Positions 1 through 64,000 of a stretch of 64,000 bases of DNA are shown here, piece after piece. Position numbers and translations under genes: made by a program. Within the stretch, counting starts at the first letter, position 1; every line of letters starts with the position of its first letter. The stretch is from Selenomonas sp. AB3002. GTDB lineage: Bacteria; Bacillota; Negativicutes; Selenomonadales; Selenomonadaceae. The notes under the pieces were generated by a model. It did no database searches. It was given only the letters and a program-made list of their open reading frames with translations, and was not told the DNA's origin. The stretch is from positions 682,001 through 746,000 of the forward strand of contig NZ_JNIO01000008.1 of assembly GCF_000702545.1 (NCBI RefSeq), written 5' to 3'.

Positions 1-669
1 GCCACCCTTGCGGCGCTTCATGAGTTCGTTGAAAAGCTCCTCCGGGGTGATGTTGTGATAGGCCAGCAGCACCAGGCAGTGGTACCAAAGGTCTCCCATT
101 TCGTAGACGATTTCATCTTTGGCCTGGTTCTTGGAGGCGATGACAGTTTCAACTGCTTCTTCGCCTACCTTCTTGAGAATCTTGTCCTGCCCTTTTTCAA
201 ACAGGTAGTTAGTGTAGGAACCCTCCACAGGATTCAAACGGCGATCCTGGATAACATCATAAAGGTCATTCAGTACCTTGGCCAGGGCAACTTGGGGTTC
301 TTGCGGAACTACAGCAATGCCCTTTTCCTCAGTTCCCATCAGTTTCCTGCCGCTGAAGCAGGAATAAGTACCCGTATGGCAGGCAACACCAGTCTGGTGC
401 ACGCGCAGGAGCAGTGTATCGCCGTCACAGTCGTAGGAAATTTCCTTTACTTTCTGCACGTTGCCGGAAGTTTCTCCTTTTTTCCACAGGGACTGGCGGC
501 TGCGGCTGAAGTAGTGGGCATAGCCTGTCTCAAGAGTTTTCTTCAATGACTCTTCATTCATGTAGGCAAGCATCAGCACCTGGCCGTTTTCTTCCTGCAC
601 TACTGCAGGCACCAGGCCTTTCTCGTCAAATTTAACCATGGAAACATCAACATTTGCTGCATCTATCAT
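1..669 (-). CDS. hisI: HisIE, phosphoribosyl-AMP cyclohydrolase / phosphoribosyl-ATP pyrophosphohydrolase (3' end outside window)
   Basis: Bifunctional cytosolic enzyme for the second and third steps of histidine synthesis. The N-terminal half is HisI: it has [17 protein letters not shown] and the zinc-binding stretches YDCDGD and [12 protein letters not shown] HisE domain begins near residue 125, with [12 protein letters not shown] and KVGEEAVE. The reading frame is still open at base 1, so the last residues of HisE are missing only because the window ends. The ATG overlaps the hisF stop as ATGA, so the two are translationally coupled. The fused HisI-HisE layout is common in Firmicutes. It lies 23 kb from the rest of the his genes. 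Confidence 0.95.
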
Positions 670-1436
670 AATCTTACCTCCACTCCTCTGGACCTCAGAT
701 ATTCTTTGACCTGCCTGATGCTGAACTGGCCATAATGGAACACAGAAGCAGCCAGCACCGCATCAGCCTTGCCTTCTGTCAACACATCGTAGAAATGGGA
801 CAATTCCCCTGCTCCGCCGGAAGCGATTACCGGCACCTGCACAGCTTCGGAGACAGCCCGCGTCAGGGGAATATCGTAGCCAGCCTTGGTGCCGTCTGCA
901 TCCATGCTGGTGAGGAGGATTTCTCCCGCCCCCAGTCCTACGGCTTTCCTGACCCATTCCAGGCAGTCAAGGCCTGTAGGCGTCCTGCCGCCGTTGATAT
1001 ATACCTCCCAGCTGTTTTCGCCATTCCTGCGGGCATCAACCGCCAGGACAATGCACTGCCGTCCGAATCGCTCCGCCCCTTCGCTGATAAGCTCTGGTCT
1101 CTTGATGGCGGCGGTGTTCAGGGAAATCTTATCCGCTCCGGCTTTCAGCAAAGCCCGCATATCCTCTGTAGTACGTATGCCCCCCCCTACGGTAAAGGGA
1201 ATGAACACCTGGGAGGCACAGTCGCTGGCCACCTGCACCATGGTATTGCGCTTGTCACTGGAAGCAGTAATATCCAAAAAAACCAGCTCATCGGCGCCTT
1301 CTTCATCGTATTTGGCTGCCAGTTCCACAGGGTCGCCTGCATCCCGCAAACCCACGAAGTTAGTGCCTTTCACTACCCTGCCGTCCTTCACATCCAGACA
1401 GGGGATAATGCGTTTGGTGTAAGTAGATTTCTGCAT
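666..1436 (-). CDS. hisF: Imidazole glycerol phosphate synthase, cyclase subunit HisF
   Basis: Works with HisH (encoded at 25.3-25.9 kb) to turn PRFAR and glutamine-derived ammonia into IGP and AICAR. It is 256 residues, the normal length of this (beta/alpha)8 barrel. The two catalytic aspartates are visible in [15 protein letters not shown] (Asp near residue 16) and LAVDARR (near 135). Phosphate-binding loops are seen as FTVGGGI and IASGGAG. An AAGGAG ribosome site lies upstream of the ATG. The upstream neighbour on the same strand is a glycerol-kinase-like gene that ends only 36 bases away, so hisF-hisIE may be transcribed from that gene's promoter. Confidence 0.96.
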
Positions 1437-1472
1437 CTATGCTGCCACTCCTTCTTCAACATCGTTGGTGAC

Positions 1473-2966
1473 TCAATCCGGCCAGCCCAGCACCTTGTCC
1501 ACGGCGTTCTGCCAGCCATCATACAGGGCGCGGCGGTGTTCTTCATCCATCTGAGGGGTAAAGCGAACTCCCTCATGCCACAGGTCGCGCAGGGCGTCTA
1601 CATCTTTCCAGACTTTGGTGGCAAGGCCTGCCAGATAAGCCGCCCCAAGGGAAGTAGTTTCCGTGATATAGGGCCTGATGATGGGTATGCCCAGCATATC
1701 CGCCTGGAACTGCAATAGGAAATTGTTCTGGCTGGCTCCGCCGTCCACCCGCAAGTCCTGGATTTCCACATCTATGTCTGAACAGACAGCCTCGTACACA
1801 TCCCTGACCTGATAGGCCAAAGCACAAAGCGCGGCCCTAATGATATGGGCCTTTTCAGTGCGCTCCTTGAGGCCGATGATCATGCCTGTGGTACGCATAT
1901 CCCAATAGGGAGCTGAGAGCCCCCTGAAGGCAGGCACGAAGTAAACATTGTCCGTGTCCGGCACCTGTTTGGCAATCCACTCAGAGTCTGACATGGAAGA
2001 AAGTATGCCCAGTCCCCTGTGGAGCCATTCCAAAGTGGCTCCAGAAACAAAGATGCTGCCTTCCAGAGCATAGGTCACCTCATCGCCAATGCCCCAGGCA
2101 ATGGTAGTAATCAATCCATTCTGGGAGTGATTGAATTTATGGCCGGCATTCATCAGGAAGAAAGATCCCTCGCCGTAGGAATTCTTGGCCTGGCCCTTGT
2201 CAAAGCAAGCCTGGCCGAAAAGGTCTGCCTGCTGGTTGCCGATGCAGGCAGCAATGGGAATGGCAGAGCCCAAGCAGGCAGGATCTGTCATTCCGTAGAC
2301 ATAGCTGGAAGGATGTACCTCCGGCATCATGCATTTGGGTATGTGAAAATGCTCCAAAAGCTCTTCATCCCACTGCAAATGTTTCAGATGGAATAGCATG
2401 CTGCGGGAGGCATTGGAATAGTCTGTGGCAAAAATGGCGCCGCCACTCAATTTCCACATCAGCCAGGTATCAACGGTGCCAAAGACCAAATCACCCTTTT
2501 CCGCCAAATCCCTGGCTCCCGCAACATTGTCCAGTATCCAGCGTATTTTGGTGCCGGAAAAATATGGATTGATGATGAGGGAGGTCTTTTGACGTATCTC
2601 CTCCTGCAACCCCTCCTGCCGCAGCTGCTCGCAGATCTGTGCCGTCTGACAGGACTGCCAGCTGATGGCGGAATAAACGGGGCGCCCGGTATAGCGGTTC
2701 CAGACTACCGTAGTTTCCCGCTGGTTGGTAATGGCTACCGCAGCAATCTCCTGATGACTGATACTGGCCAGACGGATAGCTTCACGTGCCGTCCAAAGCT
2801 GGGTACTCCATATTTCATCAGCATCCTGTTCCACCCAGTCAGCACAAGGGGCAGTTACACTGATCTTTTTTTCTGCATAGGACACCATCTCTCCCTGCTG
2901 GTCGAAGATGGTTGCCCTATTCTTCACCGTGCCTGAATCAAGTGCTAAAATGTAGTTTTTCTGCAT
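1473..2966 (-). CDS. Glycerol kinase paralogue (FGGY family) with Asn at the catalytic-base position
   Basis: A 497-residue FGGY carbohydrate kinase, clearly a GlpK homologue: [60 protein letters not shown] and RVDGGAS are all present. It departs at active-site motifs. The catalytic-base motif [10 protein letters not shown] reads GNQQADLFGQ, with codon AAC confirmed on the minus strand. The ATP-site motif YGTGCF reads YGEGSF, and the N-terminal DxGTTSxRA motif reads DSGTVKNRA. Start chosen at the ATG after GAGAGGAAG, 24 codons inside the longest open frame. A normal GlpK lies at 17684-19186. It could be a pseudokinase, a sensor or a kinase with another substrate. It ends 36 bases before hisF. 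Confidence 0.85.
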   Translation of the reverse strand: MQKNYILALDSGTVKNRATIFDQQGEMVSYAEKKISVTAPCADWVEQDADEIWSTQLWTAREAIRLASISHQEIAAVAITNQRETTVVWNRYTGRPVYSAISWQSCQTAQICEQLRQEGLQEEIRQKTSLIINPYFSGTKIRWILDNVAGARDLAEKGDLVFGTVDTWLMWKLSGGAIFATDYSNASRSMLFHLKHLQWDEELLEHFHIPKCMMPEVHPSSYVYGMTDPACLGSAIPIAACIGNQQADLFGQACFDKGQAKNSYGEGSFFLMNAGHKFNHSQNGLITTIAWGIGDEVTYALEGSIFVSGATLEWLHRGLGILSSMSDSEWIAKQVPDTDNVYFVPAFRGLSAPYWDMRTTGMIIGLKERTEKAHIIRAALCALAYQVRDVYEAVCSDIDVEIQDLRVDGGASQNNFLLQFQADMLGIPIIRPYITETTSLGAAYLAGLATKVWKDVDALRDLWHEGVRFTPQMDEEHRRALYDGWQNAVDKVLGWPD

Positions 2967-3000
2967 CAGATTCTTCCTCTCAGCTGGCGGTTGTTTACAG

Positions 3001-3032
3001 ATTGACGAATACATACAACTCATCATATTATA
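3001..3032 (-). promoter_or_regulatory. Candidate promoter -10 and regulator half-site before the glycerol kinase paralogue
   Basis: The minus strand carries a consensus -10 (TATAAT, 3027-3032), but no convincing -35 stands 17 bases upstream. Just downstream, between the -10 and the start codon, is ATTCGTCAAT (3001-3010 read on the minus strand). The same ten bases occur in the inverted repeat over the glpA promoter at 23989-23998. The shared half-site suggests a common regulator. This is an inference from one match. Confidence 0.35.
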
Positions 3033-3107
3033 ACGCAAATTGATTTATTTCGCTACATAAGGGTAAGAAATCTTCTTCTGCTTGCACATGCTCCAGATAC
3101 CACTCAG

Positions 3108-3137
3108 TTGACAAAAGCAAAGAAATAGTGCTATAAC
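3108..3137 (+). promoter_or_regulatory. Sigma70-type promoter, plus strand
   Basis: TTGACA (3108-3113), an 18-base spacer and TATAAC (3132-3137). It points at a leader that contains a terminator-like hairpin (3176-3207) and then a GNAT-like gene remnant at 3223. Confidence 0.6.
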
Positions 3138-3175
3138 TCTGCCGATAACAAGGGTCAAACAGCAACTACCAAGGA

Positions 3176-3207
3176 TAAGACGGAGCAGACTGCCCCGTCT
3201 TATTTTT
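3176..3207 (+). terminator. Terminator-like hairpin in the leader of the GNAT remnant
   Basis: TAAGACGG (3176-3183) pairs with CCGTCTTA (3195-3202) around an 11-base loop and is followed by TTTTT. It stands between a plus-strand promoter and the ribosome site of the 3223 ORF. It could be an attenuator or could end a short RNA of about 60 bases. On the minus strand it lacks a T run, so it is not the terminator of a minus-strand gene. Confidence 0.55.
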
Positions 3208-3222
3208 ATGAGGGGAGACACG

Positions 3223-3378
3223 ATGATGGAAAAAATCGAAACTGCCAGGCTTTGCCTTACCTTGGCAAATGATGAAGAAATGAACTGCCAGCATTTTCTT
3301 CACTTTTCTCCCACCACTCCATCCAGGAATCCAAAGATAGTGTCCCAATACTTTTCCTTATCCTGTTGCATGGCATAG
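3223..3378 (+). pseudogene. 5' remnant of a GNAT-family acetyltransferase gene
   Basis: A 51-codon ORF with a good ribosome site (GAGGGGAGACACG before the ATG). Its first 20 residues (MMEKIETARLCLTLANDEEM) match the usual start of GNAT acetyltransferases (M.KIETERL.I). From about residue 21 onward the similarity is lost and the frame runs into the 3' end of the convergent hydrolase gene. I read it as the start of a GNAT gene whose body was deleted. The assignment rests on a short N-terminal pattern only; it could be a genuine small protein. Confidence 0.4.
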
Positions 3379-4253
3379 CCATGCCCTGCACCACCTATCA
3401 GCAATTTCTCCTTCATGGTTGGGCAGACAGCGTACAGCTCATCCATCATACGGGGAGGAACAAGCCGGTCTTCCTCACCGTGTATGAAAAGGACTGGAAC
3501 CTTCATCCTGCTCATTGATGTTATGGGAGCAGCCTCAGACAGCCTGGCCCCCGTTTTGATACCACTCACCACATCCACAAAACTCATGATAGGAAACGGC
3601 GGCAGACCAAATATCACGCCAAGCTGATCAGAAAACATCTCATAGGCACTGGTATAACCACAATCCTCTATGATTGCCGCAACATCGATTATATCTTCCC
3701 TGGCTGCAGACATCAAAACCGTAGCAGCTCCCATGGAGACCCCATGCAGCACAATCCTGGCATCCGGGTCATAATTTCTGACTTTCTGCGTCCAGAGGGC
3801 AATTTCCTCACTCTCCTTGACTCCCATAGTAATGAACTGTCCCTCACTCTGGCCTGAGGCACATAAATCAGGAGTCAGCACGTGAAATCCTCGAGCCAGA
3901 TACTCCGTCGCATAGTCCCCGGCATAACGCTGGTCACGTCCGTAGCCATGCACCAGTATGGCCCAGTGGTGTCCTGATCTTTCTGGCAGGAAATGCGTTC
4001 CTGCTAAATGCCTGCCATCATTAGCTGCAATTTCCCAGTCTTCGCTTGGCATAGCGGGCTGTGCCGGAATAGTTCGCCCCTTATCCTGAATGCGCTCACA
4101 GGCGGCGGGCAACGCCATAGGGTCATTGTCATTGCCACGCTTCAAGGCATAATCCACGAAATATGCGCCAATCCAGTAGGCAATTGTCAGACACACCACA
4201 ATGCTCCCCAGTAAAGCGCAGGCAGCTATGTTTTTCTTCTTCAACTGCTTCAC
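3300..4253 (-). CDS. Membrane-anchored alpha/beta hydrolase
   Basis: A 317-residue serine hydrolase of the alpha/beta fold, related to the S33/YqkD-like group. One transmembrane segment lies at residues 8-28 (IAACALLGSIVVCLTIAYW), so the catalytic domain probably faces outward. Fold markers in order: oxyanion-region HGYGRDQRY, nucleophile elbow GVSMGAA (Ser), then FIHGEEDRLVPP with the acidic residue, and GAGHGYA with the catalytic His. The substrate cannot be told. The start is probably GTG at 4253 beside GAGGAA; TTG at 4244 is an alternative with better spacing. It is convergent with the GNAT remnant. Confidence 0.8.
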   Translation of the reverse strand: MKQLKKKNIAACALLGSIVVCLTIAYWIGAYFVDYALKRGNDNDPMALPAACERIQDKGRTIPAQPAMPSEDWEIAANDGRHLAGTHFLPERSGHHWAILVHGYGRDQRYAGDYATEYLARGFHVLTPDLCASGQSEGQFITMGVKESEEIALWTQKVRNYDPDARIVLHGVSMGAATVLMSAAREDIIDVAAIIEDCGYTSAYEMFSDQLGVIFGLPPFPIMSFVDVVSGIKTGARLSEAAPITSMSRMKVPVLFIHGEEDRLVPPRMMDELYAVCPTMKEKLLIGGAGHGYAMQQDKEKYWDTIFGFLDGVVGEK

Positions 4254-4362
4254 TTCCTCAACAACATATATTGATAACAGATGGTCACCTTTATGAGTTA
4301 TTCAGTCAAATTCCTAAACATCTTAGTACGTAGTATCTACCATATACCTTTTTTACACTGTC

Positions 4363-4677
4363 TTACAAAACGCAAATTACTATCCAACCCATAAGTACAA
4401 CGGAAACATATAGCAGCATAGCCAGCAGGAAATGACGCTTCCGTCTGCCATCCTTTGGCAGAATTATGATTGCGCTGACAAGGTCAAGAATCAAGAACAA
4501 CCCCAAGCACAAAATCCCAATAAACAGGAATACTATGATAAACTCCACAGGAGTGCCGTGCCCCATATGTTCCTTGCTATACACCTCTTCAAGAAATGCC
4601 GTAGTCCCCGCCCCCATAAAGCCAGGGGTAGCAAGCCCTAAGAGCAGAGCCAGGAGATAGTGAAATTTATGACTCAT
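4363..4677 (-). CDS. Small membrane protein of unknown function
   Basis: 104 residues with three predicted membrane segments: residues 7-25, about 43-70 (a long hydrophobic run) and 80-102. A basic loop, KDGRRKRH, lies before the last one. I do not recognise a family. Start chosen at ATG 4677 because AGGAGA sits nine bases upstream; the open frame extends 14 codons further with no better site. It stands alone, between the hydrolase on the same strand and a divergent methyltransferase gene. Confidence 0.6.
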   Translation of the reverse strand: MSHKFHYLLALLLGLATPGFMGAGTTAFLEEVYSKEHMGHGTPVEFIIVFLFIGILCLGLFLILDLVSAIIILPKDGRRKRHFLLAMLLYVSVVLMGWIVICVL

Positions 4678-4900
4678 GGTCGGCGTTCTCCTGTTTTTTG
4701 CATATCCCCCATGTTGCATCTCCTTTCTCTCAAGTCTTCTTGAGCAACATCAAATAGGTGTTCTAGCTATCCTTTTGCAAGGATTCGTGTAAAGCTCTGA
4801 TTCTCCTGCCCTTCAAAAGAATATTGAGGGAGTACAATCTTCACCGCAACCACCCTCCTGATGTATAATGTTTTCAAGACAAGAAAAAGGAGCACCATCT

Positions 4901-5500
4901 ATGACCGACTATGAGCAGGAGTGGGACAACCTGCTGGGCATCAAGACCACAGGCCGTGATGACAGCATATCCGACTTGACCCGCTTCCCCTATGAACCCA
5001 CTGACTACCGTGTCCTGGAGCAGGTTGCCAGCACTGGCCTGATAGGCAAGAAAAATACTCTTCTGGACTACGGCTGTGGCAAAGGCCGGGTAAGTTTCTT
5101 CCTCTCCAGCCAGACCAAATGCCATTCCATTGGCATAGAGTACAACCCCCGGCTGCTTGAGAGGGCCAAACTTAATCAGGAAAATGCTCCCCGGGGGCAT
5201 CTTGTGACCTTCGTCCAGGCAGATGCCGCAGATTTCACCGTACCGCCAAGGGCAGACCGTGCTTTCTTCTTCAACCCTTTCTCAGTAGATATTCTGCGCA
5301 GGGTAATGGCTAACCTGCTTATTTCCTGTTCAGAGCACCCCAGAGAAATCCTGCTCTTTTTCTATTATCCATCAGAGTTCTATCTGGAGTACCTTGCCAC
5401 ACTTCCCCGTATAACCTTGGTGGACGCCATTGACTGCCGCTTCGGCAGCGAAGCTGACCCCAGGGAGAAACTTCTGATCTACCAAACAACAGGATACTGA
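4901..5500 (+). CDS. SAM-dependent methyltransferase (class I)
   Basis: A 199-residue Rossmann-fold methyltransferase. Motif I is LLDYGCGKGRVSFFL, followed by the acidic residue GIEYNP (end of beta-2), then VQADAADF and FFFNPFS in the motif IV position. The substrate is unknown. ATG 4901 follows AAGGAG with normal spacing; an in-frame start at 4868 lacks a ribosome site. A TATAAT box at 4864-4869 would place the transcript start close to the gene. The gene is monocistronic, with convergent yeiH downstream. Confidence 0.8.
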   Translation: MTDYEQEWDNLLGIKTTGRDDSISDLTRFPYEPTDYRVLEQVASTGLIGKKNTLLDYGCGKGRVSFFLSSQTKCHSIGIEYNPRLLERAKLNQENAPRGHLVTFVQADAADFTVPPRADRAFFFNPFSVDILRRVMANLLISCSEHPREILLFFYYPSEFYLEYLATLPRITLVDAIDCRFGSEADPREKLLIYQTTGY

Positions 5501-5504
5501 CACG

Positions 5505-5538
5505 AAAAAAGGAAGCCCGGAGCAGCGCCCCGGACCTT
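5505..5538 (-). terminator. Terminator of yeiH
   Basis: On the minus strand a GC-rich stem (AAGGTCCGG with CCGGGCTT, one bulge) is followed by a T run (5505-5510). It lies just behind the yeiH stop codon. Confidence 0.6.
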
Positions 5539-5554
5539 GGCATCTTTATGCAGT

Positions 5555-6538
5555 TTACAATATCCCCGTCACATACTGTACCAACAACGACATGCAAGCC
5601 ACTGCCACCCAGCAGCAAAAGCCCAGGGCGATAGGGGCCAGACCGTGGCGCACGAGTTCCATCAGCCGGGTATTGAGGCCGATGGCGCACATGGCCAGCA
5701 CGATGGCAAACTTGCCCAGGCTGCCCAAGGCATGGGCAAACTCTGCGGGCAGTACCCCTGTGGTATTCACGATGGAAGCTGCCACGAACCAGAGAATGAA
5801 CCAGGGGAAAATCTTCCCCAACTTGAACCCCTGTCCCTGGCCTGCCTTTTCCCTAGCCATGAGCAAGGCAAAGATAAGGCATACGGGCACAATCATCAGG
5901 GCGCGGGTCAGCTTAACGATGGTGGCAAAGCCGCCTGCCTCCTCGCTGTAGGAATAGCCTGCCGCTACAACAGAAGAAGTATCATTCACCGCCGTACCGG
6001 CCCACATGCCGAAGCCGAAGTCCGACATATTCATCAGATGCCCCAAAAAGGGGAAGATGAATACTGCCAGCACATTGAACAGGAAGATGGTGGAAATGGA
6101 AAAGGCAATGTCCTTGTCCTTGGCCCCGATAACAGGCGCCACTGCCGCAATGGCCGAACCGCCGCAGATAGCTGTACCTGCGCCGATGAGGGTGGTAGTG
6201 CTTCGCTCCAGCTTCAGCAGCTTTCCCACGGAGAGGGCCACGGCAAAGGCGGTGAGCAGGGTGAAAATCATCACAGACAGGGACTGGGAGCCCACCTCCA
6301 GCACATGGAACAGATTCATTTCAAAGCCCAGCAGGATAATAGCGTACTGGAGGATTTTCTTCCCCGTAAAGGCAATGCCCGCTTCCACCGCCTGAGGACG
6401 GCGCAGCCCCGCAAAGATCATGCCCAGCAAAATGCCAAATACCGGCCCGCCTACAATGGGAAACTCCTGCCCCAACAGCCAGGCCGGCACCGCAAAGACC
6501 AGGGCAAAGAAAATGCCCTGGAGATGTTCTTTCTTCAT
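5555..6538 (-). CDS. YeiH/UPF0324 family membrane protein (putative sulfate or small-anion exporter)
   Basis: 327 residues with about ten hydrophobic segments. The family signature IGAGTAICGGSAIAAVAP lies near residue 120, and WAGTAVNDTSSVVAAGY follows near 180. Known relatives are inner-membrane proteins, some linked to sulfonate or sulfide metabolism; the substrate here is inferred only at family level. ATG 6538 follows AGGGGG, and an in-frame start 11 codons earlier has no such site. Relatives often sit beside a LysR regulator, but none is present here. It has its own promoter and terminator, so it is a single-gene unit. Confidence 0.85.
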   Translation of the reverse strand: MKKEHLQGIFFALVFAVPAWLLGQEFPIVGGPVFGILLGMIFAGLRRPQAVEAGIAFTGKKILQYAIILLGFEMNLFHVLEVGSQSLSVMIFTLLTAFAVALSVGKLLKLERSTTTLIGAGTAICGGSAIAAVAPVIGAKDKDIAFSISTIFLFNVLAVFIFPFLGHLMNMSDFGFGMWAGTAVNDTSSVVAAGYSYSEEAGGFATIVKLTRALMIVPVCLIFALLMAREKAGQGQGFKLGKIFPWFILWFVAASIVNTTGVLPAEFAHALGSLGKFAIVLAMCAIGLNTRLMELVRHGLAPIALGFCCWVAVACMSLLVQYVTGIL

Positions 6539-6576
6539 AAAGGATCCCCCTTGCAATATCTTCATTGACAAGGGTT

Positions 6577-6605
6577 ATCTTAGCATTTAGATTGTAATAT
6601 GTAAA
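6577..6605 (-). promoter_or_regulatory. yeiH promoter
   Basis: On the minus strand: TTTACA (6600-6605), 17-base spacer, TAAGAT (6577-6582), about 40 bases before the yeiH start. The flanking DNA is AT-rich. Confidence 0.55.
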
Positions 6606-6683
6606 ATACTATTATCAGATTGTTATCATAGGTGTTTGCATATATATCATATATACGCTTGTCTAACATGACTGACCTCCATC

Positions 6684-7265
6684 TCACGCTCTGTCGTAAG
6701 CAAACCGCCTTATCTCTCCCAGCCTCTTATAGAGATTCTTGCCAGGACACGCGGTGTCGTTGAGATCCCGATGCCCCACGATGACTCCCTTCTTCCTGGA
6801 ATCCAGCCCATACTTCCGGCACAACCAATAGCACAATTCCTTTACCGCTGCCATCTGTTGCTCAGTAGGCTTGCCAATCTCGAAATTCCCTGCCAGGCAT
6901 ACGCCGATAGAGGTCTCATTGTTGTCCTGGGCATGAGCACCAACCTTCACGGGCTGTCTGCCCTGCTCAATCATGCCGTCTTTGCGGATCAGATAGTGAT
7001 ACCCTATCCCAGCCCAGCCGTTGTGCTCCTGATGGTACTTGTGTATAGCTGCAGCAGTAGAGTCCTTATCCACTCCCGGAAAGCCCGTGTGATGTATCAC
7101 TATGAACTCCGTGGCCTTGCGGTCTTTATACTCCGTAAAATCAAAGAACCTCTTGTATATCATAGGCTCCGTATAGGCCGCCTCAACTTCCGACAGCTTC
7201 CACTCACCTATCATCAACCCCAGAAGGCAGACAGCACTCTGCCTCAGAAACTCTCGCCTGTCCAT
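6684..7265 (-). CDS. Exported N-acetylmuramoyl-L-alanine amidase (amidase_2/PGRP fold)
   Basis: A 193-residue peptidoglycan amidase that cuts the lactyl-peptide bond. The N-terminus MDRREFLRQSAVCLLGLM resembles a Tat-type signal (RREFL). The catalytic domain starts near residue 45 and shows the zinc ligands: IVIHHTG (first His), a His in GAHAQDN, then VGHRDLNDTACPG (His and Cys). GIGYHYLIRKDGMIEQGR is the typical core. ATG 7265 follows GGAGG, 11 codons inside the open frame. It probably acts in cell-wall turnover or as a lysozyme-like enzyme. The upstream gene (7327) is on the same strand 61 bases away. Confidence 0.9.
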   Translation of the reverse strand: MDRREFLRQSAVCLLGLMIGEWKLSEVEAAYTEPMIYKRFFDFTEYKDRKATEFIVIHHTGFPGVDKDSTAAAIHKYHQEHNGWAGIGYHYLIRKDGMIEQGRQPVKVGAHAQDNNETSIGVCLAGNFEIGKPTEQQMAAVKELCYWLCRKYGLDSRKKGVIVGHRDLNDTACPGKNLYKRLGEIRRFAYDRA

Positions 7266-7326
7266 GTCCCCAGCCTCCTGCTTAAACCGAAAATCCATTC
7301 TGATTTAAAATACCTTCCACACTCCT

Positions 7327-7809
7327 TTATTCCAGTTTGTACCCCAAATGCGCAAAGACGTTTTGCAGCGGCTGCTTATCACGGATATCCAGCCAGTCAT
7401 CAGGACGGCTGTTGTCATCAATCAGGATCAGCAGATAGTCCAATATCATCCGCCGGGCTGCCCACAGCCCCACCTCATTGGCCATAAATTTATGCCCTGC
7501 CAGACGCACAGCCCCATCCACATAGCTGTTGGCGATAATCAAATCTCCAATCACAGGCACCACAGCTTCCAGTGCTGACCAGACCTGCAAGGAAGAATCT
7601 CCTGGCTTATCACCCCAGTAAGGGCTGTGCTCCACAATCTTATATGCCATTTGCAAGGCATGGTTCTGAGCGATGTACTCCATAGCCGTCAGATCTTCTC
7701 TGTCCAGCGCCTCCACCATAGCTTTATACCGTGCGTATGGTCCAGCCTTTTCCTTGGCCGCCTTGGCCAGACGTGCCTCCCGAGCCTTAGCAAAATCAAT
7801 TATGTCCAT
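7327..7809 (-). CDS. Conserved hypothetical protein
   Basis: A 160-residue soluble protein of unknown role. The first 40 residues are charged and helical (DIIDFAKAREARLAKAAKEK), similar to short leader helices of small phage or replication-linked proteins, which does not identify it. The middle (VWSALEAVVPVIGDLIIAN) is hydrophobic but too polar around it for a clear membrane segment. ATG 7809 has GTAGGAAAC in front. An eight-base direct repeat (GTATACCA at 7843-7850 and 7855-7862) lies just upstream and could hold promoter or operator elements. It precedes the amidase on the same strand. Confidence 0.55.
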   Translation of the reverse strand: MDIIDFAKAREARLAKAAKEKAGPYARYKAMVEALDREDLTAMEYIAQNHALQMAYKIVEHSPYWGDKPGDSSLQVWSALEAVVPVIGDLIIANSYVDGAVRLAGHKFMANEVGLWAARRMILDYLLILIDDNSRPDDWLDIRDKQPLQNVFAHLGYKLE

Positions 7810-7949
7810 GTTTCCTACCCATTCTAGTTTTTCTATTTGTCTGTATACCATAAAGTATACCACATTCCAATGTGTTACCCCAAAAACACTCTAGTCTAGA
7901 ATTACCTTAATTTCCACTGGTGTCTGAACATAATGTGAACCGTTCTTTG

Positions 7950-7989
7950 CACATTCAAAAAGGGCTGCGGGCAGCCCTTTTTGAATGTG
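7950..7989. terminator. Bidirectional terminator
   Basis: A near-perfect palindrome (arms CACATTCAAAAAGGGCTG and its complement, loop CGGG) with A and T runs on both sides. It closes the pxp/symporter operon on the minus strand. Confidence 0.9.
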
Positions 7990-8024
7990 TATGATTTTTG
8001 CCAGTAGAACTATCACCAGCGAAT

Positions 8025-9425
8025 TCACGCGTGAACTTGTGACGCAATGCATCGTCTCATCACCCGCTTCCACACTATTCCCAGCAGAACCACGGCCAGA
8101 CTTACCCCCAAGCCGACAAATACGGGAGACACGGCCGTGTGAATCAGACCAGCTGCTGCAGCGGAGCATATGGACAGTATCATGGAAGCCATTGCCCACT
8201 TGGAATCCAAAGCCTTGGGCCTGAATATAGCCAGTGTCAGAGGAATAAATACGCCGCATCCTCTAAGGGACATGGACAGGTAATTCCAAAACAAAATCTG
8301 CGACCCCTGATTTGACAGCGCAATAGCCATAGCTATAGCAATGGCTCCCACCACAGACAGCCTCATAAGCATGAGTTTTCCAGCTTCCGTCCGCACCTTC
8401 AACATAGGTTCCAGCATATCTCTGGCAACCATAGTGCCCACACCCAGGCTAAGACCCGCAATGGACCCTATAACCCCCAGAACAATGCCTCCCAAGGCCA
8501 TTCCGCCCATCAATGGCGAGGCATATTGCAGCAGATATGCTGGCAGTGCCAGCATGGCTGGAAGTTCAGGATGTGCAGACTGCATATATATGCCCATCAT
8601 GGCACAGGGCAGCCCTATGGGTATGGCAACCATTGCTGCCAAAATAAGCCCTACAGCTGCAGTTCTGGGTGTGGCCGCTGAGAAAATTGCCTGAATATAT
8701 GTCTGGGTGCAGATCATGCCCACCAATACTGAAGCCACATTGGTCAGAATAGCGCTTGTGCTGGTGCCCCAAATGCTGAGAAAGCCTTCAGGTTTCTCTC
8801 CCAGCAGTTCTGGTGAGGTCGCCAGCCCCTGCCAGGCCGCAAATCCCAGCGCAAAAAGTGTCACAAAGAGTACCAGCATCTTCAGGATCCCACCTATAGA
8901 GGCCGTCTTCATTCCACCGAAAAAAGCGTACAGGATTACCAACAGCAATAGCAACCCCGCCGATATCACGGGTGAAAGTCCCGTCAAGGCAGCCAGCAAG
9001 CCAATCCCAGGGAGGATGCTGGATACTGCGCTGAACAGTATGCCAAAGGAAGTGGCGCAACTGGTAATCCTGCCTGCCCCTTTCCCATAATTGCCAACAA
9101 TATACTGGGATATTGTCTCCAACCCCGTATAGCGCAGAGGACGGGCATAGATGAGTCCCATAAACAGCAAGGACAAGCCCACACCTATAGTAAACCATAC
9201 AGCCGACAGACCTACAGAACCGGCCAGCTGCGCCGTGCCGATAGTGGCACCGCCTCCCACACAGGTACCAGCAATGCTCCCAGCTATCATGGGAACACCT
9301 GCCGAGCGGCCTCCCAGGCTGAAGCCTTCAGATGAATGCACCGACCTGGCTGCATACAAACCGCCACCAAGAACCAGACAAATGGTCATAGCCATTATAG
9401 CCAGGTGACCAATCGAGAATTCCAA
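8025..9425 (-). CDS. Sodium:solute symporter family transporter
   Basis: A 466-residue inner-membrane protein with about 13 hydrophobic segments. It has SSF-family features such as GGRSAGVPMIAGSIAGTCVGGG in the first loop and GLETISQYIVGNYG, then LYAFFGGMKTASIGGILKM. It is the last member of the 5-oxoprolinase operon. Transporters in this position are thought to bring in 5-oxoproline or a related acid, so that substrate is an inference from context. It appears intact, unlike three of its operon partners. The start ATG at 9425 is reached after about 120 bases with no gene, behind the broken ycsI. Confidence 0.8.
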   Translation of the reverse strand: MEFSIGHLAIMAMTICLVLGGGLYAARSVHSSEGFSLGGRSAGVPMIAGSIAGTCVGGGATIGTAQLAGSVGLSAVWFTIGVGLSLLFMGLIYARPLRYTGLETISQYIVGNYGKGAGRITSCATSFGILFSAVSSILPGIGLLAALTGLSPVISAGLLLLLVILYAFFGGMKTASIGGILKMLVLFVTLFALGFAAWQGLATSPELLGEKPEGFLSIWGTSTSAILTNVASVLVGMICTQTYIQAIFSAATPRTAAVGLILAAMVAIPIGLPCAMMGIYMQSAHPELPAMLALPAYLLQYASPLMGGMALGGIVLGVIGSIAGLSLGVGTMVARDMLEPMLKVRTEAGKLMLMRLSVVGAIAIAMAIALSNQGSQILFWNYLSMSLRGCGVFIPLTLAIFRPKALDSKWAMASMILSICSAAAAGLIHTAVSPVFVGLGVSLAVVLLGIVWKRVMRRCIASQVHA

Positions 9426-9545
9426 TACTATGCGCTTCCTTCCCCAAAAAGCAAACCACCAATATCATTGAAGAGCTGCCCAGCAATCGCTATCAGCTGA
9501 CGCTATTGCATGGCATAATCTAGTGCTCATTCTAACTATTTCACC

Positions 9546-9969
9546 TTAAAATTTCAAATTTATATTTTTCGTGTCTGTAATCAGCATATGACCTGGTGCA
9601 TGGGTAATCACGAAATCAGGCCGGGAATTCATGATGATATTCTGAGGTGTCACGCCGCAGGGCCAAAACACAGGTACTCTCAACTACATTTTCGTACTCC
9701 CCCTTCAATTCACCCTGCTCGTAAATTCTGTACTTGGGAATATCTGTAGCTATGTCCGCCTCCCTGGCTATATACTTGAGGAGCCTTTCCCCCGTATCGC
9801 TGACTTCCAGCAAGGGGCAAGGCCTGGGGTTTCTTTGAGCAAAAAGCAGGAAATCATAGGCAATATCCTTGGGCAGAGTCACCAGATTCGCCTGTGCATA
9901 TCCCTTGCACATGCCGGAGGTCTGGCCAGTAATCCTGCCCGCCCTTATCTGATGCCTGACTTCTGATGG
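9546..9969 (-). pseudogene. ycsI: ycsI (DUF1445, putative hydro-lyase / D-glutamate cyclase-like), internally deleted
   Basis: The N-terminal part is readable in one frame: SEVRHQIRAGRITGQTSGM, then YAQANLVTLPKDIAYDFLLF and RNPRPCPLLEV. After [11 protein letters not shown] the family similarity stops, and that frame ends at 9616. In another frame, from about 9675 to 9546, the family C-terminus is intact: [12 protein letters not shown], then [11 protein letters not shown]. So roughly the central 90-100 codons have been removed, with a frame change at the join. The 5' end is fused to the truncated accC. YcsI-like proteins usually sit in pxp operons, which supports the identity. Confidence 0.8.
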
Positions 9970-10960
9970 TAACCCTTATGTCCTGCTGCTTCCAAGGCAG
10001 ATGACTCCCTCCTGCCACCAGCAGTTGTGCTTTGACCAAGTCTGTATCCGTAACCGCCTCAGTAACAGGATGCTCCACCTGTATACGGGTATTCATCTCC
10101 ATAAAATAGAAATTCTTTTCCCGATCAACTATGAATTCCACTGTATCTGCCCCAGCATAGTTTACGGCTTTGGCTGCCAGTACTGCCGCTTTTCCCATCT
10201 GTTGCCGCAAATTCTCATCCACCACAGGAGAAGGTGACTCCTCCAACAATTTCTGGTGCCGCCTTTGGGTGCTGCAATCTCTTTCTCCTAAATGTACCAC
10301 CTCGCCATATTGGTCAGCCATAATCTGTATTTCAACATGCCGGGCGCTTGTCAGATATTTTTCCAGATAAACGCCTGAATTGCCAAAGGAACGCTCTGCT
10401 TCCTGCATAGCCTGACGGATTTCACGTTCCAAATCCTCAGGTCTGTCAACCACCCGCATGCCCTTGCCGCCACCTCCTGCCGAGGCCTTGATTAGCACAG
10501 GATAACCGATTGCCTGCGCCGCTTCTGACGCCTGCCCGATATCTTCAATTACGTCTTCCGTCCCCGGTATGATGGGCACTCCAGCCTTTTTCATAGTCTG
10601 CCTGGCCACGGCCTTGTCCCCCATATCCCTGATGGCCTCAGGGCTTGGTCCTACAAAAATCAGTCCCTCATTCAGACAGGCCTCGGCAAATTCCGCATTT
10701 TCAGCCAAAAAGCCATAGCCTGGGTAGATTGCATCAGCTTCTGCAGCCTTTGCTGTCGCTATAATGCTGGCAATATCCAAATAAGATTTCTTAGCTTGTG
10801 CACTGCCTATGCAATAGCGTTCATCAGCCAGCTGCGCGGCCAACCCATCCAAATCGATATCAGAGCAAACTACAGCGGAAATTATACCCAGCTCACGGCA
10901 AGCCCTGATTGCTCGGCAGGCAATCTCCCCCCGATTCGCTATCAACAGCTTTTTAATCAT
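9854..10960 (-). pseudogene. accC: Biotin carboxylase (AccC type) truncated at the 3' end
   Basis: The first 330 residues are a good biotin carboxylase: KKLLIANRGEIACRAIRACR, ATP-grasp loop KASAGGGGKGMRVV, GERDCSTQRRHQKLLEE and MEMNTRIQVEHPVTE. At KQQDIRVTI the sequence leaves the family; the remaining 38 residues to the stop at 9854 are ycsI read in the wrong frame. About 115 residues are lost, including the region with the C-terminal active-site Arg (Arg338 in E. coli AccC). A complete accC at 32916-34286 shows what is missing. Probably inactive. Confidence 0.85.
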
Positions 10961-10966
10961 TATGCC

Positions 10967-11380
10967 TCACACCTTAACCCTGAAAAGTGGCTGTCCATAC
11001 TCCACAAAATCTCCATTTTTGACCAATATCTCTGCAATTTCCCCGCCACAATCTGCCGTAACCTCCGTAAAGAGTTTCATAGCTTCAAGAACGCAAACCA
11101 CCGTGTCGGGATTTACTGCACTGCCAACTTCCACAAAGGGCTCAGCTTCCGGGTCTGCAGCTGCATAGAAAGTTCCCACCATGGGCGCTTTTATTTCTAC
11201 CATGGCCCCGCTGCGAATTTCCTGCTTCCCTCTCTGAGCAGACGGTGCAGCCACCATTGCCTTGCCTCTATTCCCTTTTTCGATGGTCAGACTGCAATCG
11301 CCATTTTTGATTTCCAATCTTTGCAAGCTGGAAGCATCCAGAGTCTTCATCAAATCTTTTATTTCCTCAATGCTGATCAT
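10967..11380 (-). CDS. accB: Biotin carboxyl carrier protein (AccB type)
   Basis: 137 residues. The C-terminal biotinyl domain (from about residue 65) has the lysine motif VLEAMKLF, and IKAPMVGTFYAA precedes it. The N-terminal helix (ISIEEIKDLMKTLDASSLQRLEIKN cut short here to its pattern) is typical of AccB. AccB/AccC pairs are common inside pxp operons of Firmicutes, where they may supply a PxpC-linked carboxylation. ATG 11380 was chosen because GGGGG lies seven bases upstream; an in-frame ATG two codons earlier is too close. It is intact, while its partner accC is not. Confidence 0.85.
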   Translation of the reverse strand: MISIEEIKDLMKTLDASSLQRLEIKNGDCSLTIEKGNRGKAMVAAPSAQRGKQEIRSGAMVEIKAPMVGTFYAAADPEAEPFVEVGSAVNPDTVVCVLEAMKLFTEVTADCGGEIAEILVKNGDFVEYGQPLFRVKV

Positions 11381-11391
11381 TGCCATTCCCC

Positions 11392-11975
11392 CTACGCTTT
11401 ATGTTTCAATGCGATTTTCAGACTGCTCAGATAGCGTTCCATCTCCAGCAATTGCTCTTCCGCTTCCTTCAAAGGCACTTCCCTGAAGGAAATCTTCATA
11501 CCTGGCCGCATCTGCGCCAGTCTGGGCAAATCTGCCCCTATGACTTGGGCAATCTTGGGATAGCCGGCTATGCTTTGATGATCAGCCATCAGAATTATAG
11601 GATTTCCATCGGCAGGCACCTGCACGGTACCGAAAACAGCAATCTCGCTGATCATCTCCAGCTGCTCCTTCAATAGCAGCCTGGGACCTTCCAGGCGATA
11701 GCCCATCCTATCTGAGGCATTGGTTATCGTGAATTGCTTCGTCAATAAATCATGCAATGATTCATCACTGAATGCCCCCATCTGCAACCCCTGCAGTATA
11801 CCTATAGGACGCCTCATTTCTTTCCCGCTTAGATGGGGCAAGCTCACATACCAGGAAGCAGCCCGAAAAGATCTGGCACCCTTGCACAGCAAGTATTTCA
11901 ATAGATGTCTGGCATAGCTGCCTGCCTGACCACTGCCAAGAACATCTCCCTTGGCAAGCGCCTTGCCCTGATTTC
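11392..11975 (-). pseudogene. pxpC: PxpC (5-oxoprolinase subunit C / KipA family) lacking its N-terminal part
   Basis: PxpC forms the biotin-dependent-carboxylase-like subunit of PxpABC 5-oxoprolinase. Only the C-terminal 195 codons remain. The frame can be followed from GKALAKGDVLGSGQ (11967), matching the family GRALxxGD motif near residue 150. It continues through PIGILQGLQMGAFSDE and NASDRMGYRLEGP and ends with PILMADHQSIAGYPKIAQVI. No start codon and no N-terminal domain exist between it and pxpB; the join lies inside the last codons of pxpB. The first in-frame ATG (11901) is internal. Very likely non-functional. Confidence 0.85.
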
Positions 11976-12671
11976 CCTGTATTCCTCAACACTGATGCTC
12001 CTGAATCTTACCAGGTCCCCTGCCTGCAATAAGGACGGGTGCTCTGCTGCAGGATCATACATATCCACGGCACTTCTCCCTATAATCTGCCAGCCTCCCG
12101 GGGTACTTATCGGATAGCCTCCTGTCTGACTGCCCGCAATGCCAATGCTGCGTGCAGGTATAGCCAGTCTCGGTGTTTCCCGGCGCGGCGTAGCTATGCG
12201 TTCATTCATGCCCCCAAGATAGGGAAAACCTGGACAGAAACCAATCATATAGCACAGATACTCACCACCGATGTGTATATCAACCACTTCATACTGGCTA
12301 AGACCATGGTAACTTGCCACATACTCAAGATCCGGTCCATATTCTTCACCGTAGCAGACAGGAATCTCAACCACACGGCTTGGCTCATCAGGCATACTGC
12401 CCATCTGTGTCAGGTACTCCTCCATCAACTCCCCTACAATCTGAAAAGCATTCAGCTTGTTTTTTCCTGCTTTTCTTACCACCCCAGGGGCATATAATAC
12501 GGCCAGCCCTGTATAGGACACCACTGTTTCGATAAAACCAGCAAATGGGTGTTTCTCCACATAGTTGGATAGTTTCCTGGCTTGCCTGTTTATTTCAGGG
12601 CTTATGTTTTCTCCAAACTTCACATATAGGCAGCCTTCGCTGACCGGCAAAATCTGATAACTGTTTTCCAT
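11898..12671 (-). CDS. pxpB: PxpB (5-oxoprolinase subunit B / KipI family), 3' end altered
   Basis: 257 residues of the allophanate-hydrolase-subunit-1 type. Core motifs are VVEIPVCYGEEYGPDL, YLCYMIGFCPGFPYLGG, PRLAIPARSIGIAG, QTGGYPISTPGGWQIIG and LQAGDLVRFRSIS. Relatives end shortly after EEYREIRA. Here the frame continues about 15 residues into DNA that encodes pxpC in another frame, so the natural stop was lost together with the start of pxpC. The body of the protein should still fold. It normally acts with PxpA and PxpC in ATP-dependent cleavage of 5-oxoproline to glutamate. Confidence 0.85.
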   Translation of the reverse strand: MENSYQILPVSEGCLYVKFGENISPEINRQARKLSNYVEKHPFAGFIETVVSYTGLAVLYAPGVVRKAGKNKLNAFQIVGELMEEYLTQMGSMPDEPSRVVEIPVCYGEEYGPDLEYVASYHGLSQYEVVDIHIGGEYLCYMIGFCPGFPYLGGMNERIATPRRETPRLAIPARSIGIAGSQTGGYPISTPGGWQIIGRSAVDMYDPAAEHPSLLQAGDLVRFRSISVEEYREIRARRLPREMFLAVVRQAAMPDIY

Positions 12672-12745
12672 GTCAGTCTCCCTTAGCTAAAACAGGAGAT
12701 TCCCTATGCAGGGAACCCCCTAAAATCATGATTCAGGCAAACAGC

Positions 12746-13534
12746 TTAGGCAGCTGGGTAGTCACAGCCATGATTCCCATAAGGACAACTTCCCACCTTG
12801 ATACCCGCTGTTTCCAAAACTGCCCGTATTCTTTTGGCAAAGGCCAGGGCTTTTGCACCATCACCATGAACACAGATAGTATCGGCCTTGACAGGGATAA
12901 GCTTGCCACTGGCAGTTCTTGCCTGCCCTTCCCCAGCCATAGCCAGTGCCTGTGCGACGGCCTCTTCCTCATCCTCCAGCAAAGCACCTGGCTGACTTCT
13001 GGGAGTCAGGCTTCCATCTTCCTGATAGCTTCTGTCTGCAAACACTTCACTGGCAGTTTTTAGTCCCTTGGCCTTTCCAGCCTTGATAAGCTCGCTTCCA
13101 GCCAGGCCATATAGTATAAGATTCTTGTCAGCGTCATAAACCGCAGCCGCTATAGCATCTGACAGCTCCCTGTCCTTGGCCGCCATATTGTATAAAGCAC
13201 CGTTCGGTTTGACGTGATGCAGCTTTAGCCCCTGAGCTGAGACAAAAGCCTCCAAAGCCCCCACCTGATAAAGCACTATACTGTATGCCTCCTCAGGTGA
13301 AACCGCCATTTTTCGTCTGCCAAAGCCGACTAAATCCGGCAGTCCCGGATGAGCCCCCACCGCCACCCCATGCTGCCTGGCCAGTGCCACTGTCCTCTGC
13401 ATAACCAGCGGATCACCTGCATGAAAGCCGCAGGCAATATTAGCTGAACTCACCACTTGAAGTATTTCCTCATCGTGCCCCAGTGTATACCCTCCAAAGC
13501 TTTCCCCAAGATCGCTATTCAAATCTATGACCAA
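12746..13534 (-). CDS. pxpA: PxpA (5-oxoprolinase subunit A, LamB/YcsF family)
   Basis: 262 residues, full length for the family. The typical N-terminus is [11 protein letters not shown], then [20 protein letters not shown] and [11 protein letters not shown]; the C-terminal part has DTICVHGDG. It is the subunit that cleaves the activated 5-oxoproline ring. The start codon is TTG, seven bases behind GGAGG; no ATG or GTG fits better. It is the first gene of the operon, and its leader holds two terminator-like hairpins. It appears intact. Confidence 0.92.
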
Positions 13535-13551
13535 TAAAATCCCCTCCTTTC

Positions 13552-13597
13552 AAAAAAGCCGACAGGTTGTGCAGAATAGATTCCTGCTCCTGTCGGC
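13552..13597 (-). terminator. Terminator-like hairpin immediately before the pxpA ribosome site
   Basis: GCCGACAGG (13558-13566) pairs with CCTGTCGGC (13589-13597), with an inner GCAG/CTGC stem. On the minus strand it is followed by TTTTTTG, and the pxpA Shine-Dalgarno comes only five bases later. This placement is that of an attenuator. Confidence 0.6.
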
Positions 13598-13661
13598 CCC
13601 ATTGCCATAATTTGCAGCTATTGAAGATTCATTGCCAGTACCTGTACTGGGCTATGCAAAC

Positions 13662-13707
13662 AAAAAGTGCCTGACAACAGAAATATGATACTTCTGTCAT
13701 CAAGCAC
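13662..13707 (-). terminator. Strong terminator-like hairpin near the start of the pxp leader
   Basis: On the minus strand a fully paired 16-bp stem (GTGCTTGATGACAGAA with TTCTGTTGTCAGGCAC, three G-T pairs) has a nine-base loop and is followed by TTTTTGTTT. It begins about 20 bases after the predicted transcript start. A short stem with arms CCAGTA/TACTGG (13635-13650) follows. Confidence 0.65.
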
Positions 13708-13735
13708 CTTTGCTTGTTGAAATATTATGTGGCTA

Positions 13736-13764
13736 ATTTTATCCTTCATCCTTACTGTTGTCAA
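13736..13764 (-). promoter_or_regulatory. pxp operon promoter
   Basis: Minus strand: TTGACA (13759-13764), 17-base spacer, TAAAAT (13736-13741). This is the best promoter upstream of pxpA and gives a leader of about 195 bases carrying three hairpins. Confidence 0.65.
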
Positions 13765-13817
13765 GCTGATACCGACACTTATACTGTATACACAGATGTA
13801 CGTAATCACTGTTTGTT

Positions 13818-13970
13818 TTATATTGAGCATCTTACGATGCATTTGAATGGAGCAATCGGCTTCATGCAGGGAAAGCTTGGCCGGGTCATAACCAGCACAG
13901 GAAATACCTGTCCTTGGCCAGCAGTCTTATTCATTGCCTTGTCAAATCCTATTTTCTTTGCATTTTTCAT
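13818..13970 (-). CDS. Small ORF Y, unknown (50 residues)
   Basis: An ATG start behind AAGGAG with 50 codons, beginning MKNAKKIGFDKAMNKTAGQG and ending FKCIVRCSI. It overlaps the stop of the preceding small ORF X as ATGA, which suggests coupled translation. I recognise no family. It ends before the pxp promoter. The gene may be a remnant whose 3' part was lost, since the region downstream is scarred by deletions. Confidence 0.35.
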   Translation of the reverse strand: MKNAKKIGFDKAMNKTAGQGQVFPVLVMTRPSFPCMKPIAPFKCIVRCSI

Positions 13971-14083
13971 GACAATCGCTCCTTCTGAGTTTCGTATATT
14001 TTTTCATCAGTTACTATAATATACGACTCTGGAGGGATTTCATTACAGACCACTGAGATAATCATCAGAACCATCATCAGCAT
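13967..14083 (-). CDS. Small ORF X, possible membrane or lipoprotein-like peptide (38 residues)
   Basis: Starts MLMMVLMIISVVC and continues NEIPPESYIIVTDEKIYE: a hydrophobic N-terminus of 13 residues with a Cys, then a polar tail. The spacing to any ribosome site is poor, so the true start is unsure; the frame is open for about 17 more codons upstream. It ends in an ATGA overlap with ORF Y. No family is recognised. Confidence 0.3.
   Translation of the reverse strand: MLMMVLMIISVVCNEIPPESYIIVTDEKIYETQKERLS
13992..14026. repeat. Inverted repeat, operator-like
   Basis: TCGTATATT (13992-14000) and AATATACGA (14018-14026) are perfect nine-base arms with a 17-base spacer. The repeat lies inside ORF X and just upstream of the ribosome site of ORF Y. 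It could be a regulator binding site. Confidence 0.45.
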
Positions 14084-14157
14084 ATCAGGCAAGAAAATCA
14101 CCTTTGGGACTATGGCTGTGTAAGAAATGCGGACTTATTTTCTTTTCCTGATACCAC

Positions 14158-14196
14158 AAAAAGCCGCCTTTTGACTTCCATCAACAGGCGGCTTTT
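14158..14196. terminator. Terminator of the 72-residue coiled-coil gene
   Basis: AAGCCGCCT (14161-14169) pairs with AGGCGGCTT (14186-14194), with A and T runs on both sides. It lies 22 bases after the stop codon at 14219. Confidence 0.85.
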
Positions 14197-14218
14197 CTAT
14201 ACGTATGTAGTCCAAGAC

Positions 14219-14437
14219 TTAGTTCTGGCCGAATCTCTCCTGAAGAACTGCCAAAACCTCTGCCGGATTCAAGCCCTTGCCAACAATGAAGTTTGCTACT
14301 TCCTCATTCTTGCTGGCAGCAGCAGCCTTCTCAACTTTAGCTAATTCGTCCTTCAAAGCCTTGAGCTGTGCAGTCTTAGTCTCGATTTTTGCCTTGATTG
14401 CCTCGATTTTCTGATCGTAATTAACCTGACGTGCCAT
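14219..14437 (-). CDS. Small coiled-coil protein, unknown function
   Basis: 72 residues. Residues 5-45 form a heptad-like charged helix (DQKIEAIKAKIETKTAQLKA pattern, rich in K, E and A). A short C-terminal part follows with GKGLNPAEVLAVL. ATG 14437 has GGAGG upstream; an in-frame start 37 codons earlier has none and would precede the promoter. The gene has its own promoter (14454-14483) and terminator, so it is probably a well-expressed monocistronic gene. No function is assigned. A nucleoid-associated or structural role is only one possibility. Confidence 0.65.
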   Translation of the reverse strand: MARQVNYDQKIEAIKAKIETKTAQLKALKDELAKVEKAAAASKNEEVANFIVGKGLNPAEVLAVLQERFGQN

Positions 14438-14453
14438 TAAAAATTCCTCCCTG

Positions 14454-14483
14454 ATAATAAATGATTTTGGGTATACCTTGCAA
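14454..14483 (-). promoter_or_regulatory. Promoter of the small coiled-coil gene
   Basis: Minus strand: TTGCAA (14478-14483), 18-base spacer, TATTAT (14454-14459), only about 17 bases before the start codon's ribosome region. The rest of the intergenic stretch from here to 14805 is AT-rich and shows no other feature. Confidence 0.5.
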
Positions 14484-14805
14484 AACACAGATATTTTTAA
14501 ATCATGATTTTCCTTTTTAATTTTACACATATAATCAGGAAAAATCAAGACTATTCAGCAATTAAAATAATATTTTATGATGGTGAACGTCATATTTACA
14601 AGTTATTCTTTTCAAAGATCGCTGTCGCACACAGATCTATGCACGGACGTTCAGCATTCAGTTCTATGTCAAATCTCCCCCACATGAAGGATATTCCTGC
14701 TTCAAGTCGAAATCTATAGTAGGAGAAAAACACTGTTACCTTAAAATCAAACCTCTGCCCTGCAGAGCAGGCTATCTACCTACAAGTATATAAGGAGGCA
14801 GTACC

Positions 14806-14871
14806 ATGGTCAAATTCTACGACTACTACAGGACAAACAGCCTACATTTTACCTCAGTTCAGACCTGCTGA
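14806..14871 (+). CDS. 21-residue leader ORF upstream of the FIST-GGDEF gene
   Basis: An ATG behind a strong AAGGAGG ribosome site, encoding MVKFYDYYRTNSLHFTSVQT plus a final Cys and then TGA. It ends 15 bases before the next ATG, whose own ribosome site (AGAGGTG) overlaps its end. The aromatic-rich peptide (four Y or F in the first eight) could act as a leader peptide or as a translational coupler. Short length keeps the confidence low. Confidence 0.4.
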   Translation: MVKFYDYYRTNSLHFTSVQTC

Positions 14872-14886
14872 AGAGGTGCAAATTCT

Positions 14887-16650
14887 ATGATCCAGAGAAA
14901 ATATACTTTCCACTCATTTGACGAAATGGAAAAAATCATATCTGCGATAACCGCCAGTGAATACTATACAAAGGCCTCGGGAGTCCTTTTGCAGCTTTAT
15001 AATCCTAAGATAAACATTAATGACACGCAGATTGTCGAGCGTATCAGTTCAAAATGCAGCAAAGCCTGCCTGGTAGGAATTACCTGCGCCAATATAGCAG
15101 ATGAAAGATTTGATATCAAGGATAGACCTGTAGAACTTAATGCTACCTTCTTCAGGACTACCAGGCTCTTGGCACTTGATTTTGACATGGACACCGAAAC
15201 AGGTTTTGATGCCGGGCGTTTGGCACACCATCAACTTCAGGGCATCCCTGATGCCAGGTGCATCCTGATCTGCTATTCCTGCGGCTGCACAGCTATAACA
15301 GCTTTCATCAATGAAATCAGCCACCATGACCTTCCCATTTTTGGAGCAAAAGCTGGCCGCAGCATCAGGGCTCTCAATACTGCTCTGGTATATGGCAGGA
15401 AAGCACGTGCCAATGGCATAGTTGCTGTTATCTTTGCAGGCGATGATCTGCGCCTGTACATGGACAACTGCCTCGGCTTCAAGGAAATCGGCTTGCAAAT
15501 GGTGGTAACAAAGACAGAAGGCGACCACATCATTTCAGAAATAGACCACAAACCAGCCACTGAAGTTTATTCCAAATATCTGAACGTAACCCCTAACAGT
15601 TATTTCGTCCACAATGTTTGTGAGTTTCCTCTGATCTTCCACAGAAAAAACTGTTCCTTGGCCAGAGTGCCTTCTAATTTCGGAGAAGATGGTTCCATTC
15701 ACTTCACTGCCGATGTAGTGAAAGGCGAAACCTTCAGGCTTTCTTACGGAAACCCTAACAATCTTATGCAGATCATTGACCAGTCGGTCAACGGCCTCAA
15801 AAGATTTCATCCCGAGGCCGTATTCTTGTTCGAATGCGGGAACAGGATAAGATTCCTCAAGGATCAGGCCAGCCGTGAAACCGACAGCTTCAGAGAAAAT
15901 TCACCAGAGCTATCCGTTGCCATTGGCTATGCAGAACTCTTCTATTCCCCGGACGGGGGAGGAGGATCTCTGACCAGTGCGCTGGTAGCAGTAGGGCTTG
16001 CTGAAAATCCCTCCACAAAAGATGAGTTCCACATCTGCATAGACTTCGTTGGAAAAGACAGTCCTCCAGAGGAGGAAGAGCGGGAGTACATCCCCTTTGT
16101 GGATAGGATTCTCCATTTCCTTGAAACCACCTCCATCGAACTCGACCAGCGCAACAGAGAACTGGGCAGGATTGCCTACACTGATCGTCTGACCCGCATT
16201 TATAATCGCTGGGAACTGGAAAACAAGATCACGGACATACTGAAGCTTCATGAAGATGATTTGGCTCCTGTTTCCCTGATTTTTATGGATATCGATCACT
16301 TCAAACTGGTCAATGACACCTACGGCCATGATGTTGGGGACATGGTTTTGCGGGAAACGGTTGATCTCATCAGGGATAATCTGCAGCCACAGCATGTCTT
16401 TGGACGTTGGGGCGGTGAGGAATTCCTCTATGCCCTGCCGGACACCAGCCTTGAAGAAGCCAAATCCTTTGCAGAAAACCTCAGAATGCAGGTTGAAAAA
16501 AACTGCTACAGGGTGGTAAAACACGTGACCATGAGTTTCGGTGTCACCAGCGTTGCCAAAGATGATGATATGGATTCCTTAGTCAAAAGGGCTGACAAAG
16601 CGCTATATATGGCTAAAGAAGGCGGCAGAAACCAGGTTATAGGAATTTAG
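14887..16650 (+). CDS. FIST sensor - GGDEF diguanylate cyclase
   Basis: 587 residues, with no signal peptide or membrane segments, so probably a cytosolic sensor. Residues about 35-240 form a FIST N domain (CSKACLVGITCAN, then RTTRLLALDFDMD) and about 250-400 a FIST C domain (LSYGNPNNLMQIID, ECGNRIRFL). FIST domains are thought to bind small ligands such as amino acids. The C-terminal GGDEF domain (430-585) has LTRIYNRWELE, FMDIDHFKLVNDTYGH and the active motif GGEEF, so c-di-GMP synthesis is predicted. The inhibitory RxxD site before GGEEF is absent (QPQH there). It stands alone with its own terminator. Confidence 0.9.
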   Translation: MIQRKYTFHSFDEMEKIISAITASEYYTKASGVLLQLYNPKININDTQIVERISSKCSKACLVGITCANIADERFDIKDRPVELNATFFRTTRLLALDFDMDTETGFDAGRLAHHQLQGIPDARCILICYSCGCTAITAFINEISHHDLPIFGAKAGRSIRALNTALVYGRKARANGIVAVIFAGDDLRLYMDNCLGFKEIGLQMVVTKTEGDHIISEIDHKPATEVYSKYLNVTPNSYFVHNVCEFPLIFHRKNCSLARVPSNFGEDGSIHFTADVVKGETFRLSYGNPNNLMQIIDQSVNGLKRFHPEAVFLFECGNRIRFLKDQASRETDSFRENSPELSVAIGYAELFYSPDGGGGSLTSALVAVGLAENPSTKDEFHICIDFVGKDSPPEEEEREYIPFVDRILHFLETTSIELDQRNRELGRIAYTDRLTRIYNRWELENKITDILKLHEDDLAPVSLIFMDIDHFKLVNDTYGHDVGDMVLRETVDLIRDNLQPQHVFGRWGGEEFLYALPDTSLEEAKSFAENLRMQVEKNCYRVVKHVTMSFGVTSVAKDDDMDSLVKRADKALYMAKEGGRNQVIGI

Positions 16651-16733
16651 TGAGGTACGCTGAGACAGACGGGCAAAAAGAGACTATCAAAAACACCGTA
16701 GATGAGAGTAAAATAACTGTCGTGGACCATTTC

Positions 16734-16764
16734 AAAAAGCCTGCTCGCGTTGAGCAGGCTTTTC
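16734..16764. terminator. Bidirectional terminator between the FIST-GGDEF gene and glpF
   Basis: AAGCCTGCTC (16737-16746) and GAGCAGGCTT (16752-16761) form a 10-bp stem with loop GCGTT, flanked by A and T runs. It closes both convergent units. Confidence 0.85.
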
Positions 16765-16803
16765 TTAAAGAGCAATGAAGTTTTGGTTGGAACTAAGTTT
16801 GGC

Positions 16804-17571
16804 TTAGTGGAAGTAGCCCAGAGCGCTGCAAACCACATAGGAAAGGGTTGCGCCAAGCAGGGGGCCTACCACGGGAACCCAGGCATACTCCCAGTCAGAG
16901 CCGCCCTTGCCCGGGATGGGCAGGATAGCATGAGCGATGCGGGGACCGAGGTCACGGGCAGGGTTCATAGCGTAACCGGTGGGGCCGCCGAGAGAGAGGC
17001 CAAGAGCCACGATGAGCATGCCTACGATGTAGGGACCATAGCCGTTGCCCAAGAAGGTATTGGCAGCAGTCTCTGCGCTGTAGCCGAAGCAGGAAGAGAA
17101 AGTCATCCAGATGAGGAACATCAGGAAGAAAGTAGCGCTGATCTCGGTGAGGAGAGCCGGGCCCATCTTGCGGATAGCAGGAGCCGTGCTGAAGATACCG
17201 AGCTTGGCTGCAGGATCAGAAGTCTCTTCCCAATGAGCAAGGTAAGTGAGCCATACAATGGTAGCACCCACGATGCCGCCCAGGATCTGCACAAGAGAAG
17301 TAGTGATGAACTGGCTGAAGGTGTAAACACCTGCAAAGGTCTTGGCAAGAGTAACTGCCGGGTTCAGGTCAGCCTGAGGTGCGCCGAAGGTAGTAGCGGT
17401 GAAAACACCGAAAGTAACGCCGAAGCCCCATCCGAAGGCTATGCAGATCCACCCGCCGCCTACACCTTTGGACTTGTTGAGCGTAAGGTTGGCGCAAACG
17501 CCGCAGCCCAGTACCAGGAGGACCATAGTCCCCAAGAACTCGCCTAAAAGGTTTTCAGAACCTGTTACCAT
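16804..17571 (-). CDS. glpF: Glycerol facilitator (MIP family aquaglyceroporin)
   Basis: A 255-residue inner-membrane channel with six membrane helices and the two NPA half-helices: ADLNPAVTLA near residue 72 and YAMNPARDLGPR near 205. The residue after the second NPA is Arg followed by Asp, the usual glycerol-channel pattern. It passively admits glycerol for GlpK to trap. It is the last gene of the glp operon, 113 bases behind glpK, with a long stem-loop in the gap (17622-17650) that may mark an mRNA processing or stability element. Confidence 0.93.
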   Translation of the reverse strand: MVTGSENLLGEFLGTMVLLVLGCGVCANLTLNKSKGVGGGWICIAFGWGFGVTFGVFTATTFGAPQADLNPAVTLAKTFAGVYTFSQFITTSLVQILGGIVGATIVWLTYLAHWEETSDPAAKLGIFSTAPAIRKMGPALLTEISATFFLMFLIWMTFSSCFGYSAETAANTFLGNGYGPYIVGMLIVALGLSLGGPTGYAMNPARDLGPRIAHAILPIPGKGGSDWEYAWVPVVGPLLGATLSYVVCSALGYFH

Positions 17572-17621
17572 GTGAATCCCTCTTTCTTTAGATAATAGTA
17601 TGATTACTTGATATATTATCC

Positions 17622-17650
17622 CAGAGGGAGAGGAGTCTCCTCCCCCTCTG
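17622..17650 (-). other. Intercistronic stem-loop between glpK and glpF
   Basis: CAGAGGGAGAGGAG and CTCCTCCCCCTCTG pair with one mismatch. There is no T run, so it is not a classical terminator; it could tune glpF transcript level or stability. Confidence 0.4.
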
Positions 17651-17683
17651 AGAAATATCCCTTCTCAAGCGGGGAGTTTTTTC

Positions 17684-19201
<1,518 letters not shown>

Positions 19202-19224
19202 CTATTGATTATTTTAAGAAAATT

Positions 19225-19281
19225 CCGGGTACACCTGGGTGTTCCCCGGGGTGCCAAGCCCTGGGCGTGAATCACGCCCGG
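19225..19281 (-). other. Intercistronic stem-loops between the PTS IIB gene and glpK
   Basis: Two hairpins follow each other: CCGGG/CCCGG (19225-19249) with inner ACACC/TGT pairing, and GGGCGTG/CACGCCC (19263-19279, loop AAT). No T run follows on the minus strand. They resemble mRNA processing or stabilising elements inside an operon. Confidence 0.4.
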
Positions 19282-19296
19282 ACCTGATAAGCAGTC

Positions 19297-19605
19297 TTAA
19301 TAGTCGCCCACGATTTTCTGAGCGAGGTCAAGAATCTTGTCTGCATCGATGTTGGCATAGAGATCCTTAGGAATCACCGCAGACTTCACATTAGGATACT
19401 TCACCTGAATCTCGGGAAGCTCAAAGGAAGACTGAGGAGCCAGGAGGAGCACGTCTGCAAATTCTGCAGCCTGCTTCACCTCGTTCACCGGATAGAAGCT
19501 GACCGAACAGGGATAACCGAGACGGGCTGCTTCACTCTCCATACGGCGTACCAGCATATTGGTGGATACGCCAGCGGAGCAGAGCAAAACAATTCTACGA
19601 ACCAT
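19297..19605 (-). CDS. Orphan PTS IIB protein (lactose/cellobiose type)
   Basis: 102 residues, the length of a stand-alone cellobiose-type IIB. The phospho-Cys loop is LLCSAGVSTNMLVRRM, with Cys at residue 9, followed by APQSSFELPEIQVKYP. IIB proteins carry phosphate from IIA to sugar in complex with IIC, but no IIA, IIC, EI or HPr gene is in this window. It sits between glpC and glpK within the operon, so a role tied to glycerol use (regulatory or as a phosphate carrier) is possible but unproven. It could also be a leftover of a lost PTS. Confidence 0.85.
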   Translation of the reverse strand: MVRRIVLLCSAGVSTNMLVRRMESEAARLGYPCSVSFYPVNEVKQAAEFADVLLLAPQSSFELPEIQVKYPNVKSAVIPKDLYANIDADKILDLAQKIVGDY

Positions 19606-19671
19606 TTTAAAACTCCTTTCACTTGTGGCTTTAGAAACTTCCTTTCGGAAAGTTTCCAGGACCTGCCAGCA

Positions 19672-20898
19672 TTACTTCTGGTAAGCCCTTGCTAATATTT
19701 CAATCGGGTGGCAGGTTTTAGCCTGCGTCCCGTGATTGATCTGCATACGGCAGGTACCACAGTCACAGATGACCTCATTGGCCCCGCTGAGCTTGATGCG
19801 TTCAAAGAGTTTCTCGCCAATCTTCATGGAAATATCATATTTATCTTTCTTGAAGCCGTAGTTGCCGGAGATGCCGCAGCAACCTGCATCGGCCTTCTCC
19901 ACCTTCACCCCAGGCACCTGGCCAAGGATGTCATAGGCAGGAGTGCCGAAGCCCTGGGACTTCAAGTGGCAGGGCACATGATAGAGCAATTCCTCATTCA
20001 CAGCCGTGAAGCTGGTGTTGAGCTCGCCCTTCTGTTCAAGAATTTCCAGATACTCAAAGGCATCGTACACATTCTGGGCTGCCTCGTGCATTTCCTCTTC
20101 ATCGAAGAGCTCTGCATACTCCTGCTTCAGCATGAGTGAGCAGCTGGTGCAGCAGGCCACCACAGGAATGCCCTTCTTCTTCCACTCCAGGATGCGGCTT
20201 ACATTATTATGGGCATGCTCATGGGCCTCATCAAGGTAGCCCGTGACCACCATGGGAGAACCGCAACAGTTGAACTGCTCGTCAATGAGCACTTCGATGC
20301 CGTTGGCCTGCATGACTTTCACGAAAGCCACCCCCACCTGGGGCTCGTTATCATTGATATAGCAGCCAGGGTAGAAGACCACCTTCTTGTCGGAAGGCTT
20401 CTGGCTCATGCCCTTGAACAGCTGGTAGAAAGTCTTGTCAGCATAGGCTGGCATATTGCGCTCACCGGCAATGCCCATCATGCCGAACATGCCCAAGGCC
20501 TTGCCGATCTTCATGCCCAGGTTGGCAAAAGTGGCACCAAAGGGCATCATGCGCACAAGCTTGGCCATGCGCTCGCCATGAGCCAGCATCTCATCCCTCT
20601 GTGAATGGGGATTGTGCCTGTAATATTCTGCCCGCTGAAGCATATTGAGAGTGGACACCGCTACCCCGGAGGGGCAGGCACGGTCACAGGATTTGCAGTT
20701 GGAGCAGAAATCAAGGCTGTCCTCGTAGTCATCCTGGGAGAAGTGCATGCGGCCATGGGCAGGGCCCACCAGTTTCGGACCGCGGTACTCCTTGGAAGCT
20801 TCCATCACCGGGCAGCTTGACATGCAGGAGGTGCAGGACAGGCAGTGGTCGGCTGTATAAACTGCTTTTTCTTCTTCAAAAATCTTTTCTTCGCTCAT
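19672..20898 (-). CDS. glpC: Anaerobic glycerol-3-phosphate dehydrogenase subunit C
   Basis: A 408-residue iron-sulfur membrane-anchor subunit that passes electrons from GlpAB to the quinone pool. The N-terminus carries two 4Fe-4S ferredoxin motifs, CLSCTSCMSSCP and CSNCKSCDRACP. Two cysteine-rich (CCG) domains follow: CPGCYIND, NCCGSPM and CCTSCSLML, then HVPCHLKSQG, GCCGISGNYG and CDCGTC. It follows glpB by 21 bases. Confidence 0.95.
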   Translation of the reverse strand: MSEEKIFEEEKAVYTADHCLSCTSCMSSCPVMEASKEYRGPKLVGPAHGRMHFSQDDYEDSLDFCSNCKSCDRACPSGVAVSTLNMLQRAEYYRHNPHSQRDEMLAHGERMAKLVRMMPFGATFANLGMKIGKALGMFGMMGIAGERNMPAYADKTFYQLFKGMSQKPSDKKVVFYPGCYINDNEPQVGVAFVKVMQANGIEVLIDEQFNCCGSPMVVTGYLDEAHEHAHNNVSRILEWKKKGIPVVACCTSCSLMLKQEYAELFDEEEMHEAAQNVYDAFEYLEILEQKGELNTSFTAVNEELLYHVPCHLKSQGFGTPAYDILGQVPGVKVEKADAGCCGISGNYGFKKDKYDISMKIGEKLFERIKLSGANEVICDCGTCRMQINHGTQAKTCHPIEILARAYQK

Positions 20899-20919
20899 TC
20901 TTCCGGACTCTCCCTTCCC

Positions 20920-22167
20920 TTACATCTGTGCGGCTTTATAGCCGGAAGCCAGAGCCACGCCATTGCCGGAATGCTCGAAGCAAAGATCGTAGCCACCCAG
21001 GTCACGTCCGACAACATACACATTTTCAAGCACAAGCTTGCCATTTTCATCTACAGGACGAAGATTTTCGTCCGTAAGCACACCAGTCTTGGCATATCCC
21101 TGGGGCTTGTTGGAGAAAAGCTCTGCATTGCTCCAGTTTTCCTCGCCCTTGACGAAGAACACCGGCAGACCGAAGACCTCTTCCCTGGGCTGCTCGAAAT
21201 CACGCATGGTGATGCCGCCGCTGTAGAAGCCGCCAGTAGCCAGGATGTACTTGTCAGCAGTGTAGACCTTCTGGCGGATACCTGCCTGGGCAATGACACC
21301 TGTGCAGCGTCCGCCCTCTTCCCTGGCACCGATGACCTTGGTGTTCTCAACGAATTCCACGCCATTGTCCTTGAGTGCCTGACGGAATATAGCCTGCAGG
21401 CGCAAGCCATTGGTGGAAGGCGGCAAGCCCGTGGTCTCCACCACATCGGTCTCCATGCGGCTGGCTACAGTGAGGTAGCAGGCATGGCCGCTGGTGCCCA
21501 GGATCTGGGGCACAATCAGCACTGTCTCAGTCTGGCCCTTATAGCTCTTGAGCTGCTCCGTAAAGGAATCCACTCCCTTGGGAGTATCCAGCCAGCGAGC
21601 TACGTCCAAAATAGTCAGGTCACGGCCGCCCTCAATGCCCGTATCAATTTCCACGGATTCATAGGAGAGCTCCTCTCCCATGGCCTTCTTGAGGTTCTGG
21701 ATCATGATATCTGCGTAGAAGTCCTTGAGGCCTTTCACGCCCACAACCACTACCTTCTTCTTGCCCACAAAGGACTCGCTGCCGGACAGGGAATGGGGTG
21801 CCAGGCAGGTGGGCTTCAGAGTGCCCACAGCCGTGGGAACCATCATCTGGCTGTTCAGTGAGCCATGATAGGGCAGGTGATATTTCTTGGCAAAGGCACA
21901 GAAGAACTCCACAGCCTTCTCCACATAATCCGCCCCAATCTTGCTGTACGGATGGTCAGCAGGCAGGCTCTTGATTCCCTCAAGGGGTGATTTCACAGCC
22001 TTGTGCTCATCATCAAAGGCTAAAATATCGATAAGCCCGCTATTCAATGAAAGGGAGCTGGCGCCATAGGTCAAAAGCGTCACAGACTTGCCCTGCTGTG
22101 CGCTGGCGAGAGCAGCCGTCATGCCGGCCACCCCGCTGCCTATGACTATGACATCTGAATGCTTCAT
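20920..22167 (-). CDS. glpB: Anaerobic glycerol-3-phosphate dehydrogenase subunit B
   Basis: A 415-residue flavoprotein subunit. The N-terminal dinucleotide fold is VIGSGVAGMTAALASAQQG, and FAD-domain features near the C-terminus include YILATGGFYSGG, then NVYVVGRDLGGYDLC and GVALASGYKAAQ. The ATG overlaps the glpA stop (22164-22167, ATGA), so the subunits are coupled. Length matches the family. Confidence 0.95.
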   Translation of the reverse strand: MKHSDVIVIGSGVAGMTAALASAQQGKSVTLLTYGASSLSLNSGLIDILAFDDEHKAVKSPLEGIKSLPADHPYSKIGADYVEKAVEFFCAFAKKYHLPYHGSLNSQMMVPTAVGTLKPTCLAPHSLSGSESFVGKKKVVVVGVKGLKDFYADIMIQNLKKAMGEELSYESVEIDTGIEGGRDLTILDVARWLDTPKGVDSFTEQLKSYKGQTETVLIVPQILGTSGHACYLTVASRMETDVVETTGLPPSTNGLRLQAIFRQALKDNGVEFVENTKVIGAREEGGRCTGVIAQAGIRQKVYTADKYILATGGFYSGGITMRDFEQPREEVFGLPVFFVKGEENWSNAELFSNKPQGYAKTGVLTDENLRPVDENGKLVLENVYVVGRDLGGYDLCFEHSGNGVALASGYKAAQM

Positions 22168-23777
22168 TCCTTTTCTCCCCCATTCACGTTAAATGATAAT
22201 TCGTAGAGTGCCCTGGTCATTTCCATCTCACGGATGGTACGGCCCAGCAACACAGGACGGATGCCCTTCCAGCGCCCCTGGAGGAACTCCTTCATCTGCC
22301 CTAGGGAATCCCGGGCAGCCTCATCCCTGCCCACCTTGGCAAAGACGCTGGCACTTCTGAGAGCGCAGAAATTAGCCTGGCAGGTGCCCATGCCCAAACG
22401 GGTACGGCGGCGGATATCGTTGATGCGGAAGCTGCTGAGCTCCTTGGCCATCTCCTCCACCTCGCCACGGGTGACGTTCTCGCACTCGCAGAGGAGTTCA
22501 CGCTTCTCGGGATCCCTGGCCAAAGTCTCGGTGACCCTGGCAAAGCGCTCGGGGCCCAGACGGGTAGCGGCCAAATCCGTGCCGTAAGCCGGGAAATACT
22601 TCCGGGCTGCTTTCTTGGCCTCCTCAGAGACCTCAGGTACCAGCGGCTCTTCGGCAGTACGGCATTTTTCCTTGTTGCCCAGTTTGGCGCATACCTGGTC
22701 TGCCATGCGCTCTGCCATGAGACGGTAGGTGGTGAACTTGCCGCCTACGATGGTGAACATGCCCTTCAGGCCGTCCTGCTTCTCGTGATCCACGATGGCG
22801 AAGCCGCGTGATGCGCCACGACCGGAAGCACCTCCGGGAGGCATGTAAAGAGGACGGGAACCGGCAAAGGCACGCAGCATGCGATAGTTGCGCAGATTCT
22901 CGAAGGTCATCTCACCAATGGAGAGCAGGTGCTCCACTTCCTCACGGGAAGTGCTGGTGTCCTCAGCGCTGGGCACGCTCATGGAAGTGGTGCCCAAGAT
23001 GGTGATGGAACCATGAGGCACGAAGATATCACCATCGGAAGACTTGTGCAGGCGGTTCACCACATGATTGGTGATGCGCTGGTTGAAAGCAATCAGGGTG
23101 CCCTTGTCAGGCTGCACGCCCACTTCCAGCTCTGCCAGCTCTGCCACCTTGCCAGCCCAGCCGCCAGCAGCATTCACCAGGATATCGCAGCCGATTTCGT
23201 ACTCTTCCCCGGTGAAGTAATCACGGATCTTGATGCCGTGAACCTCGTTGTTTTCCTTGATGACGCCCACAACTTCCGTGTAGGTCTTCACCCTGCCGCC
23301 GTAGCGCTTGGCAGAATCCACATTCTGCCAGGACATGCGGAAGCCGTCAATGGCTGCATCCGGTACCAGGTAAGCGGAAACCACATGCTTGGACAGGAGA
23401 GGTTCCAGTTCAAACGCCTTGGCCAGCGTAATGGGGGTAGCCTCAATGCCGCTGTCCTTGCACCCCTGCACCCACTGCTGCTCATAGTCAGGATCATCGC
23501 TGTCCAGGCGGACGAACATGCCGCCGGAAGCCTCCACACAGGATCTGCCAATCTTGCGCAGGATCATATTTTCCTCAATACACTCCCTGGCAGCTTCCTG
23601 ATCCTTCACTGCATAGCGTCCACCGCTGTGCAGGAGCCCATGATAGCGGGAGCTGGCACCGTTCACCAGGTCCTGCTTCTCAACGAGCATGACATCCACG
23701 CCACGCATCGCCAAATCCCTCAGGATGCCTACGCCGGTAGCGCCGCCGCCGATAACAACGACTGTTGCTTTCTCCAT
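22164..23777 (-). CDS. glpA: Anaerobic glycerol-3-phosphate dehydrogenase subunit A
   Basis: A 537-residue FAD enzyme oxidising glycerol 3-phosphate to dihydroxyacetone phosphate. It has VVVIGGGATGVGILRDLAMRG (FAD fold, trimmed here as GGGATGVGILRDLA), then SSRYHGLLHSGGRYA. The C-terminal BFD-like [2Fe-2S] domain has LLCECENVTRGEV and GTCQANFC. ATG 23777 follows GGAGAGTTTCACG; a further in-frame start 32 codons upstream has no ribosome site. First gene of the glp operon and downstream of a clear promoter. Confidence 0.96.
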   Translation of the reverse strand: MEKATVVVIGGGATGVGILRDLAMRGVDVMLVEKQDLVNGASSRYHGLLHSGGRYAVKDQEAARECIEENMILRKIGRSCVEASGGMFVRLDSDDPDYEQQWVQGCKDSGIEATPITLAKAFELEPLLSKHVVSAYLVPDAAIDGFRMSWQNVDSAKRYGGRVKTYTEVVGVIKENNEVHGIKIRDYFTGEEYEIGCDILVNAAGGWAGKVAELAELEVGVQPDKGTLIAFNQRITNHVVNRLHKSSDGDIFVPHGSITILGTTSMSVPSAEDTSTSREEVEHLLSIGEMTFENLRNYRMLRAFAGSRPLYMPPGGASGRGASRGFAIVDHEKQDGLKGMFTIVGGKFTTYRLMAERMADQVCAKLGNKEKCRTAEEPLVPEVSEEAKKAARKYFPAYGTDLAATRLGPERFARVTETLARDPEKRELLCECENVTRGEVEEMAKELSSFRINDIRRRTRLGMGTCQANFCALRSASVFAKVGRDEAARDSLGQMKEFLQGRWKGIRPVLLGRTIREMEMTRALYELSFNVNGGEKE

Positions 23778-23944
23778 CGTGAAACTCTCCTTTTTAAGCT
23801 CATTCTGACTGCCGCGGCCATAAACCGAGCAATCATTGCACCCTTCAAAATTTACACGCAATTTACGCTTCAATACAAAGAGTTTAGCTTTCGCTCTTAA
23901 TTTATCATATTGGGCACGTTATGACATTTCTTAACGCATCCAAC

Positions 23945-23958
23945 AACGATATTTCGTT
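23945..23958. promoter_or_regulatory. Inverted repeat, operator candidate 1 (downstream of the glp -10)
   Basis: AACGA-TATT-TCGTT, perfect five-base arms with a four-base spacer. It sits just after the predicted transcript start of glpA. Confidence 0.5.
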
Positions 23959-23968
23959 TACATGTATT

Positions 23969-23997
23969 ACTATACAACATCAACTTTCATTCGTCAA
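23969..23997 (-). promoter_or_regulatory. glpA: glpABC operon promoter
   Basis: Minus strand: TTGACG (23992-23997), 17-base spacer, TATAGT (23969-23974). The leader is about 185 bases. The rest of the 400-base gap between glpA and the XRE gene is AT-rich. Confidence 0.7.
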
Positions 23998-24003
23998 TAC
24001 GAA
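23990..24003. promoter_or_regulatory. Inverted repeat, operator candidate 2 (over the glp -35)
   Basis: TTCGT-CAAT-ACGAA, five-base arms with a four-base spacer, covering the -35 box of the glp promoter. The core resembles the TTCG...CGAA of GlpR-type DeoR operators, but the spacing is longer. A bound regulator here would block RNA polymerase. Confidence 0.5.
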
Positions 24004-24177
24004 AACGCATATTTTATTATGTTTTTTCGTGCTTGATAGTGTTTATCATAAAACACTCATAAAAATTCCTCTCAGTCCAGCTTTTTTTAATTTTGTCAAG
24101 TTTGCCCTTTATTTTTGCCAAATCTACGTCTATAATGAGATGCAGGACGATAATTAACAAGACAAGGAGGTATCCCC

Positions 24178-24495
24178 GTGACAAGAGAAGATTATGTAAA
24201 GTCCCTCATCAAGGCGCGGGGCTACACCTTCAAAGCCTTTGCCCAGGAAATAAATATGCCCTACACCACCCTCCTGTCCATCCTGAACGGCTCCATCGGC
24301 GGCGCCGCCATGGACAATGTGCTGCGCATCAGCCAGGCCCTGGACTTCACCATCGAGGAGCTGAACGATATCTCCAATCCCCCCAGGGAAAAGGGAAGCA
24401 CACAGGCAGACAATGACGAGGATTTGTTGAAGCTTATCCACAATCTTCCCGAAGACAAGAAACGCGCATTAAAAATACTGCTGACCAGCCATTGA
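24178..24495 (+). CDS. Small XRE-family transcriptional regulator
   Basis: 105 residues. A helix-turn-helix at about residues 13-55 is visible as YTFKAFAQEINMPYTTLLSI, followed by SIGGAAMDNVLRISQALDFT. The C-terminal part (EDLLKLIHNLPEDKKRALKI) is a short helical tail without a ligand domain. Start is GTG behind AAGGAGG. It is transcribed away from glpA with the glp operators in between, so it may control glycerol use or itself; this is inferred from position. Its terminator is shared with convergent hisA. Confidence 0.85.
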   Translation: MTREDYVKSLIKARGYTFKAFAQEINMPYTTLLSILNGSIGGAAMDNVLRISQALDFTIEELNDISNPPREKGSTQADNDEDLLKLIHNLPEDKKRALKILLTSH

Positions 24496-24514
24496 GGCGG
24501 TCAGCAGTATTTTT
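24472..24514. terminator. Shared terminator between the XRE gene and hisA
   Basis: A 13-bp perfect stem (AATACTGCTGACC and its complement) flanked by A and T runs. It overlaps the end of the XRE gene. Confidence 0.9.
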
Positions 24515-24535
24515 ATGATTTATCGTTTTTTCCTG

Positions 24536-25261
24536 TCAGGCTCCGGCCACAGCCAGAGCTTCTTTCAAATCCAGCGTATGCATATAGAGGGACTTGCCCA
24601 GGATAGCTCCGGCAATGCCCTCTTTTTCGTATGCCTTCAGAGCGCGTATATCCTCAATGCTCTTGACGCCGCCGGAGGCCACTACCTCCAGGCCGCTCCT
24701 CCTGGCCATTTCCACGGTGGCTTCCACATTCACCCCGGCTAGAGTTCCATCGCGGCTGATATCCGTGTAGATGATGGTCTTCACGCCGGCATCCGCCATC
24801 ATCTTGCCCAGCACGGGGGCTTCCAGATTGCTGGTCTCAGCCCAGCCCTCCACTGCCACCATGCCGTCCTTGGCATCAATGCCCACTACCACCTTGTCGC
24901 CGTACTTCTCACAGGCAGCCTTGACCAAGGCCGGATCGTGGACTGCCACGGAGCCCAGGATAACCCGCCTGACTCCCAGGTCCAGGACTTCCTCAATATG
25001 CTCCAGGGTGCGGATGCCGCCCCCCAGCTCTACGGGAATCTTCACCTTCTCAAGAATTGCCTTCACCGTTGCCAGGTTTTGGGGCTTGCCCGCCCTGGCG
25101 CCGTCCAGGTCCACCAGATGCAGGAATTCCGCCCCCTGGCTCTCCCACTGGGCTGCCATCTCGGCAGGACTGTCAGAGAACACCGTCTCCTGGTCAAAGT
25201 CTCCCTTCAGGAGCCGCACACATTTGCCGCCCCGAATATCTATCGCCGGAAAAAGTTTCAT
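24536..25261 (-). CDS. hisA: HisA, ProFAR isomerase
   Basis: A 241-residue (beta/alpha)8 barrel that isomerises ProFAR to PRFAR. The catalytic pair is visible in FPAIDIRGGKCVRL (Asp 8) and IIYTDISRDGTLAG (Asp near 130). Phosphate-binding loops are VELGGGIRT and VVASGGV. It is the last gene of the main his cluster here. The gene that should follow, hisF, lies 23 kb away on the same strand. Confidence 0.96.
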   Translation of the reverse strand: MKLFPAIDIRGGKCVRLLKGDFDQETVFSDSPAEMAAQWESQGAEFLHLVDLDGARAGKPQNLATVKAILEKVKIPVELGGGIRTLEHIEEVLDLGVRRVILGSVAVHDPALVKAACEKYGDKVVVGIDAKDGMVAVEGWAETSNLEAPVLGKMMADAGVKTIIYTDISRDGTLAGVNVEATVEMARRSGLEVVASGGVKSIEDIRALKAYEKEGIAGAILGKSLYMHTLDLKEALAVAGA

Positions 25262-25274
25262 GCCCTGTCCCCTT

Positions 25275-25883
25275 TCACGCCTTGCGCTTCACGAAATTGC
25301 GCAATATCTGCAGGCCAGTCCTGCCAGACTTCTCCGGGTGGAACTGGGTAGCCTCCACCTTGCCCTGCTTCACAGAAGCTGTAAGCTCGCTGCCATAGTT
25401 GGTGATTGCTGTCACCACCTCAGCATCTTCCGGCACAGCATGGTAACTGTGAACGAAGTAAACATAGCTGTTGGCAGGCAATTCATCATACAAATCCGTG
25501 TTCTTTTCCTCAGCCAGTGCATTCCAGCCCATGTGAGGCACCTTCAGTCCCGGAGCCTCGATCTTCTTTACATGGCCTTTGATAATCCCCAGCCCCGGCA
25601 CCCCGGGGCTTTCCTCGCTGTCCTCGAAGAGGATCTGCAGCCCTACGCAGATGCCCAGCAAAGGAACACCCGCACTGATCCTTTCCTTAATAATTGGAAT
25701 GAGGCCGGAACGGTTCAAATCCTTCATGCAATCCCCGAAGGCGCCCACTCCCGGCAGCACTATTTTCTCCGCATGGCGGATCACCGCCTCGTCGCTGGTG
25801 ATTTCTGCTTCTGCCCCTGCAGCCAGCAGTGCCTTGTGGACGCTGAAGAGGTTACCCACACCGTAGTCAACTATTGCTATCAT
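25275..25883 (-). CDS. hisH: HisH, glutamine amidotransferase subunit of IGP synthase
   Basis: 202 residues, class I amidotransferase. The catalytic triad shows as the Cys in LLGICVGLQ, and the His and Glu in ATQFHPEKSG. It supplies ammonia to HisF. ATG overlaps the hisB stop (TAATG). Confidence 0.96.
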   Translation of the reverse strand: MIAIVDYGVGNLFSVHKALLAAGAEAEITSDEAVIRHAEKIVLPGVGAFGDCMKDLNRSGLIPIIKERISAGVPLLGICVGLQILFEDSEESPGVPGLGIIKGHVKKIEAPGLKVPHMGWNALAEEKNTDLYDELPANSYVYFVHSYHAVPEDAEVVTAITNYGSELTASVKQGKVEATQFHPEKSGRTGLQILRNFVKRKA

Positions 25884-26485
25884 TATAAGCTCCCTTTCGT
25901 CGAAGGCACACCCTGCACCCGGGGGTCTATGGACACGGCCTCCCGGAGGGCATGGCCCAGAGCCTTGAAGATGGCTTCCACCTTGTGGTGGGAATTGGTG
26001 CCATAGAGCACCTTCACATGCAGGGTCAGCCCTGCATTCACCGCCAAAGCCCGCAGGAATTCCTCTGTCAGTTCCGTATCATAGCCGCCGATCATGGGGG
26101 CCATTTCGCCACCATCGTAAACCAGGAACGGCCTGCCGCTGATATCCAGGGACACAAAGGCCAGCGCCTCGTCCATGGGCAGGTAGAAGGTGCCGTAACG
26201 CCTGATGCCGCGCTTGTCGCCCAAAGCTTTCTTCAGTGCCTGCCCAAGGGTAATGCCAATATCCTCTATGCTGTGGTGACCATCAACCTCCAGGTCCCCA
26301 TCACAGCGCACCTCCAAATCAAAGAGGCCGTGAGCCTGGAAGAGATTCAGCATGTGGTCAAAGAAGCCAATACCCGTATCTATGCAGCCCTCGCCCTTGC
26401 CGTCCAGATTCAATGAAACCTTGACGGAAGTCTCCGCCGTATCGCGGGCCACTTCTGCCTGACGCTTATTCATCGATTCGCTCAT
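25883..26485 (-). CDS. hisB: HisB, imidazoleglycerol-phosphate dehydratase
   Basis: 200 residues, the monofunctional dehydratase without a phosphatase half. Metal-binding motifs are GFFDHMLNLF, DGHHSIEDIGI and NSHHKVEAIFKALGHALREA. The first ATG overlaps the hisD stop (ATGA); an internal ATG four codons later is also possible. The histidinol-phosphatase must be encoded elsewhere; the HD protein at 28.5 kb is not an obvious candidate. Confidence 0.96.
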   Translation of the reverse strand: MSESMNKRQAEVARDTAETSVKVSLNLDGKGEGCIDTGIGFFDHMLNLFQAHGLFDLEVRCDGDLEVDGHHSIEDIGITLGQALKKALGDKRGIRRYGTFYLPMDEALAFVSLDISGRPFLVYDGGEMAPMIGGYDTELTEEFLRALAVNAGLTLHVKVLYGTNSHHKVEAIFKALGHALREAVSIDPRVQGVPSTKGSL

Positions 26486-27828
26486 TGCTTCTCCTCCCGG
26501 CGCAGCCTGATGGCATTGGCATGGGCATCAAGCCCTTCCGTCTCTGCAAGTCGTATGATGTCTTCGCTGACTGCCTGCAGGGCGGGCTGGGTGTAGGAAA
26601 TAAGGCTCATGCGCTTCATGAAGGTTTCCACATTCAGCACGGAGTAATAACGGGCCGTGCCTCCCGTAGGCAGCACATGGTTCGGTCCCGCAAAGTAGTC
26701 ACCCAGCGGCTCCGGAGAATAAGCTCCCAGGAACACCGCCCCTGCATGGCGCACATAAGGCAGCAACTGGAAGGGCTGCTCCGTCAGGAGCTCCATGTGC
26801 TCAGGCGCAGAGACATTGGCAAAGCTGACAGCCTGAAGCATATCTTCAGCAATGACAATGAGGCCGTTGCGTTCAAGGGAAGCCCGGGCAATCTCCTGCC
26901 TGGGCAGCTGCTGCAGCTGTTTCTCCGCCTCTGCCGCCACCTTCTCAGCCAGTGATTCATCATCAGTGATGACAATGCTGGAGGCCAGGGGGTCATGCTC
27001 CGCCTGGCTCAGCATATCTGCCGCCGTATAGCGCGGGTCGGCGCTCTTGTCTGCCACAATGAGGATTTCGCTGGGACCTGCCAGCATATCAATATCCACA
27101 TGGCCGTAGACTTCCTTCTTGGCCAGGGTAACGAAGATATTGCCAGGGCCCGTGATTTTATCCACACGGGGAATGGTATTTGTACCAAAGGCCATGGCCG
27201 CAATGGCCTGGGCGCCGCCAATCTTGTAAATCTTGCTGACTCCTGCCAGCCTGGCAGCCACCAGCACATAGGGATTGATTTCCCCGTTCTTGGGCGGCAC
27301 CATCATGATTATTTCCCCCACCCCTGCTACGGAGGCGGGAACTGCGTTCATAAGCACAGAGGAAGGATAAGCTGCCGTGCCCCCCGGCACGTAGATGCCC
27401 ACCCTGTCCAAGGGAATCAGGGACTGGCCCAGGATAGAGCCCTGCTCCCTGTAAGTCATCCAGGAATTCGGCTTCTGCTCCTCATGATAGCGGCGCACAT
27501 TGGCAGCAGCCTTCTTCAGGGATTCTACCACCTGAGGGTCTGCAGCCTTTTCTGCTGCTGCAAACTCTGCCTCCGTCACCAGGAAATCTTCCGGCGTAAG
27601 TTCCACCCTGTCGATAAGCTTGGTATAGCGGATAACCGCCTCATCCCCCTCGCGGCGCACATCGCCAACAATGCGGCGCACCAGCTCGGCAGCGGAAAGG
27701 TCCTCTCCAAAGAGCTGCTTATTGCCCTCCCGGATCTTGGGGCTCAGCTCCACCTCATCGAAGGCCTTCTTCTTCAGCATGGCCTCGATGGCGGCCGCTC
27801 CCAGTTCTTTTGCCCTGACTATCTTCAT
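26482..27828 (-). CDS. hisD: HisD, histidinol dehydrogenase
   Basis: 448 residues, zinc- and NAD-dependent, catalysing the last two steps to histidine. Typical stretches are YVPGGTAAYPSSVLMNAVPA, KITGPGNIFVTLAK, AGPSEILIVAD, LSQAEHDP and GPNHVLPTGGTARY. Its ATG overlaps the hisG stop (ATGA). Confidence 0.97.
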   Translation of the reverse strand: MKIVRAKELGAAAIEAMLKKKAFDEVELSPKIREGNKQLFGEDLSAAELVRRIVGDVRREGDEAVIRYTKLIDRVELTPEDFLVTEAEFAAAEKAADPQVVESLKKAAANVRRYHEEQKPNSWMTYREQGSILGQSLIPLDRVGIYVPGGTAAYPSSVLMNAVPASVAGVGEIIMMVPPKNGEINPYVLVAARLAGVSKIYKIGGAQAIAAMAFGTNTIPRVDKITGPGNIFVTLAKKEVYGHVDIDMLAGPSEILIVADKSADPRYTAADMLSQAEHDPLASSIVITDDESLAEKVAAEAEKQLQQLPRQEIARASLERNGLIVIAEDMLQAVSFANVSAPEHMELLTEQPFQLLPYVRHAGAVFLGAYSPEPLGDYFAGPNHVLPTGGTARYYSVLNVETFMKRMSLISYTQPALQAVSEDIIRLAETEGLDAHANAIRLRREEKQ

Positions 27829-28493
27829 TTGCCTGCCTCCCCTGCTGCCATGACTTTCTTCAGTTCCTCCACCAAGGTGTGGATGCGCTGGAATTTCAGC
27901 TTGAAGCTCACCCTGTTGGCAATGAGACGGGCTGTAGCGTCCATGATATAGGCGATTTCCTCCAGATCATTTTCCTTCAGAGTGGTTCCCGTCTCCACGA
28001 TATCCACGATGCTCTCAGACAGCCCCACAATAGGACCCAGCTCGATGGAGCCGTTGAGCTTGATATACTCCATCTGCATGCCGTGGCGGGTGAAGAACAT
28101 CTCGGCAATATGGGGAAACTTGGTAGCCACGCGGGTCTGGGCGTAGTCCGTCAGCCGCTCCCGCTTTTCCTTGCGGGGCACCGCCATCATCACATGGCAT
28201 TTGCCAAAGCCAAGGTCAAGGAGCTCATAGACGTCCTTGCCGGATTCCACCAGCACATCCTTGCCAATGACCCCCAAATCCGCTGCTCCGTACTCTACAT
28301 AGGTGGGCACATCAGCCGTCTTGGTGATGATGAAGCGAATCTTCTTTTCTTCATTAGTGATGACCAGTTTCCTGGATTTATCCGAAAGGCCCTCTGCCGT
28401 GTAGCCGATCTTCTCCAGCAGCTCTGCCGACAGGGAAAAGAGTTTTCCCTTGGGCAGGGCAATGGTCAAATAATCCTTGCTCTTTGCCAGCAT
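27825..28493 (-). CDS. hisG: HisG, ATP phosphoribosyltransferase (short form)
   Basis: 222 residues, the short HisG that lacks the regulatory ACT-like domain and needs HisZ. It has LTIALPKGKLFSL at the start, VIGKDVLVE, and near the C-terminus DIVETGTTLKENDL, the PRPP-binding loop. ATG 28493 follows GGGAGG; the open frame begins seven codons earlier without a ribosome site. The gene follows the HD protein by 18 bases. Confidence 0.95.
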   Translation of the reverse strand: MLAKSKDYLTIALPKGKLFSLSAELLEKIGYTAEGLSDKSRKLVITNEEKKIRFIITKTADVPTYVEYGAADLGVIGKDVLVESGKDVYELLDLGFGKCHVMMAVPRKEKRERLTDYAQTRVATKFPHIAEMFFTRHGMQMEYIKLNGSIELGPIVGLSESIVDIVETGTTLKENDLEEIAYIMDATARLIANRVSFKLKFQRIHTLVEELKKVMAAGEAGK

Positions 28494-28510
28494 CAAATTC
28501 CTCCCATATA

Positions 28511-29062
28511 TCAATTCAGGGCATCTGCCCGTCTCAGTATCTTCAATTCCTCAGGGTCTTCCTGAGCTTCAGGGGCATGATGGAGCCTTACAAGCTCTGC
28601 CTCCCTCTGAAAGCCCAATGCTTTCAGCTTCTCTGCCCCAATTTCTGCATGACAGCGGTAGACATAAAGGGCCAGCCCCGGCCTCTGCCAGAAATGCTCT
28701 GCCTGACAACATTCCAGCTGCCGCCTCAAAGCAGACGGCAGGAGCTTCTCTGCCAGCACTCCAAAAACCTTGCCCCAGATATCCATCGTGCCTTTCACCC
28801 TGCCCACATCATGCAGCAGGCAGCACCGCAGGAGAAATTCCCTGTCAATCTTAGGCTCTTTCTCTGCCATTGCCAGCGCCGTATGCGCCACATTCAGCAC
28901 ATGACACTGGTCAGCCGGATGCATGGCCAGGAACAAGGGCCGTGCCTTCTCTGGCAGATGGGCTTCCATAAAAGCTATATCCTCTGCCGTCACCTTTGCG
29001 CTGATGGCCCGCAGGAACTGCCCCACCCGGCCCAGGTTTTTCTTCTCCCTCATCTTCATCAT
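28511..29062 (-). CDS. HD-domain phosphohydrolase-like protein within the his operon
   Basis: 183 residues. The HD metal motif is seen as MHPADQCHVLNVAHTALA (His), then CLLHDVGRVKG (His-Asp), with a later His in YRCHAEIGA and LHHAPEA. This resembles the HD-type metal phosphohydrolases of the HDIG group, whose substrates vary. It is placed between hisZ and hisG, eight bases after the hisZ stop. A histidine-pathway role, for example as a missing phosphatase, is a guess; co-transcription is well supported. Confidence 0.8.
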   Translation of the reverse strand: MMKMREKKNLGRVGQFLRAISAKVTAEDIAFMEAHLPEKARPLFLAMHPADQCHVLNVAHTALAMAEKEPKIDREFLLRCCLLHDVGRVKGTMDIWGKVFGVLAEKLLPSALRRQLECCQAEHFWQRPGLALYVYRCHAEIGAEKLKALGFQREAELVRLHHAPEAQEDPEELKILRRADALN

Positions 29063-29070
29063 GCCATCTC

Positions 29071-30249
29071 TTAAGAAATAAACAGCAAATCCTTATAACC
29101 ACGCCCTTGCTGCATGGCCTCTGCCTCCTGCTCCGTACCTGGAGAAGCAGACAGCTCTGCCACCTTGCCCTGCTGGCGCAGTTCCAAAGCCTTCTTCACG
29201 GCCTGCTCCAGCTTGCTGGGAGCATACCCCACATACACATCCTTGGGAGTTTCCGGCAGGCCGTCCCCCCGGCGTTCCAGAGCCAAAAGCACACGCTCTA
29301 TACCTAAGGCAAAGCCCGTAGCAGGACAGGGATTGCCGAAATCTGCCAGCAGATTGTCATAGCGGCCGCCACCGCAGAGGGGGAAGCCCAGCTCCGGGGT
29401 ATAGGCCTCAAAGACCATGCCCGTGTAATAGCTGAAGTCACGGATAATCCCCAGGTCAAACTGCACATAGTCAGCCACCTGATAAGCCTCCAGCAGGTGA
29501 TAAATCTCTGTCAGGTTATCCAAAGCCCGGCGGCTTCTGGCGTTCAGGGCCATTTCCCGGGCCTGTTCCAGCATTTCCGGCCCGCCGTTCAGCAGGGGCA
29601 GGGATTTCAAAGCCTTTTTGGCGCTGTCGCTTAGCTGCAGGTCATCCACCAAAGTCTCCAGCAGCACCAGGTCATGCTTCTCCATGGCCTCCTTCAAGGC
29701 CTCGCAGTCTTTTTCTGCCAGCTGGTACTGCTCCATGACCCCGCTGACGAATTCCACCTGCCCCAGGCAGACCTTGAAATCCGTAATCCCTGCCGAGAGC
29801 ACGCTGCGCACCGCCAGGGCAATGACCTCAGCATCTGCCGCCGCACTGCCGCTGCCCATGAGCTCCACGCCAGCCTGATAGAATTCGCACTGCCTGCCCG
29901 TCTGGGACTGCTCATAGCGGAAGACGCTGCTGATATAAGAGCACCGCAGAGGCAGCTCCCGCCCCTGCAGGCGGCTGCCCATCAGACGGGCGATGGGCGT
30001 AGTCATTTCATGACGCAGAGCCATGATGCGGTTGTCCTTGCTGAAGAGCTTGTAAAGGTGCGGCTCCAAAGTGCGGCTGCTGCCCTTTGTCAGAGTCTCC
30101 AAATACTCTATGGTGGGAGTCACCACCTCATCATAACCCCAGCTGCCGAAGAGCCTGGCCAGCTTCGTCTCAATGATCCGCTTCTCCGTGGCTTCCGTAG
30201 GCAAGAAATCCCGGGTGCCATAAGGTATCTCAAGTATCTTCTTCTCCAA
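29071..30249 (-). CDS. hisZ: HisZ, ATP phosphoribosyltransferase regulatory subunit
   Basis: 392 residues related to class II HisRS but without aminoacylation function; it allosterically controls HisG. It has YGTRDFLPTEA, PLRCSYISSVFRYEQSQTGR (class II motif 2 region, length-limited), and GGGRYDNLLADFG (motif 3 region). The start codon is TTG behind GGGGG with normal spacing. It is the first gene after the his promoter, and its leader holds a palindrome and a long inverted repeat. Confidence 0.93.
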   Translation of the reverse strand: MEKKILEIPYGTRDFLPTEATEKRIIETKLARLFGSWGYDEVVTPTIEYLETLTKGSSRTLEPHLYKLFSKDNRIMALRHEMTTPIARLMGSRLQGRELPLRCSYISSVFRYEQSQTGRQCEFYQAGVELMGSGSAAADAEVIALAVRSVLSAGITDFKVCLGQVEFVSGVMEQYQLAEKDCEALKEAMEKHDLVLLETLVDDLQLSDSAKKALKSLPLLNGGPEMLEQAREMALNARSRRALDNLTEIYHLLEAYQVADYVQFDLGIIRDFSYYTGMVFEAYTPELGFPLCGGGRYDNLLADFGNPCPATGFALGIERVLLALERRGDGLPETPKDVYVGYAPSKLEQAVKKALELRQQGKVAELSASPGTEQEAEAMQQGRGYKDLLFIS

Positions 30250-30337
30250 ATCAAATCCCCCTGTCCCATGACATTAATTTTCTATACTCGCGTTCGGTGA
30301 ATTTTACCAAAACGGGTTAGTTTGCGGACGCTGTATA

Positions 30338-30386
30338 TACGGATCCGTAAATATTTGTCTGCGCTTCGCTTGTCAAATATTAACGG
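30338..30386. promoter_or_regulatory. his operon promoter with palindrome and long inverted repeat (HisR operator candidates)
   Basis: Minus-strand promoter: TTGACA (30371-30376), 17-base spacer, TATTTA (30348-30353). A perfect 12-base palindrome, TACGGATCCGTA (30338-30349), overlaps the -10 end. A 13-base inverted repeat with one mismatch (CCGTAAATATTTG at 30345-30357, CAAATATTAACGG at 30374-30386) spans the whole promoter. Such symmetry suits a dimeric repressor, and the adjacent YerC-like regulator is the natural candidate. No T run, so it is not a terminator. Confidence 0.55.
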
Positions 30387-30398
30387 TCTCCAGTATGA

Positions 30399-30698
30399 TC
30401 AATCCTGCCGGGGCTTCAGTCTCTCCAGCACGATATTGTAGCCGTCAGCCCCGTAGTTCAGGCAGCGCTTCACCCGGCTGATGGTAGCCGTACTGGCCCC
30501 AGTGCGCTCCACGATATCTTCATAAGTGTGCCCTTCCCGGAGCATGCGGGCCACCTCCAGCCTCTGGGACATGGCCTTCAGCTCGCTGATGGTGCAGATA
30601 TCCTCAAAGAACTGGTAGCATTCCTCCTGGCTATGCAAAGCCAGCACAGCATCGCAAAGCTGGTCAGTCAGGTCATCCTTCAGCTTGCTGTTGATCAT
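30399..30698 (-). CDS. YerC/YecD family TrpR-related regulator (HisR-like)
   Basis: 99 residues with a Trp-repressor-like fold. ECYQFFEDICTISELKAMSQ precedes the HTH in EDIVERTGASTATISRVKR, and the tail is CLNYGADGYNIVLERL. Members of this family have been described as histidine-responsive repressors (HisR) in Firmicutes. It is directly upstream of hisZ on the same strand with palindromic DNA between. It is divergent to mnmA, and a TATAAT box stands upstream. The histidine link is strong by context, not proven. Confidence 0.9.
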   Translation of the reverse strand: MINSKLKDDLTDQLCDAVLALHSQEECYQFFEDICTISELKAMSQRLEVARMLREGHTYEDIVERTGASTATISRVKRCLNYGADGYNIVLERLKPRQD

Positions 30699-30851
30699 AG
30701 AAATTCACCTTTTCTTTCCGTCTTTATTCCTTTAGTATGTGAAATTTTCTCTATTATAGCACAGCTGTATGCAGAATAAAAGCCTTATGTAAAAATTTCG
30801 CCCCATAAATATGTTATCTTGTAAAGTTTTGTAAACCAGCTTGATGTTTTC

Positions 30852-30880
30852 TTTCCACTCACCCATCAATATGCTATACT
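30852..30880 (+). promoter_or_regulatory. mnmA promoter
   Basis: TTTCCA (30852-30857), 17-base spacer, TATACT (30875-30880) with an extended TG, 28 bases before the start codon. Confidence 0.55.
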
Positions 30881-30908
30881 TTTCTCATAAGAAAGCGAGG
30901 ACATATTT

Positions 30909-32009
30909 ATGGAAAATAAAAATAAAACCGCCCTGATTGCCATGAGCGGTGGGGTGGACAGTTCGGTCACTGCCTACCTGATGAAAGAGGCCGGCTTTGA
31001 CTGCATGGGAGCCAATATGAGGCTTTACCACAATGAGGATATCGGGCTTTCCATCTTCAAGACCTGCTGCACCCAGTCGGATATCGACGATGCTGCCAGC
31101 GTAGCCCAGAGGCTGGGCATGCCCTTTGAGGTGAAAGACTTCACCTCAGACTTCAAGCGGGAAGTCATCGACAAATTCATCCGCACCTACGAGGAAGGCG
31201 GCACTCCCAACCCCTGCATCGACTGCAACCGCTGCTTGAAATTCCGCCGCCTCATGGACTTTGCCAAAGAAAAAGGCATGGAGTATGTGGCCACAGGCCA
31301 CTATGCCAGGGTGGAGGAAAAAGACGGCCGTTTCCTGTTGCGAAAAGCCAAAGACCTCAGCAAGGACCAGACCTATGTGCTCTATACGCTGACCCAGGAG
31401 GAACTTTCACATGTGAAATTCCCCCTGGGAGAAATGGAAAGCAAGGAGGAAACCCGGCAACTGGCCGAAAAGCTGGGGCTGATAAATGCACACAAGCGGG
31501 AGAGCCAGGACATCTGCTTCGTGCCTGACGGTGACTATGTGGGCTTCATGGAAAAGTATCAGGGCAAGAAGTATCAGCCCGGTGCTTTCCTTGATTTGCA
31601 TGGCCAAACCATCGGACAGCACCGTGGGGCCGTCCACTACACTCTGGGCCAGCGCAAGGGCCTGGGACTGGCCTTAGGTGAGCCTGTCTACGTCTGCGCC
31701 AAGGATATGGCAAAGAACACCGTCACCGTAGGACCTGAAGCCGCCCTTTTCCACCGGGAACTCATCGCAGGAGATATGAACTGGATCTACCTTACTGAGC
31801 TGAAGGAGCCGCTGGAAGTGCTGGCCAAAACCCGCTACAACCAGAAGGAACAGCCTGCCACCATCTATCCCGAAGCAAATGGCAAGATCCGCCTTGCCTT
31901 CCGCGACCCCCAGCGGGCTATCACACCGGGACAGGCCGCCGTCCTCTATACGGCTGACGGAGAAGGCTATGTGGTAGGCGGAGGCACCATCGAAAAAGCC
32001 CTCAATTAA
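30909..32009 (+). CDS. mnmA: MnmA, tRNA 2-thiouridylase
   Basis: 366 residues, puts sulfur on U34 of tRNA-Lys, -Glu and -Gln using ATP and a sulfur relay. The PP-loop is IAMSGGVDSSV; the catalytic cysteines are in NPCIDCNR and SQDICFVPDG; TLGQRKGLGLA is the conserved loop near residue 245. Normal length. A hypothetical gene follows. Confidence 0.95.
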   Translation: MENKNKTALIAMSGGVDSSVTAYLMKEAGFDCMGANMRLYHNEDIGLSIFKTCCTQSDIDDAASVAQRLGMPFEVKDFTSDFKREVIDKFIRTYEEGGTPNPCIDCNRCLKFRRLMDFAKEKGMEYVATGHYARVEEKDGRFLLRKAKDLSKDQTYVLYTLTQEELSHVKFPLGEMESKEETRQLAEKLGLINAHKRESQDICFVPDGDYVGFMEKYQGKKYQPGAFLDLHGQTIGQHRGAVHYTLGQRKGLGLALGEPVYVCAKDMAKNTVTVGPEAALFHRELIAGDMNWIYLTELKEPLEVLAKTRYNQKEQPATIYPEANGKIRLAFRDPQRAITPGQAAVLYTADGEGYVVGGGTIEKALN

Positions 32010-32093
32010 AATATCATAAATCCTCTTTTAGGGAGCGCTATCTGGCAGGAAAATCCCCTTCCCTTGGCGAAATCTCCTCTCGAGGTGATGACC

Positions 32094-32648
32094 GTGGAAA
32101 GAGATGCAGTAGAACGCGCCCGTGGGTGCATGACAGCAGCCGGAATGTTTTTCCAACCCGGAGCAGAAGATATTTCTCAAGCTATTGAACTAGGTCTCCG
32201 CACAGAAGAAGACCCGGAAGAAATCTACAAGATATGTGTGGAGCGTGTGACCGCCGACAAGAGCGTCCTGGCCATGGCCTCCCTTATCATCCTCTTCCTG
32301 GTGCGGGACAACCTCCCCATGAAGAAGGCCTGCATGGCCGCCTGGAAGACCGCTGACAAGTTCAAAGACCCCATCATCAAATCCCTGGCAGATGCCCTGA
32401 TCGCTGCTGATACTCCAAAACGCCGGGGGCAGCTGGTGGCAAATTTCCTGAAATCAAGTGACTTGCGTGATAAACTTGGGCTTTCCATCTATCTGAACGT
32501 CATGGAAATGGAAGATACCTTCCATGCCCATATAGCCGAAATCAAAAAGCAGCCGGACATTGAGACCCGCATCATGGCCTCTGCTTTCGCCGGAGCCATT
32601 TACGGGCTGAAAGAAGTTTCTGCTGAAAAAAATAATAGTGCTAAATAA
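32094..32648 (+). CDS. Conserved hypothetical protein
   Basis: A 184-residue, mostly helical soluble protein of unknown family, with the phrases ARGCMTAAGMFFQPGAEDI, LVRDNLPMKKACMAAWKTAD and LRDKLGLSIYLNVMEMED. Start chosen as GTG because GAGGTGATG, a near-perfect Shine-Dalgarno, lies six bases before it; a TTG ten codons earlier is a weaker choice. It follows mnmA by 84 bases and is probably co-transcribed. A strong terminator comes right after. Confidence 0.6.
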   Translation: MERDAVERARGCMTAAGMFFQPGAEDISQAIELGLRTEEDPEEIYKICVERVTADKSVLAMASLIILFLVRDNLPMKKACMAAWKTADKFKDPIIKSLADALIAADTPKRRGQLVANFLKSSDLRDKLGLSIYLNVMEMEDTFHAHIAEIKKQPDIETRIMASAFAGAIYGLKEVSAEKNNSAK

Positions 32649-32667
32649 ATATCCTGAATATATTATC

Positions 32668-32707
32668 CCCATAAGTCAGATCAGCATCTGGCTTATGGGA
32701 TTTTTTT
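32668..32707 (+). terminator. Terminator of the mnmA unit
   Basis: A 14-bp stem (CCCATAAGTCAGAT with its complement, one G-T) with loop CAGC and a run of seven T. Confidence 0.92.
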
Positions 32708-32780
32708 ACATAAGCAGCTTTATCGAAATGTGTATACATGTATTCTTTTAAAGAATCGTGTCCATAACCAAACAATATCA

Positions 32781-32809
32781 TTGCATTTGCCTGACAGGTG
32801 TGCTAGAAT
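32781..32809 (+). promoter_or_regulatory. accC: accC promoter
   Basis: TTGCAT (32781-32786), 17-base spacer, TAGAAT (32804-32809) with an extended TG. The 100-base leader has an imperfect palindrome (AGCAGGTTA with TAATCTGCT) of unknown meaning. Confidence 0.55.
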
Positions 32810-32915
32810 CAATCCCGTGATGCATTTAGTAGCAGGTTATATAATCTGCTGACGTACAATTATCACCTATTACCATCTTACGTTAACAAAAATTGTAAAC
32901 AAGGAGGCAATCCTT

Positions 32916-34286
32916 ATGTTCAAACGTGTCCTTATTGCCAACCGTGGCGAGATTGCCGTACGCATTATACGAGCTTGTCAAGAGCTTGATATTGAAACTG
33001 TAGCTATTTACTCTGAAGCTGATGCCAACGCCCTGCACGTGCAGCTGGCTGATCTGGCCTACAATGTTGGCCCTGCTGATGCTGTGGAAAGCTATCTCAA
33101 TAAAGCCGCCATCCTGCGGGCAGCCCGGGAAACCCAGGCTGATGCCATCCATCCTGGCTATGGCTTCCTCTCCGAAGACGCGGATTTTGCCGAGCAGGTC
33201 ACGGAAGCGGGCATTACCTGGATTGGTCCTATGCCGGAAACCATCCGCCTGGTTGGTGACAAAGATGTGGCCAGGGCTTCCATTGCTCCTTCCGGGATTC
33301 CCATGGCCAAAGGCAGCGACCCTCTCGAGGACAATGAGGAAGCCCTCGCTGCTGCCCGTGAAGTAGGCTACCCAGTCATTCTGAAGCCAGTCTCCGGCGG
33401 CGGCGGCAAGGGTATGTGCGTAGCCCAGTCTGAGGAAGACCTGAAGAACATCCTGGAACTGGTTGATATTACCCAGACAAAATACTACTTTGAGCACTAT
33501 ATTGGCCGTTCCCGCCACATCGAAGTGCAGATTGTTGCTGATAACTACGGCGAAGTCCTGCATCTTGGCGAGCGTGAGTGCTCCCTGCAGCGCCGCAACC
33601 AGAAACTGTTGGAAGAATCTCCTTCTATCGCCCTCACACAGGATATGCGTGACCGGGTAGGCGCTTTGGCGGTAAAGGCTGCCAAAAGCGTGCATTATTC
33701 CAATATTGGCACGGTAGAGTTCCTGCTGGATCTTTCCAATAATGAATTCTACTTCATGGAAATCAATCCCCGCATCCAGGTGGAACACGGCGTCACTGAA
33801 GCTGTAACTGGCATTGACCTGGTGCGTACCCAGATTCGCATTGCTGCAGGCGAGCCGCTGGAATTCACCCAGGAGGATATCACTTTTGCTGGTCATGCCA
33901 TCGAATGCCGCATCAATGCTGAGGACCCGGACAACAACTTCATGCCCTCTCCGGGACAGATCACTTTCCTGCATGAGCCCAGCGGCCCACGGGTGCGTTT
34001 TGACAGCGGCGTAACGGCAGGCCTGGCCATAGAGCCCTATTACGATTCCATGATTGCCAAGCTGGTGGTGCATGGCAGGACCCGTGGCGATGCTATCAAG
34101 ATCATGCAGCGCGCCCTCAATGAATTCCGCATTGAAGGCGTCAAGACCACGGTGGATCTGCACAAGCACATCATGAAAGACATCTGCTTCCGCACTGGCA
34201 ATATAGACACCCAGTTTATCAAAAAACGTCTGCCAGCTTATGAGAACGCCAATAAAAACCAGGATCAAACCAAGTATTTCGCTTGA
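32916..34286 (+). CDS. accC: Biotin carboxylase subunit of acetyl-CoA carboxylase (or a related carboxylase)
   Basis: 456 residues, complete. It has KRVLIANRGEIAVRIIRAC, KPVSGGGGKGMCVAQ, GERECSLQRRNQKLLEESPS, FMEINPRIQVEHGVTE, GHAIECRINAEDP and EPYYDSMIAKLVVHG. AAGGAGG ribosome site. No accB lies beside it, so its carrier protein must be encoded elsewhere; the intact accB in the pxp operon is one possible partner. It has its own promoter and terminator. It is the reference for judging the truncated copy at 9854-10960. Confidence 0.93.
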   Translation: MFKRVLIANRGEIAVRIIRACQELDIETVAIYSEADANALHVQLADLAYNVGPADAVESYLNKAAILRAARETQADAIHPGYGFLSEDADFAEQVTEAGITWIGPMPETIRLVGDKDVARASIAPSGIPMAKGSDPLEDNEEALAAAREVGYPVILKPVSGGGGKGMCVAQSEEDLKNILELVDITQTKYYFEHYIGRSRHIEVQIVADNYGEVLHLGERECSLQRRNQKLLEESPSIALTQDMRDRVGALAVKAAKSVHYSNIGTVEFLLDLSNNEFYFMEINPRIQVEHGVTEAVTGIDLVRTQIRIAAGEPLEFTQEDITFAGHAIECRINAEDPDNNFMPSPGQITFLHEPSGPRVRFDSGVTAGLAIEPYYDSMIAKLVVHGRTRGDAIKIMQRALNEFRIEGVKTTVDLHKHIMKDICFRTGNIDTQFIKKRLPAYENANKNQDQTKYFA

Positions 34287-34296
34287 AATCATAAAC

Positions 34297-34344
34297 AAAA
34301 AGCTGCGAAACAATGGCTATACGCCGTTGCTTCGCAGCTTTTTT
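34297..34344. terminator. Bidirectional terminator between accC and ftsK
   Basis: AAAAAGCTGCGAA pairs with TTCGCAGCTTTTT around a 22-base loop that itself can pair. It serves both convergent genes. Confidence 0.88.
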
Positions 34345-34357
34345 ACTGTGTTATCTC

Positions 34358-36865
34358 TTACTGGGCGCCTTGGACTGCCGCCAAAGCCTCCTCACTGTTC
34401 ATGAGGATTTCCCTTGGCTTGCTGCCCACATTTGGCCCTACGATGCCCAGTTCTTCCATGGCATCTATCAGTCGGGCAGCCCGGGTATAGCCCACCCGGA
34501 AGCGGCGCTGCACAGAACTGGTGGAAGCCTGGCCGGTGCTGAGCACCAGGTTCACAGCTTCCTCCAGCAGCTCATCCTGTTGAGGCTCCTTGCTTTTCTT
34601 GCCGTTTTCCGCTTCCTCTGCCTCAGCAGCAGCACGTTCCGTGAAGTTCACCAGTTCCTCATTGGTTTCAGCTTCCTGTCCCTGGCTGCGGATGAAGTCC
34701 AGCAGATGCTCAACTTCCTCATCGCTGATAAAGGCCCCCTGCACGCGGCGGGGCTTGGAGGAACCAACTGGATAGAAGAGCATGTCCCCCTTGCCTAGGA
34801 GCTTTTCCGCCCCGCTTCTGTCCAGGATGGTGCGGGAATCAATCTGGGAGGAAACTGCAAAGGAAATGCGGGAGGGAATGTTGGCCTTGATGATGCCGGT
34901 GATGACATCCACAGAAGGACGCTGGGTGGCCAGCACCATGTGGATGCCGGCGGCGCGGGCCTTCTGTGCCAGACGGCAGATGGCGTCCTCCACATCATGT
35001 GGGGCTACCATCATCAGGTCTGCCAGCTCATCGATGATGATGACGATAGCCGGCATCTTCTGCTCCGGGAAATGCTCGTTGAAGCCGGCCATATTGCGGA
35101 CCCCATGGTCAGCAAAGCTGGAGTAGCGCTTCTCCATTTCCTGCACGGCCCAATTCAATACCGAAGCTGCCTTTTTGGCATCAATGACAACCGGCACCAT
35201 AAGATGGGGAATGCCGTTGTAGCCGGACAGCTCTACCATCTTGGGGTCAATCAGTATGAACTTCACCTCATCAGGCTTGGCCTTGAAGAGAATGCTGGTA
35301 ATCAGGGTATTGATGCAGACGGACTTGCCTGAGCCGGTGGCACCTGCCACCAGCAGATGGGGCATCTTGCCCAAATCAGCAAAGATGGCCTGCCCCCCGA
35401 TGTCCATGCCCAGGCCCACGGTAAGCCGTGACTTGGCGCTGCTGAACTTCTCGCTCTCCAGCACTTCCCTGAGCTGCACGCCTTCCAGTTCCTTATTGGG
35501 CACCTCGATGCCGATGGCCGCCTTGCCGGGGATGGGCTCGATGCGCACGGAGAAAGCCGCCAGGCTCAGGGCAATGTCATCAGCCAGATTGGTAATCTTG
35601 CTGACCTTCACCCCCGGGGCAGGCTCCAGCTCATAGCGGGTGACGGCAGGACCATGGCAGGCATTGAGTATCTTTGCCTTCACATGGAAGTTTTCCAAAG
35701 TCTGCTGCAGGGTGCGGGCATTTTCCGCAATTTCCATCTCCAGGGCCGCGTTCTTCTGCTTCACATGCTTAGAAAGTATCTGGGACACCTGGGGAATCTC
35801 ATAGGGCTTCCTGGGCTTTTCGTCAGGCTTGGCCTCGCTGCCAGCTTCCGCCCTGGCCATAGCTGTGATAGCTTCTGCAGAAGCAGCCTCTGCCTCCGCC
35901 ACAGCGCTCCTGGCAGTCATAGCTCCCAAAGCAGCTGCTTCTGCTTCACGCTCTGTTACAGGCTCCTGAGGCAATCCCCAGGGTTCGCCGGCATTTTCTT
36001 CTCCCCCACGCCCCCCATAGTCGATGGTAAAGGCGGGAACAGGTTCCTGCACTGGTGCCTCTGGTTCCTGAGTGTAAACATATTCTTCTGCTGCAGACGC
36101 AGCCTCTTCAGGCTCACCTGACGGCACATGTTCGCTATCCGTTTCCAAAGCCTCGGAGAAACGGTCATCTCTTTCCTGATTGTAGAAAGAATTCTTCACG
36201 GTGGTTTTCACAGCTTCTACTACCCGCTCTTCTACCCGGCCGCCTACTTCCGCCACCTTGCTGGAGGTAGCGGCCAGGGCAGTGCCTGCGGCACTGGCCC
36301 CCTTCACGGCTTTTTCTTTGGTCTTGTTGACACCAGTGGCCAGTGACCAGGTGGTGGATAGAAGCACAGAACCTATGAGGCATGCTGCCAGCAGGATAAT
36401 GGCGCCATCCACTCCGAAGAAATTCCGCAGGACAAGCAGCAGCCCGCCTCCCAGGAGGCCGCCCCCCTCCGGCAGGCTGGCAGGAAGGATTTCCTCTCCC
36501 GGCGGTATGACGAAATGATGCCAGATAGCCAGGACTGAAACATAAAGCAGCCCCAGGCCGAAAAAGCGCAGGGAATAGCGCAGGCCGCAGTGCTTAGTAA
36601 TGTACTGATATCCCATGAGGAGAATGAGCACACAGACAAAAATTGCCCCCACGCCAAAGAAATAATGCAGGAATTTGGCAAAGTACAGGCCCACAAAACC
36701 CACATTCAGGTCAAAAAGCCCTCCCAAAGAGATAAATCCGGCTGCTACACAGGCTAGTCCCAGAAGTTCATAAGGGCGGCCAGGATTGCCTGAGACAACA
36801 GCGCTCTTTTCTGCTTTTGCATTGCTCTTGCGGCCCTTGCGGGTACCAGTTGTCTTCTTAGCCAA
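34358..36865 (-). CDS. ftsK: FtsK/SpoIIIE DNA translocase
   Basis: 835 residues. Four membrane helices lie between about residues 30 and 185, then an Ala/Glu-rich linker (about 190-355), then the motor. Walker A is [12 protein letters not shown] (near 515) and Walker B is [16 protein letters not shown]-sequence-reading gamma domain at the C-terminus has [19 protein letters not shown]. It pumps chromosome ends through the division septum. The start codon is TTG with GAGGTG five bases upstream. Transcribed alone. Confidence 0.95.
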
Positions 36866-36904
36866 TCCATCACCTCATTTCTGTATTCTTTAAGAATGAT
36901 TTCA

Positions 36905-36939
36905 AAAGAAATCCGCCCTCAAAACTGCCAAGGGCGGAT
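36905..36939 (-). terminator. Terminator of the mtaD-ahcY unit
   Basis: Minus strand: ATCCGCCCT pairs with AGGGCGGAT, followed by TTCTTTT. It sits between mtaD and ftsK. Confidence 0.75.
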
Positions 36940-36963
36940 AAAGGTAGTTCACTCGTCAGTCAT

Positions 36964-38241
36964 TCACTTAGTCAGCCTGTCAGCGCAGCGCTGGGCTTCG
37001 AAGAGGATGCGCTCTTCATCCAGGGTCTTGAGCTCATGGTTCTCCATAAGCACCCTGCCAGCCACCAGCACCGTATCCACAGAAGAGGAACGGGCAGAAT
37101 ACACCAGCAGGGACACCAGATTGTGGCGCGGGCACCACATGGTATTCTTCATGTCATAGAGGACAATATCTGCCAGGGCCCCTGCTGCCAGTTTGCCTGC
37201 ATCCTTGAGGCCTACGGCCTGGGCGCCGTACTCCGTGCCCATCTTAACTGCCTCCGCAGCCGTCACGGCCAGGGGGTCAAGGGTATCTGCCTTGTGCAGG
37301 AGGGCAGCGAGCTGCACCTCCTCCAGCATATCCAGATTGTTGTTGGAGGAAGCGCCGTCCGTGCCCAGAGCCACGCATACCCCCTCCTTCAGCAGGCGGG
37401 GCACAGGTGCCACGCCGCTGGCCAGCTTCATGTTGCTGCCGGGATTGTGTGCCACGCGAATGTCATGCTTCTTGATGATGGCGATATCTTCATCGTCAAG
37501 ATGCACGCAATGAGCCGCCAGGGTGCCATGCTCAAAGATACCAGTGGCTTCCACATGGGCAAAGGGTCGCTTGCCGTATTCTTTCAGGCAGTTTTCCACC
37601 TCGCCCTGAGTCTCGGACATGTGGATGTGGATTTCAGCCTTGCACTCTCCTGCTGCCTGGCTGACCTTCTTCAGGTAATCCGGCGGACAGGTATAAAGGG
37701 CATGGGGGGCAAACATCACTGTTACCCTGCCGTCCCCTGCGCCATGGAAATCCTTGTAGAGAGCGATATTTTCTGCCAGCTTCTCCTCGCTGTCGGGAGC
37801 TACGCCAATCAGGCCGCGTGAAAGCACGCCGCGAAGACCCGAATCGATGGTGACCTCGGCTACCTTGTCCATATAGGGACCGTACATATCTGCAAAAGCA
37901 GTGGTGCCGGTGCGGATCATCTCTGCCGCTGCCAGCATGGCTCCCCAGTAGATATCATCATCATTCATCCTGGCTTCTGTGGGCCAGATCTTATTATTCA
38001 GCCAGTCCATGAGCACCATGTCATCTGCATAGCAGCGCAGCAGGGTCATGGAAGCATGGGTGTGGGCATTCACCAGGCCGGGAGCAGCCAGATGGTCCTT
38101 GCCATCTATGACTTTATCTGCCTGATAGCCCTCAGGCACCTCGCCCACGGCTTCAATGCGGTCACCCTCGATCATGATGTTGGTGACAGGAGTGGTGCCG
38201 TCAGGCAGAAGGGCATTTACATTTTTGATCAAAGTTTTCAA
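36964..38241 (-). CDS. mtaD: 5-methylthioadenosine/S-adenosylhomocysteine deaminase
   Basis: 425 residues of the amidohydrolase superfamily, deaminating MTA and SAH to the inosine forms. Metal ligands are in GLVNAHTHASMTLLRCYADD (first His pair), MSETQGEVENC region, LAAHCVHLDDEDI (His) and ALGTDGASSNNNLDM (Asp). Position 15 bases after ahcY implies co-transcription. Together they give two routes for S-adenosylhomocysteine. Confidence 0.92.
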   Translation of the reverse strand: MKTLIKNVNALLPDGTTPVTNIMIEGDRIEAVGEVPEGYQADKVIDGKDHLAAPGLVNAHTHASMTLLRCYADDMVLMDWLNNKIWPTEARMNDDDIYWGAMLAAAEMIRTGTTAFADMYGPYMDKVAEVTIDSGLRGVLSRGLIGVAPDSEEKLAENIALYKDFHGAGDGRVTVMFAPHALYTCPPDYLKKVSQAAGECKAEIHIHMSETQGEVENCLKEYGKRPFAHVEATGIFEHGTLAAHCVHLDDEDIAIIKKHDIRVAHNPGSNMKLASGVAPVPRLLKEGVCVALGTDGASSNNNLDMLEEVQLAALLHKADTLDPLAVTAAEAVKMGTEYGAQAVGLKDAGKLAAGALADIVLYDMKNTMWCPRHNLVSLLVYSARSSSVDTVLVAGRVLMENHELKTLDEERILFEAQRCADRLTK

Positions 38242-38255
38242 GGAAAATCCTCCCC

Positions 38256-39497
38256 TTACGCCATGCTAAGATATGCCTGCTGCTCCGGGGTCAGCTTGTC
38301 AATGCTCACTCCCAGGGACTTCAGCTTGATTTCTGCAATGCGCTGGTTGATGGAATCCGGCATGAGGTGCACGCCCTTCTCCAGTTCCTTGCCATGCTCC
38401 AAAAGGTGCAGGGCAGAGAAGAACTGCACACCGAAGGAAAGGTCCATGATTTCTGCCGGGTGGCCGTCACCTGCCGCCAGGTTCACCAGGCGGCCCTCAG
38501 CCAGCAGGTAGAGCTTCCTGCCGTCTTCCTGCAGGAACTCCTCGATGTTGTTCCTCACCTTGCGGCGGGATTTGGACATGGCTTCCAGCTCTGGAATATT
38601 GATTTCCACGTCAAAGTGGCCGGAGTTGGCCATCATGGCCCCATCCTTCATGACCTTGAAGTGACGGTCACGAATCACGTCCTTGTCACCGGTGAGGGTC
38701 AGGAAGATGTCTCCTTCCCTGGCAGCCTCATCCATGGTCATGACCCGGAAGCCGTCAAAGACAGCTTCGATGGCCTTGATGGGGTCAACTTCCGTGATGA
38801 TGACATTGGCGCCCAGGCCCCGGGCGCGCATGGCCCCGCCCTTGCCGCACCAGCCATAGCCGGCAATGACTACGGTCTTGCCTGCAATCACCAGGTTGGT
38901 GGTGCGCATGATGCCGTCCCAGGTGGACTGGCCCGTGCCGTAGCGGTTATCAAAGAGATACTTGCAGTATGCGTCATTGGCGGCGATCATGGGGAACTCC
39001 AGCTTGCCCTGGTCAGCCAGTGCCCGCAGGCGATGCACGCCTGTGGTGGTTTCCTCGGAGCCGCCGATAATGCCCGTCAAGAGCTCGCGGCGCTTGGTGT
39101 GGAGCATGTGCACCAGGTCACCGCCGTCATCGATGACGATATCCGGCTTGATGTCCAGCGCCCTGTCGATGAATGTATTGTATTCCTCATCGGTGCAGCC
39201 ATGCCAGGCAAAGACATGGACGCCATCCTCCACCAGCGCTGCTGCCACATCATCCTGGGTAGAAAGGGGATTGCTGCCGGTAAGGGCAACCTCAGCACCT
39301 GCATGATGGAAAATCTCAGCCATATAAGCAGTCTTGGCCTCAAGGTGCAGGGTGATGACCATCTTCTTGCCGGCAAAGGGCTTGGACTTGGAGAACTCCT
39401 CATCCACTGCCGCCATCACCGGCATGAAGTTCTTGACCCATTCAATTTTGTCATGGCCCGACGGAGCCAGCGTAATATCTCTTATCATTGATTCCAT
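38256..39497 (-). CDS. ahcY: Adenosylhomocysteinase
   Basis: 413 residues, the shorter bacterial-archaeal form without the long insert. It hydrolyses SAH to adenosine and homocysteine using bound NAD. Seen: VVIAGYGWCGKGGAMRARG (NAD fold), IDDGGDLVH, and MANSGHFDVEI; C-terminus LTPEQQAYLSMA. First gene of the two-gene unit. Confidence 0.95.
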   Translation of the reverse strand: MESMIRDITLAPSGHDKIEWVKNFMPVMAAVDEEFSKSKPFAGKKMVITLHLEAKTAYMAEIFHHAGAEVALTGSNPLSTQDDVAAALVEDGVHVFAWHGCTDEEYNTFIDRALDIKPDIVIDDGGDLVHMLHTKRRELLTGIIGGSEETTTGVHRLRALADQGKLEFPMIAANDAYCKYLFDNRYGTGQSTWDGIMRTTNLVIAGKTVVIAGYGWCGKGGAMRARGLGANVIITEVDPIKAIEAVFDGFRVMTMDEAAREGDIFLTLTGDKDVIRDRHFKVMKDGAMMANSGHFDVEINIPELEAMSKSRRKVRNNIEEFLQEDGRKLYLLAEGRLVNLAAGDGHPAEIMDLSFGVQFFSALHLLEHGKELEKGVHLMPDSINQRIAEIKLKSLGVSIDKLTPEQQAYLSMA

Positions 39498-39537
39498 GCT
39501 ATTGCCCTCCTTCTAAAAGCTATGTTCTATTCTAACA

Positions 39538-39565
39538 CAAAAGCCCCTGCCGTGTCACGGCAGGG
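39538..39565 (-). terminator. Terminator overlapping the scpB stop codon
   Basis: CCCTGCCGTG (39545-39554) and CACGGCAGGG (39556-39565) form a 10-bp stem followed by CTTTTGTG on the minus strand. The scpB stop (39555-39557) lies inside the stem. Confidence 0.75.
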
Positions 39566-40190
39566 AGCTGTCATTATCATCAGTTTCTTCTGTTTCACCA
39601 GCTTCTTCATCTTCCATCAGACCCTCAAGCTCTCCCAGCAGCTCCAGCTGCTCATCGTCCATGCCCACAGCCGCTTCCCTGTCACTGGGCAGCTTGGGCA
39701 GGTCCTCCAGGGAATTGAGGCCGAAGGTCCTGAGAAAGGTATCAGTGGTGCCGTAGAGGATAGGACGCCCCAGCACCTGCTTGCGGCCCACTTCGGAAAT
39801 CAGCTCCAGTTCCAGGAGCTTGGCCAGAGCACGCTCGATGCGCACCCCGCGGATATGCTCTATTTCCTGCTTGGTGATGGGCTGCTTGAAGGCGATGATG
39901 GAAAGGGTTTCCATGGTGGGGGCGGAAATCTTCCTGTCCACCACCTGGGAAAGCCGCTCCACTACAGGGTAAAGGTCCGGGCGGGTGGCCAGCTGAAGAC
40001 CGCCTGCCACCCGCCTGATGGTCAGTCCCCTCTCCCCCTCTTCCAGTTCACGCTGAAGCCTGGTCATAAGGTTCTGGGTGGTCAGGAGGTCTGTCTGGAG
40101 CACCCCTGCCAGGTCTTCCATGCTCATGGGGTCACCGGCAGCAAACAGCACTGCCTCCAGTGTGGCAGTAGTGGGCTTTCCTTCACTCAT
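39555..40190 (-). CDS. scpB: Segregation and condensation protein B
   Basis: 211 residues with two winged-helix domains: TTATLEAVLFAAGDPMSMEDLAGV at the start (length-trimmed motif LEAVLFAAGDPMS) and IIAFKQPITKQEIEHIRG, then LGRPILYGTTDTFLRTFGL. The last 30 residues are acidic. ATG 40190 overlaps the scpA end by eight bases. ScpAB with SMC compacts chromosomes. Confidence 0.93.
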   Translation of the reverse strand: MSEGKPTTATLEAVLFAAGDPMSMEDLAGVLQTDLLTTQNLMTRLQRELEEGERGLTIRRVAGGLQLATRPDLYPVVERLSQVVDRKISAPTMETLSIIAFKQPITKQEIEHIRGVRIERALAKLLELELISEVGRKQVLGRPILYGTTDTFLRTFGLNSLEDLPKLPSDREAAVGMDDEQLELLGELEGLMEDEEAGETEETDDNDSSLP

Positions 40191-40926
40191 TTCCTTCCTC
40201 CTCTCCCAGCACGCAAATGTAGATATCGGCAAAGAGACGCTGCTGCTTCACCACCACCGCCTTGAGCTTGATCAGCTCCAAAAGGGCCAAAAACGTGACG
40301 ATAAGCTCGCCGCGGCTCCCCGTGGGAAAAGCTTCCGCAAAGAGCAGCCGCCCTCCGCTGCGGGAAAGCAGGGCCAGCAGGTCCTGCATCTTGTCCTGGA
40401 TGTTGTAGCTTTCCGGCTCTACCAGGGCCTTGGGGATTGCCAGTTCCTCCTTTACATCCAGCACCGTCTGGAAAGCTTCCAATAGCTGCGACAGCTTGAG
40501 GTTTTCCGGGGGCAGATGGTGGACTGGCAAGGGCAGCGGTTCACGGGACACGTACTTTTCATAGGTGCCCGCCATATCCCCCAGCACAGTGCTCACCTGC
40601 TTGAACTTCCTGTACTCCAGGATGCGCCGCACCAGTTCCAGCCTGGGATCCTCCTCTTCCTCATCCTGAGGTGCAGGAGCCTTGGGCAGCATCATGCGGG
40701 ACTTGATCTGCAACAAGGTAGCCGCCATAACCAGGAAAGAGCTGGCCACCTCCATGTCAAATTCCTTCATCTGCTGCAGATAGGCCAGATACTGCTCAGT
40801 CAGCTGGGCGATGGGGATATCGTAGATATCTATCTTGTCCTTCTCAATCAAGTGCATCAGCAGGTCCATGGGCCCCTCGAAGGCCTCCAGATGCACAGTA
40901 TAGCCCTTGGGCTTTGTCTCTTCCAT
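40183..40926 (-). CDS. scpA: Segregation and condensation protein A
   Basis: 247 residues, the kleisin subunit. Signature N-terminus is YTVHLEAFEGPMDLLMHLIE, then DIYDIPIAQLTEQYL and FLVMAATLLQIKSRMMLP. Start at ATG 40926, two bases after the stop of the protease gene; the frame upstream belongs to that gene. The ribosome site is weak, suggesting coupling. Confidence 0.92.
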   Translation of the reverse strand: MEETKPKGYTVHLEAFEGPMDLLMHLIEKDKIDIYDIPIAQLTEQYLAYLQQMKEFDMEVASSFLVMAATLLQIKSRMMLPKAPAPQDEEEEDPRLELVRRILEYRKFKQVSTVLGDMAGTYEKYVSREPLPLPVHHLPPENLKLSQLLEAFQTVLDVKEELAIPKALVEPESYNIQDKMQDLLALLSRSGGRLLFAEAFPTGSRGELIVTFLALLELIKLKAVVVKQQRLFADIYICVLGEEEGNE

Positions 40927-40928
40927 GC

Positions 40929-41555
40929 TCAGAAGAAGGGGCTGAGCACAGCTATGAAGATATCCCAGATAATGCGCTGCGCCGGTACAAAGATAATGTG
41001 CAGGATGGGGGTCCAAATGAGGACAATGAGAATCAGGAAGCTGTATCGCTCCAGCTGGACGAACTTATAAGCCAGGTCAGAGGGCAGCAGATACTTAAGG
41101 ATATGGGAACCGTCCAAAGGCGGCAGCGGTATCATATTGAAGATGGCAAAATTGATATTATAGATGACTATGAGCTGGAAAACCATGCTCACCCCTGTAG
41201 ACTGGCCGTAGCCAAGCTTGATGAGCAGAAGCCACACCACCAGGGCCGCAAAGGCAGTCAGCAGATTGGCACCAGGGCCTGCCAGAGAAACCAGGATATC
41301 CCCCTTTTTGGGGTCCTTGAAATTCCTGGGATTGATCATGACGGGCTTGGCCCAGCCAAAGCGCACCAGGAAGAGCATCAGGAGACCAATGGGGTCGATA
41401 TGTGCCCTGGGGTTCAGGGTCAGGCGCCCCATCATCTTGGGAGTGAAATCCCCCATGGCTACCGCCACCCTTGCATGGGCGTACTCATGTATCACCAGGG
41501 CGATAATCAGTCCTGGCAAGCCAGCGACAATAGACTGCCAGCTAAAATCAAACAT
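40929..41555 (-). CDS. Site-2 protease family membrane protein (M50)
   Basis: 208 residues with about five membrane segments. The zinc motif is HEYAHARVA (HExxH type) in the first helix, and MIPLPPLDGSHIL gives the NPDG-like second motif (here PLDG). Family members cut within the membrane; YwhC-like forms with scpAB are common in Firmicutes. Substrate unknown. Confidence 0.88.
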   Translation of the reverse strand: MFDFSWQSIVAGLPGLIIALVIHEYAHARVAVAMGDFTPKMMGRLTLNPRAHIDPIGLLMLFLVRFGWAKPVMINPRNFKDPKKGDILVSLAGPGANLLTAFAALVVWLLLIKLGYGQSTGVSMVFQLIVIYNINFAIFNMIPLPPLDGSHILKYLLPSDLAYKFVQLERYSFLILIVLIWTPILHIIFVPAQRIIWDIFIAVLSPFF

Positions 41556-41571
41556 AGAAAACCTCCTAGCT

Positions 41572-42114
41572 TCAAGCCTGTCTGGCAGCTGCCATCAGAA
41601 TGGAAACCACAGACTTGGCATCAATAATCCTGCCATCATTAACCATTGCCACTGCTTCCTGAAGGGGCACCTTCACCACATTGATGAATTCATCATCATC
41701 TGTGTGCTGCTTGCCGGAATGAAGGCCGGTGGCGATGTAGAGGTGGATGTACTCATTGGAGAACCCCACCGTGGTGGCAATGGTGGTGAGCTTCTCAATC
41801 TTATCGGCAGTATAGCCCGTCTCCTCGGAAAGCTCACGCTCGGCGCAGACCAGCGGATCTTCATCCGGAGCGTCCAGCTTGCCTGCAGGCACTTCCAAAG
41901 TGATCTTGCCCACGGGATAGCGGTACTGCTTCACCAGGATAACAGAGCCATCCTCCAGCATGGGAATCACTGAGGAAGCACCGGGGTGCTTGATCCACTC
42001 CCGGGTAGCTGTCTTGCCATTGGGCAGCTTCACCGTATCCCTGCGCACATGCAGGAGATTACCGTCAAATATGTTCTCTGATGATATGCCTGTTTCAATC
42101 AATGCTTCGTCCAT
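41572..42114 (-). CDS. NUDIX hydrolase, ADP-ribose pyrophosphatase type
   Basis: 180 residues. The NUDIX box reads G(5)E(7)REL.EETG, visible as ERELSEETGYTAD after AGKLDAPDEDP. It is preceded by VILVKQYRYPVGK, typical of the ADP-ribose group (NudF). It forms the head of a run leading to scpB with small gaps. Confidence 0.88.
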   Translation of the reverse strand: MDEALIETGISSENIFDGNLLHVRRDTVKLPNGKTATREWIKHPGASSVIPMLEDGSVILVKQYRYPVGKITLEVPAGKLDAPDEDPLVCAERELSEETGYTADKIEKLTTIATTVGFSNEYIHLYIATGLHSGKQHTDDDEFINVVKVPLQEAVAMVNDGRIIDAKSVVSILMAAARQA

Positions 42115-42133
42115 TTTTCTTCCTCCTGTTGTT

Positions 42134-43855
42134 TCAAGCTGTATGAGCCAGCTGCTGCTTTTTCATCCGGGCGTGGTTCACCATTTCCCTGGCATTGTCC
42201 AGAGAAGCTGTGGTAAGGTCTGCCCCGGAAGCCATGCGGGCAATTTCCCTGACCCGCTCATGCTCCGACAGGGGGCGCACCTGAGTAACTGTGGACTGCC
42301 CCACGGAACTCTTGGCAATGTAAAGGTGCTGGTCTGCCATGCAGGCAATCTGGGGCAGATGAGTGATGCAGAGCACCTGCTTGAAATTTGCCACCAGAGC
42401 AATGCGCTCTGCCACCATCTGGGCCGTACGCCCGCCGATGCCCGTGTCAATCTCATCGAAGACCATGCTGCCAATAGCCTGGTCACGGGACGCCGCCACA
42501 GCCTTGATGGCCAGGGCGATGCGGGACAGCTCGCCACCGGAAGCCACCTTCTGCAAGGGCTTTTCCGTCTCCCCGGGATTGGCGGAAAAGAACATAGAAA
42601 CTGTATCCGCCCCGGAAGAGGTGAATTTGCCAGCATCTCCTATCTCAATGCGGAAGATAGCTTTGGGCATGCCCAGGGAAAGCAGCTGCTCCCCTATAGC
42701 CCTGGAAAGTTCGCCGGCAGATTTCTGGCGCAACTTGGTAAGTGCAGCCGCCTTCTGCTCCATTTCCTCATGGAGTTTTGCCAGCTGTTCTTTCAGGGCC
42801 GCCATATCGTCATCGTAGTTTTCGATTTCGGCCAGTTCCTGCTGAACCTTTTGCTGGTGGGAAAGCACCTCAGCTACGGTAGCGCCGTACTTTCGGCAAA
42901 GTTTGTCTATATGGTCCATGCGGGACTGCAGCTTGTCAAGCCTTGCAGGGCTGTAGTCCAGGGACTCGCCGTAATCCCTCAGCTCGTAAGCGGCTTCCTG
43001 CAGGGAGATTTCCGCTTCCTCCACAATGCCCTGCGCATTGGCCAGGCTGTCATCATAGCGGCTGATGTCGGCCAGATGCTTTTTCACCATGGAAATAGCC
43101 GTAAGTATGCCCAGTCCCGATTTGCCGCCTCCCTCAAAGAGGTCATAAGCCTCCTCGGCATGGGTGGCGATTTTCTCGGCATGGGAGAGCTTGCGGATCT
43201 CTGCTTCCAGCTCCTCGTCCTCCCCCTCTTTCAGCTGGGCTTCGCTGATTTCCTTATCCTGCCACCGCAGCATATCCAGACGCTGGGCATTCTCCCGTGC
43301 AGCCTGTTCCTTTTCCCTGCACTTCTGCTGGCAGCTGTGCCATTCATTGTAAATCCCGCGGTAATCACTGAGAGACTCCTGCACCTCCGGCAGGAAAGCG
43401 TCCACCAGGCTGAACTGGCTGGCTTCATTCAAGAGGGCCAGATTCTCGTTCTGTCCGTGTATATCCACCAGGAGAGTCCCCAGCTGCTTCAGCACGGTCA
43501 GGGTCACATGGCAGCCATTTACCAGCACCATGCCACGTCCTCCGCGGGTCAGCTGGCGGGTGACGATGACCTGCCCCTCACCGGCATCTATGGCCTGACT
43601 ATCCAAAAAGGCCTTCAGTTCTGCGGGAACTTCCTCAAAGGAAAACACCGCCTCAATCCGCAGCCAGTCACATCCTGTGCGTATCATATCCCCTGAAAGC
43701 CTCTGGCCCAGGATTCCTCCCAGTGCATCTATGAGAATGGACTTGCCTGCGCCTGTCTCACCGGTGAGGATATTAAGGCCGCCGCCAAATTCCACCTGCA
43801 CGTGTTCCAGCAAAGCGAAGTTCCAAACTGTCAAAGTCTTCAGCATGCCCTGCAT
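42134..43855 (-). CDS. recN: RecN, DNA double-strand-break repair ATPase
   Basis: 573 residues of the SMC-like family. It begins LKTLTVWNFALLEHVQVEFG, with Walker A ILTGETGAGKSILIDAL. A long coiled coil occupies about 170-380. The ABC signature is VASGGELSRIALAI and Walker B is GSMVFDEIDTGIGG. Start is either of two ATGs three codons apart; the second has better spacing to AAGGAG. Confidence 0.95.
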   Translation of the reverse strand: MQGMLKTLTVWNFALLEHVQVEFGGGLNILTGETGAGKSILIDALGGILGQRLSGDMIRTGCDWLRIEAVFSFEEVPAELKAFLDSQAIDAGEGQVIVTRQLTRGGRGMVLVNGCHVTLTVLKQLGTLLVDIHGQNENLALLNEASQFSLVDAFLPEVQESLSDYRGIYNEWHSCQQKCREKEQAARENAQRLDMLRWQDKEISEAQLKEGEDEELEAEIRKLSHAEKIATHAEEAYDLFEGGGKSGLGILTAISMVKKHLADISRYDDSLANAQGIVEEAEISLQEAAYELRDYGESLDYSPARLDKLQSRMDHIDKLCRKYGATVAEVLSHQQKVQQELAEIENYDDDMAALKEQLAKLHEEMEQKAAALTKLRQKSAGELSRAIGEQLLSLGMPKAIFRIEIGDAGKFTSSGADTVSMFFSANPGETEKPLQKVASGGELSRIALAIKAVAASRDQAIGSMVFDEIDTGIGGRTAQMVAERIALVANFKQVLCITHLPQIACMADQHLYIAKSSVGQSTVTQVRPLSEHERVREIARMASGADLTTASLDNAREMVNHARMKKQQLAHTA

Positions 43856-43893
43856 ATCTCCTTTTGCATCTCTTGCCTATTTTTCTGCAGCTC

Positions 43894-44343
43894 TTAGAAA
43901 TACTGGCTCAGTCGTTTCACCACCTGAGGCACGGCATCCTTGGGCTTGATGACCACCAGGATGTTGTCATCACCGGCAATGGTGCCAATGACCTCAGGCC
44001 ACTGGGACTGGTCAAGTCCTGCCGCCACAATGCTGGCACTGCCGGGCAGGGTCTTGACCACAATCAGGTTTTCGCTGGAGTCAACCCCCGTCACATTATC
44101 CCTGAAAAGCCTGGCCATGCGGTCCTTGGTGAAGACCACATTTTCCTGGGGCGGAGCTGCATAGCGATAGCGGCCGCTTTCCGTGGGCACCTTGATGAGC
44201 ATCATTTCCTTGATGTCCCTGGACACCGTGGCCTGAGTAACCTGTATATTCCTGTTGCGCAGGGCTTCGGCCAGTTCCTCCTGGGTTTCCACTGCCTGCG
44301 CTTCGATAATGTCTTTGATTATTGCGTGACGCTTGCTCTTCAT
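43894..44343 (-). CDS. argR: Arginine repressor ArgR/AhrC
   Basis: 149 residues. The N-terminal winged helix has TQEELAEALRNRNIQVTQAT followed by VSRDIKEMMLIKV. The C-terminal hexamerisation domain contains GTIAGDDNILVVI, the arginine-binding region. It is placed between nadK and recN as in other Firmicutes. Confidence 0.95.
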   Translation of the reverse strand: MKSKRHAIIKDIIEAQAVETQEELAEALRNRNIQVTQATVSRDIKEMMLIKVPTESGRYRYAAPPQENVVFTKDRMARLFRDNVTGVDSSENLIVVKTLPGSASIVAAGLDQSQWPEVIGTIAGDDNILVVIKPKDAVPQVVKRLSQYF

Positions 44344-44364
44344 ATCGAATCACCTCTTGCTGGT

Positions 44365-45213
44365 TCAGCTTTCCTTCCAGAGCTTGGTTCTGAGGATCTG
44401 GTAATAATCCTTGTCTTGGAACTTCACTATACTGGCCTGAACCTTTGACTTGCGTACCATGACCTCATCCCCGGGCAGCAGGCGGAAGCTTTCCTGCCCG
44501 TCAAAGGTCACCAGTATATCCTGATGCACTGCCGCAATCTTGATATGCACCACATCATCCTCGCCTATGACCAGAGGCCGCATATTGAAGGTATGCGCAC
44601 AGATGGGCGTCAGCAGCAGGGCTGGTATGCTGGGACTCATGATAGGTCCTCCTGCTGACAGTGAGTAAGCTGTGGAGCCCGTAGGTGAGGAAACAATGAT
44701 ACCGTCGGCCTTGTAGTCTATCAGGTGCACCCTGTTGATGGCCAGCCCCAGGTGCAGCATGCGGGCTACTCCCCCCTTGGTTATCACCACGTCATTGATG
44801 GCATGGCCCAAAAAGCGGCTTTCTCCCTCGCTCTCCACATAACCTGCCAGCAGGAGTCTGTGCTCAATGCGGTAATCACGTTCCAGGATGCGCTGAAGCA
44901 TAACCTCCAGCTCTCCCAGCTCAATGTCTGCCATAAATCCCAGGGTGCCAAGATTGATGCCACAGACAGGCACCTGGTGGCTGCCATAGCGCCTGCATAC
45001 CCCCAGCAAGGTGCCGTCTCCCCCCAGGCTCAGAGCTATATCTGCCCTCTGCTTTTCTATCTCTGCTACCCCGTACTCCTCCAGGCCAAAAAACCTCGAT
45101 TCGTCCAAGGGGAGCATCAGCTCCGCCTCTCTTTCCCTGTAAAAGGAAATGATTTTTTTCAGTACCTCACCGGCAGCGGGCTTATCCACATTTGGAAAGA
45201 CGGCTATTCTCAT
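44365..45213 (-). CDS. nadK: NAD kinase
   Basis: 282 residues. The GGDGTLLGVCR motif, NLGTLGFMADIE and DGIIVSSPTGSTAYSLSAGGP are complete. It phosphorylates NAD to NADP. ATG 45213 has GGAG six bases upstream. Confidence 0.95.
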   Translation of the reverse strand: MRIAVFPNVDKPAAGEVLKKIISFYREREAELMLPLDESRFFGLEEYGVAEIEKQRADIALSLGGDGTLLGVCRRYGSHQVPVCGINLGTLGFMADIELGELEVMLQRILERDYRIEHRLLLAGYVESEGESRFLGHAINDVVITKGGVARMLHLGLAINRVHLIDYKADGIIVSSPTGSTAYSLSAGGPIMSPSIPALLLTPICAHTFNMRPLVIGEDDVVHIKIAAVHQDILVTFDGQESFRLLPGDEVMVRKSKVQASIVKFQDKDYYQILRTKLWKES

Positions 45214-45247
45214 CAATGGCTCCAATCCCTCCCCTTCAGGGTTCCTG

Positions 45248-46075
45248 TTACTTGTCCAGGGCAGCGTGAGCCTCCCTTACGACTTCCTCTGCCAGGTTTT
45301 CTTCTATCTCCTGGCCCCCAGCTGCTCCCTTGAACAGCCAGACCAGATACTCGATATTTCCCTCGGGCCCCTTGACGGGGGAGAAAGTAAGCCCCCGGAC
45401 GGCAAAACCCAGTTCCTTGCTGAAGGTCACAATCCTTTCCACGACTTCAAGATGTATGGCAGGATCGCGTACCACGCCTTTCTTGCCCACCTTATCCTTG
45501 CCAGCTTCAAACTGCGGCTTGATAAGGGCGGCTATCTCCCCACCGTCTTTAAGCAGCTCATAGGCCACGGGCAACACCTTGGTCAGGGAGATGAAGGCCA
45601 CATCGATGGAGGCAAAGTCCAGAGGACCTTCCAGCATTTCCAGGGTCACATTGCGGATGTTGGTGCGCTCCATGTTCACCACCCGCTCATCCGTCCTGAG
45701 CTTCCAGGCCAGCTGTCCGTAGCCCACGTCAATGGCGTAGACCTTCACAGCGCCGTTCTGCAGCATGCAGTCCGTGAAACCTCCGGTAGAAGCGCCGATA
45801 TCAGCAGCCACCTTTCCCGTCAGGGAAAGGCCGAAAGTCTCCATGGCCTTGGCCAGCTTGAGTCCTCCGCGGCTTACGTAAGGAATGTCATTTCCCAAAA
45901 GCCTTATTTCAGCTTCGCGCTTCACGGTAGTACCGGCTTTGTCCACCTTCTGGCCATCCACCAGCACTTCTCCCGCCATGATCATGCGCTTGGCTCGTTC
46001 CCGGCTGCCCGCCAGGCCTTTTTCCACCAGCAGTATATCTAATCTTTCCTTTGGCATTTTCTTTTCCTTGCTCAC
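45248..46075 (-). CDS. tlyA: TlyA family rRNA 2'-O-methyltransferase (hemolysin A-like)
   Basis: 275 residues. The S4 RNA-binding domain is residues 8-70 (RLDILLVEKGLAGSRERAKR), and an FtsJ-like domain follows with VAADIGASTGGFTDCMLQNG, VYAIDVGYGQLAWKL and IDVAFISL. GTG start overlaps the dxs stop as GTGA. Its homologues methylate 16S and 23S rRNA. Confidence 0.92.
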   Translation of the reverse strand: MSKEKKMPKERLDILLVEKGLAGSRERAKRMIMAGEVLVDGQKVDKAGTTVKREAEIRLLGNDIPYVSRGGLKLAKAMETFGLSLTGKVAADIGASTGGFTDCMLQNGAVKVYAIDVGYGQLAWKLRTDERVVNMERTNIRNVTLEMLEGPLDFASIDVAFISLTKVLPVAYELLKDGGEIAALIKPQFEAGKDKVGKKGVVRDPAIHLEVVERIVTFSKELGFAVRGLTFSPVKGPEGNIEYLVWLFKGAAGGQEIEENLAEEVVREAHAALDK

Positions 46076-47955
46076 TTTGAAATAGTCTGTATTCTTGCCA
46101 GAACCTTTTCAGCCACAGCTTCTGGCGTCAATCCCACCAGCTCCAGGAGTTCCTTGCGGCTGCCCTGCTCCACAAAAGCGTCAGGCAGGCCGAAACGCAT
46201 AAGACCTGCGGCAAGATCCTTGTCCAGCAGGAATTCGGCCACAGCAGAGCCAAAGCCCCCGGCCAGCACATTTTCTTCCAGAGTTACCAGCAGCTGCTTG
46301 CTTTGCCCCAGCTGCAACAAGAGCTCCTCATCAAGAGGCTTGACGAACCGCATATTCACCAGTGCGGCCTTTACCCCCTGTTTTGACAGCAGGTCTGCAG
46401 CCTTAGCCGCCACCTCGTTCATGGTTCCCACCGCCAGGAAGGCAATCTCACCCTCCTCAGAGATAACCTCAGCCCTGCCCAGGGGCACATCTGAAAATTC
46501 CTGCTGGATTTCCACGCCCAGACCTGCCCCGCGAGGGTAACGTACTGCCGTGGGCGTATCCATGGCAACGGCCTTGCCCAGCATCTGCCTGAGCTCGTTT
46601 TCATCCTTGGGAACAAAGACAGTCATATTGGGCATCTGCCGCAGATAGGCAAGGTCAAAGACTCCGTGATGAGTAGGACCATCCTCCCCTACCAGCCCAG
46701 CCCTGTCCAGGCAGAGGGTCACAGGCAGATTTTGCAGGCACACATCATGCAGCAGCTGGTCATAGGCACGCTGGGCAAAGGTGGAATAGAGAGCCACCAC
46801 TGGATGCTTGCCATCAGCTGCCAATCCTGCCGCCATAGTCACAGCATGTTCCTCGGCTATGCCCACATCCAGGAACCTGCGGGGATATTCATCCTTGAAG
46901 GCGCTGAGACCTGTGCCGGAAGGCATAGCTGCTGTGATGGCTACCAGTTCCGGCCTTTTCTCTGCCAGTTCCAGCAGAGCTTTGCTGAATACCGATGTAT
47001 AAGAAGGTGCTCCCCCGGATTTTTTCGCCGTTTCTCCCGTGGCCAGGTCAAATTTTCCCACCCCGTGGAACTTGCCGGGATTGTCTTCAGCAGGAGCGTA
47101 CCCCTTTCCCTTCATGGTATGCACATGAATCAGCAGGAGACCATTCATCTCCCGCACCTTGTTGAACACATCCTGAAGCAGGCTGATGTTATGTCCATCC
47201 AGAGGCCCCAGATAACTGAAGCCCATTTCCTCAAAGAGGGCTCCTGGCACCAGCACGGAGCGTATGCCATCCTTGATCTGGTTGGCAGTTTTCAGCACTT
47301 TGCTGCCAATGCGGGGAATGCTTGACAAAAGCTCCTCCACATCGTGCTTGGCCTGCTTGTACTGGGGGGCCAGACGTATGCGGGAAAGGTACTCGCTCAT
47401 GGCCCCCACGTTCTTGTCAATGGACATTTCATTGTCATTCAAGATGACGATAAGGTCCCGCCCCAACTGTCCTGCGTGATTCAGGGCCTCGAAGGCCTCC
47501 CCCCCCGTGAGGGCGCCATCCCCGATCACCGCAATCACCTTATTGCGGCGGCCGCTCAAATCACGTGAGATGGCCATGCCCAGGGCAGCGGAAATCGAAG
47601 TGCTGGCGTGACCCACGCCAAAGGCATCATAAGGAGATTCAAACCTGTTGGGAAAGCCTGTAATGCCCCCCTTTTGCCGCAGGGTGGAAAATCTGTCCTT
47701 CCTGCCAGTGAGGATCTTATGTGTATAGGCCTGGTGTCCCACATCCCAAATGAGCTTGTCCTGAGGGAATTTGAAGACGCTGTAAAGAGCCAGGGTCAGT
47801 TCCACCGTTCCCAGGCTGGGGGCCAGGTGCCCGCCATTTTTAGCTACGGTTTCCGTAATGAGCTGGCGGATTTCCTGAGCCAGATTTTCCAGCTCAAAGA
47901 GAGAGTATTTCTTTAAATCCTCCGGCTGACCTAGCTTATCAAGCAGTGGATACAT
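46072..47955 (-). CDS. dxs: Dxs, 1-deoxy-D-xylulose-5-phosphate synthase
   Basis: 627 residues, thiamine-diphosphate enzyme that starts the MEP isoprenoid pathway. TPP motif: GDGALTGGEAFEALNHAG...NDN (IGDGALTGGEAFEA and VILNDNEMSI); the mid-region has HTMKGKGY, and the transketolase domain has DVGIAEEHAVTMAAGLA and DRAGLVGEDGPTHHGVFD. Start chosen at ATG 47955 with AGGA nine bases before. It follows ispA. Confidence 0.96.
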   Translation of the reverse strand: MYPLLDKLGQPEDLKKYSLFELENLAQEIRQLITETVAKNGGHLAPSLGTVELTLALYSVFKFPQDKLIWDVGHQAYTHKILTGRKDRFSTLRQKGGITGFPNRFESPYDAFGVGHASTSISAALGMAISRDLSGRRNKVIAVIGDGALTGGEAFEALNHAGQLGRDLIVILNDNEMSIDKNVGAMSEYLSRIRLAPQYKQAKHDVEELLSSIPRIGSKVLKTANQIKDGIRSVLVPGALFEEMGFSYLGPLDGHNISLLQDVFNKVREMNGLLLIHVHTMKGKGYAPAEDNPGKFHGVGKFDLATGETAKKSGGAPSYTSVFSKALLELAEKRPELVAITAAMPSGTGLSAFKDEYPRRFLDVGIAEEHAVTMAAGLAADGKHPVVALYSTFAQRAYDQLLHDVCLQNLPVTLCLDRAGLVGEDGPTHHGVFDLAYLRQMPNMTVFVPKDENELRQMLGKAVAMDTPTAVRYPRGAGLGVEIQQEFSDVPLGRAEVISEEGEIAFLAVGTMNEVAAKAADLLSKQGVKAALVNMRFVKPLDEELLLQLGQSKQLLVTLEENVLAGGFGSAVAEFLLDKDLAAGLMRFGLPDAFVEQGSRKELLELVGLTPEAVAEKVLARIQTISK

Positions 47956-47969
47956 AAAAGCACTTCCTG

Positions 47970-48845
47970 TCATTTATTTCTTTTCAGCAGGTATTCTACA
48001 AGTTCCCGCAGGAAACCTGCCTTCTCACCCAGGGGTGCCAGGGCCGCCACAGCACCCTCCACCGTTTCTTGAGCCAGCTTTCTGGCCTCATCCAGTGAGG
48101 TCAGGGTCACATAAGTTGATTTGTCGTTGCGCTCATCACTGCCCACGGGCTTGCCGATGACTGCTTCATCCCCGGTCACATCCAGTATATCATCCGTGAT
48201 CTGGAAAGCCAGGCCGAACTTGTCTGCATAAGTGGTGAGGGCGGCAAGCTCCTCCTCCGAGGCCCCAGCCAGCATGGCACCGCTGCGGATAGCGGCGTGG
48301 AAGAGTGCTCCCGTCTTGCCCATGTGAAGGCGTTTGAGGGTGTCCATATCTATCTTTTGGCCCTCAGCTTCCAGATCCATGGCCTGGCCTCCCACCATGC
48401 CGCTCTGGCCGGCAGCCAGGGCAAACTCCTTCAGCACTGCCAGCTTGACGGAAGGCTCAGCTTCCTGCCGCAGGACAACCTCAAAGGCCAGGGTCAGCAG
48501 GGCATCCCCTGCCAGAATGGCCATGCCGTCTCCATAAACCTTGTGATTGGTCAGCTTGCCCCGGCGATAGTCATCGTTATCCATGGCAGGCAGATCATCG
48601 TGAATCAGGGAATATGTATGTATCATTTCCATGGCACAGCCTGCCGTAAGATAATCCGTGCCTTTGCCGCCTACGGCATCAGCAGCTGCCATAAGCAGCA
48701 TGGGGCGCATCCTCTTGCCGCCTGCCATGAGGCTGTACTCCATGGCAGCTCCTAATTTGGCATCCAGGGAAGGATTGGCCTTCAATTCCTTTTCCAGCTG
48801 TGCTTCAACTAACTGCAGACGTTCCTGCCAGATTTCCTTCAGCAT
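47970..48845 (-). CDS. ispA: IspA-type farnesyl/geranylgeranyl diphosphate synthase
   Basis: 291 residues of the trans-prenyltransferase family. First Asp-rich motif: LIHDDLPAMDNDD; second: FQITDDILDVTGD. GGKRMRPMLLM binds substrate. It lies between xseB and dxs, the usual position. Confidence 0.95.
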   Translation of the reverse strand: MLKEIWQERLQLVEAQLEKELKANPSLDAKLGAAMEYSLMAGGKRMRPMLLMAAADAVGGKGTDYLTAGCAMEMIHTYSLIHDDLPAMDNDDYRRGKLTNHKVYGDGMAILAGDALLTLAFEVVLRQEAEPSVKLAVLKEFALAAGQSGMVGGQAMDLEAEGQKIDMDTLKRLHMGKTGALFHAAIRSGAMLAGASEEELAALTTYADKFGLAFQITDDILDVTGDEAVIGKPVGSDERNDKSTYVTLTSLDEARKLAQETVEGAVAALAPLGEKAGFLRELVEYLLKRNK

Positions 48846-48846
48846 T

Positions 48847-49086
48847 TTATTTCTCCTCTATGACCAGTTCTTCTTCTGCTATTTCTCCCTGATTTTCCTG
48901 CACCATAAGGTCCATGGCCTTCTCGGCCCGATCCAGGGCTTTCAGGCAGGACTGGGATAGGGTAACTCCTTCGGAATAGGCTGCCATCAGATCCTTGAGG
49001 CTCATATCGCCCTTTTCCATAGCCTCTACAATCTCTTCCAACCGGGAGAGGGATTCCTCAAAGGGCAATTCTTTTTTTCTCGGCAT
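48847..49086 (-). CDS. xseB: Exodeoxyribonuclease VII small subunit
   Basis: 79 residues, helical. LPFEESLSRLEEIVEAMEKG is the family signature, and LMAAYSEGVTLSQSCLKAL follows. ATG 49086 has GAAGGAT upstream; a start three codons earlier would overlap xseA. Confidence 0.93.
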   Translation of the reverse strand: MPRKKELPFEESLSRLEEIVEAMEKGDMSLKDLMAAYSEGVTLSQSCLKALDRAEKAMDLMVQENQGEIAEEELVIEEK

Positions 49087-49091
49087 AACTA

Positions 49092-50294
49092 TCATCCTTC
49101 CTGCCCAGTGAGGGATTCAATCCTGGCACTGAGTGAACCATCCTTCAAAGTAACCTTGATCAGGCTGCCTGCAGCAGCTTCCCTGACGCTTGAAAGGACC
49201 TTGCCCTCCTGCTCCACTATGCCGTAGCCGCGCCTGAGCACCTGCACGGGACTAAGCATTTCAAGCTTCTCCATAGCCACTTCCAGGCCATGCTGCTTCT
49301 CCGTCATAGCCGTCCTGGTTCCCTGCTGCAGTTTCAATACAGCCATGTCCAGTCTTTGGCGCCTGGAGGCCAATAGTTTCTGCGGTTCCTTCAGGGCAGG
49401 ACGCTGCATGAGATGCAGAAGCCGTTTCCTGCAGTCTGCCAGCTCGCTTTCGGCCCCACGAGTGAGCCTGGCTGAAAGCATCAGCAGATATCTCTGCAAT
49501 TCCTCCCTGTCCGGCACGGCCAGTTCTGCCGCCTGTGAGGGGGTAGCGGCCCGTTGGTCGCTGACAAAATCTATCAGGGTGAAATCAGTCTCATGGCCCA
49601 CCGCAGAAATCACGGGAATCCGGGAGGCGAAGACAGCCCTGACTACGATTTCCTCATTGAAAGCCTGCAAGTCCTCCATGGAGCCGCCGCCACGTCCTAC
49701 AATCAGGGTGTCCACAGGGTAGCTGCGGTTGAAGAACTCTATAGCCTGGACAATCTGCTCAGCTGCCCCCTCCCCCTGCACCTGCACAGGGTAAAGCACT
49801 AGCTGCACCATGGGCCAGCGACGGGACGATACATGGTATATATCCCTGAGCACAGCCCCTGCCAATGAGGTCACCACACCAATCTTCCTGGGGAATCTGG
49901 GCAGAGGCTTTTTATGTGCTTCTGCAAAAAGCCCTTCAGCTGAAAGCTTCTCCTTGAGCTGCTCAAAAGCCAGTGCCAAATCTCCAGTACCCTCAGGCAC
50001 AAGGGATTCAGTATAAAGCTGATAGACCCCGTCACGCTCATAGACGGCCATGCTTCCTCCTGCAATGACCTGCAGGCCGTTGACAGGCAGGAAGCGCAGA
50101 TGTTGGGCATAGCTCCTGAACATGACGCATTTCAAAGCCGACAGCTTGTCCTTCAGGGTGAAGTAGCAATGACCGGAAGGATATTGCTTGAAATTGGAAA
50201 TCTCTCCCCTTACCAGCATGTGCTGCAGGGGCAGCTCCCCAGCGATAAGGTTCTTGATATACCTGTTTATCTCACTGACGCTGTGTACTGCCAT
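49092..50294 (-). CDS. xseA: Exodeoxyribonuclease VII large subunit
   Basis: 400 residues. An OB fold leads (SVSEINRYIKNLIAGELPL, VRGEISNFKQYPSGHCYFTL), then the catalytic part RFPRKIGVVTSLAGAVLRDI, ILVGRGGGSMEDL-like VGRGGGSMEDLQAFN and SAVGHETDFTLIDFV. The C-terminal half is a helical extension. ATG 50294 has GGGGG six bases upstream. Confidence 0.95.
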   Translation of the reverse strand: MAVHSVSEINRYIKNLIAGELPLQHMLVRGEISNFKQYPSGHCYFTLKDKLSALKCVMFRSYAQHLRFLPVNGLQVIAGGSMAVYERDGVYQLYTESLVPEGTGDLALAFEQLKEKLSAEGLFAEAHKKPLPRFPRKIGVVTSLAGAVLRDIYHVSSRRWPMVQLVLYPVQVQGEGAAEQIVQAIEFFNRSYPVDTLIVGRGGGSMEDLQAFNEEIVVRAVFASRIPVISAVGHETDFTLIDFVSDQRAATPSQAAELAVPDREELQRYLLMLSARLTRGAESELADCRKRLLHLMQRPALKEPQKLLASRRQRLDMAVLKLQQGTRTAMTEKQHGLEVAMEKLEMLSPVQVLRRGYGIVEQEGKVLSSVREAAAGSLIKVTLKDGSLSARIESLTGQEG

Positions 50295-50373
50295 CACTAT
50301 CCCCCTTAAAGAACTTGCAGCGCAAAAGAGAGGCCAGGCTGCAATCTGCGGTCTGGCCTCCCGGAGTCTAAAC

Positions 50374-50814
50374 TCAATCCGCCTGCTTTTTCACCAGGGC
50401 ATTCAGGATACCATTGATGTAGCGTCCCGATTCATCTGTGCCGAACTTCTTGGCCAGCTCAACTGCCTCATTGATAGCAATGCCGGGAGCCAGCTTTTCC
50501 TCTGCGAAGCACATCTCGAATACGGCCAGGCGCGCCAGATTGCGGTCTACTGCCGCCATGCGGCCCAGCTTCCAGCCTTTGGCATGGGCACTGAGCATTT
50601 CATCAATGGCCCCCAGCTGGCTTCTGGTACCAGCCACTACCATCTCGATATACTGGCGGTCCTTCTTTGTCAGGGTCTCCCCCTCTGCCTCGCCCAAGGC
50701 TGTATCAATGGCCAGGGTTTCATAAGCTGCTTTCTGCTCTTCCACATCAGGACTATTGAAATCTAACTGGAAAAGCGCTTGCAAAGCAACTTCCCTTGCT
50801 TGTCTACGACTCAT
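50374..50814 (-). CDS. nusB: Transcription antitermination factor NusB
   Basis: 146 residues, all-helical. SRRQAREVALQALFQLDFN opens it, and near the end KLAPGIAINEAVELAKKFGT plus GRYINGILNAL close it. It binds boxA in rRNA transcripts with NusE. Confidence 0.94.
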   Translation of the reverse strand: MSRRQAREVALQALFQLDFNSPDVEEQKAAYETLAIDTALGEAEGETLTKKDRQYIEMVVAGTRSQLGAIDEMLSAHAKGWKLGRMAAVDRNLARLAVFEMCFAEEKLAPGIAINEAVELAKKFGTDESGRYINGILNALVKKQAD

Positions 50815-50825
50815 ATCTTCTTTCG

Positions 50826-51119
50826 TTACCTTTCTTTCCTAAAACTGTAATCCGTATAATCTTTGCCCCTGAAGCGCTGGTATCTCACGGGCAGGAAGCG
50901 GGCCAGAGTCTCCTTCAGGTCCAGCCAGGCATCTGCCTTGCTGTCGTATTCATTGCCCAGCCACAGACCTGCCAGTGCCATGAAAATCACGAACAATGTC
51001 TGCCAAAAGCCAAAAATCAGCATGGCCACGGCCAGCATTGCTCCCACCAAAAGCCCCAGGCTGGCGCCACGATGATTATCCCACAGGCTCAGGAGCTCCT
51101 CAAGTATCTTTGCTTTCAT
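50826..51119 (-). CDS. DUF2273 small membrane protein
   Basis: 97 residues. Two membrane segments (about 20-37 and 38-55) follow the conserved opening LLSLWDNHRGASLGLLVG. A soluble tail contains the pattern ETLARFLPVRYQRF. It belongs to the AmaP-Asp23 envelope-stress set. Start is either ATG 51119 or GTG 51128; neither has a good ribosome site. Confidence 0.85.
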   Translation of the reverse strand: MKAKILEELLSLWDNHRGASLGLLVGAMLAVAMLIFGFWQTLFVIFMALAGLWLGNEYDSKADAWLDLKETLARFLPVRYQRFRGKDYTDYSFRKER

Positions 51120-51133
51120 CCGCCTCACCAGCC

Positions 51134-51703
51134 TTAAACCACACGGTGCTTCCTGTCAGGGGCAGCATTGGTGATGTCCGTGATCAGCACTTCCACTGGC
51201 ACCTGGCTGTAACCCAGGATCTTTTCCAGCCGAGCACTTACCAGACCTGAAGCTGCAGCAGACACCTCTGCCACATTGGTTTCCTGACCAATGATCAAAG
51301 CCAGGGAAACAGACAGAGGCTCCCCTTCCCCCTTCCGGGCAGAGCGGACTTTCACCTTGGCATCACGAACTCCCCGAACATCACGCACCAGCTTGTCCAC
51401 CAGACCGCGCACGGCATCCAGGGCTACGCCTACCTCCCCCATAGAGCTTTCCACCATTACCAGTTCCCCTTGGGAAACCGTCTTGGGAGCCTGGCGGCTG
51501 AAGGAAAGCAACATCAAATGCAGGCTGAGGAAAAAGGCAGCTGCCGAAACCGCGATGGTTTCAGTCCGCCCCAGGGCAAAGCGAAGTTCATTGAGCCAGT
51601 AATGTTCAGGCACAATTTGCAGGCACATTGCCAGCACTGCCAAAGAGAGCATGACCAGAAAAAGCGCGAAAACAAATAAGAAAAAGCGATTGATTATCCC
51701 CAT
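51134..51703 (-). CDS. amaP: AmaP-like alkaline shock response membrane anchor
   Basis: 189 residues. Two membrane helices (about 7-29 and 50-70) precede a soluble domain that resembles Asp23 (ELVMVESSMGEVGVALDAVR, GLVDKLVRDVRGVRDAKVK in family style). In Staphylococcus AmaP anchors Asp23 at the membrane. The neighbours DUF2273 and Asp23 complete the trio. Confidence 0.82.
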   Translation of the reverse strand: MGIINRFFLFVFALFLVMLSLAVLAMCLQIVPEHYWLNELRFALGRTETIAVSAAAFFLSLHLMLLSFSRQAPKTVSQGELVMVESSMGEVGVALDAVRGLVDKLVRDVRGVRDAKVKVRSARKGEGEPLSVSLALIIGQETNVAEVSAAASGLVSARLEKILGYSQVPVEVLITDITNAAPDRKHRVV

Positions 51704-51742
51704 CTATCAGGCCTCTCTTCAGTTTGTCAAAACCTTAATCGG

Positions 51743-52144
51743 TTATCTTACCCGCACTTCTTCAGGCTTGTTCTCATCTTCCGGGAAACCTACTCCCTGG
51801 ACGTGAATGTTCACTTCCACCACGGAAAGGCCCGTCATGGTCTCAATGGCCTGTTTCACATTCTCCTGGGCAGCCAGAGCTACATCGGGTATACGCACAC
51901 CATATTTCACGATAATGTAGAGGTCAACGGCAGCTTCCTTCTCGCCCACCTCAACCTTCACGCCCTTGGCAAAATTCCTGCGGCCCAGCATCTCGGCAAT
52001 GCCGCCAGCGATGCCGCCGCTCATGCCGGCAATGCCCTCCACCTCAGTGGCAGCCAGGCCGGCAATGATGCTGACTACTTCATCAGCAATGCGAATGGAG
52101 CCCAGAGAATTATCTTTCCGCACAATTTCCTTTTCGTTTGCCAT
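51743..52144 (-). CDS. Asp23/Gls24 family envelope stress protein
   Basis: 133 residues. It has GSIRIADEVVSIIAGLAATE, then VEGIAGMSGGIAGGIAEML, and at the C-terminus VVEVNIHVQGVGF. The abundant family protein lies under the membrane via AmaP. The next gene on the strand is AmaP, 39 bases on. A strong RBS, CAAGGAGG. Confidence 0.93.
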   Translation of the reverse strand: MANEKEIVRKDNSLGSIRIADEVVSIIAGLAATEVEGIAGMSGGIAGGIAEMLGRRNFAKGVKVEVGEKEAAVDLYIIVKYGVRIPDVALAAQENVKQAIETMTGLSVVEVNIHVQGVGFPEDENKPEEVRVR

Positions 52145-52293
52145 GTTGAAAACCTCCTTGAGCCTTTAGAGTGGCTTCGTATGTTTAATGCATAAAAATA
52201 CTTACTTTACTATCTATTCTATACAGCTGATAAAATTTCCTTCTATGGCATGAAACTAGTTGCAGGAGCACCAGAAAAAACGTGTTGTTACAT

Positions 52294-52328
52294 AAAAACT
52301 GCCGTACCATGCCCTGATGATACGGCAG
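52294..52328 (-). terminator. Terminator of efp
   Basis: Minus strand: CTGCCGTA pairs with TACGGCAG and is followed by TTTTTATG. The efp stop is ten bases upstream. Confidence 0.85.
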
Positions 52329-52337
52329 CTGATTTCT

Positions 52338-52895
52338 TTAAGCGCGCTCGATGTAGTTGCCCGTACGGGTATCAATGCGGAGGGTGTCACCCTCGTTAAC
52401 GAACAGGGGCACACGAACCTCGTAGCCAGTCTCAACTTTGGCCATCTTGGTAGCGCCGGTGGCAGTATTGCCCTTGACGCTGGGCTCGCACTCCACAACC
52501 TTCAGGTTGACAGAGTTCGGCAGGCTGATGCCGATGATGCGGCCCTTGAAGGACTGGAGGGTAACTTCCATGTTCTCCATGAGGTAGTTCAGTGCATCGC
52601 CCAGCTGCTCCTTGTTGAGCTCGGACTGCTCATAGGACTCCATGTCCATGAAAGTATACATGCCATCAGCCTCATAGAGGAACTGCATGTTGCGGTTCTC
52701 CAGATGAGCAGCAGGCATCTTCTCGTTGGGGTTGAAAGTGCGCTCAACCACAGCGCCAGTCTCAACGTTCTTGATCTTGGTGCGAACGAAGGCTGCGCCC
52801 TTGCCCGGCTTCACATGCTGGAAATCTACAATCTGCCAGACACCGCCATCAATCTCGATGGTCAGGCCCGTGCGGAAATCAGTACTGTTAATCAT
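52338..52895 (-). CDS. efp: Elongation factor P
   Basis: 185 residues, three beta-barrel domains. The tip loop HVKPGKGAAFVRTKIKN carries Lys at the modified position (residue 33 region). It relieves ribosome stalling at polyproline. The C-terminal end DTRTGNYIERA is typical. The modifying enzyme is not in this window. Confidence 0.97.
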   Translation of the reverse strand: MINSTDFRTGLTIEIDGGVWQIVDFQHVKPGKGAAFVRTKIKNVETGAVVERTFNPNEKMPAAHLENRNMQFLYEADGMYTFMDMESYEQSELNKEQLGDALNYLMENMEVTLQSFKGRIIGISLPNSVNLKVVECEPSVKGNTATGATKMAKVETGYEVRVPLFVNEGDTLRIDTRTGNYIERA

Positions 52896-52964
52896 TAACT
52901 TACGCCCTCCAAATTTTTAGCGATATGCTACAGTGATGTTACCTATTATAAAATATTTTTCCCG

Positions 52965-54044
52965 TTAATTCAACGGTATTTCTATAAATTCCTTATTGGC
53001 ACGGGTCAAAGCCTCGCTGCCATTCTCAGTCACCAGCACCGTATCCTCAATGCGCAGGCCGCCCCAACCCGGAATATATACTCCCGGCTCATCGGTAACC
53101 AGCATGCCGGGACGCAGGTCATTGCAGGTACTCTTCTTGGAAAGGCGCGGCGACTCGTGGATTTCCAGCCCCAGGCTGTGTCCCAGCCCATGGCCGAAGT
53201 ATTTTCCCAGGTCGTCTTTGTCCAGAGCCTCACGTACGGCCTGGTCCACCGCCTTGCCGGCAGCACCAGGCTTGATAAGGGTCAGTGCCATCTTCTGCGC
53301 CTCCAGCACCTTGCTGTAGATAAAGCGCTGCTTTTCGCTGGCAGGGCCAACGCAGATAGTACGGGTAATATCAGAGCAATAGCCCTGGTACATGCCGCCG
53401 AAATCCATGGTGACAAGCTCCCCTGCCTCTATCACCTTGTCCGTAGCAGTGCCATGGGGCAGGCTGCCACGCAGTCCGGAGGCCACAATGGTAGTGAATG
53501 AAGGCTTCTCAGAGCCGTTTTCCCGCATGGCATTCTCCAGCCGGGCCGCCACAGCCAGTTCCGTGACACCGGGACGGATAAAAGAAAGCACCTCGGCAAA
53601 AGCCTTGTCAGCAATCTCACAGCCCTTGCGGATATAAGAAATCTCCTCCGCATCCTTGATCTCCCGCAGTTTATCCAGATGCAGAGCCGTCCTGAACTCT
53701 ACTCCTTCCAGCAATTCTGTAAGTTTCTGGAAATCATCGTAAATAAGGGCATTGCCCTCGAAAGCAACCTTCCTGCAGCCGAAGGACTTCACCACTTCTG
53801 CCGTCTTGGACAGCAGGCCGTCCTGCTGCTCTACGATTTCAAAGAGCGGTGCCTGCAAGCCGGCCTGCTCGGTGTAACGGTTATCCGTGATAAGGGCCGC
53901 CTTGTCACGGGAAATCACCAGCGTAGTATCATCACCACGAAAGCCGCTGAAGTAATGGAGATTCACGTACTTCGTAACCACCACGGCATCCACTCCCTGT
54001 TCGGCCAACAAGGCACGCACAGCTTCAAGACGGCTCTTTATCAT
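52965..54044 (-). CDS. pepP: Xaa-Pro peptidase (M24 family)
   Basis: 359 residues, two-metal peptidase of the PepQ/PepP group. Metal ligands: VTMDFGGMYQGYCSDITRT (two Asp), GHGLGHSLGLEIHESP (His), VTDEPGVYIPGWGGLRIED (Glu pair). It lies before efp as in other Firmicutes, 69 bases away. Confidence 0.93.
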   Translation of the reverse strand: MIKSRLEAVRALLAEQGVDAVVVTKYVNLHYFSGFRGDDTTLVISRDKAALITDNRYTEQAGLQAPLFEIVEQQDGLLSKTAEVVKSFGCRKVAFEGNALIYDDFQKLTELLEGVEFRTALHLDKLREIKDAEEISYIRKGCEIADKAFAEVLSFIRPGVTELAVAARLENAMRENGSEKPSFTTIVASGLRGSLPHGTATDKVIEAGELVTMDFGGMYQGYCSDITRTICVGPASEKQRFIYSKVLEAQKMALTLIKPGAAGKAVDQAVREALDKDDLGKYFGHGLGHSLGLEIHESPRLSKKSTCNDLRPGMLVTDEPGVYIPGWGGLRIEDTVLVTENGSEALTRANKEFIEIPLN

Positions 54045-54147
54045 AAAAATTACCTCTTTCCATGTAGTTCATCCAATATATTGACATACAAAATATTATA
54101 ACACAGACTTTCAAGTCTTGTCGCTGGCTTTGACACACAATACATAA

Positions 54148-54173
54148 GCGGAAGCGCCATTTGGCACCTCCGC
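54148..54173. terminator. Hairpin between pepP and the C69 peptidase gene, possible terminator
   Basis: An 11-bp stem (GCGGAAGCGCC with GGCACCTCCGC, allowing G-T pairs). The T run is poor on the minus strand, better on the plus strand (AATCTTTTT). Confidence 0.35.
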
Positions 54174-54213
54174 CTGTTGTCAATCTTTTTCCTGCTTGCC
54201 CACCATAAGCCGC

Positions 54214-55818
54214 TCAGTACTCTGTGACATTATCATCTTTGGGCTGATAGGACTCGTCATACTTGAGGTAATGGCCGCAATCGCTGTTGCTCAAGAGCTT
54301 TCCGTAAAGCACCTTCCAGTCTGACAGGGCACGGACAGCATTTTTATTCAAAGTCCTGGCAAAAGCTTCAGCTGACATGCCGGCAGCTTCATTTACCAGC
54401 TTTATCCCCCGCTGTTCTTCCTGAAAAGCTGCCTCCCGCACTTGTGGGGAAAGGGCACTGTAATAGCCACGGGTCAGAGTGGTCACCTGCCCGGAAATCC
54501 ACCAGGCCTTATCCTGGTCATAATTCTTGCGGTCATTGCCGCTGTATGCTTCTGGCAAAGGAGCTACCGCCAAGGGCAGGTACACGCTTTCAGCCGGGGC
54601 ATTCATGGCCAGCCAGAAAAGGGGACAGGGCAAATCAGCACGAGCCTGGGTTATCCAGGCATAAGCGATATTGGTGGCAGTGATGGAACGTTCCCACTTG
54701 GGCTTGCTGGCATGACGATAAGGAGAAGCAAAGAGCCCTGCACTTTCCCCCTTGCGGCGGTCAAATTCCGTACCCTCATAGGCATCCCGATGAAGGTTCA
54801 TGACCTCCTGCACAGTAAGGCGATGGTCCGGACGAATGGAGAAAGGGTAGCTTTCCGTATCCCAGTTCTCCACCCTGGCAGGAAGATTTGCCGAAGCTGC
54901 TGCCAGCGAAAGTGCCCGCCAGACACGCCGCAGGGCAAAATAGGGATGGAAATCCTCCACGGCCTGCATGGAGAGTACCCAATCCATATTTCCGTCTTTG
55001 TCATAGGCAGCCCAGCCAGCTTCTTTCAGCTTCTCGGGCAAGCCAGGATTGAAAATCTGGTCCCTTGCTCCCGGCCTGATAGCACGGATACGGAACTGAT
55101 TGGCTGCCACGAAAAACTCTCCATCGGGCACCTTCTGGGCAATCCAGAAACCTCCCTTGCCCGAAGGAGTGGGCTGCATTTCCAGCACCCAGCCCTCGTC
55201 TTTATCTGCCACCAGCAAGGTTTCTCCCGTGCCCCAAAGGCCGTGTTCGTCTATCATCTCTCCCATGAGGTTGATGGCTTCCCGTGCCGTGCGGCAACGC
55301 TCGAGAGCTACCCGCCCCAGCTCTGAGGCATAAAAGATTCCCCTGCCTTCTCCTGGCTCCAAATATTCCAGATGAGCAGAGTTATTGGTGCATTCTCCCA
55401 GCATCAGGCCGTGCTCATTCATCACCCCGTAGTCGCTATCGATATACGCATAGGTGTGGGAAATCTCAGGTATCTCCCCCAGCGGCTTCGTCTTTTCCCT
55501 GCCAGGATAGTCGTAGCCAGCCGCCCTCTCCGGCGCTACCAGGCGGGGATTGGCATAGCAGGCATAGTCCGGCATCTCATCAAAGGCTATGGCAGCCGGA
55601 TAAACCTGGCGCATCTCCCCTGCTTCATGGTCCTTGGCAGGCACATAGACTATATTGGGGTCACTGTCAAAGGAATCATTGGAATGGCTGACAAAGACGC
55701 TGCCATCAGCAGAAGCCCCCTTAGTCACGATAGTCGTGGTGCAAGCCTGGGCCCCCACAGGCGCCAGGCAGAGGGCGCCCAGCAACAGGGAAATAAAAAC
55801 TCTCCTTTTCGATTTCAT
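54214..55818 (-). CDS. Exported C69 family dipeptidase
   Basis: 534 residues. Signal peptide KSKRRVFISLLLGALCLAPVGAQA, with cleavage just before CTTTIVTKGASADGS; the new N-terminal Cys is the Ntn nucleophile. SHSNDSFDSDPNIVYVPAKD and HTYAYIDSDYGVMNEHGL are also typical. It releases dipeptides outside the cytoplasm. It lies between pepP and an FAD oxidoreductase gene. A relatively complete family member. Confidence 0.9.
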   Translation of the reverse strand: MKSKRRVFISLLLGALCLAPVGAQACTTTIVTKGASADGSVFVSHSNDSFDSDPNIVYVPAKDHEAGEMRQVYPAAIAFDEMPDYACYANPRLVAPERAAGYDYPGREKTKPLGEIPEISHTYAYIDSDYGVMNEHGLMLGECTNNSAHLEYLEPGEGRGIFYASELGRVALERCRTAREAINLMGEMIDEHGLWGTGETLLVADKDEGWVLEMQPTPSGKGGFWIAQKVPDGEFFVAANQFRIRAIRPGARDQIFNPGLPEKLKEAGWAAYDKDGNMDWVLSMQAVEDFHPYFALRRVWRALSLAAASANLPARVENWDTESYPFSIRPDHRLTVQEVMNLHRDAYEGTEFDRRKGESAGLFASPYRHASKPKWERSITATNIAYAWITQARADLPCPLFWLAMNAPAESVYLPLAVAPLPEAYSGNDRKNYDQDKAWWISGQVTTLTRGYYSALSPQVREAAFQEEQRGIKLVNEAAGMSAEAFARTLNKNAVRALSDWKVLYGKLLSNSDCGHYLKYDESYQPKDDNVTEY

Positions 55819-55869
55819 TTTCCTTGACCTCCTGCAAACTAACTCCTACTCTTGGAAATATGCCGCATA

Positions 55870-57378
55870 TTATGCTTCTACGCTGACATAACTTCTATCT
55901 GTCGCGGGAATATCCTCCCAACGCACCTCATTGGCTTCAAACTTGTGCGTTATCCCCCAGGCCGCCGCAATGCCCGCAGCCTCCCCAATGCTCATGCAGG
56001 TGGGCTGAATGCGCATAGATGCCTGCAATATGAAGCTGGCGCTGATGCAGCGCCCTGCCACAATCAAGTTCTCAATCTCATTTGTCACCAGTGAACGATA
56101 GGGAATCTCATAGAAGCCGCCCTGGGGCAGTTTCTCCGAGACTTTCTCACCGTGGGCATCAATGAACCAGGCTGTGCGACAGACAGCATCATGGAAACGG
56201 CTCTGGCTATGGTAATCATCTTCCACCAAGTAATACTTTCCGCGTATACGCCATGATTCCCTGGCGCCCAGCATGGCAGCCTCACGGCTGATAAAGGCGT
56301 GTTCAAAGCCTGGCAGATGACGGATAAGGTAGGAGGCAATATGGTGCATCATTTTGCGGCCAAAAGAGACAGCCTTGCTGTATGATACGGGATCTGTTGC
56401 GGAAAAGCGCACAGGCAATTCAGGACAGTTCATGCTCATGACCCCATTCTTGCCAATGATAGTGTAAGCCTGCATGTATTCCGCTTCTTCCTGGGTGATT
56501 TCCCCAGTTTCAACTCCTTTTGCCATCAGCGCTTCCAGCTTGTAGCGCTGCTTCCTGTGCATGGCTTCGGCAATCTCAAAGTAAGGCGGCTTGGACTTGC
56601 ACCAGTCCTCGTCAAGCTCCACCGCCACATGACGGTATAGCCGCTCCACGTCAATGCCGCCCATTTCAAAGCGGAAAGATAACGGCTGGTTGTTGCCTGT
56701 CTTTTCATATCCCCGCTCATGAGGAACTCCTGCTGAGCGCGCAAGATAGGCATCTCCGGTAGCATCAATGAATGTCTTAGCCTGAATAGCAGCCAAACCC
56801 GCGATGGTCTGCACAACGGCTGCAGTGATCCTATGGTCGGATCTTATCGTATCCACCAACACCGTCTGATAGAGAATTTCCACCCCCGATTCTTCACACA
56901 TTTCATCATAGATAAGGGTGAGGGTCTCAGGATTGTGCCAGGTCTGCCTGGTCACCCCATCAAATGGCTCAATGCCGTGCCTGCGCAGCCTGTCCTTCAC
57001 TTCTGTCACATAAGGTGTATCGCTGTCTGGTGCATGGGTGTCCATAAAGGGATATACGCACCCCAGCACTGCCAGGCCCCCCAGGGCAACGCCACGTTCT
57101 ATCAATACGGTTCTTGCACCGTTTCTCCCGGCACTGACGGCTGCCGCTGTGCCAGAGGGTCCACCGCCTGCTACGCAGACATCCACCGAAAAAAGCAAGG
57201 GAATGTCTTTGCCAGCATACTTGATAGTTTTGCCTGACACTGCAAGCAAATCGGCCTCCTCCTTTCCTGTGACTGCACCTGTTGCACCGCAGGCTAATGC
57301 CCCAGCTGCCAGTTCAGTCATTTTCATTAAATTACGCATGAAAACAGGAATTCCCAAAGACATTTCCATGTTTTTCAC
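55870..57378 (-). CDS. FAD-dependent oxidoreductase (FAD_oxidored family)
   Basis: 502 residues. A signal-like hydrophobic stretch (MTELAAGALACGATGAVTG) precedes the FAD fold VDVCVAGGGPSGTAAAVSAG near residue 70. Later motifs are GLAVLGCVYPFMDTHAP, TFIDATGDAYLARSAG and NLIVAGRCISAS. The substrate is unknown. Start is ambiguous: GTG 57378 has GGGGGG upstream; an ATG at 57339 lacks one. Its 5' end overlaps the PPTase gene by 47 bases. Confidence 0.75.
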   Translation of the reverse strand: MKNMEMSLGIPVFMRNLMKMTELAAGALACGATGAVTGKEEADLLAVSGKTIKYAGKDIPLLFSVDVCVAGGGPSGTAAAVSAGRNGARTVLIERGVALGGLAVLGCVYPFMDTHAPDSDTPYVTEVKDRLRRHGIEPFDGVTRQTWHNPETLTLIYDEMCEESGVEILYQTVLVDTIRSDHRITAAVVQTIAGLAAIQAKTFIDATGDAYLARSAGVPHERGYEKTGNNQPLSFRFEMGGIDVERLYRHVAVELDEDWCKSKPPYFEIAEAMHRKQRYKLEALMAKGVETGEITQEEAEYMQAYTIIGKNGVMSMNCPELPVRFSATDPVSYSKAVSFGRKMMHHIASYLIRHLPGFEHAFISREAAMLGARESWRIRGKYYLVEDDYHSQSRFHDAVCRTAWFIDAHGEKVSEKLPQGGFYEIPYRSLVTNEIENLIVAGRCISASFILQASMRIQPTCMSIGEAAGIAAAWGITHKFEANEVRWEDIPATDRSYVSVEA

Positions 57379-58009
57379 GTAAGTACCCCCCAATATTTGT
57401 TATCTCCCGCACCAATATGCGTGGAATCTTCCCTGCCAAAGCTACTGACAAGATATGCCCCTGCCACTCCAGGCTGCTGATACCATAGACATCCCCAAAG
57501 TAAGAAATCCCATTTGCACGATCCAGGGGCAGCGTACAGATCTGTCCAGGTTCAACCATGAAACCACGGCCTTCGCACTTCAGCAAGCTTTCTTTCCTGG
57601 TCCAAAGCCTGTAGAACATTTTCGTTTTTTCAGCATTTGTTTCACAAGAAGATAAATATTGATATTCCTCATCAGCCAGAGCCGCACCGGCCCATTCTTC
57701 AACCGGTCCCATCATCTTCTCAATATCCAGCCCCACTGATATATCAGGCTTCACTTCGGCCAAACCTGCATAATCACCCCCATGTGACAAACTGAAACTG
57801 CAGCCAGGGGCATAGGGCTTTCCCGCTGCCGTATAGTATATCGGCCGCCCCTCAGACACTTGTCTCAGCAACAGGGCGGCGCCAAAGCTCCGCAAGCGGT
57901 CTTCTTCCTGCCTGTATGACAACATCTTTTGATGCCTTTCAGCGGAAATGATTTCCCTTGCCTGATGCAGCCAAGGCCGCAATTTCCCCACAGGGAGGAG
58001 CGTCACCAT
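57332..58009 (-). CDS. Sfp-type 4'-phosphopantetheinyl transferase
   Basis: 225 residues. FSLSHGGDYAGLAEV then SVGLDIEKM (metal Asp), and FYRLWTRKESLLKCEGRGF with Lys. It attaches phosphopantetheine to carrier proteins. No NRPS, PKS or ACP is nearby, so its target is unknown; it could serve secondary metabolism elsewhere or fatty-acid ACP. ATG 58009 follows AGAGGA. Confidence 0.88.
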   Translation of the reverse strand: MVTLLPVGKLRPWLHQAREIISAERHQKMLSYRQEEDRLRSFGAALLLRQVSEGRPIYYTAAGKPYAPGCSFSLSHGGDYAGLAEVKPDISVGLDIEKMMGPVEEWAGAALADEEYQYLSSCETNAEKTKMFYRLWTRKESLLKCEGRGFMVEPGQICTLPLDRANGISYFGDVYGISSLEWQGHILSVALAGKIPRILVREITNIGGYLREKHGNVFGNSCFHA

Positions 58010-58152
58010 CACAATTTCCTCTGATGAAAGTATTTTTGGTTTTATTTTTCCTCACCCCATAAAAATTGCCACAATCACCATGCTTGTCTATTCTATAAAG
58101 ATTCTAATTTACCTGCTGCTTATGCTTTTCTGCCCACAAAGTGAAAATCAAG

Positions 58153-58192
58153 CAAAAAGGACATTTTCGAGAAAGTCTCCCAAAAATGTCCT
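58153..58192 (-). terminator. Terminator of aroQ
   Basis: Minus strand: AGGACATTTT pairs with AAAATGTCCT and is followed by TTTTTTGC. Between aroQ and the PPTase gene; 58010-58150 otherwise shows only AT-rich DNA. Confidence 0.85.
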
Positions 58193-58213
58193 GCTTTGCC
58201 ATTATGTTTTTTG

Positions 58214-58651
58214 TTATGCCTTGAGCTTGAAGATGATGGCCTCCAAAGCTGCCAGATAACTGGCAACGCCCAAGCCGCAAATCTGTCCCAAAGCTACTGG
58301 AGCCAATACAGAAGCGTGCCTAAACTCTTCACGCTTATGGATATTGGATATATGCACCTCTATCACCGGCACTTCCACGGCAGCGATGGCATCCCGCAGG
58401 GCAATGCTGTAGTGAGTGAAGGCAGCAGCGTTGAAGATGATATAGTCATACTTGCCACGCGCCCCCTGGACTGCATCCACCAATACTCCCTCATGGTTTG
58501 ACTGCAGGAAATCTATGCCCAGCCCGGCCTCTTCAGCCCGCTTTCTCAAGAGTTCATTGATATCCTCCAGTGTATTGGAACCATAGATTTCCGGCTCGCG
58601 GGTTCCCAAAAGATTCAGATTAGGTCCGTGAAGCACCAAGACATTCGCCAT
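58214..58651 (-). CDS. aroQ: AroQ, type II 3-dehydroquinate dehydratase
   Basis: 145 residues, dodecameric shikimate-pathway enzyme. VLVLHGPNLNLLGTREPEIYG with the catalytic Tyr, IDFLQSNHEGVLVDAV, and EVHISNIHKREEFRHASV. ATG 58651 is seven bases after GGAGG; another ATG three bases upstream is too close. Confidence 0.95.
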   Translation of the reverse strand: MANVLVLHGPNLNLLGTREPEIYGSNTLEDINELLRKRAEEAGLGIDFLQSNHEGVLVDAVQGARGKYDYIIFNAAAFTHYSIALRDAIAAVEVPVIEVHISNIHKREEFRHASVLAPVALGQICGLGVASYLAALEAIIFKLKA

Positions 58652-58663
58652 CATCACACCTCC

Positions 58664-58948
58664 TCAGTATCTTATCGAAAAACCATTCTCCGGCGGCAGG
58701 ACGGGATTCTGCTTTTCTATGTGGAATTCCGTCACCTTGATGAAATAGTTCCCTGCCTGAATAATCTCAAAGAGCTTGTCAACTTTGTCTGAAGGCCCCT
58801 GCACCTCCATGTCCACTGTGCCGTCGCTCATGTTCATGACCCAGCCACGGATTCCCAGCTTGCTGGCATTTTCCCGCACATACATGCGGAAACCTACCCC
58901 CTGGACCCTGCCAGATGCCTTGGCAAAATAACGTACAGTTTCTTCCAT
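58664..58948 (-). CDS. Acylphosphatase
   Basis: 94 residues. The phosphate loop GRVQGVGFRMYV carries the essential Arg, and GWVMNMSDGTVDMEVQGP gives the Asn. Hydrolyses acyl phosphates. Start at ATG 58948 with GGGGAG upstream; it follows the U32 gene by 31 bases. Confidence 0.9.
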   Translation of the reverse strand: MEETVRYFAKASGRVQGVGFRMYVRENASKLGIRGWVMNMSDGTVDMEVQGPSDKVDKLFEIIQAGNYFIKVTEFHIEKQNPVLPPENGFSIRY

Positions 58949-58979
58949 TTTCAAACACTCCCCTTTTCTTTTTACAGGG

Positions 58980-60209
58980 TTACCCCTGCACATCCCTTCT
59001 GAGTATGGTGTAAGGCTCTACAGGCCTTGCCATGCGAATCCTGACAATCTGCTGGGGGTGAGGCGCCACCTCTATGGGCTGCCCCTCTTCATCCAGCATA
59101 TCCGAAAGCTCCTGGCGGAAGCCCTCTCCCCTGGGCTGGAAGATTTCCAGTTCCTGCCCCTTCTTCATATTGTTGCGCTGCTCCACCGTAGCATAGCCCG
59201 TGGCTTCGTCGTAGGAGAGCACCAGCCCCACAAAGTCAGAGGTCTGGATATAGGAAGAAGTGCCATAAATCTGGTCATCAGCATCAGGCTGATGATAGTA
59301 AAAACCTGTGGTATAAGGCCTATGGGATACTTTCTCCAATTCATCCAGCCATTCCTGCCTGATCTCAAAATGTTCCGGATCCTCAAAATAGCTGTCAATG
59401 GCCAGTCGATAGGCCTTGGTGACGCTGGCAGCATAGTGGACGCTCTTCATGCGCCCCTCAATCTTCAGGCTGTCCACACCGCTTTCAATGACATCCTTCA
59501 AATGAGGCAGCAGGCACATATCCTTGGAGTTCATGATGTAGCTGCCCCTGTCGTCTTCCTCAATGGGAAAGTACTTGCCGGGACGTGTTTCCTCCACCAG
59601 CGCATACTTCCAGCGGCAGGACTGGGCACAGGCGCCCCGGTTGGCATCCCTGCCCGTGAAATAGTTGCTGAGCAGGCAGCGTCCTGAGTAGGAAATGCAC
59701 ATGGCACCATGCACGAACATCTCCAGGTCTGCCTTGGTTTTCTCCCTGATGGTGCCGACTTCCTTAAGGCTCATCTCCCTGGCGAGCACCACCCTTTTCG
59801 CCCCCAGCTCATGCCAGGCGTTGACGGTAGCCCAGTTGGTATTGTTGGCCTGGGTGCTGATATGAAGTTCCATCTCCGGGATAACCTGCTGGCAAAGGCG
59901 GAAAAGTCCCAAATCAGCCACCAGCAGGGCGTCCGTGCCTATTTCAGCCAGATAGCGCAGATAGTCAGGCAAATCCTCTAAATCCGCATTATGAGGGAAG
60001 ATATTCACCGTCACGTAGACCTTTTTGCCCAGACCGTGGGCAAATTCCATAGCTTCCTTGAGCTCATTCCTGGTGAAATTCCCCCCCAGGGCTCTGAGTC
60101 CGTAGGACTTGCCCCCCAAATACACAGCGTCTGCTCCGTAGAGCAGGGCCATCTTCATCTTCTCCATATTGCCGGCTGGGGCTAAAAGCTCCGGTTTCTT
60201 CAAAATCAA
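58980..60209 (-). CDS. trhP: U32 family peptidase-like protein, TrhP type (tRNA U34 hydroxylation)
   Basis: 409 residues. PELLAPAGNMEKMKMALLYG at the N-terminus; Cys-rich part MCISYSGRCLLSNYFTGRDA, NRGACAQSCRW, then SLKIEGRMKSVHY. U32 proteins next to a TrmR-type methyltransferase (TrhP in B. subtilis and E. coli) install 5-hydroxyuridine at position 34. The start overlaps the methyltransferase stop (ATGA). B. subtilis has two; here only one. Confidence 0.85.
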   Translation of the reverse strand: MILKKPELLAPAGNMEKMKMALLYGADAVYLGGKSYGLRALGGNFTRNELKEAMEFAHGLGKKVYVTVNIFPHNADLEDLPDYLRYLAEIGTDALLVADLGLFRLCQQVIPEMELHISTQANNTNWATVNAWHELGAKRVVLAREMSLKEVGTIREKTKADLEMFVHGAMCISYSGRCLLSNYFTGRDANRGACAQSCRWKYALVEETRPGKYFPIEEDDRGSYIMNSKDMCLLPHLKDVIESGVDSLKIEGRMKSVHYAASVTKAYRLAIDSYFEDPEHFEIRQEWLDELEKVSHRPYTTGFYYHQPDADDQIYGTSSYIQTSDFVGLVLSYDEATGYATVEQRNNMKKGQELEIFQPRGEGFRQELSDMLDEEGQPIEVAPHPQQIVRIRMARPVEPYTILRRDVQG

Positions 60210-60820
60210 ATTCTTTCCTCCGTCGTATCTATATAGGTAACGGCCAAACCGTCACCGTTTTCCAGTATTTCCGTTCTGAAGCCCGGGGTATGCTGTACCA
60301 GGTCAAGATACTCCCGCAATCTTTTCACAATGGTCTTATAGCGTCTGGGCGGTTTTTCCTTTCCAAGCACATAGCCGCGAAAGAGCACATTATCTGCCAC
60401 GATTACCGCCTTTTCAGCCAACAGTGGCTGCACTTTGCGGAAATAGTCCACATACTGGCCCTTGGCAGCATCAATGAAGACGAAATCAAAGCCTTGCTGA
60501 GGAGGCACCAAACAAGATAGAATTTCTCCCGCATCGCCAATATGCAGTTCCATGCGCTCCCGATGGGGCGATTTCCCCCAATAGCTTTTGGCAGCCTCCG
60601 CCCTTTCCTCCGAAAGCTCCAGGGTGGTGATACGGATATCCTCCGCCCCATGGCATGCCAGCAGCAGGGCTGAGTAGCCGATGGCAGTGCCTATTTCCAG
60701 CACTCTGTGGGGCTTATTTTCTTCAATCAGGCGGATAAAGGCTTCCCTGCCCTTCTCGTTGATGATGGGCACCCGCTCCCTCTGGGCATAAGCCTCCATT
60801 TCCCGCAAAAGTTCGTCCAA
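60206..60820 (-). CDS. trmR: TrmR-like O-methyltransferase
   Basis: 204 residues of the catechol-type O-methyltransferase family. RVLEIGTAIGYSALLLA binds SAM, LELSEERAEAAKSYWG follows, FVFIDAAKGQYVDYF and VADNVLFRGYV are the metal-site pattern. In B. subtilis the homologue (YrrM) methylates ho5U34 of tRNA, and the mltG-trmR-trhP order matches that locus. Confidence 0.88.
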   Translation of the reverse strand: MDELLREMEAYAQRERVPIINEKGREAFIRLIEENKPHRVLEIGTAIGYSALLLACHGAEDIRITTLELSEERAEAAKSYWGKSPHRERMELHIGDAGEILSCLVPPQQGFDFVFIDAAKGQYVDYFRKVQPLLAEKAVIVADNVLFRGYVLGKEKPPRRYKTIVKRLREYLDLVQHTPGFRTEILENGDGLAVTYIDTTEERI

Positions 60821-60838
60821 ATTCTTTCTTCCTTTATC

Positions 60839-61972
60839 CTATCGCACCTGATCCACTATAGCCAGGTGCTCCGCATAAGTATTCGAGTAGTGGTTATGTC
60901 CCTGGCGGTCTGCCACGAAATAGAGATAGTCCGTATCGGCAGGATAGAGCACCGCTTCAATAGCCGCCATGCCGGGACTGGCAATGGGCCCCGGGGGCAG
61001 TCCGTCATGCTGGTATGTGTTGTACGGCGAATCTATCTTCGTATCGGCAATGCTCACATCTTCCTTGGGGGCATCAAGCAAATACTGCAGGGTAGTATCC
61101 GACTGCAGGGGCATGCCAATGCGCAGCCGCTTGAAAAACACTTGGGCAATGATGGGCCTGTCTTCGTCATATCTGGCTTCTTTTTCTACCAGTGAGGCCA
61201 ACGTAACCAAATCATAGATGGAAAGATGCATTTCCTCAGCCCTGTCCCGCAGTTTTTTCGTAAGCCGCTGGTCAAAATCCTGGGCCATCATATCCATGAT
61301 ATCCTTTTCCGACACATCTGAATGGATTTCGTAGGTGTCAGGAAAGAGGAACCCCTCTGCCGCATAGCGGGCATTTTCCCTGCGTTCTACATAGTCATAA
61401 GGAGCATAATCTTTAGCCAGCTTCAGGAATTTTTCCTCATCTGCCAGTCCCTCATGGGAAAGCCTCTCGGCGATTTCCTTGATGCCGAAGCCCTCGGGAA
61501 TGGTGAACTTGATAGTGGTGGTTTCTCCGGAAATCAGCTTGGCAATCGCATCTTCTGTCTGCATGCCGGGATGCATAAGATACGTGCCAGCCTTAAATTT
61601 GTCCTGGAGGCCGCCGGTCTTCACCTGCCACCAGAAGGAAAACTTGCTGTCTATAATGCCATGTTCCAACAGCTGTCTGGCGATGGCATCAGCATCCATA
61701 CCTGGCTTCACCGTGATATAAACCTTTTCCTGTGGGTCAAAGGCTGCCTGCCTGCTGCCATCCGTACCAAAGATAAGATACAGGAATACCATGGAAAAAG
61801 AAAGAAGGGCAATGGCAATGACTGCCCAGCGCTTCCAGGTCAGCTTATCTGACAGTTCCTCCAGTTTTTTCGTCCCCTCAGAGTCCTTCAGCCAGCCGCC
61901 AAATGCTTCAATATGCCCCATGATTCTGCCAAAGATATCCTCCGCTCCATCCTTAGGCAGCTTTGGTTCCAT
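60839..61972 (-). CDS. mltG: Endolytic murein transglycosylase MltG
   Basis: 377 residues. Membrane helix at about 50-70 (AVIAIALLSFSMVFLYLIF), LysM-like part, and the catalytic domain with TLASLVEKEARYDEDRPIIA (Glu) and PYNTYQHDGLPPGPIASPG. It cuts nascent glycan chains. Start chosen at the ATG with GGAG eight bases upstream. Confidence 0.93.
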   Translation of the reverse strand: MEPKLPKDGAEDIFGRIMGHIEAFGGWLKDSEGTKKLEELSDKLTWKRWAVIAIALLSFSMVFLYLIFGTDGSRQAAFDPQEKVYITVKPGMDADAIARQLLEHGIIDSKFSFWWQVKTGGLQDKFKAGTYLMHPGMQTEDAIAKLISGETTTIKFTIPEGFGIKEIAERLSHEGLADEEKFLKLAKDYAPYDYVERRENARYAAEGFLFPDTYEIHSDVSEKDIMDMMAQDFDQRLTKKLRDRAEEMHLSIYDLVTLASLVEKEARYDEDRPIIAQVFFKRLRIGMPLQSDTTLQYLLDAPKEDVSIADTKIDSPYNTYQHDGLPPGPIASPGMAAIEAVLYPADTDYLYFVADRQGHNHYSNTYAEHLAIVDQVR

Positions 61973-62044
61973 GCCCATCTCTCCCATCTTTACATGAAAG
62001 AGCCGCCATCCTTATGGATGGCAGCTCTCCTACCGTCTTAGCCC

Positions 62045-62368
62045 TTATTCCTTTTCAGCTTCATCTACTAATGCGTTGTAAGCCTTCTCTACAGCTTCAA
62101 ACTCTTCGTCAGTGGGCTCAACGTATTCATCTTCACCATCATCGCCTTTGATGATCTTGGCGATAATCACATCCTCATCATCTTCACAGCCACAGCCGCA
62201 ACCGCAGCCATGCTCGTGCTCATCATCATGGATGCCTACCAGAAGAGCATATTTCTGGTCACCTACAGGAATGATCATTTCTTCCTGGTAGTAGTACTCG
62301 TTGCCATCTTCATCTTCGAAGCAGACAACTTTTTCTTCTTCCTGCATATCTTTTTCTTTATCGGACAT
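62045..62368 (-). CDS. DUF1292 protein with a Cys-Gly repeat
   Basis: 107 residues, very acidic. The DUF1292 core is VVCFEDEDGNEYYYQEEMII; a loop has HEHGCGCGCGCEDDE, an unusual run of alternating Cys and Gly next to His-rich DDEHEHG that could bind metal. It sits between ruvX and mltG, its usual place. Function unknown. Confidence 0.85.
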   Translation of the reverse strand: MSDKEKDMQEEEKVVCFEDEDGNEYYYQEEMIIPVGDQKYALLVGIHDDEHEHGCGCGCGCEDDEDVIIAKIIKGDDGEDEYVEPTDEEFEAVEKAYNALVDEAEKE

Positions 62369-62430
62369 GATAATCACCTCTCCTATTCTAAATCCAATAC
62401 CTGCATTTTAACGTAATCAAAACCTGCTTG

Positions 62431-62859
62431 TCAACCCTTGCGGGCCTGGGGACTGTCAAGGAACCCCTGCAGGATAAACACAGCTGCCATCTTGTCAATG
62501 ACCTTTCTGCGCTTTCTGCGGGACACATCTGCCTCAAGCAGGGAACGGGTGGCCGCTACCGTAGAAAGGCGTTCATCCCAGAAAAACACTTCCGTATCGG
62601 GGTAAGTCTTCTGTACCTCTGCCATGAATTCTTTCACAAATTCACACCGTTCTCCTTCGGTGCCATTCATATTCTTGGGATAGCCTGAAACCAAGGATTT
62701 CGTCTCATACTGCTCCATCAGTTCTCCCAGGCGCCTGATATCCGACTCCATATCCGTACGGCGGATGGTCTCCACGCCCTGTGCCGTAAGCCCTAAGAGA
62801 TCACTGGCTGCAATGCCTATGGTACGGTCGCCGATATCAAGTCCTAAATATCTCTTCAT
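62431..62859 (-). CDS. ruvX: RuvX/YqgF Holliday junction resolvase
   Basis: 142 residues, RNase H fold. [17 protein letters not shown] (first Asp), [14 protein letters not shown] (Glu-like) and [19 protein letters not shown] (last acid). It processes rRNA or junction DNA. The ATG overlaps the ireB stop (ATGA). Confidence 0.92.
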
Positions 62860-63113
62860 TCTTTCTTCTCCAGATAAGCGCGCACCAACTCTTCCAGCAG
62901 CTCATCTCTCTCCAGGGAGCGAATCTTGCTGCGGGCATCATTGTGGCTGGTAACATAAGCGGGGTCCCCGGAGAGAAGGTAGCCTACCAGCTGATTGATG
63001 GGATTGTACCCCTTTTCCTCCATGGCGGCACAAGCATTGCGGATAACCGTCTCTGCCTTGTTTTCATCATTGCCGAACTTGAACATCATTGTTTCCTGAC
63101 TAACCATATCCAT
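62856..63113 (-). CDS. IreB family regulatory phosphoprotein
   Basis: 85 residues. [19 protein letters not shown] and [20 protein letters not shown] are the family signatures. In Enterococcus the homologue is phosphorylated by the IreK kinase and affects cephalosporin resistance. The first gene of the ireB-ruvX-DUF1292 run. Confidence 0.92.
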
Positions 63114-63167
63114 ACCTGCCTTCCTGTCAAAAACACTCTTATGGGTATTTTACCACAAACAGACCGC

Positions 63168-63233
63168 TTATGACAAAGCGGCCTGAAGAATCTTATAAAA
63201 GAAAATTCCTGCCAGAACAGGTACAAAAATCAT
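63168..63233 (-). CDS. Possible hydrophobic micropeptide
   Basis: 21 residues (MIFVPVLAGIFFYKILQAAL plus Ser), one membrane-spanning stretch. The VLAGI..Y.I pattern recalls widespread short hydrophobic Firmicutes peptides. The ribosome site is weak, and GTG two codons upstream may be used. It follows larC directly in the +1 frame. A 6-bp stem overlaps its end. Kept as tentative. Confidence 0.25.
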   Translation of the reverse strand: MIFVPVLAGIFFYKILQAALS

Positions 63234-63243
63234 CAGCACGTTG

Positions 63244-63996
63244 TCACAGAAGTTCTCCAAAATACATCCTGAGCACATTTGGGATTTCCAGATCCCAGGT
63301 CCCGGCACCATAGGCGATGCTTTCTGTCTTGAAATTTACCGGCAGGCTTTCCTCATAAGAGGCCAGGCTCTTCAGGAACGCAGCTCCTGTAGGAGTTGTC
63401 AGTTCTCTCTCAGCCCCCTTGTGATAAGTTGGCAATCCTAATAGCAATTCTGCCGTGGCAGGCGCAGGCACAGGTATCAGGCCGTGAGCACAACGCACAA
63501 AACCGCTGCCGGTATTGATGCGTGATACCAGGACTTTTTCAATATCAAGATATTCCAGGCAGATAGCGCTGCCCACAATATCCACGATGGAATCCAAAGC
63601 CCCCACTTCATGGAAAACAACATCATCGACATTCATGCCATGGATCTTTCCTTCAGCCGCAGCCAGAGTCCCAAAGATCCCGCAACTGAGGTCCCTGACC
63701 TTCTCTGTCAAGCCCGACCCTCTTATCAATTTGCAGATTTCCCCCCAGGAATGGTGATGATGCCCATCCTCATGGGATCCGTCCCGCCCATGCTGTTCTT
63801 TCGTCAGCACTTCCACATACACGGCGGCAATGCCGTTCTTGCTCACCGTATTCGCCTTTAGTTCATATTCATCATGAAGCCCCAATTCCTGCAGCTCATC
63901 ATTCAGATATTCAAAAGGGACCCCGCTTTGCAGGAACGCTCCCAGCAGCATATTGCCGCTGATGCCGGAAAAACAGTCCAAATATATCGCCTTCAT
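63244..63996 (-). CDS. larC: LarC N-terminal domain (LarC1) of nickel-pincer cofactor synthesis
   Basis: 250 residues. AIYLDCFSGISGNMLLGAFL opens it; DGHHHHSWGEICKLI is the His-rich part; KIHGMNVDDVVFHEVGALDS, TPTGAAFLKSLAS and AYGAGTWDLEIPNVLRMY follow. LarC inserts nickel into the lactate racemase cofactor. Full LarC is near 400 residues; this frame stops at 63244, so the C-terminal CTP-binding domain is absent and no LarC2 ORF follows before ireB. Lactobacillus makes the two halves by programmed frameshift; here the second half is not present. Normal in the rest. Confidence 0.88.
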   Translation of the reverse strand: MKAIYLDCFSGISGNMLLGAFLQSGVPFEYLNDELQELGLHDEYELKANTVSKNGIAAVYVEVLTKEQHGRDGSHEDGHHHHSWGEICKLIRGSGLTEKVRDLSCGIFGTLAAAEGKIHGMNVDDVVFHEVGALDSIVDIVGSAICLEYLDIEKVLVSRINTGSGFVRCAHGLIPVPAPATAELLLGLPTYHKGAERELTTPTGAAFLKSLASYEESLPVNFKTESIAYGAGTWDLEIPNVLRMYFGELL

Positions 63997-64000
63997 GATT

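Follow-up and report, generated by a model that had tools for sequence, protein, structure and literature searches.

A probably pseudogenised 5-oxoproline operon and its unbroken counterpart

The window, by which we mean the whole 64,000-nucleotide stretch of DNA analysed, very probably carries a pseudogenised operon for 5-oxoproline (pyroglutamate) utilisation, of the known pxpABC/ycsF-kipIA kind, whose genes and leader lie on the reverse strand. Using a search that may leave out records very near the window's genome, we found an unbroken operon in Selenomonas ruminantium WCT3 (locus L044), with the gene order pxpA-Nramp-pxpB-pxpC-accB-accC-ycsI-SSF. Blastn and global alignment showed that it is 95-98% identical to the window copy over a cross-genus homologous block at 7984..13819, and that the window copy carries disrupting lesions relative to this close intact homolog. 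The genome G011 has the same gene order at lower identity, with a 398-aa Nramp-like ORF in the same place (likeness judged by eye), so the window state is the derived one.

Four long deletions

The preliminary description of an operon dying by internal deletions was borne out by the alignment with WCT3, in which four long deletions of 1,232, 435, 433 and 341 bp were found. The 1,232-bp deletion (join at 12781..12782) removed the pxpA stop codon and almost the whole of the gene for a 419-aa Nramp-type transporter that WCT3 has between pxpA and pxpB; the last 15 codons and the stop of this gene remain (12733..12781). The 435-bp deletion (join at 11969..11970) took the pxpB tail and the first ~140 pxpC codons, the 433-bp deletion (9970..9971) the accC 3' end and the ycsI start, and the 341-bp deletion (9678..9679) lies within ycsI. 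The three clean deletions described earlier correspond to the pxpB/pxpC, accC/ycsI and internal ycsI joins; the fourth and largest had been overlooked. No small frameshifts were seen in the retained coding sequence in the alignment with WCT3, and the 1-2 bp indels lie in the leader (13558, 13690) and in intergenic DNA (12715). The ends share 0-4 bp at the four joins, and the deletions may have arisen by illegitimate end-joining; Ku-dependent end-joining was ruled out, since no Ku (PF02735) was found in the window genome.

A strain that keeps an intact operon could look like this if four gaps had been closed wrongly during assembly or gap-closing. Four long gaps with no small coding indel within one 5.8-kb locus are unusual; no second strain with these joins was present among the 189 family genomes searched, and the one join sought in viral contigs was absent from them. 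However, the sequence common to the join ends is far below the overlap that an assembler requires, and the missing DNA is almost absent elsewhere in the assembly, which has 8 contigs and is 99.83% complete. The search of the window genome for relocated pieces of the deleted DNA or spacer-like matches to it, with 40 of the 41 candidates scored, yielded two hits, one of 28 bp (89%) in the native accC region and one of 19 bp to a deletion edge, and such pieces were ruled out beyond these two. The same genes also carry missense changes at invariant sites, and the stretches in the rest of the window that align to WCT3 or to congeners are colinear, as judged by BLAST, which splits at large gaps, with 40001-44000 left out of the WCT3 comparison. 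We therefore consider such an artefact highly improbable.

Remnants and damaging changes in the individual genes

The pxpA (ycsF) frame (12746..13534) has 251 codons followed by 11 out-of-frame residues and matches its family over the whole length, but the codon at 13202-13204 gives H111N, where all 110 aligned homologs have His. The pxpB ORF (11898..12671), which matches CT_C_D, keeps 234 of 239 native residues; the last five are gone and an out-of-frame tail follows. Profile matching and alignment showed that pxpC survives as a 3' remnant of about 191 of 332 codons (11392..11969), with about 140 residues lost and the CT_A_B profile matched only at positions 150-260 of 261. By the same methods, the accC-like biotin carboxylase ORF (9854..10960) retains 330 of 451 native residues without the Biotin_carb_C domain and carries G272D (codon at 10145-10147) where Gly occurs in 17/17 aligned homologs, and ycsI (D-glutamate cyclase family; 9546..9970) keeps 140 of 264 codons in remnants split by the 341-bp deletion. 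Full length are the accB-like BCCP gene (10967..11386; profile match and comparison with WCT3) and the gene for a 466-aa SSF-family sodium:solute symporter (8025..9425; profile match and alignment). Thus, of the four genes previously called intact, accB and the transporter gene are full length, whereas for pxpA and pxpB only the length is intact, and the claim of no point-mutation decay is wrong in view of the two changes at invariant sites.

To set these changes in context, we compared residues with homologs across the six non-SSF genes, leaving out the WCT3 and window loci, homologs below 40% or above 93% identity, duplicates among the aligned sequences and sites covered by fewer than five homologs; the homologs were taken mostly from loci found with pxpA. 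The window had 13 residues that occurred in no homolog and WCT3 had 4 (binomial p 0.049), and a count of rarer residues gave 24 and 13 (p 0.099), the accB share resting on 8 homologs. These counts point weakly to an excess of unusual residues in the window; WCT3 also deviates at conserved positions (pxpA 13 and 66, accC 129, accB 133, SSF 8 and 145).

Judged from these sequences, a working 5-oxoprolinase from the window locus is very unlikely because PxpC, AccC and YcsI are truncated. The earlier proposal of a partial function for PxpAB, the transporter and the BCCP is not supported for the enzyme, given the loss in PxpC and the changed invariant His of PxpA, and could hold only for the SSF transporter. 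In the probable course of events, four separate long deletions took out the Nramp gene, the 5' part of pxpC, the 3' part of accC and roughly half of ycsI, while the invariant PxpA and AccC residues were struck by missense changes, which would leave an inactive 5-oxoprolinase with the SSF transporter and the leader remaining. The preliminary description had also raised a second complete pxp operon, but none was found in the window genome, which has one pxpA, no pxpC besides the remnant and no OPLAH-type enzyme (PF02538); replacement by a second operon or an OPLAH enzyme was dropped.

In comparison with WCT3, dN/dS was about 0.2 for the truncated pxpC and accC pieces, similar to the full-length genes, and gave no sign of a long neutral phase. 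The deletions probably fell late in the period since the window and WCT3 copies split, and the suggestion that the operon lost its value recently fits on that time scale.

Exchange of the operon between genera

High identity to WCT3 is limited to the operon block, and the block moved between genera, since the other window stretches longer than 60 bp match WCT3 at just 66-81%. The direction is uncertain, with WCT3 the likelier recipient, in which case its donor would have been a relative of the window strain that had the operon intact. In the reverse direction, the WCT3 lineage would have been the donor, and the operon would have decayed in the window strain as a useless acquisition. The absence of pxpA and pxpC from all five congeners searched (G001-G005) favours this, because the operon is then not general in the window's genus. 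Several observations speak against it. The dinucleotide signature of the operon, taken from the WCT3 copy, is nearer to the window genome than to WCT3 (0.068 vs 0.143), though the tetranucleotide values differ little (0.113 vs 0.121); in the window-genome sample for these signatures, L035 and the window share about 8 kb. The nearest SSF relatives are copies from the window's genus; in the congener G004 the same flanking genes are preceded by an SSF 3' end (77% identity across 52 aa); and in WCT3 the DNA upstream of the operon contains a transposase-like fragment (HTH_38; IS30-type by eye). Transfer from the WCT3 lineage to the window strain therefore seems rather unlikely.

A contig of another congener (G001:C104; accC end-ycsI-SSF) was not accepted as showing that the genus had the operon ancestrally: contamination of the draft is 8%, the contig contains runs of N and its SSF falls with those of another genus. 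Plasmid carriage was ruled out, with no near match among 72,556 plasmid records. A mosaic history of the operon is possible because dS is uneven along it (chi-square p 2e-5 over seven genes; p 0.30 over five, with ycsI and SSF excluded).

A candidate leader with ANTAR-like hairpins

A sigma70-like promoter with 11/12 consensus bases was matched by consensus at 13736..13764. A hairpin search found three hairpins with A1/G4 hexaloops downstream of it. CAAGC-AAAGGT-GCTTG (13701..13716) overlaps a first terminator-like hairpin (13664-13710); CCAGT-ACAGGT-ACTGG follows at 13635..13650, with the loop AAAGGT in WCT3; and TGGC-AATGGG-GCCG, overlapping a second terminator-like hairpin (13558-13597) and its T-run, forms an element at 13552..13607 just upstream of the pxpA ribosome-binding site. 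The WCT3 leader likewise has three A1/G4 hexaloops, and terminator-like hairpins overlap two of them. At the operon end, the terminator-like hairpin at 7948..7991 was listed for the forward strand, although its core and a T-run, judged by eye, can be read on the reverse strand too; WCT3 has only a short palindrome there. Of the promoter and terminator earlier described as retained, the promoter is thus present as a consensus match, whereas retention of the terminator is not supported.

In some Negativicutes, pxpA is preceded by a candidate leader that combines a terminator and ANTAR-like hairpins. Of 43 leaders, 16 contained one or more A1/G4 hexaloops on stems of at least 4 (0.05-0.38 expected each). 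Such hexaloops overlapped an intrinsic terminator in 6/10 pxpA-leader terminators, counted up to 160 nt upstream of pxpA in the loci supplied, vs 13/347 other terminators, a control run after the motif had been noticed. An ANTAR protein (PF03861 above cut-off) was found in 13/13 genomes searched, the window genome included, and in 0/14 control genomes, a comparison among genomes with pxp; none of the ANTAR genes listed lies beside a pxp operon. Rfam searches of 20 loci gave only a T-box in L019 at gathering level, with sub-threshold hits for the window leader. Judged by titles and the start of abstracts, the papers listed as containing both 'ANTAR' and '5-oxoprolinase' did not deal with pxpA-leader control, and the main text of an ANTAR-target study lacked 'oxoprolin', 'Selenomonas' and 'Veillonella'.

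In the parts of the literature available to us, ANTAR antitermination leaders are known for eut, nas and ami (PMC3369931), and the window leader resembles them in its A1 and G4 hexaloops, in the overlap of one hexaloop with an intrinsic terminator and in the nitrogen-related genes downstream. Its linker is 27 nt, as in L044, unlike the 5-12 nt described there for eut. Unlike in those leaders, moreover, a P1-P2 pair (stems of at least 3) was seen in just three (L016, the window and L044) of 15 pxpA leaders hand-picked among those with an A1/G4 hexaloop.

The retained SSF transporter

On the window branch, the operon SSF gene has 8 nonsynonymous and 26 synonymous changes, with dN/dS about 0.11. 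This constraint, the full length of the gene and the hairpin pairing and A1/G4 loops kept between the window and WCT3 leaders would suit a trimmed unit still under selection, in which the leader and SSF (with or without the BCCP and PxpB) were kept and the catabolic genes discarded. However, the SSF branches of the window and WCT3 do not differ (Fisher p 0.25), most of the window branch may predate the deletions, and the operon SSF need not be needed because a second SSF gene (88% identical in nucleotides) lies elsewhere in the genome. We consider a selected trimmed unit unlikely. Gene conversion from the second SSF gene to the operon SSF was ruled out because the sites shared by these two against WCT3 are scattered. 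It is also doubtful, and decidedly so, that a single burst of breakage and end-joining in the exchanged locus trimmed it towards an ANTAR-controlled transporter unit, in place of slow independent decay.

Relation to known systems and meaning of the decay

The selenomonad operon shares the PxpA, PxpB, PxpC and YcsI families with the pxpABC operons of Bacillus subtilis, whose order we take to be ycsF-ycsG-ycsI-kipI-kipA, and Corynebacterium glutamicum (pxpTABC; ATP-dependent prokaryotic 5-oxoprolinase). It differs from both in its extra accB/accC-like genes and SSF symporter, and the window copy further in its broken pxpC, accC, ycsI and Nramp genes. The Nramp-type gene adjoins pxpA as ycsG/pxpT does in those operons. 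As far as the available part of the C. glutamicum report goes, growth of C. glutamicum on 5-oxoproline requires both PxpABC and the YcsG-like PxpT (PMC13274462). The available part of a Salmonella pseudogene survey describes loss of unmaintained genes with a deletional bias in which short lesions predominate (PMC2916853). As in that account, most of the window-operon genes hit carry one deletion each; unlike there, the deletions are long, clustered in one operon and without coding frameshift.

The locus is a case of ordinary gene decay, documented unusually well thanks to the surviving copy: with a nearly identical operon in another genus, every lesion can be named to the base, giving a snapshot of a dying operon. 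If the ANTAR-like leader is real, it would put 5-oxoproline use under nitrogen-type antitermination control. The case of pxpA suggests that a full-length frame may already be dead through one residue, and that length-based annotation misses such cases.

Gene content of the operon and its intact counterpart

On the minus strand, from 13534 down to 8025, we found pxpA, a pxpB ORF, pxpC reduced to its 3' part, an accB-like BCCP gene, an accC-like biotin carboxylase gene of which the 5' part is present, ycsI (D-glutamate cyclase family) in pieces, and a symporter gene of the SSF family. The genome that carries them (G000) is 3.67 Mb in 8 contigs and 99.83% complete. Genome contigs were scanned with PxpA, records very near this genome possibly being left out of the locus list, and the closest among the best 80 of 412 loci encoding relatives was L044 of Selenomonas ruminantium WCT3, of another genus (96% amino acid identity). 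Its operon is complete, with pxpA, an Nramp-type transporter gene (419 aa), pxpB, pxpC (332 aa), accB, accC (451 aa), ycsI (264 aa) and SSF (466 aa). The same order from pxpA to ycsI recurs at lower identity in two further genomes, G011 with an Nramp-like ORF (assigned by eye) after pxpA, and G009 with pxpA directly before pxpB and no intervening gene. From this recurrence of the intact order in WCT3, G011 and G009, we infer that the unbroken genes are the ancestral state and the window operon the derived one.

Four deletions truncate the operon

Global alignment with WCT3 revealed four long internal gaps in the window copy, of 1,232, 435, 433 and 341 bp, joined on the minus strand at 12781/12782, 11969/11970, 9970/9971 and 9678/9679, with 2, 4, 1 and 0 bp common to both ends in the printed flanks, respectively. 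The preliminary description was thus right about decay by deletion, but had counted three. PxpA has lost its stop and gained 11 residues and the Nramp gene is reduced to 15 codons. Of the native residues, 234 of 239 remain in PxpB, about 191 of 332 in PxpC and 330 of 451 in AccC, which lacks Biotin_carb_C; YcsI is left with 140 of 264 codons and no start. With the alignment ends and the terminator set aside, the remaining indels measure 1-2 bp: those at 13558 and 13690 fall within the leader, and the one at 12715 is intergenic. The 292-bp block at 9679-9970, both ends of which are deletion joins, has one mismatch against WCT3, and neighbouring blocks differ by about 2.5-5%. At the operon end, the terminator-like hairpin at 7948-7991 is long in the window, and WCT3 has only a short palindrome there.

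Four long deletions with zero coding frameshifts are unusual. A Salmonella survey recorded a single lesion in 346 of 378 pseudogenes, and a loss of >20% of the length in few of them (PMC2916853); most operon genes likewise carry a single deletion each, and it is deletion length and clustering that stand out. Misassembly of the gaps is unlikely, given the absence of overlap at the joins and the presence of changes at invariant sites. None of these joins was found in another genome among 189 family genomes, and the one join searched for in viral contigs was absent there.

Point changes and selection

The operon had been described as free of point-mutation decay, which does not hold: PxpA H111N and AccC G272D hit sites invariant among aligned homologs (His in 110/110 distinct sequences, and in the shown alignment of the solved homologs 1v6t and 1xw8; Gly in 17/17). 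Across pxpA, pxpB, pxpC, accB, accC and ycsI, residues never met in homologs number 13 in the window and 4 in WCT3 (binomial p 0.049), the accB part resting on 8 homologs. Against excess damage in the window, WCT3 itself deviates at conserved sites (pxpA 13 and 66, accC 129, accB 133, SSF 8 and 145), and a plain count of rarer residues gave 24 versus 13 (p 0.099).

Between window and WCT3, dN/dS was 0.19-0.22 for pxpA, pxpB, pxpC, accB and accC, 0.12 for SSF and 0.58 for ycsI, the last from 3 changes. Because the broken pieces are not visibly more relaxed, the deletions would fall late on the branch. With a second SSF copy (88% identical; G000:C8:466739-468197) and the homolog of congener G001 as outgroups, and 15 ambiguous and 3 other sites excluded, the SSF changes placed on the window branch were 8 nonsynonymous and 26 synonymous, compared with 9 and 14 on the WCT3 branch. 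This second copy is open in G000; in the draft assembly of G001 a small deletion apparently divides it between two frames (L216:1753-3118, G001:C152).

Predicted loss of 5-oxoprolinase activity

In the part of the C. glutamicum report available, growth on 5-oxoproline needs PxpABC and the YcsG-like PxpT, and the model has PxpB and PxpC phosphorylating and PxpA opening the ring (PMC13274462). One paper, as excerpted, concludes that B. subtilis YcsG is a manganese importer (PMC10448178), whereas the C. glutamicum study leans towards uptake of 5-oxoproline (PMC13274462). Given the truncated PxpC, the changed invariant residue of PxpA and the lost Nramp gene, we judge from sequence that the locus very probably yields no 5-oxoprolinase activity. 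A second complete operon, which might have explained relaxation, was not found in G000: pxpA is single-copy, pxpC occurs only as the operon remnant, and there is no Hydantoinase_B (PF02538) protein. The deleted DNA matched G000 elsewhere only over 28 bp (89%; native accC region) and 19 bp (a deletion edge).

Horizontal history

The segment 7984-13819 is 95-98% identical to WCT3; in the rest of the window (40001-44000 left out), matching stretches >60 bp reach 66-81%, and shorter ones up to 96%. Among 189 family genomes, only WCT3 and the window genome carry the operon at 95-98% identity. We consider it fairly likely that WCT3 was the recipient. The operon's dinucleotide distance is 0.068 to the window genome and 0.143 to WCT3, in a test that assigned each genome's own segments correctly; the tetranucleotide distances differ little (0.113 versus 0.121). 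The operon SSF clusters with copies from the window's genus (support 1.000), congener G004 has an SSF 3' end (77% over 52 aa) upstream of the same flanking genes, and WCT3 has a transposase-like fragment upstream (HTH_38; by eye, IS30-type). Against this direction, pxpA or pxpC was found in none of five congeners. The region 3039-16803 (about 14 kb) is variable and is flanked by two MIP-FGGY gene pairs (glycerol facilitator and kinase-like), at 666-3038 and 16804-19186; in congener G005 these pairs adjoin each other.

A candidate attenuator in the pxpA leader

The leader between promoter and pxpA (13535-13735, minus strand) folds strongly (z -4.9), with two terminator-like hairpins and three hairpins bearing six-base loops with A at position 1 and G at position 4 (A1/G4). 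The window and WCT3 leaders each hold three such hexaloops, where shuffles expect 0.35 and 0.21, and two of the three overlap terminator-like hairpins. Some other Negativicutes loci have P2-like hairpins ahead of pxpA, with stems that have changed yet still pair (CAAGC/GCTTG, GAAGC/GCTTC, TTAGC/GCTAA); similar hexaloops precede pxpA at L009, L010, L011, L013, L015, L016, L044 and L088. At least one hexaloop was found in 16 of 43 leaders, many others having none; at terminators, the hairpin occurs in 6/10 cases in pxpA leaders versus 13/347 controls (Fisher p 2e-6; 2e-5 with one per locus). ANTAR proteins are encoded in all 13 genomes searched; among the genes listed, none adjoins the pxp operon. 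The published ANTAR target, in the text available, has two such hairpins, with eut linkers of 5-12 nt (PMC3369931), whereas among the 15 pxpA leaders examined for it, P1 appears only in L016 (12-nt linker) and in the window and L044 (27 nt). The leader is a candidate attenuator, ANTAR-type or other, for 5-oxoproline genes. In G013, a T-box leader (L019:2309-2531; Rfam RF00230, 121 bits) lies a little way downstream of pxpA.

Measured against the intact WCT3 copy, the earlier view of a dying operon is borne out. The locus is a real case of operon decay, ordinary in kind, and is now better resolved, as four deletions together with point-mutation damage in the form of missense changes at invariant sites.
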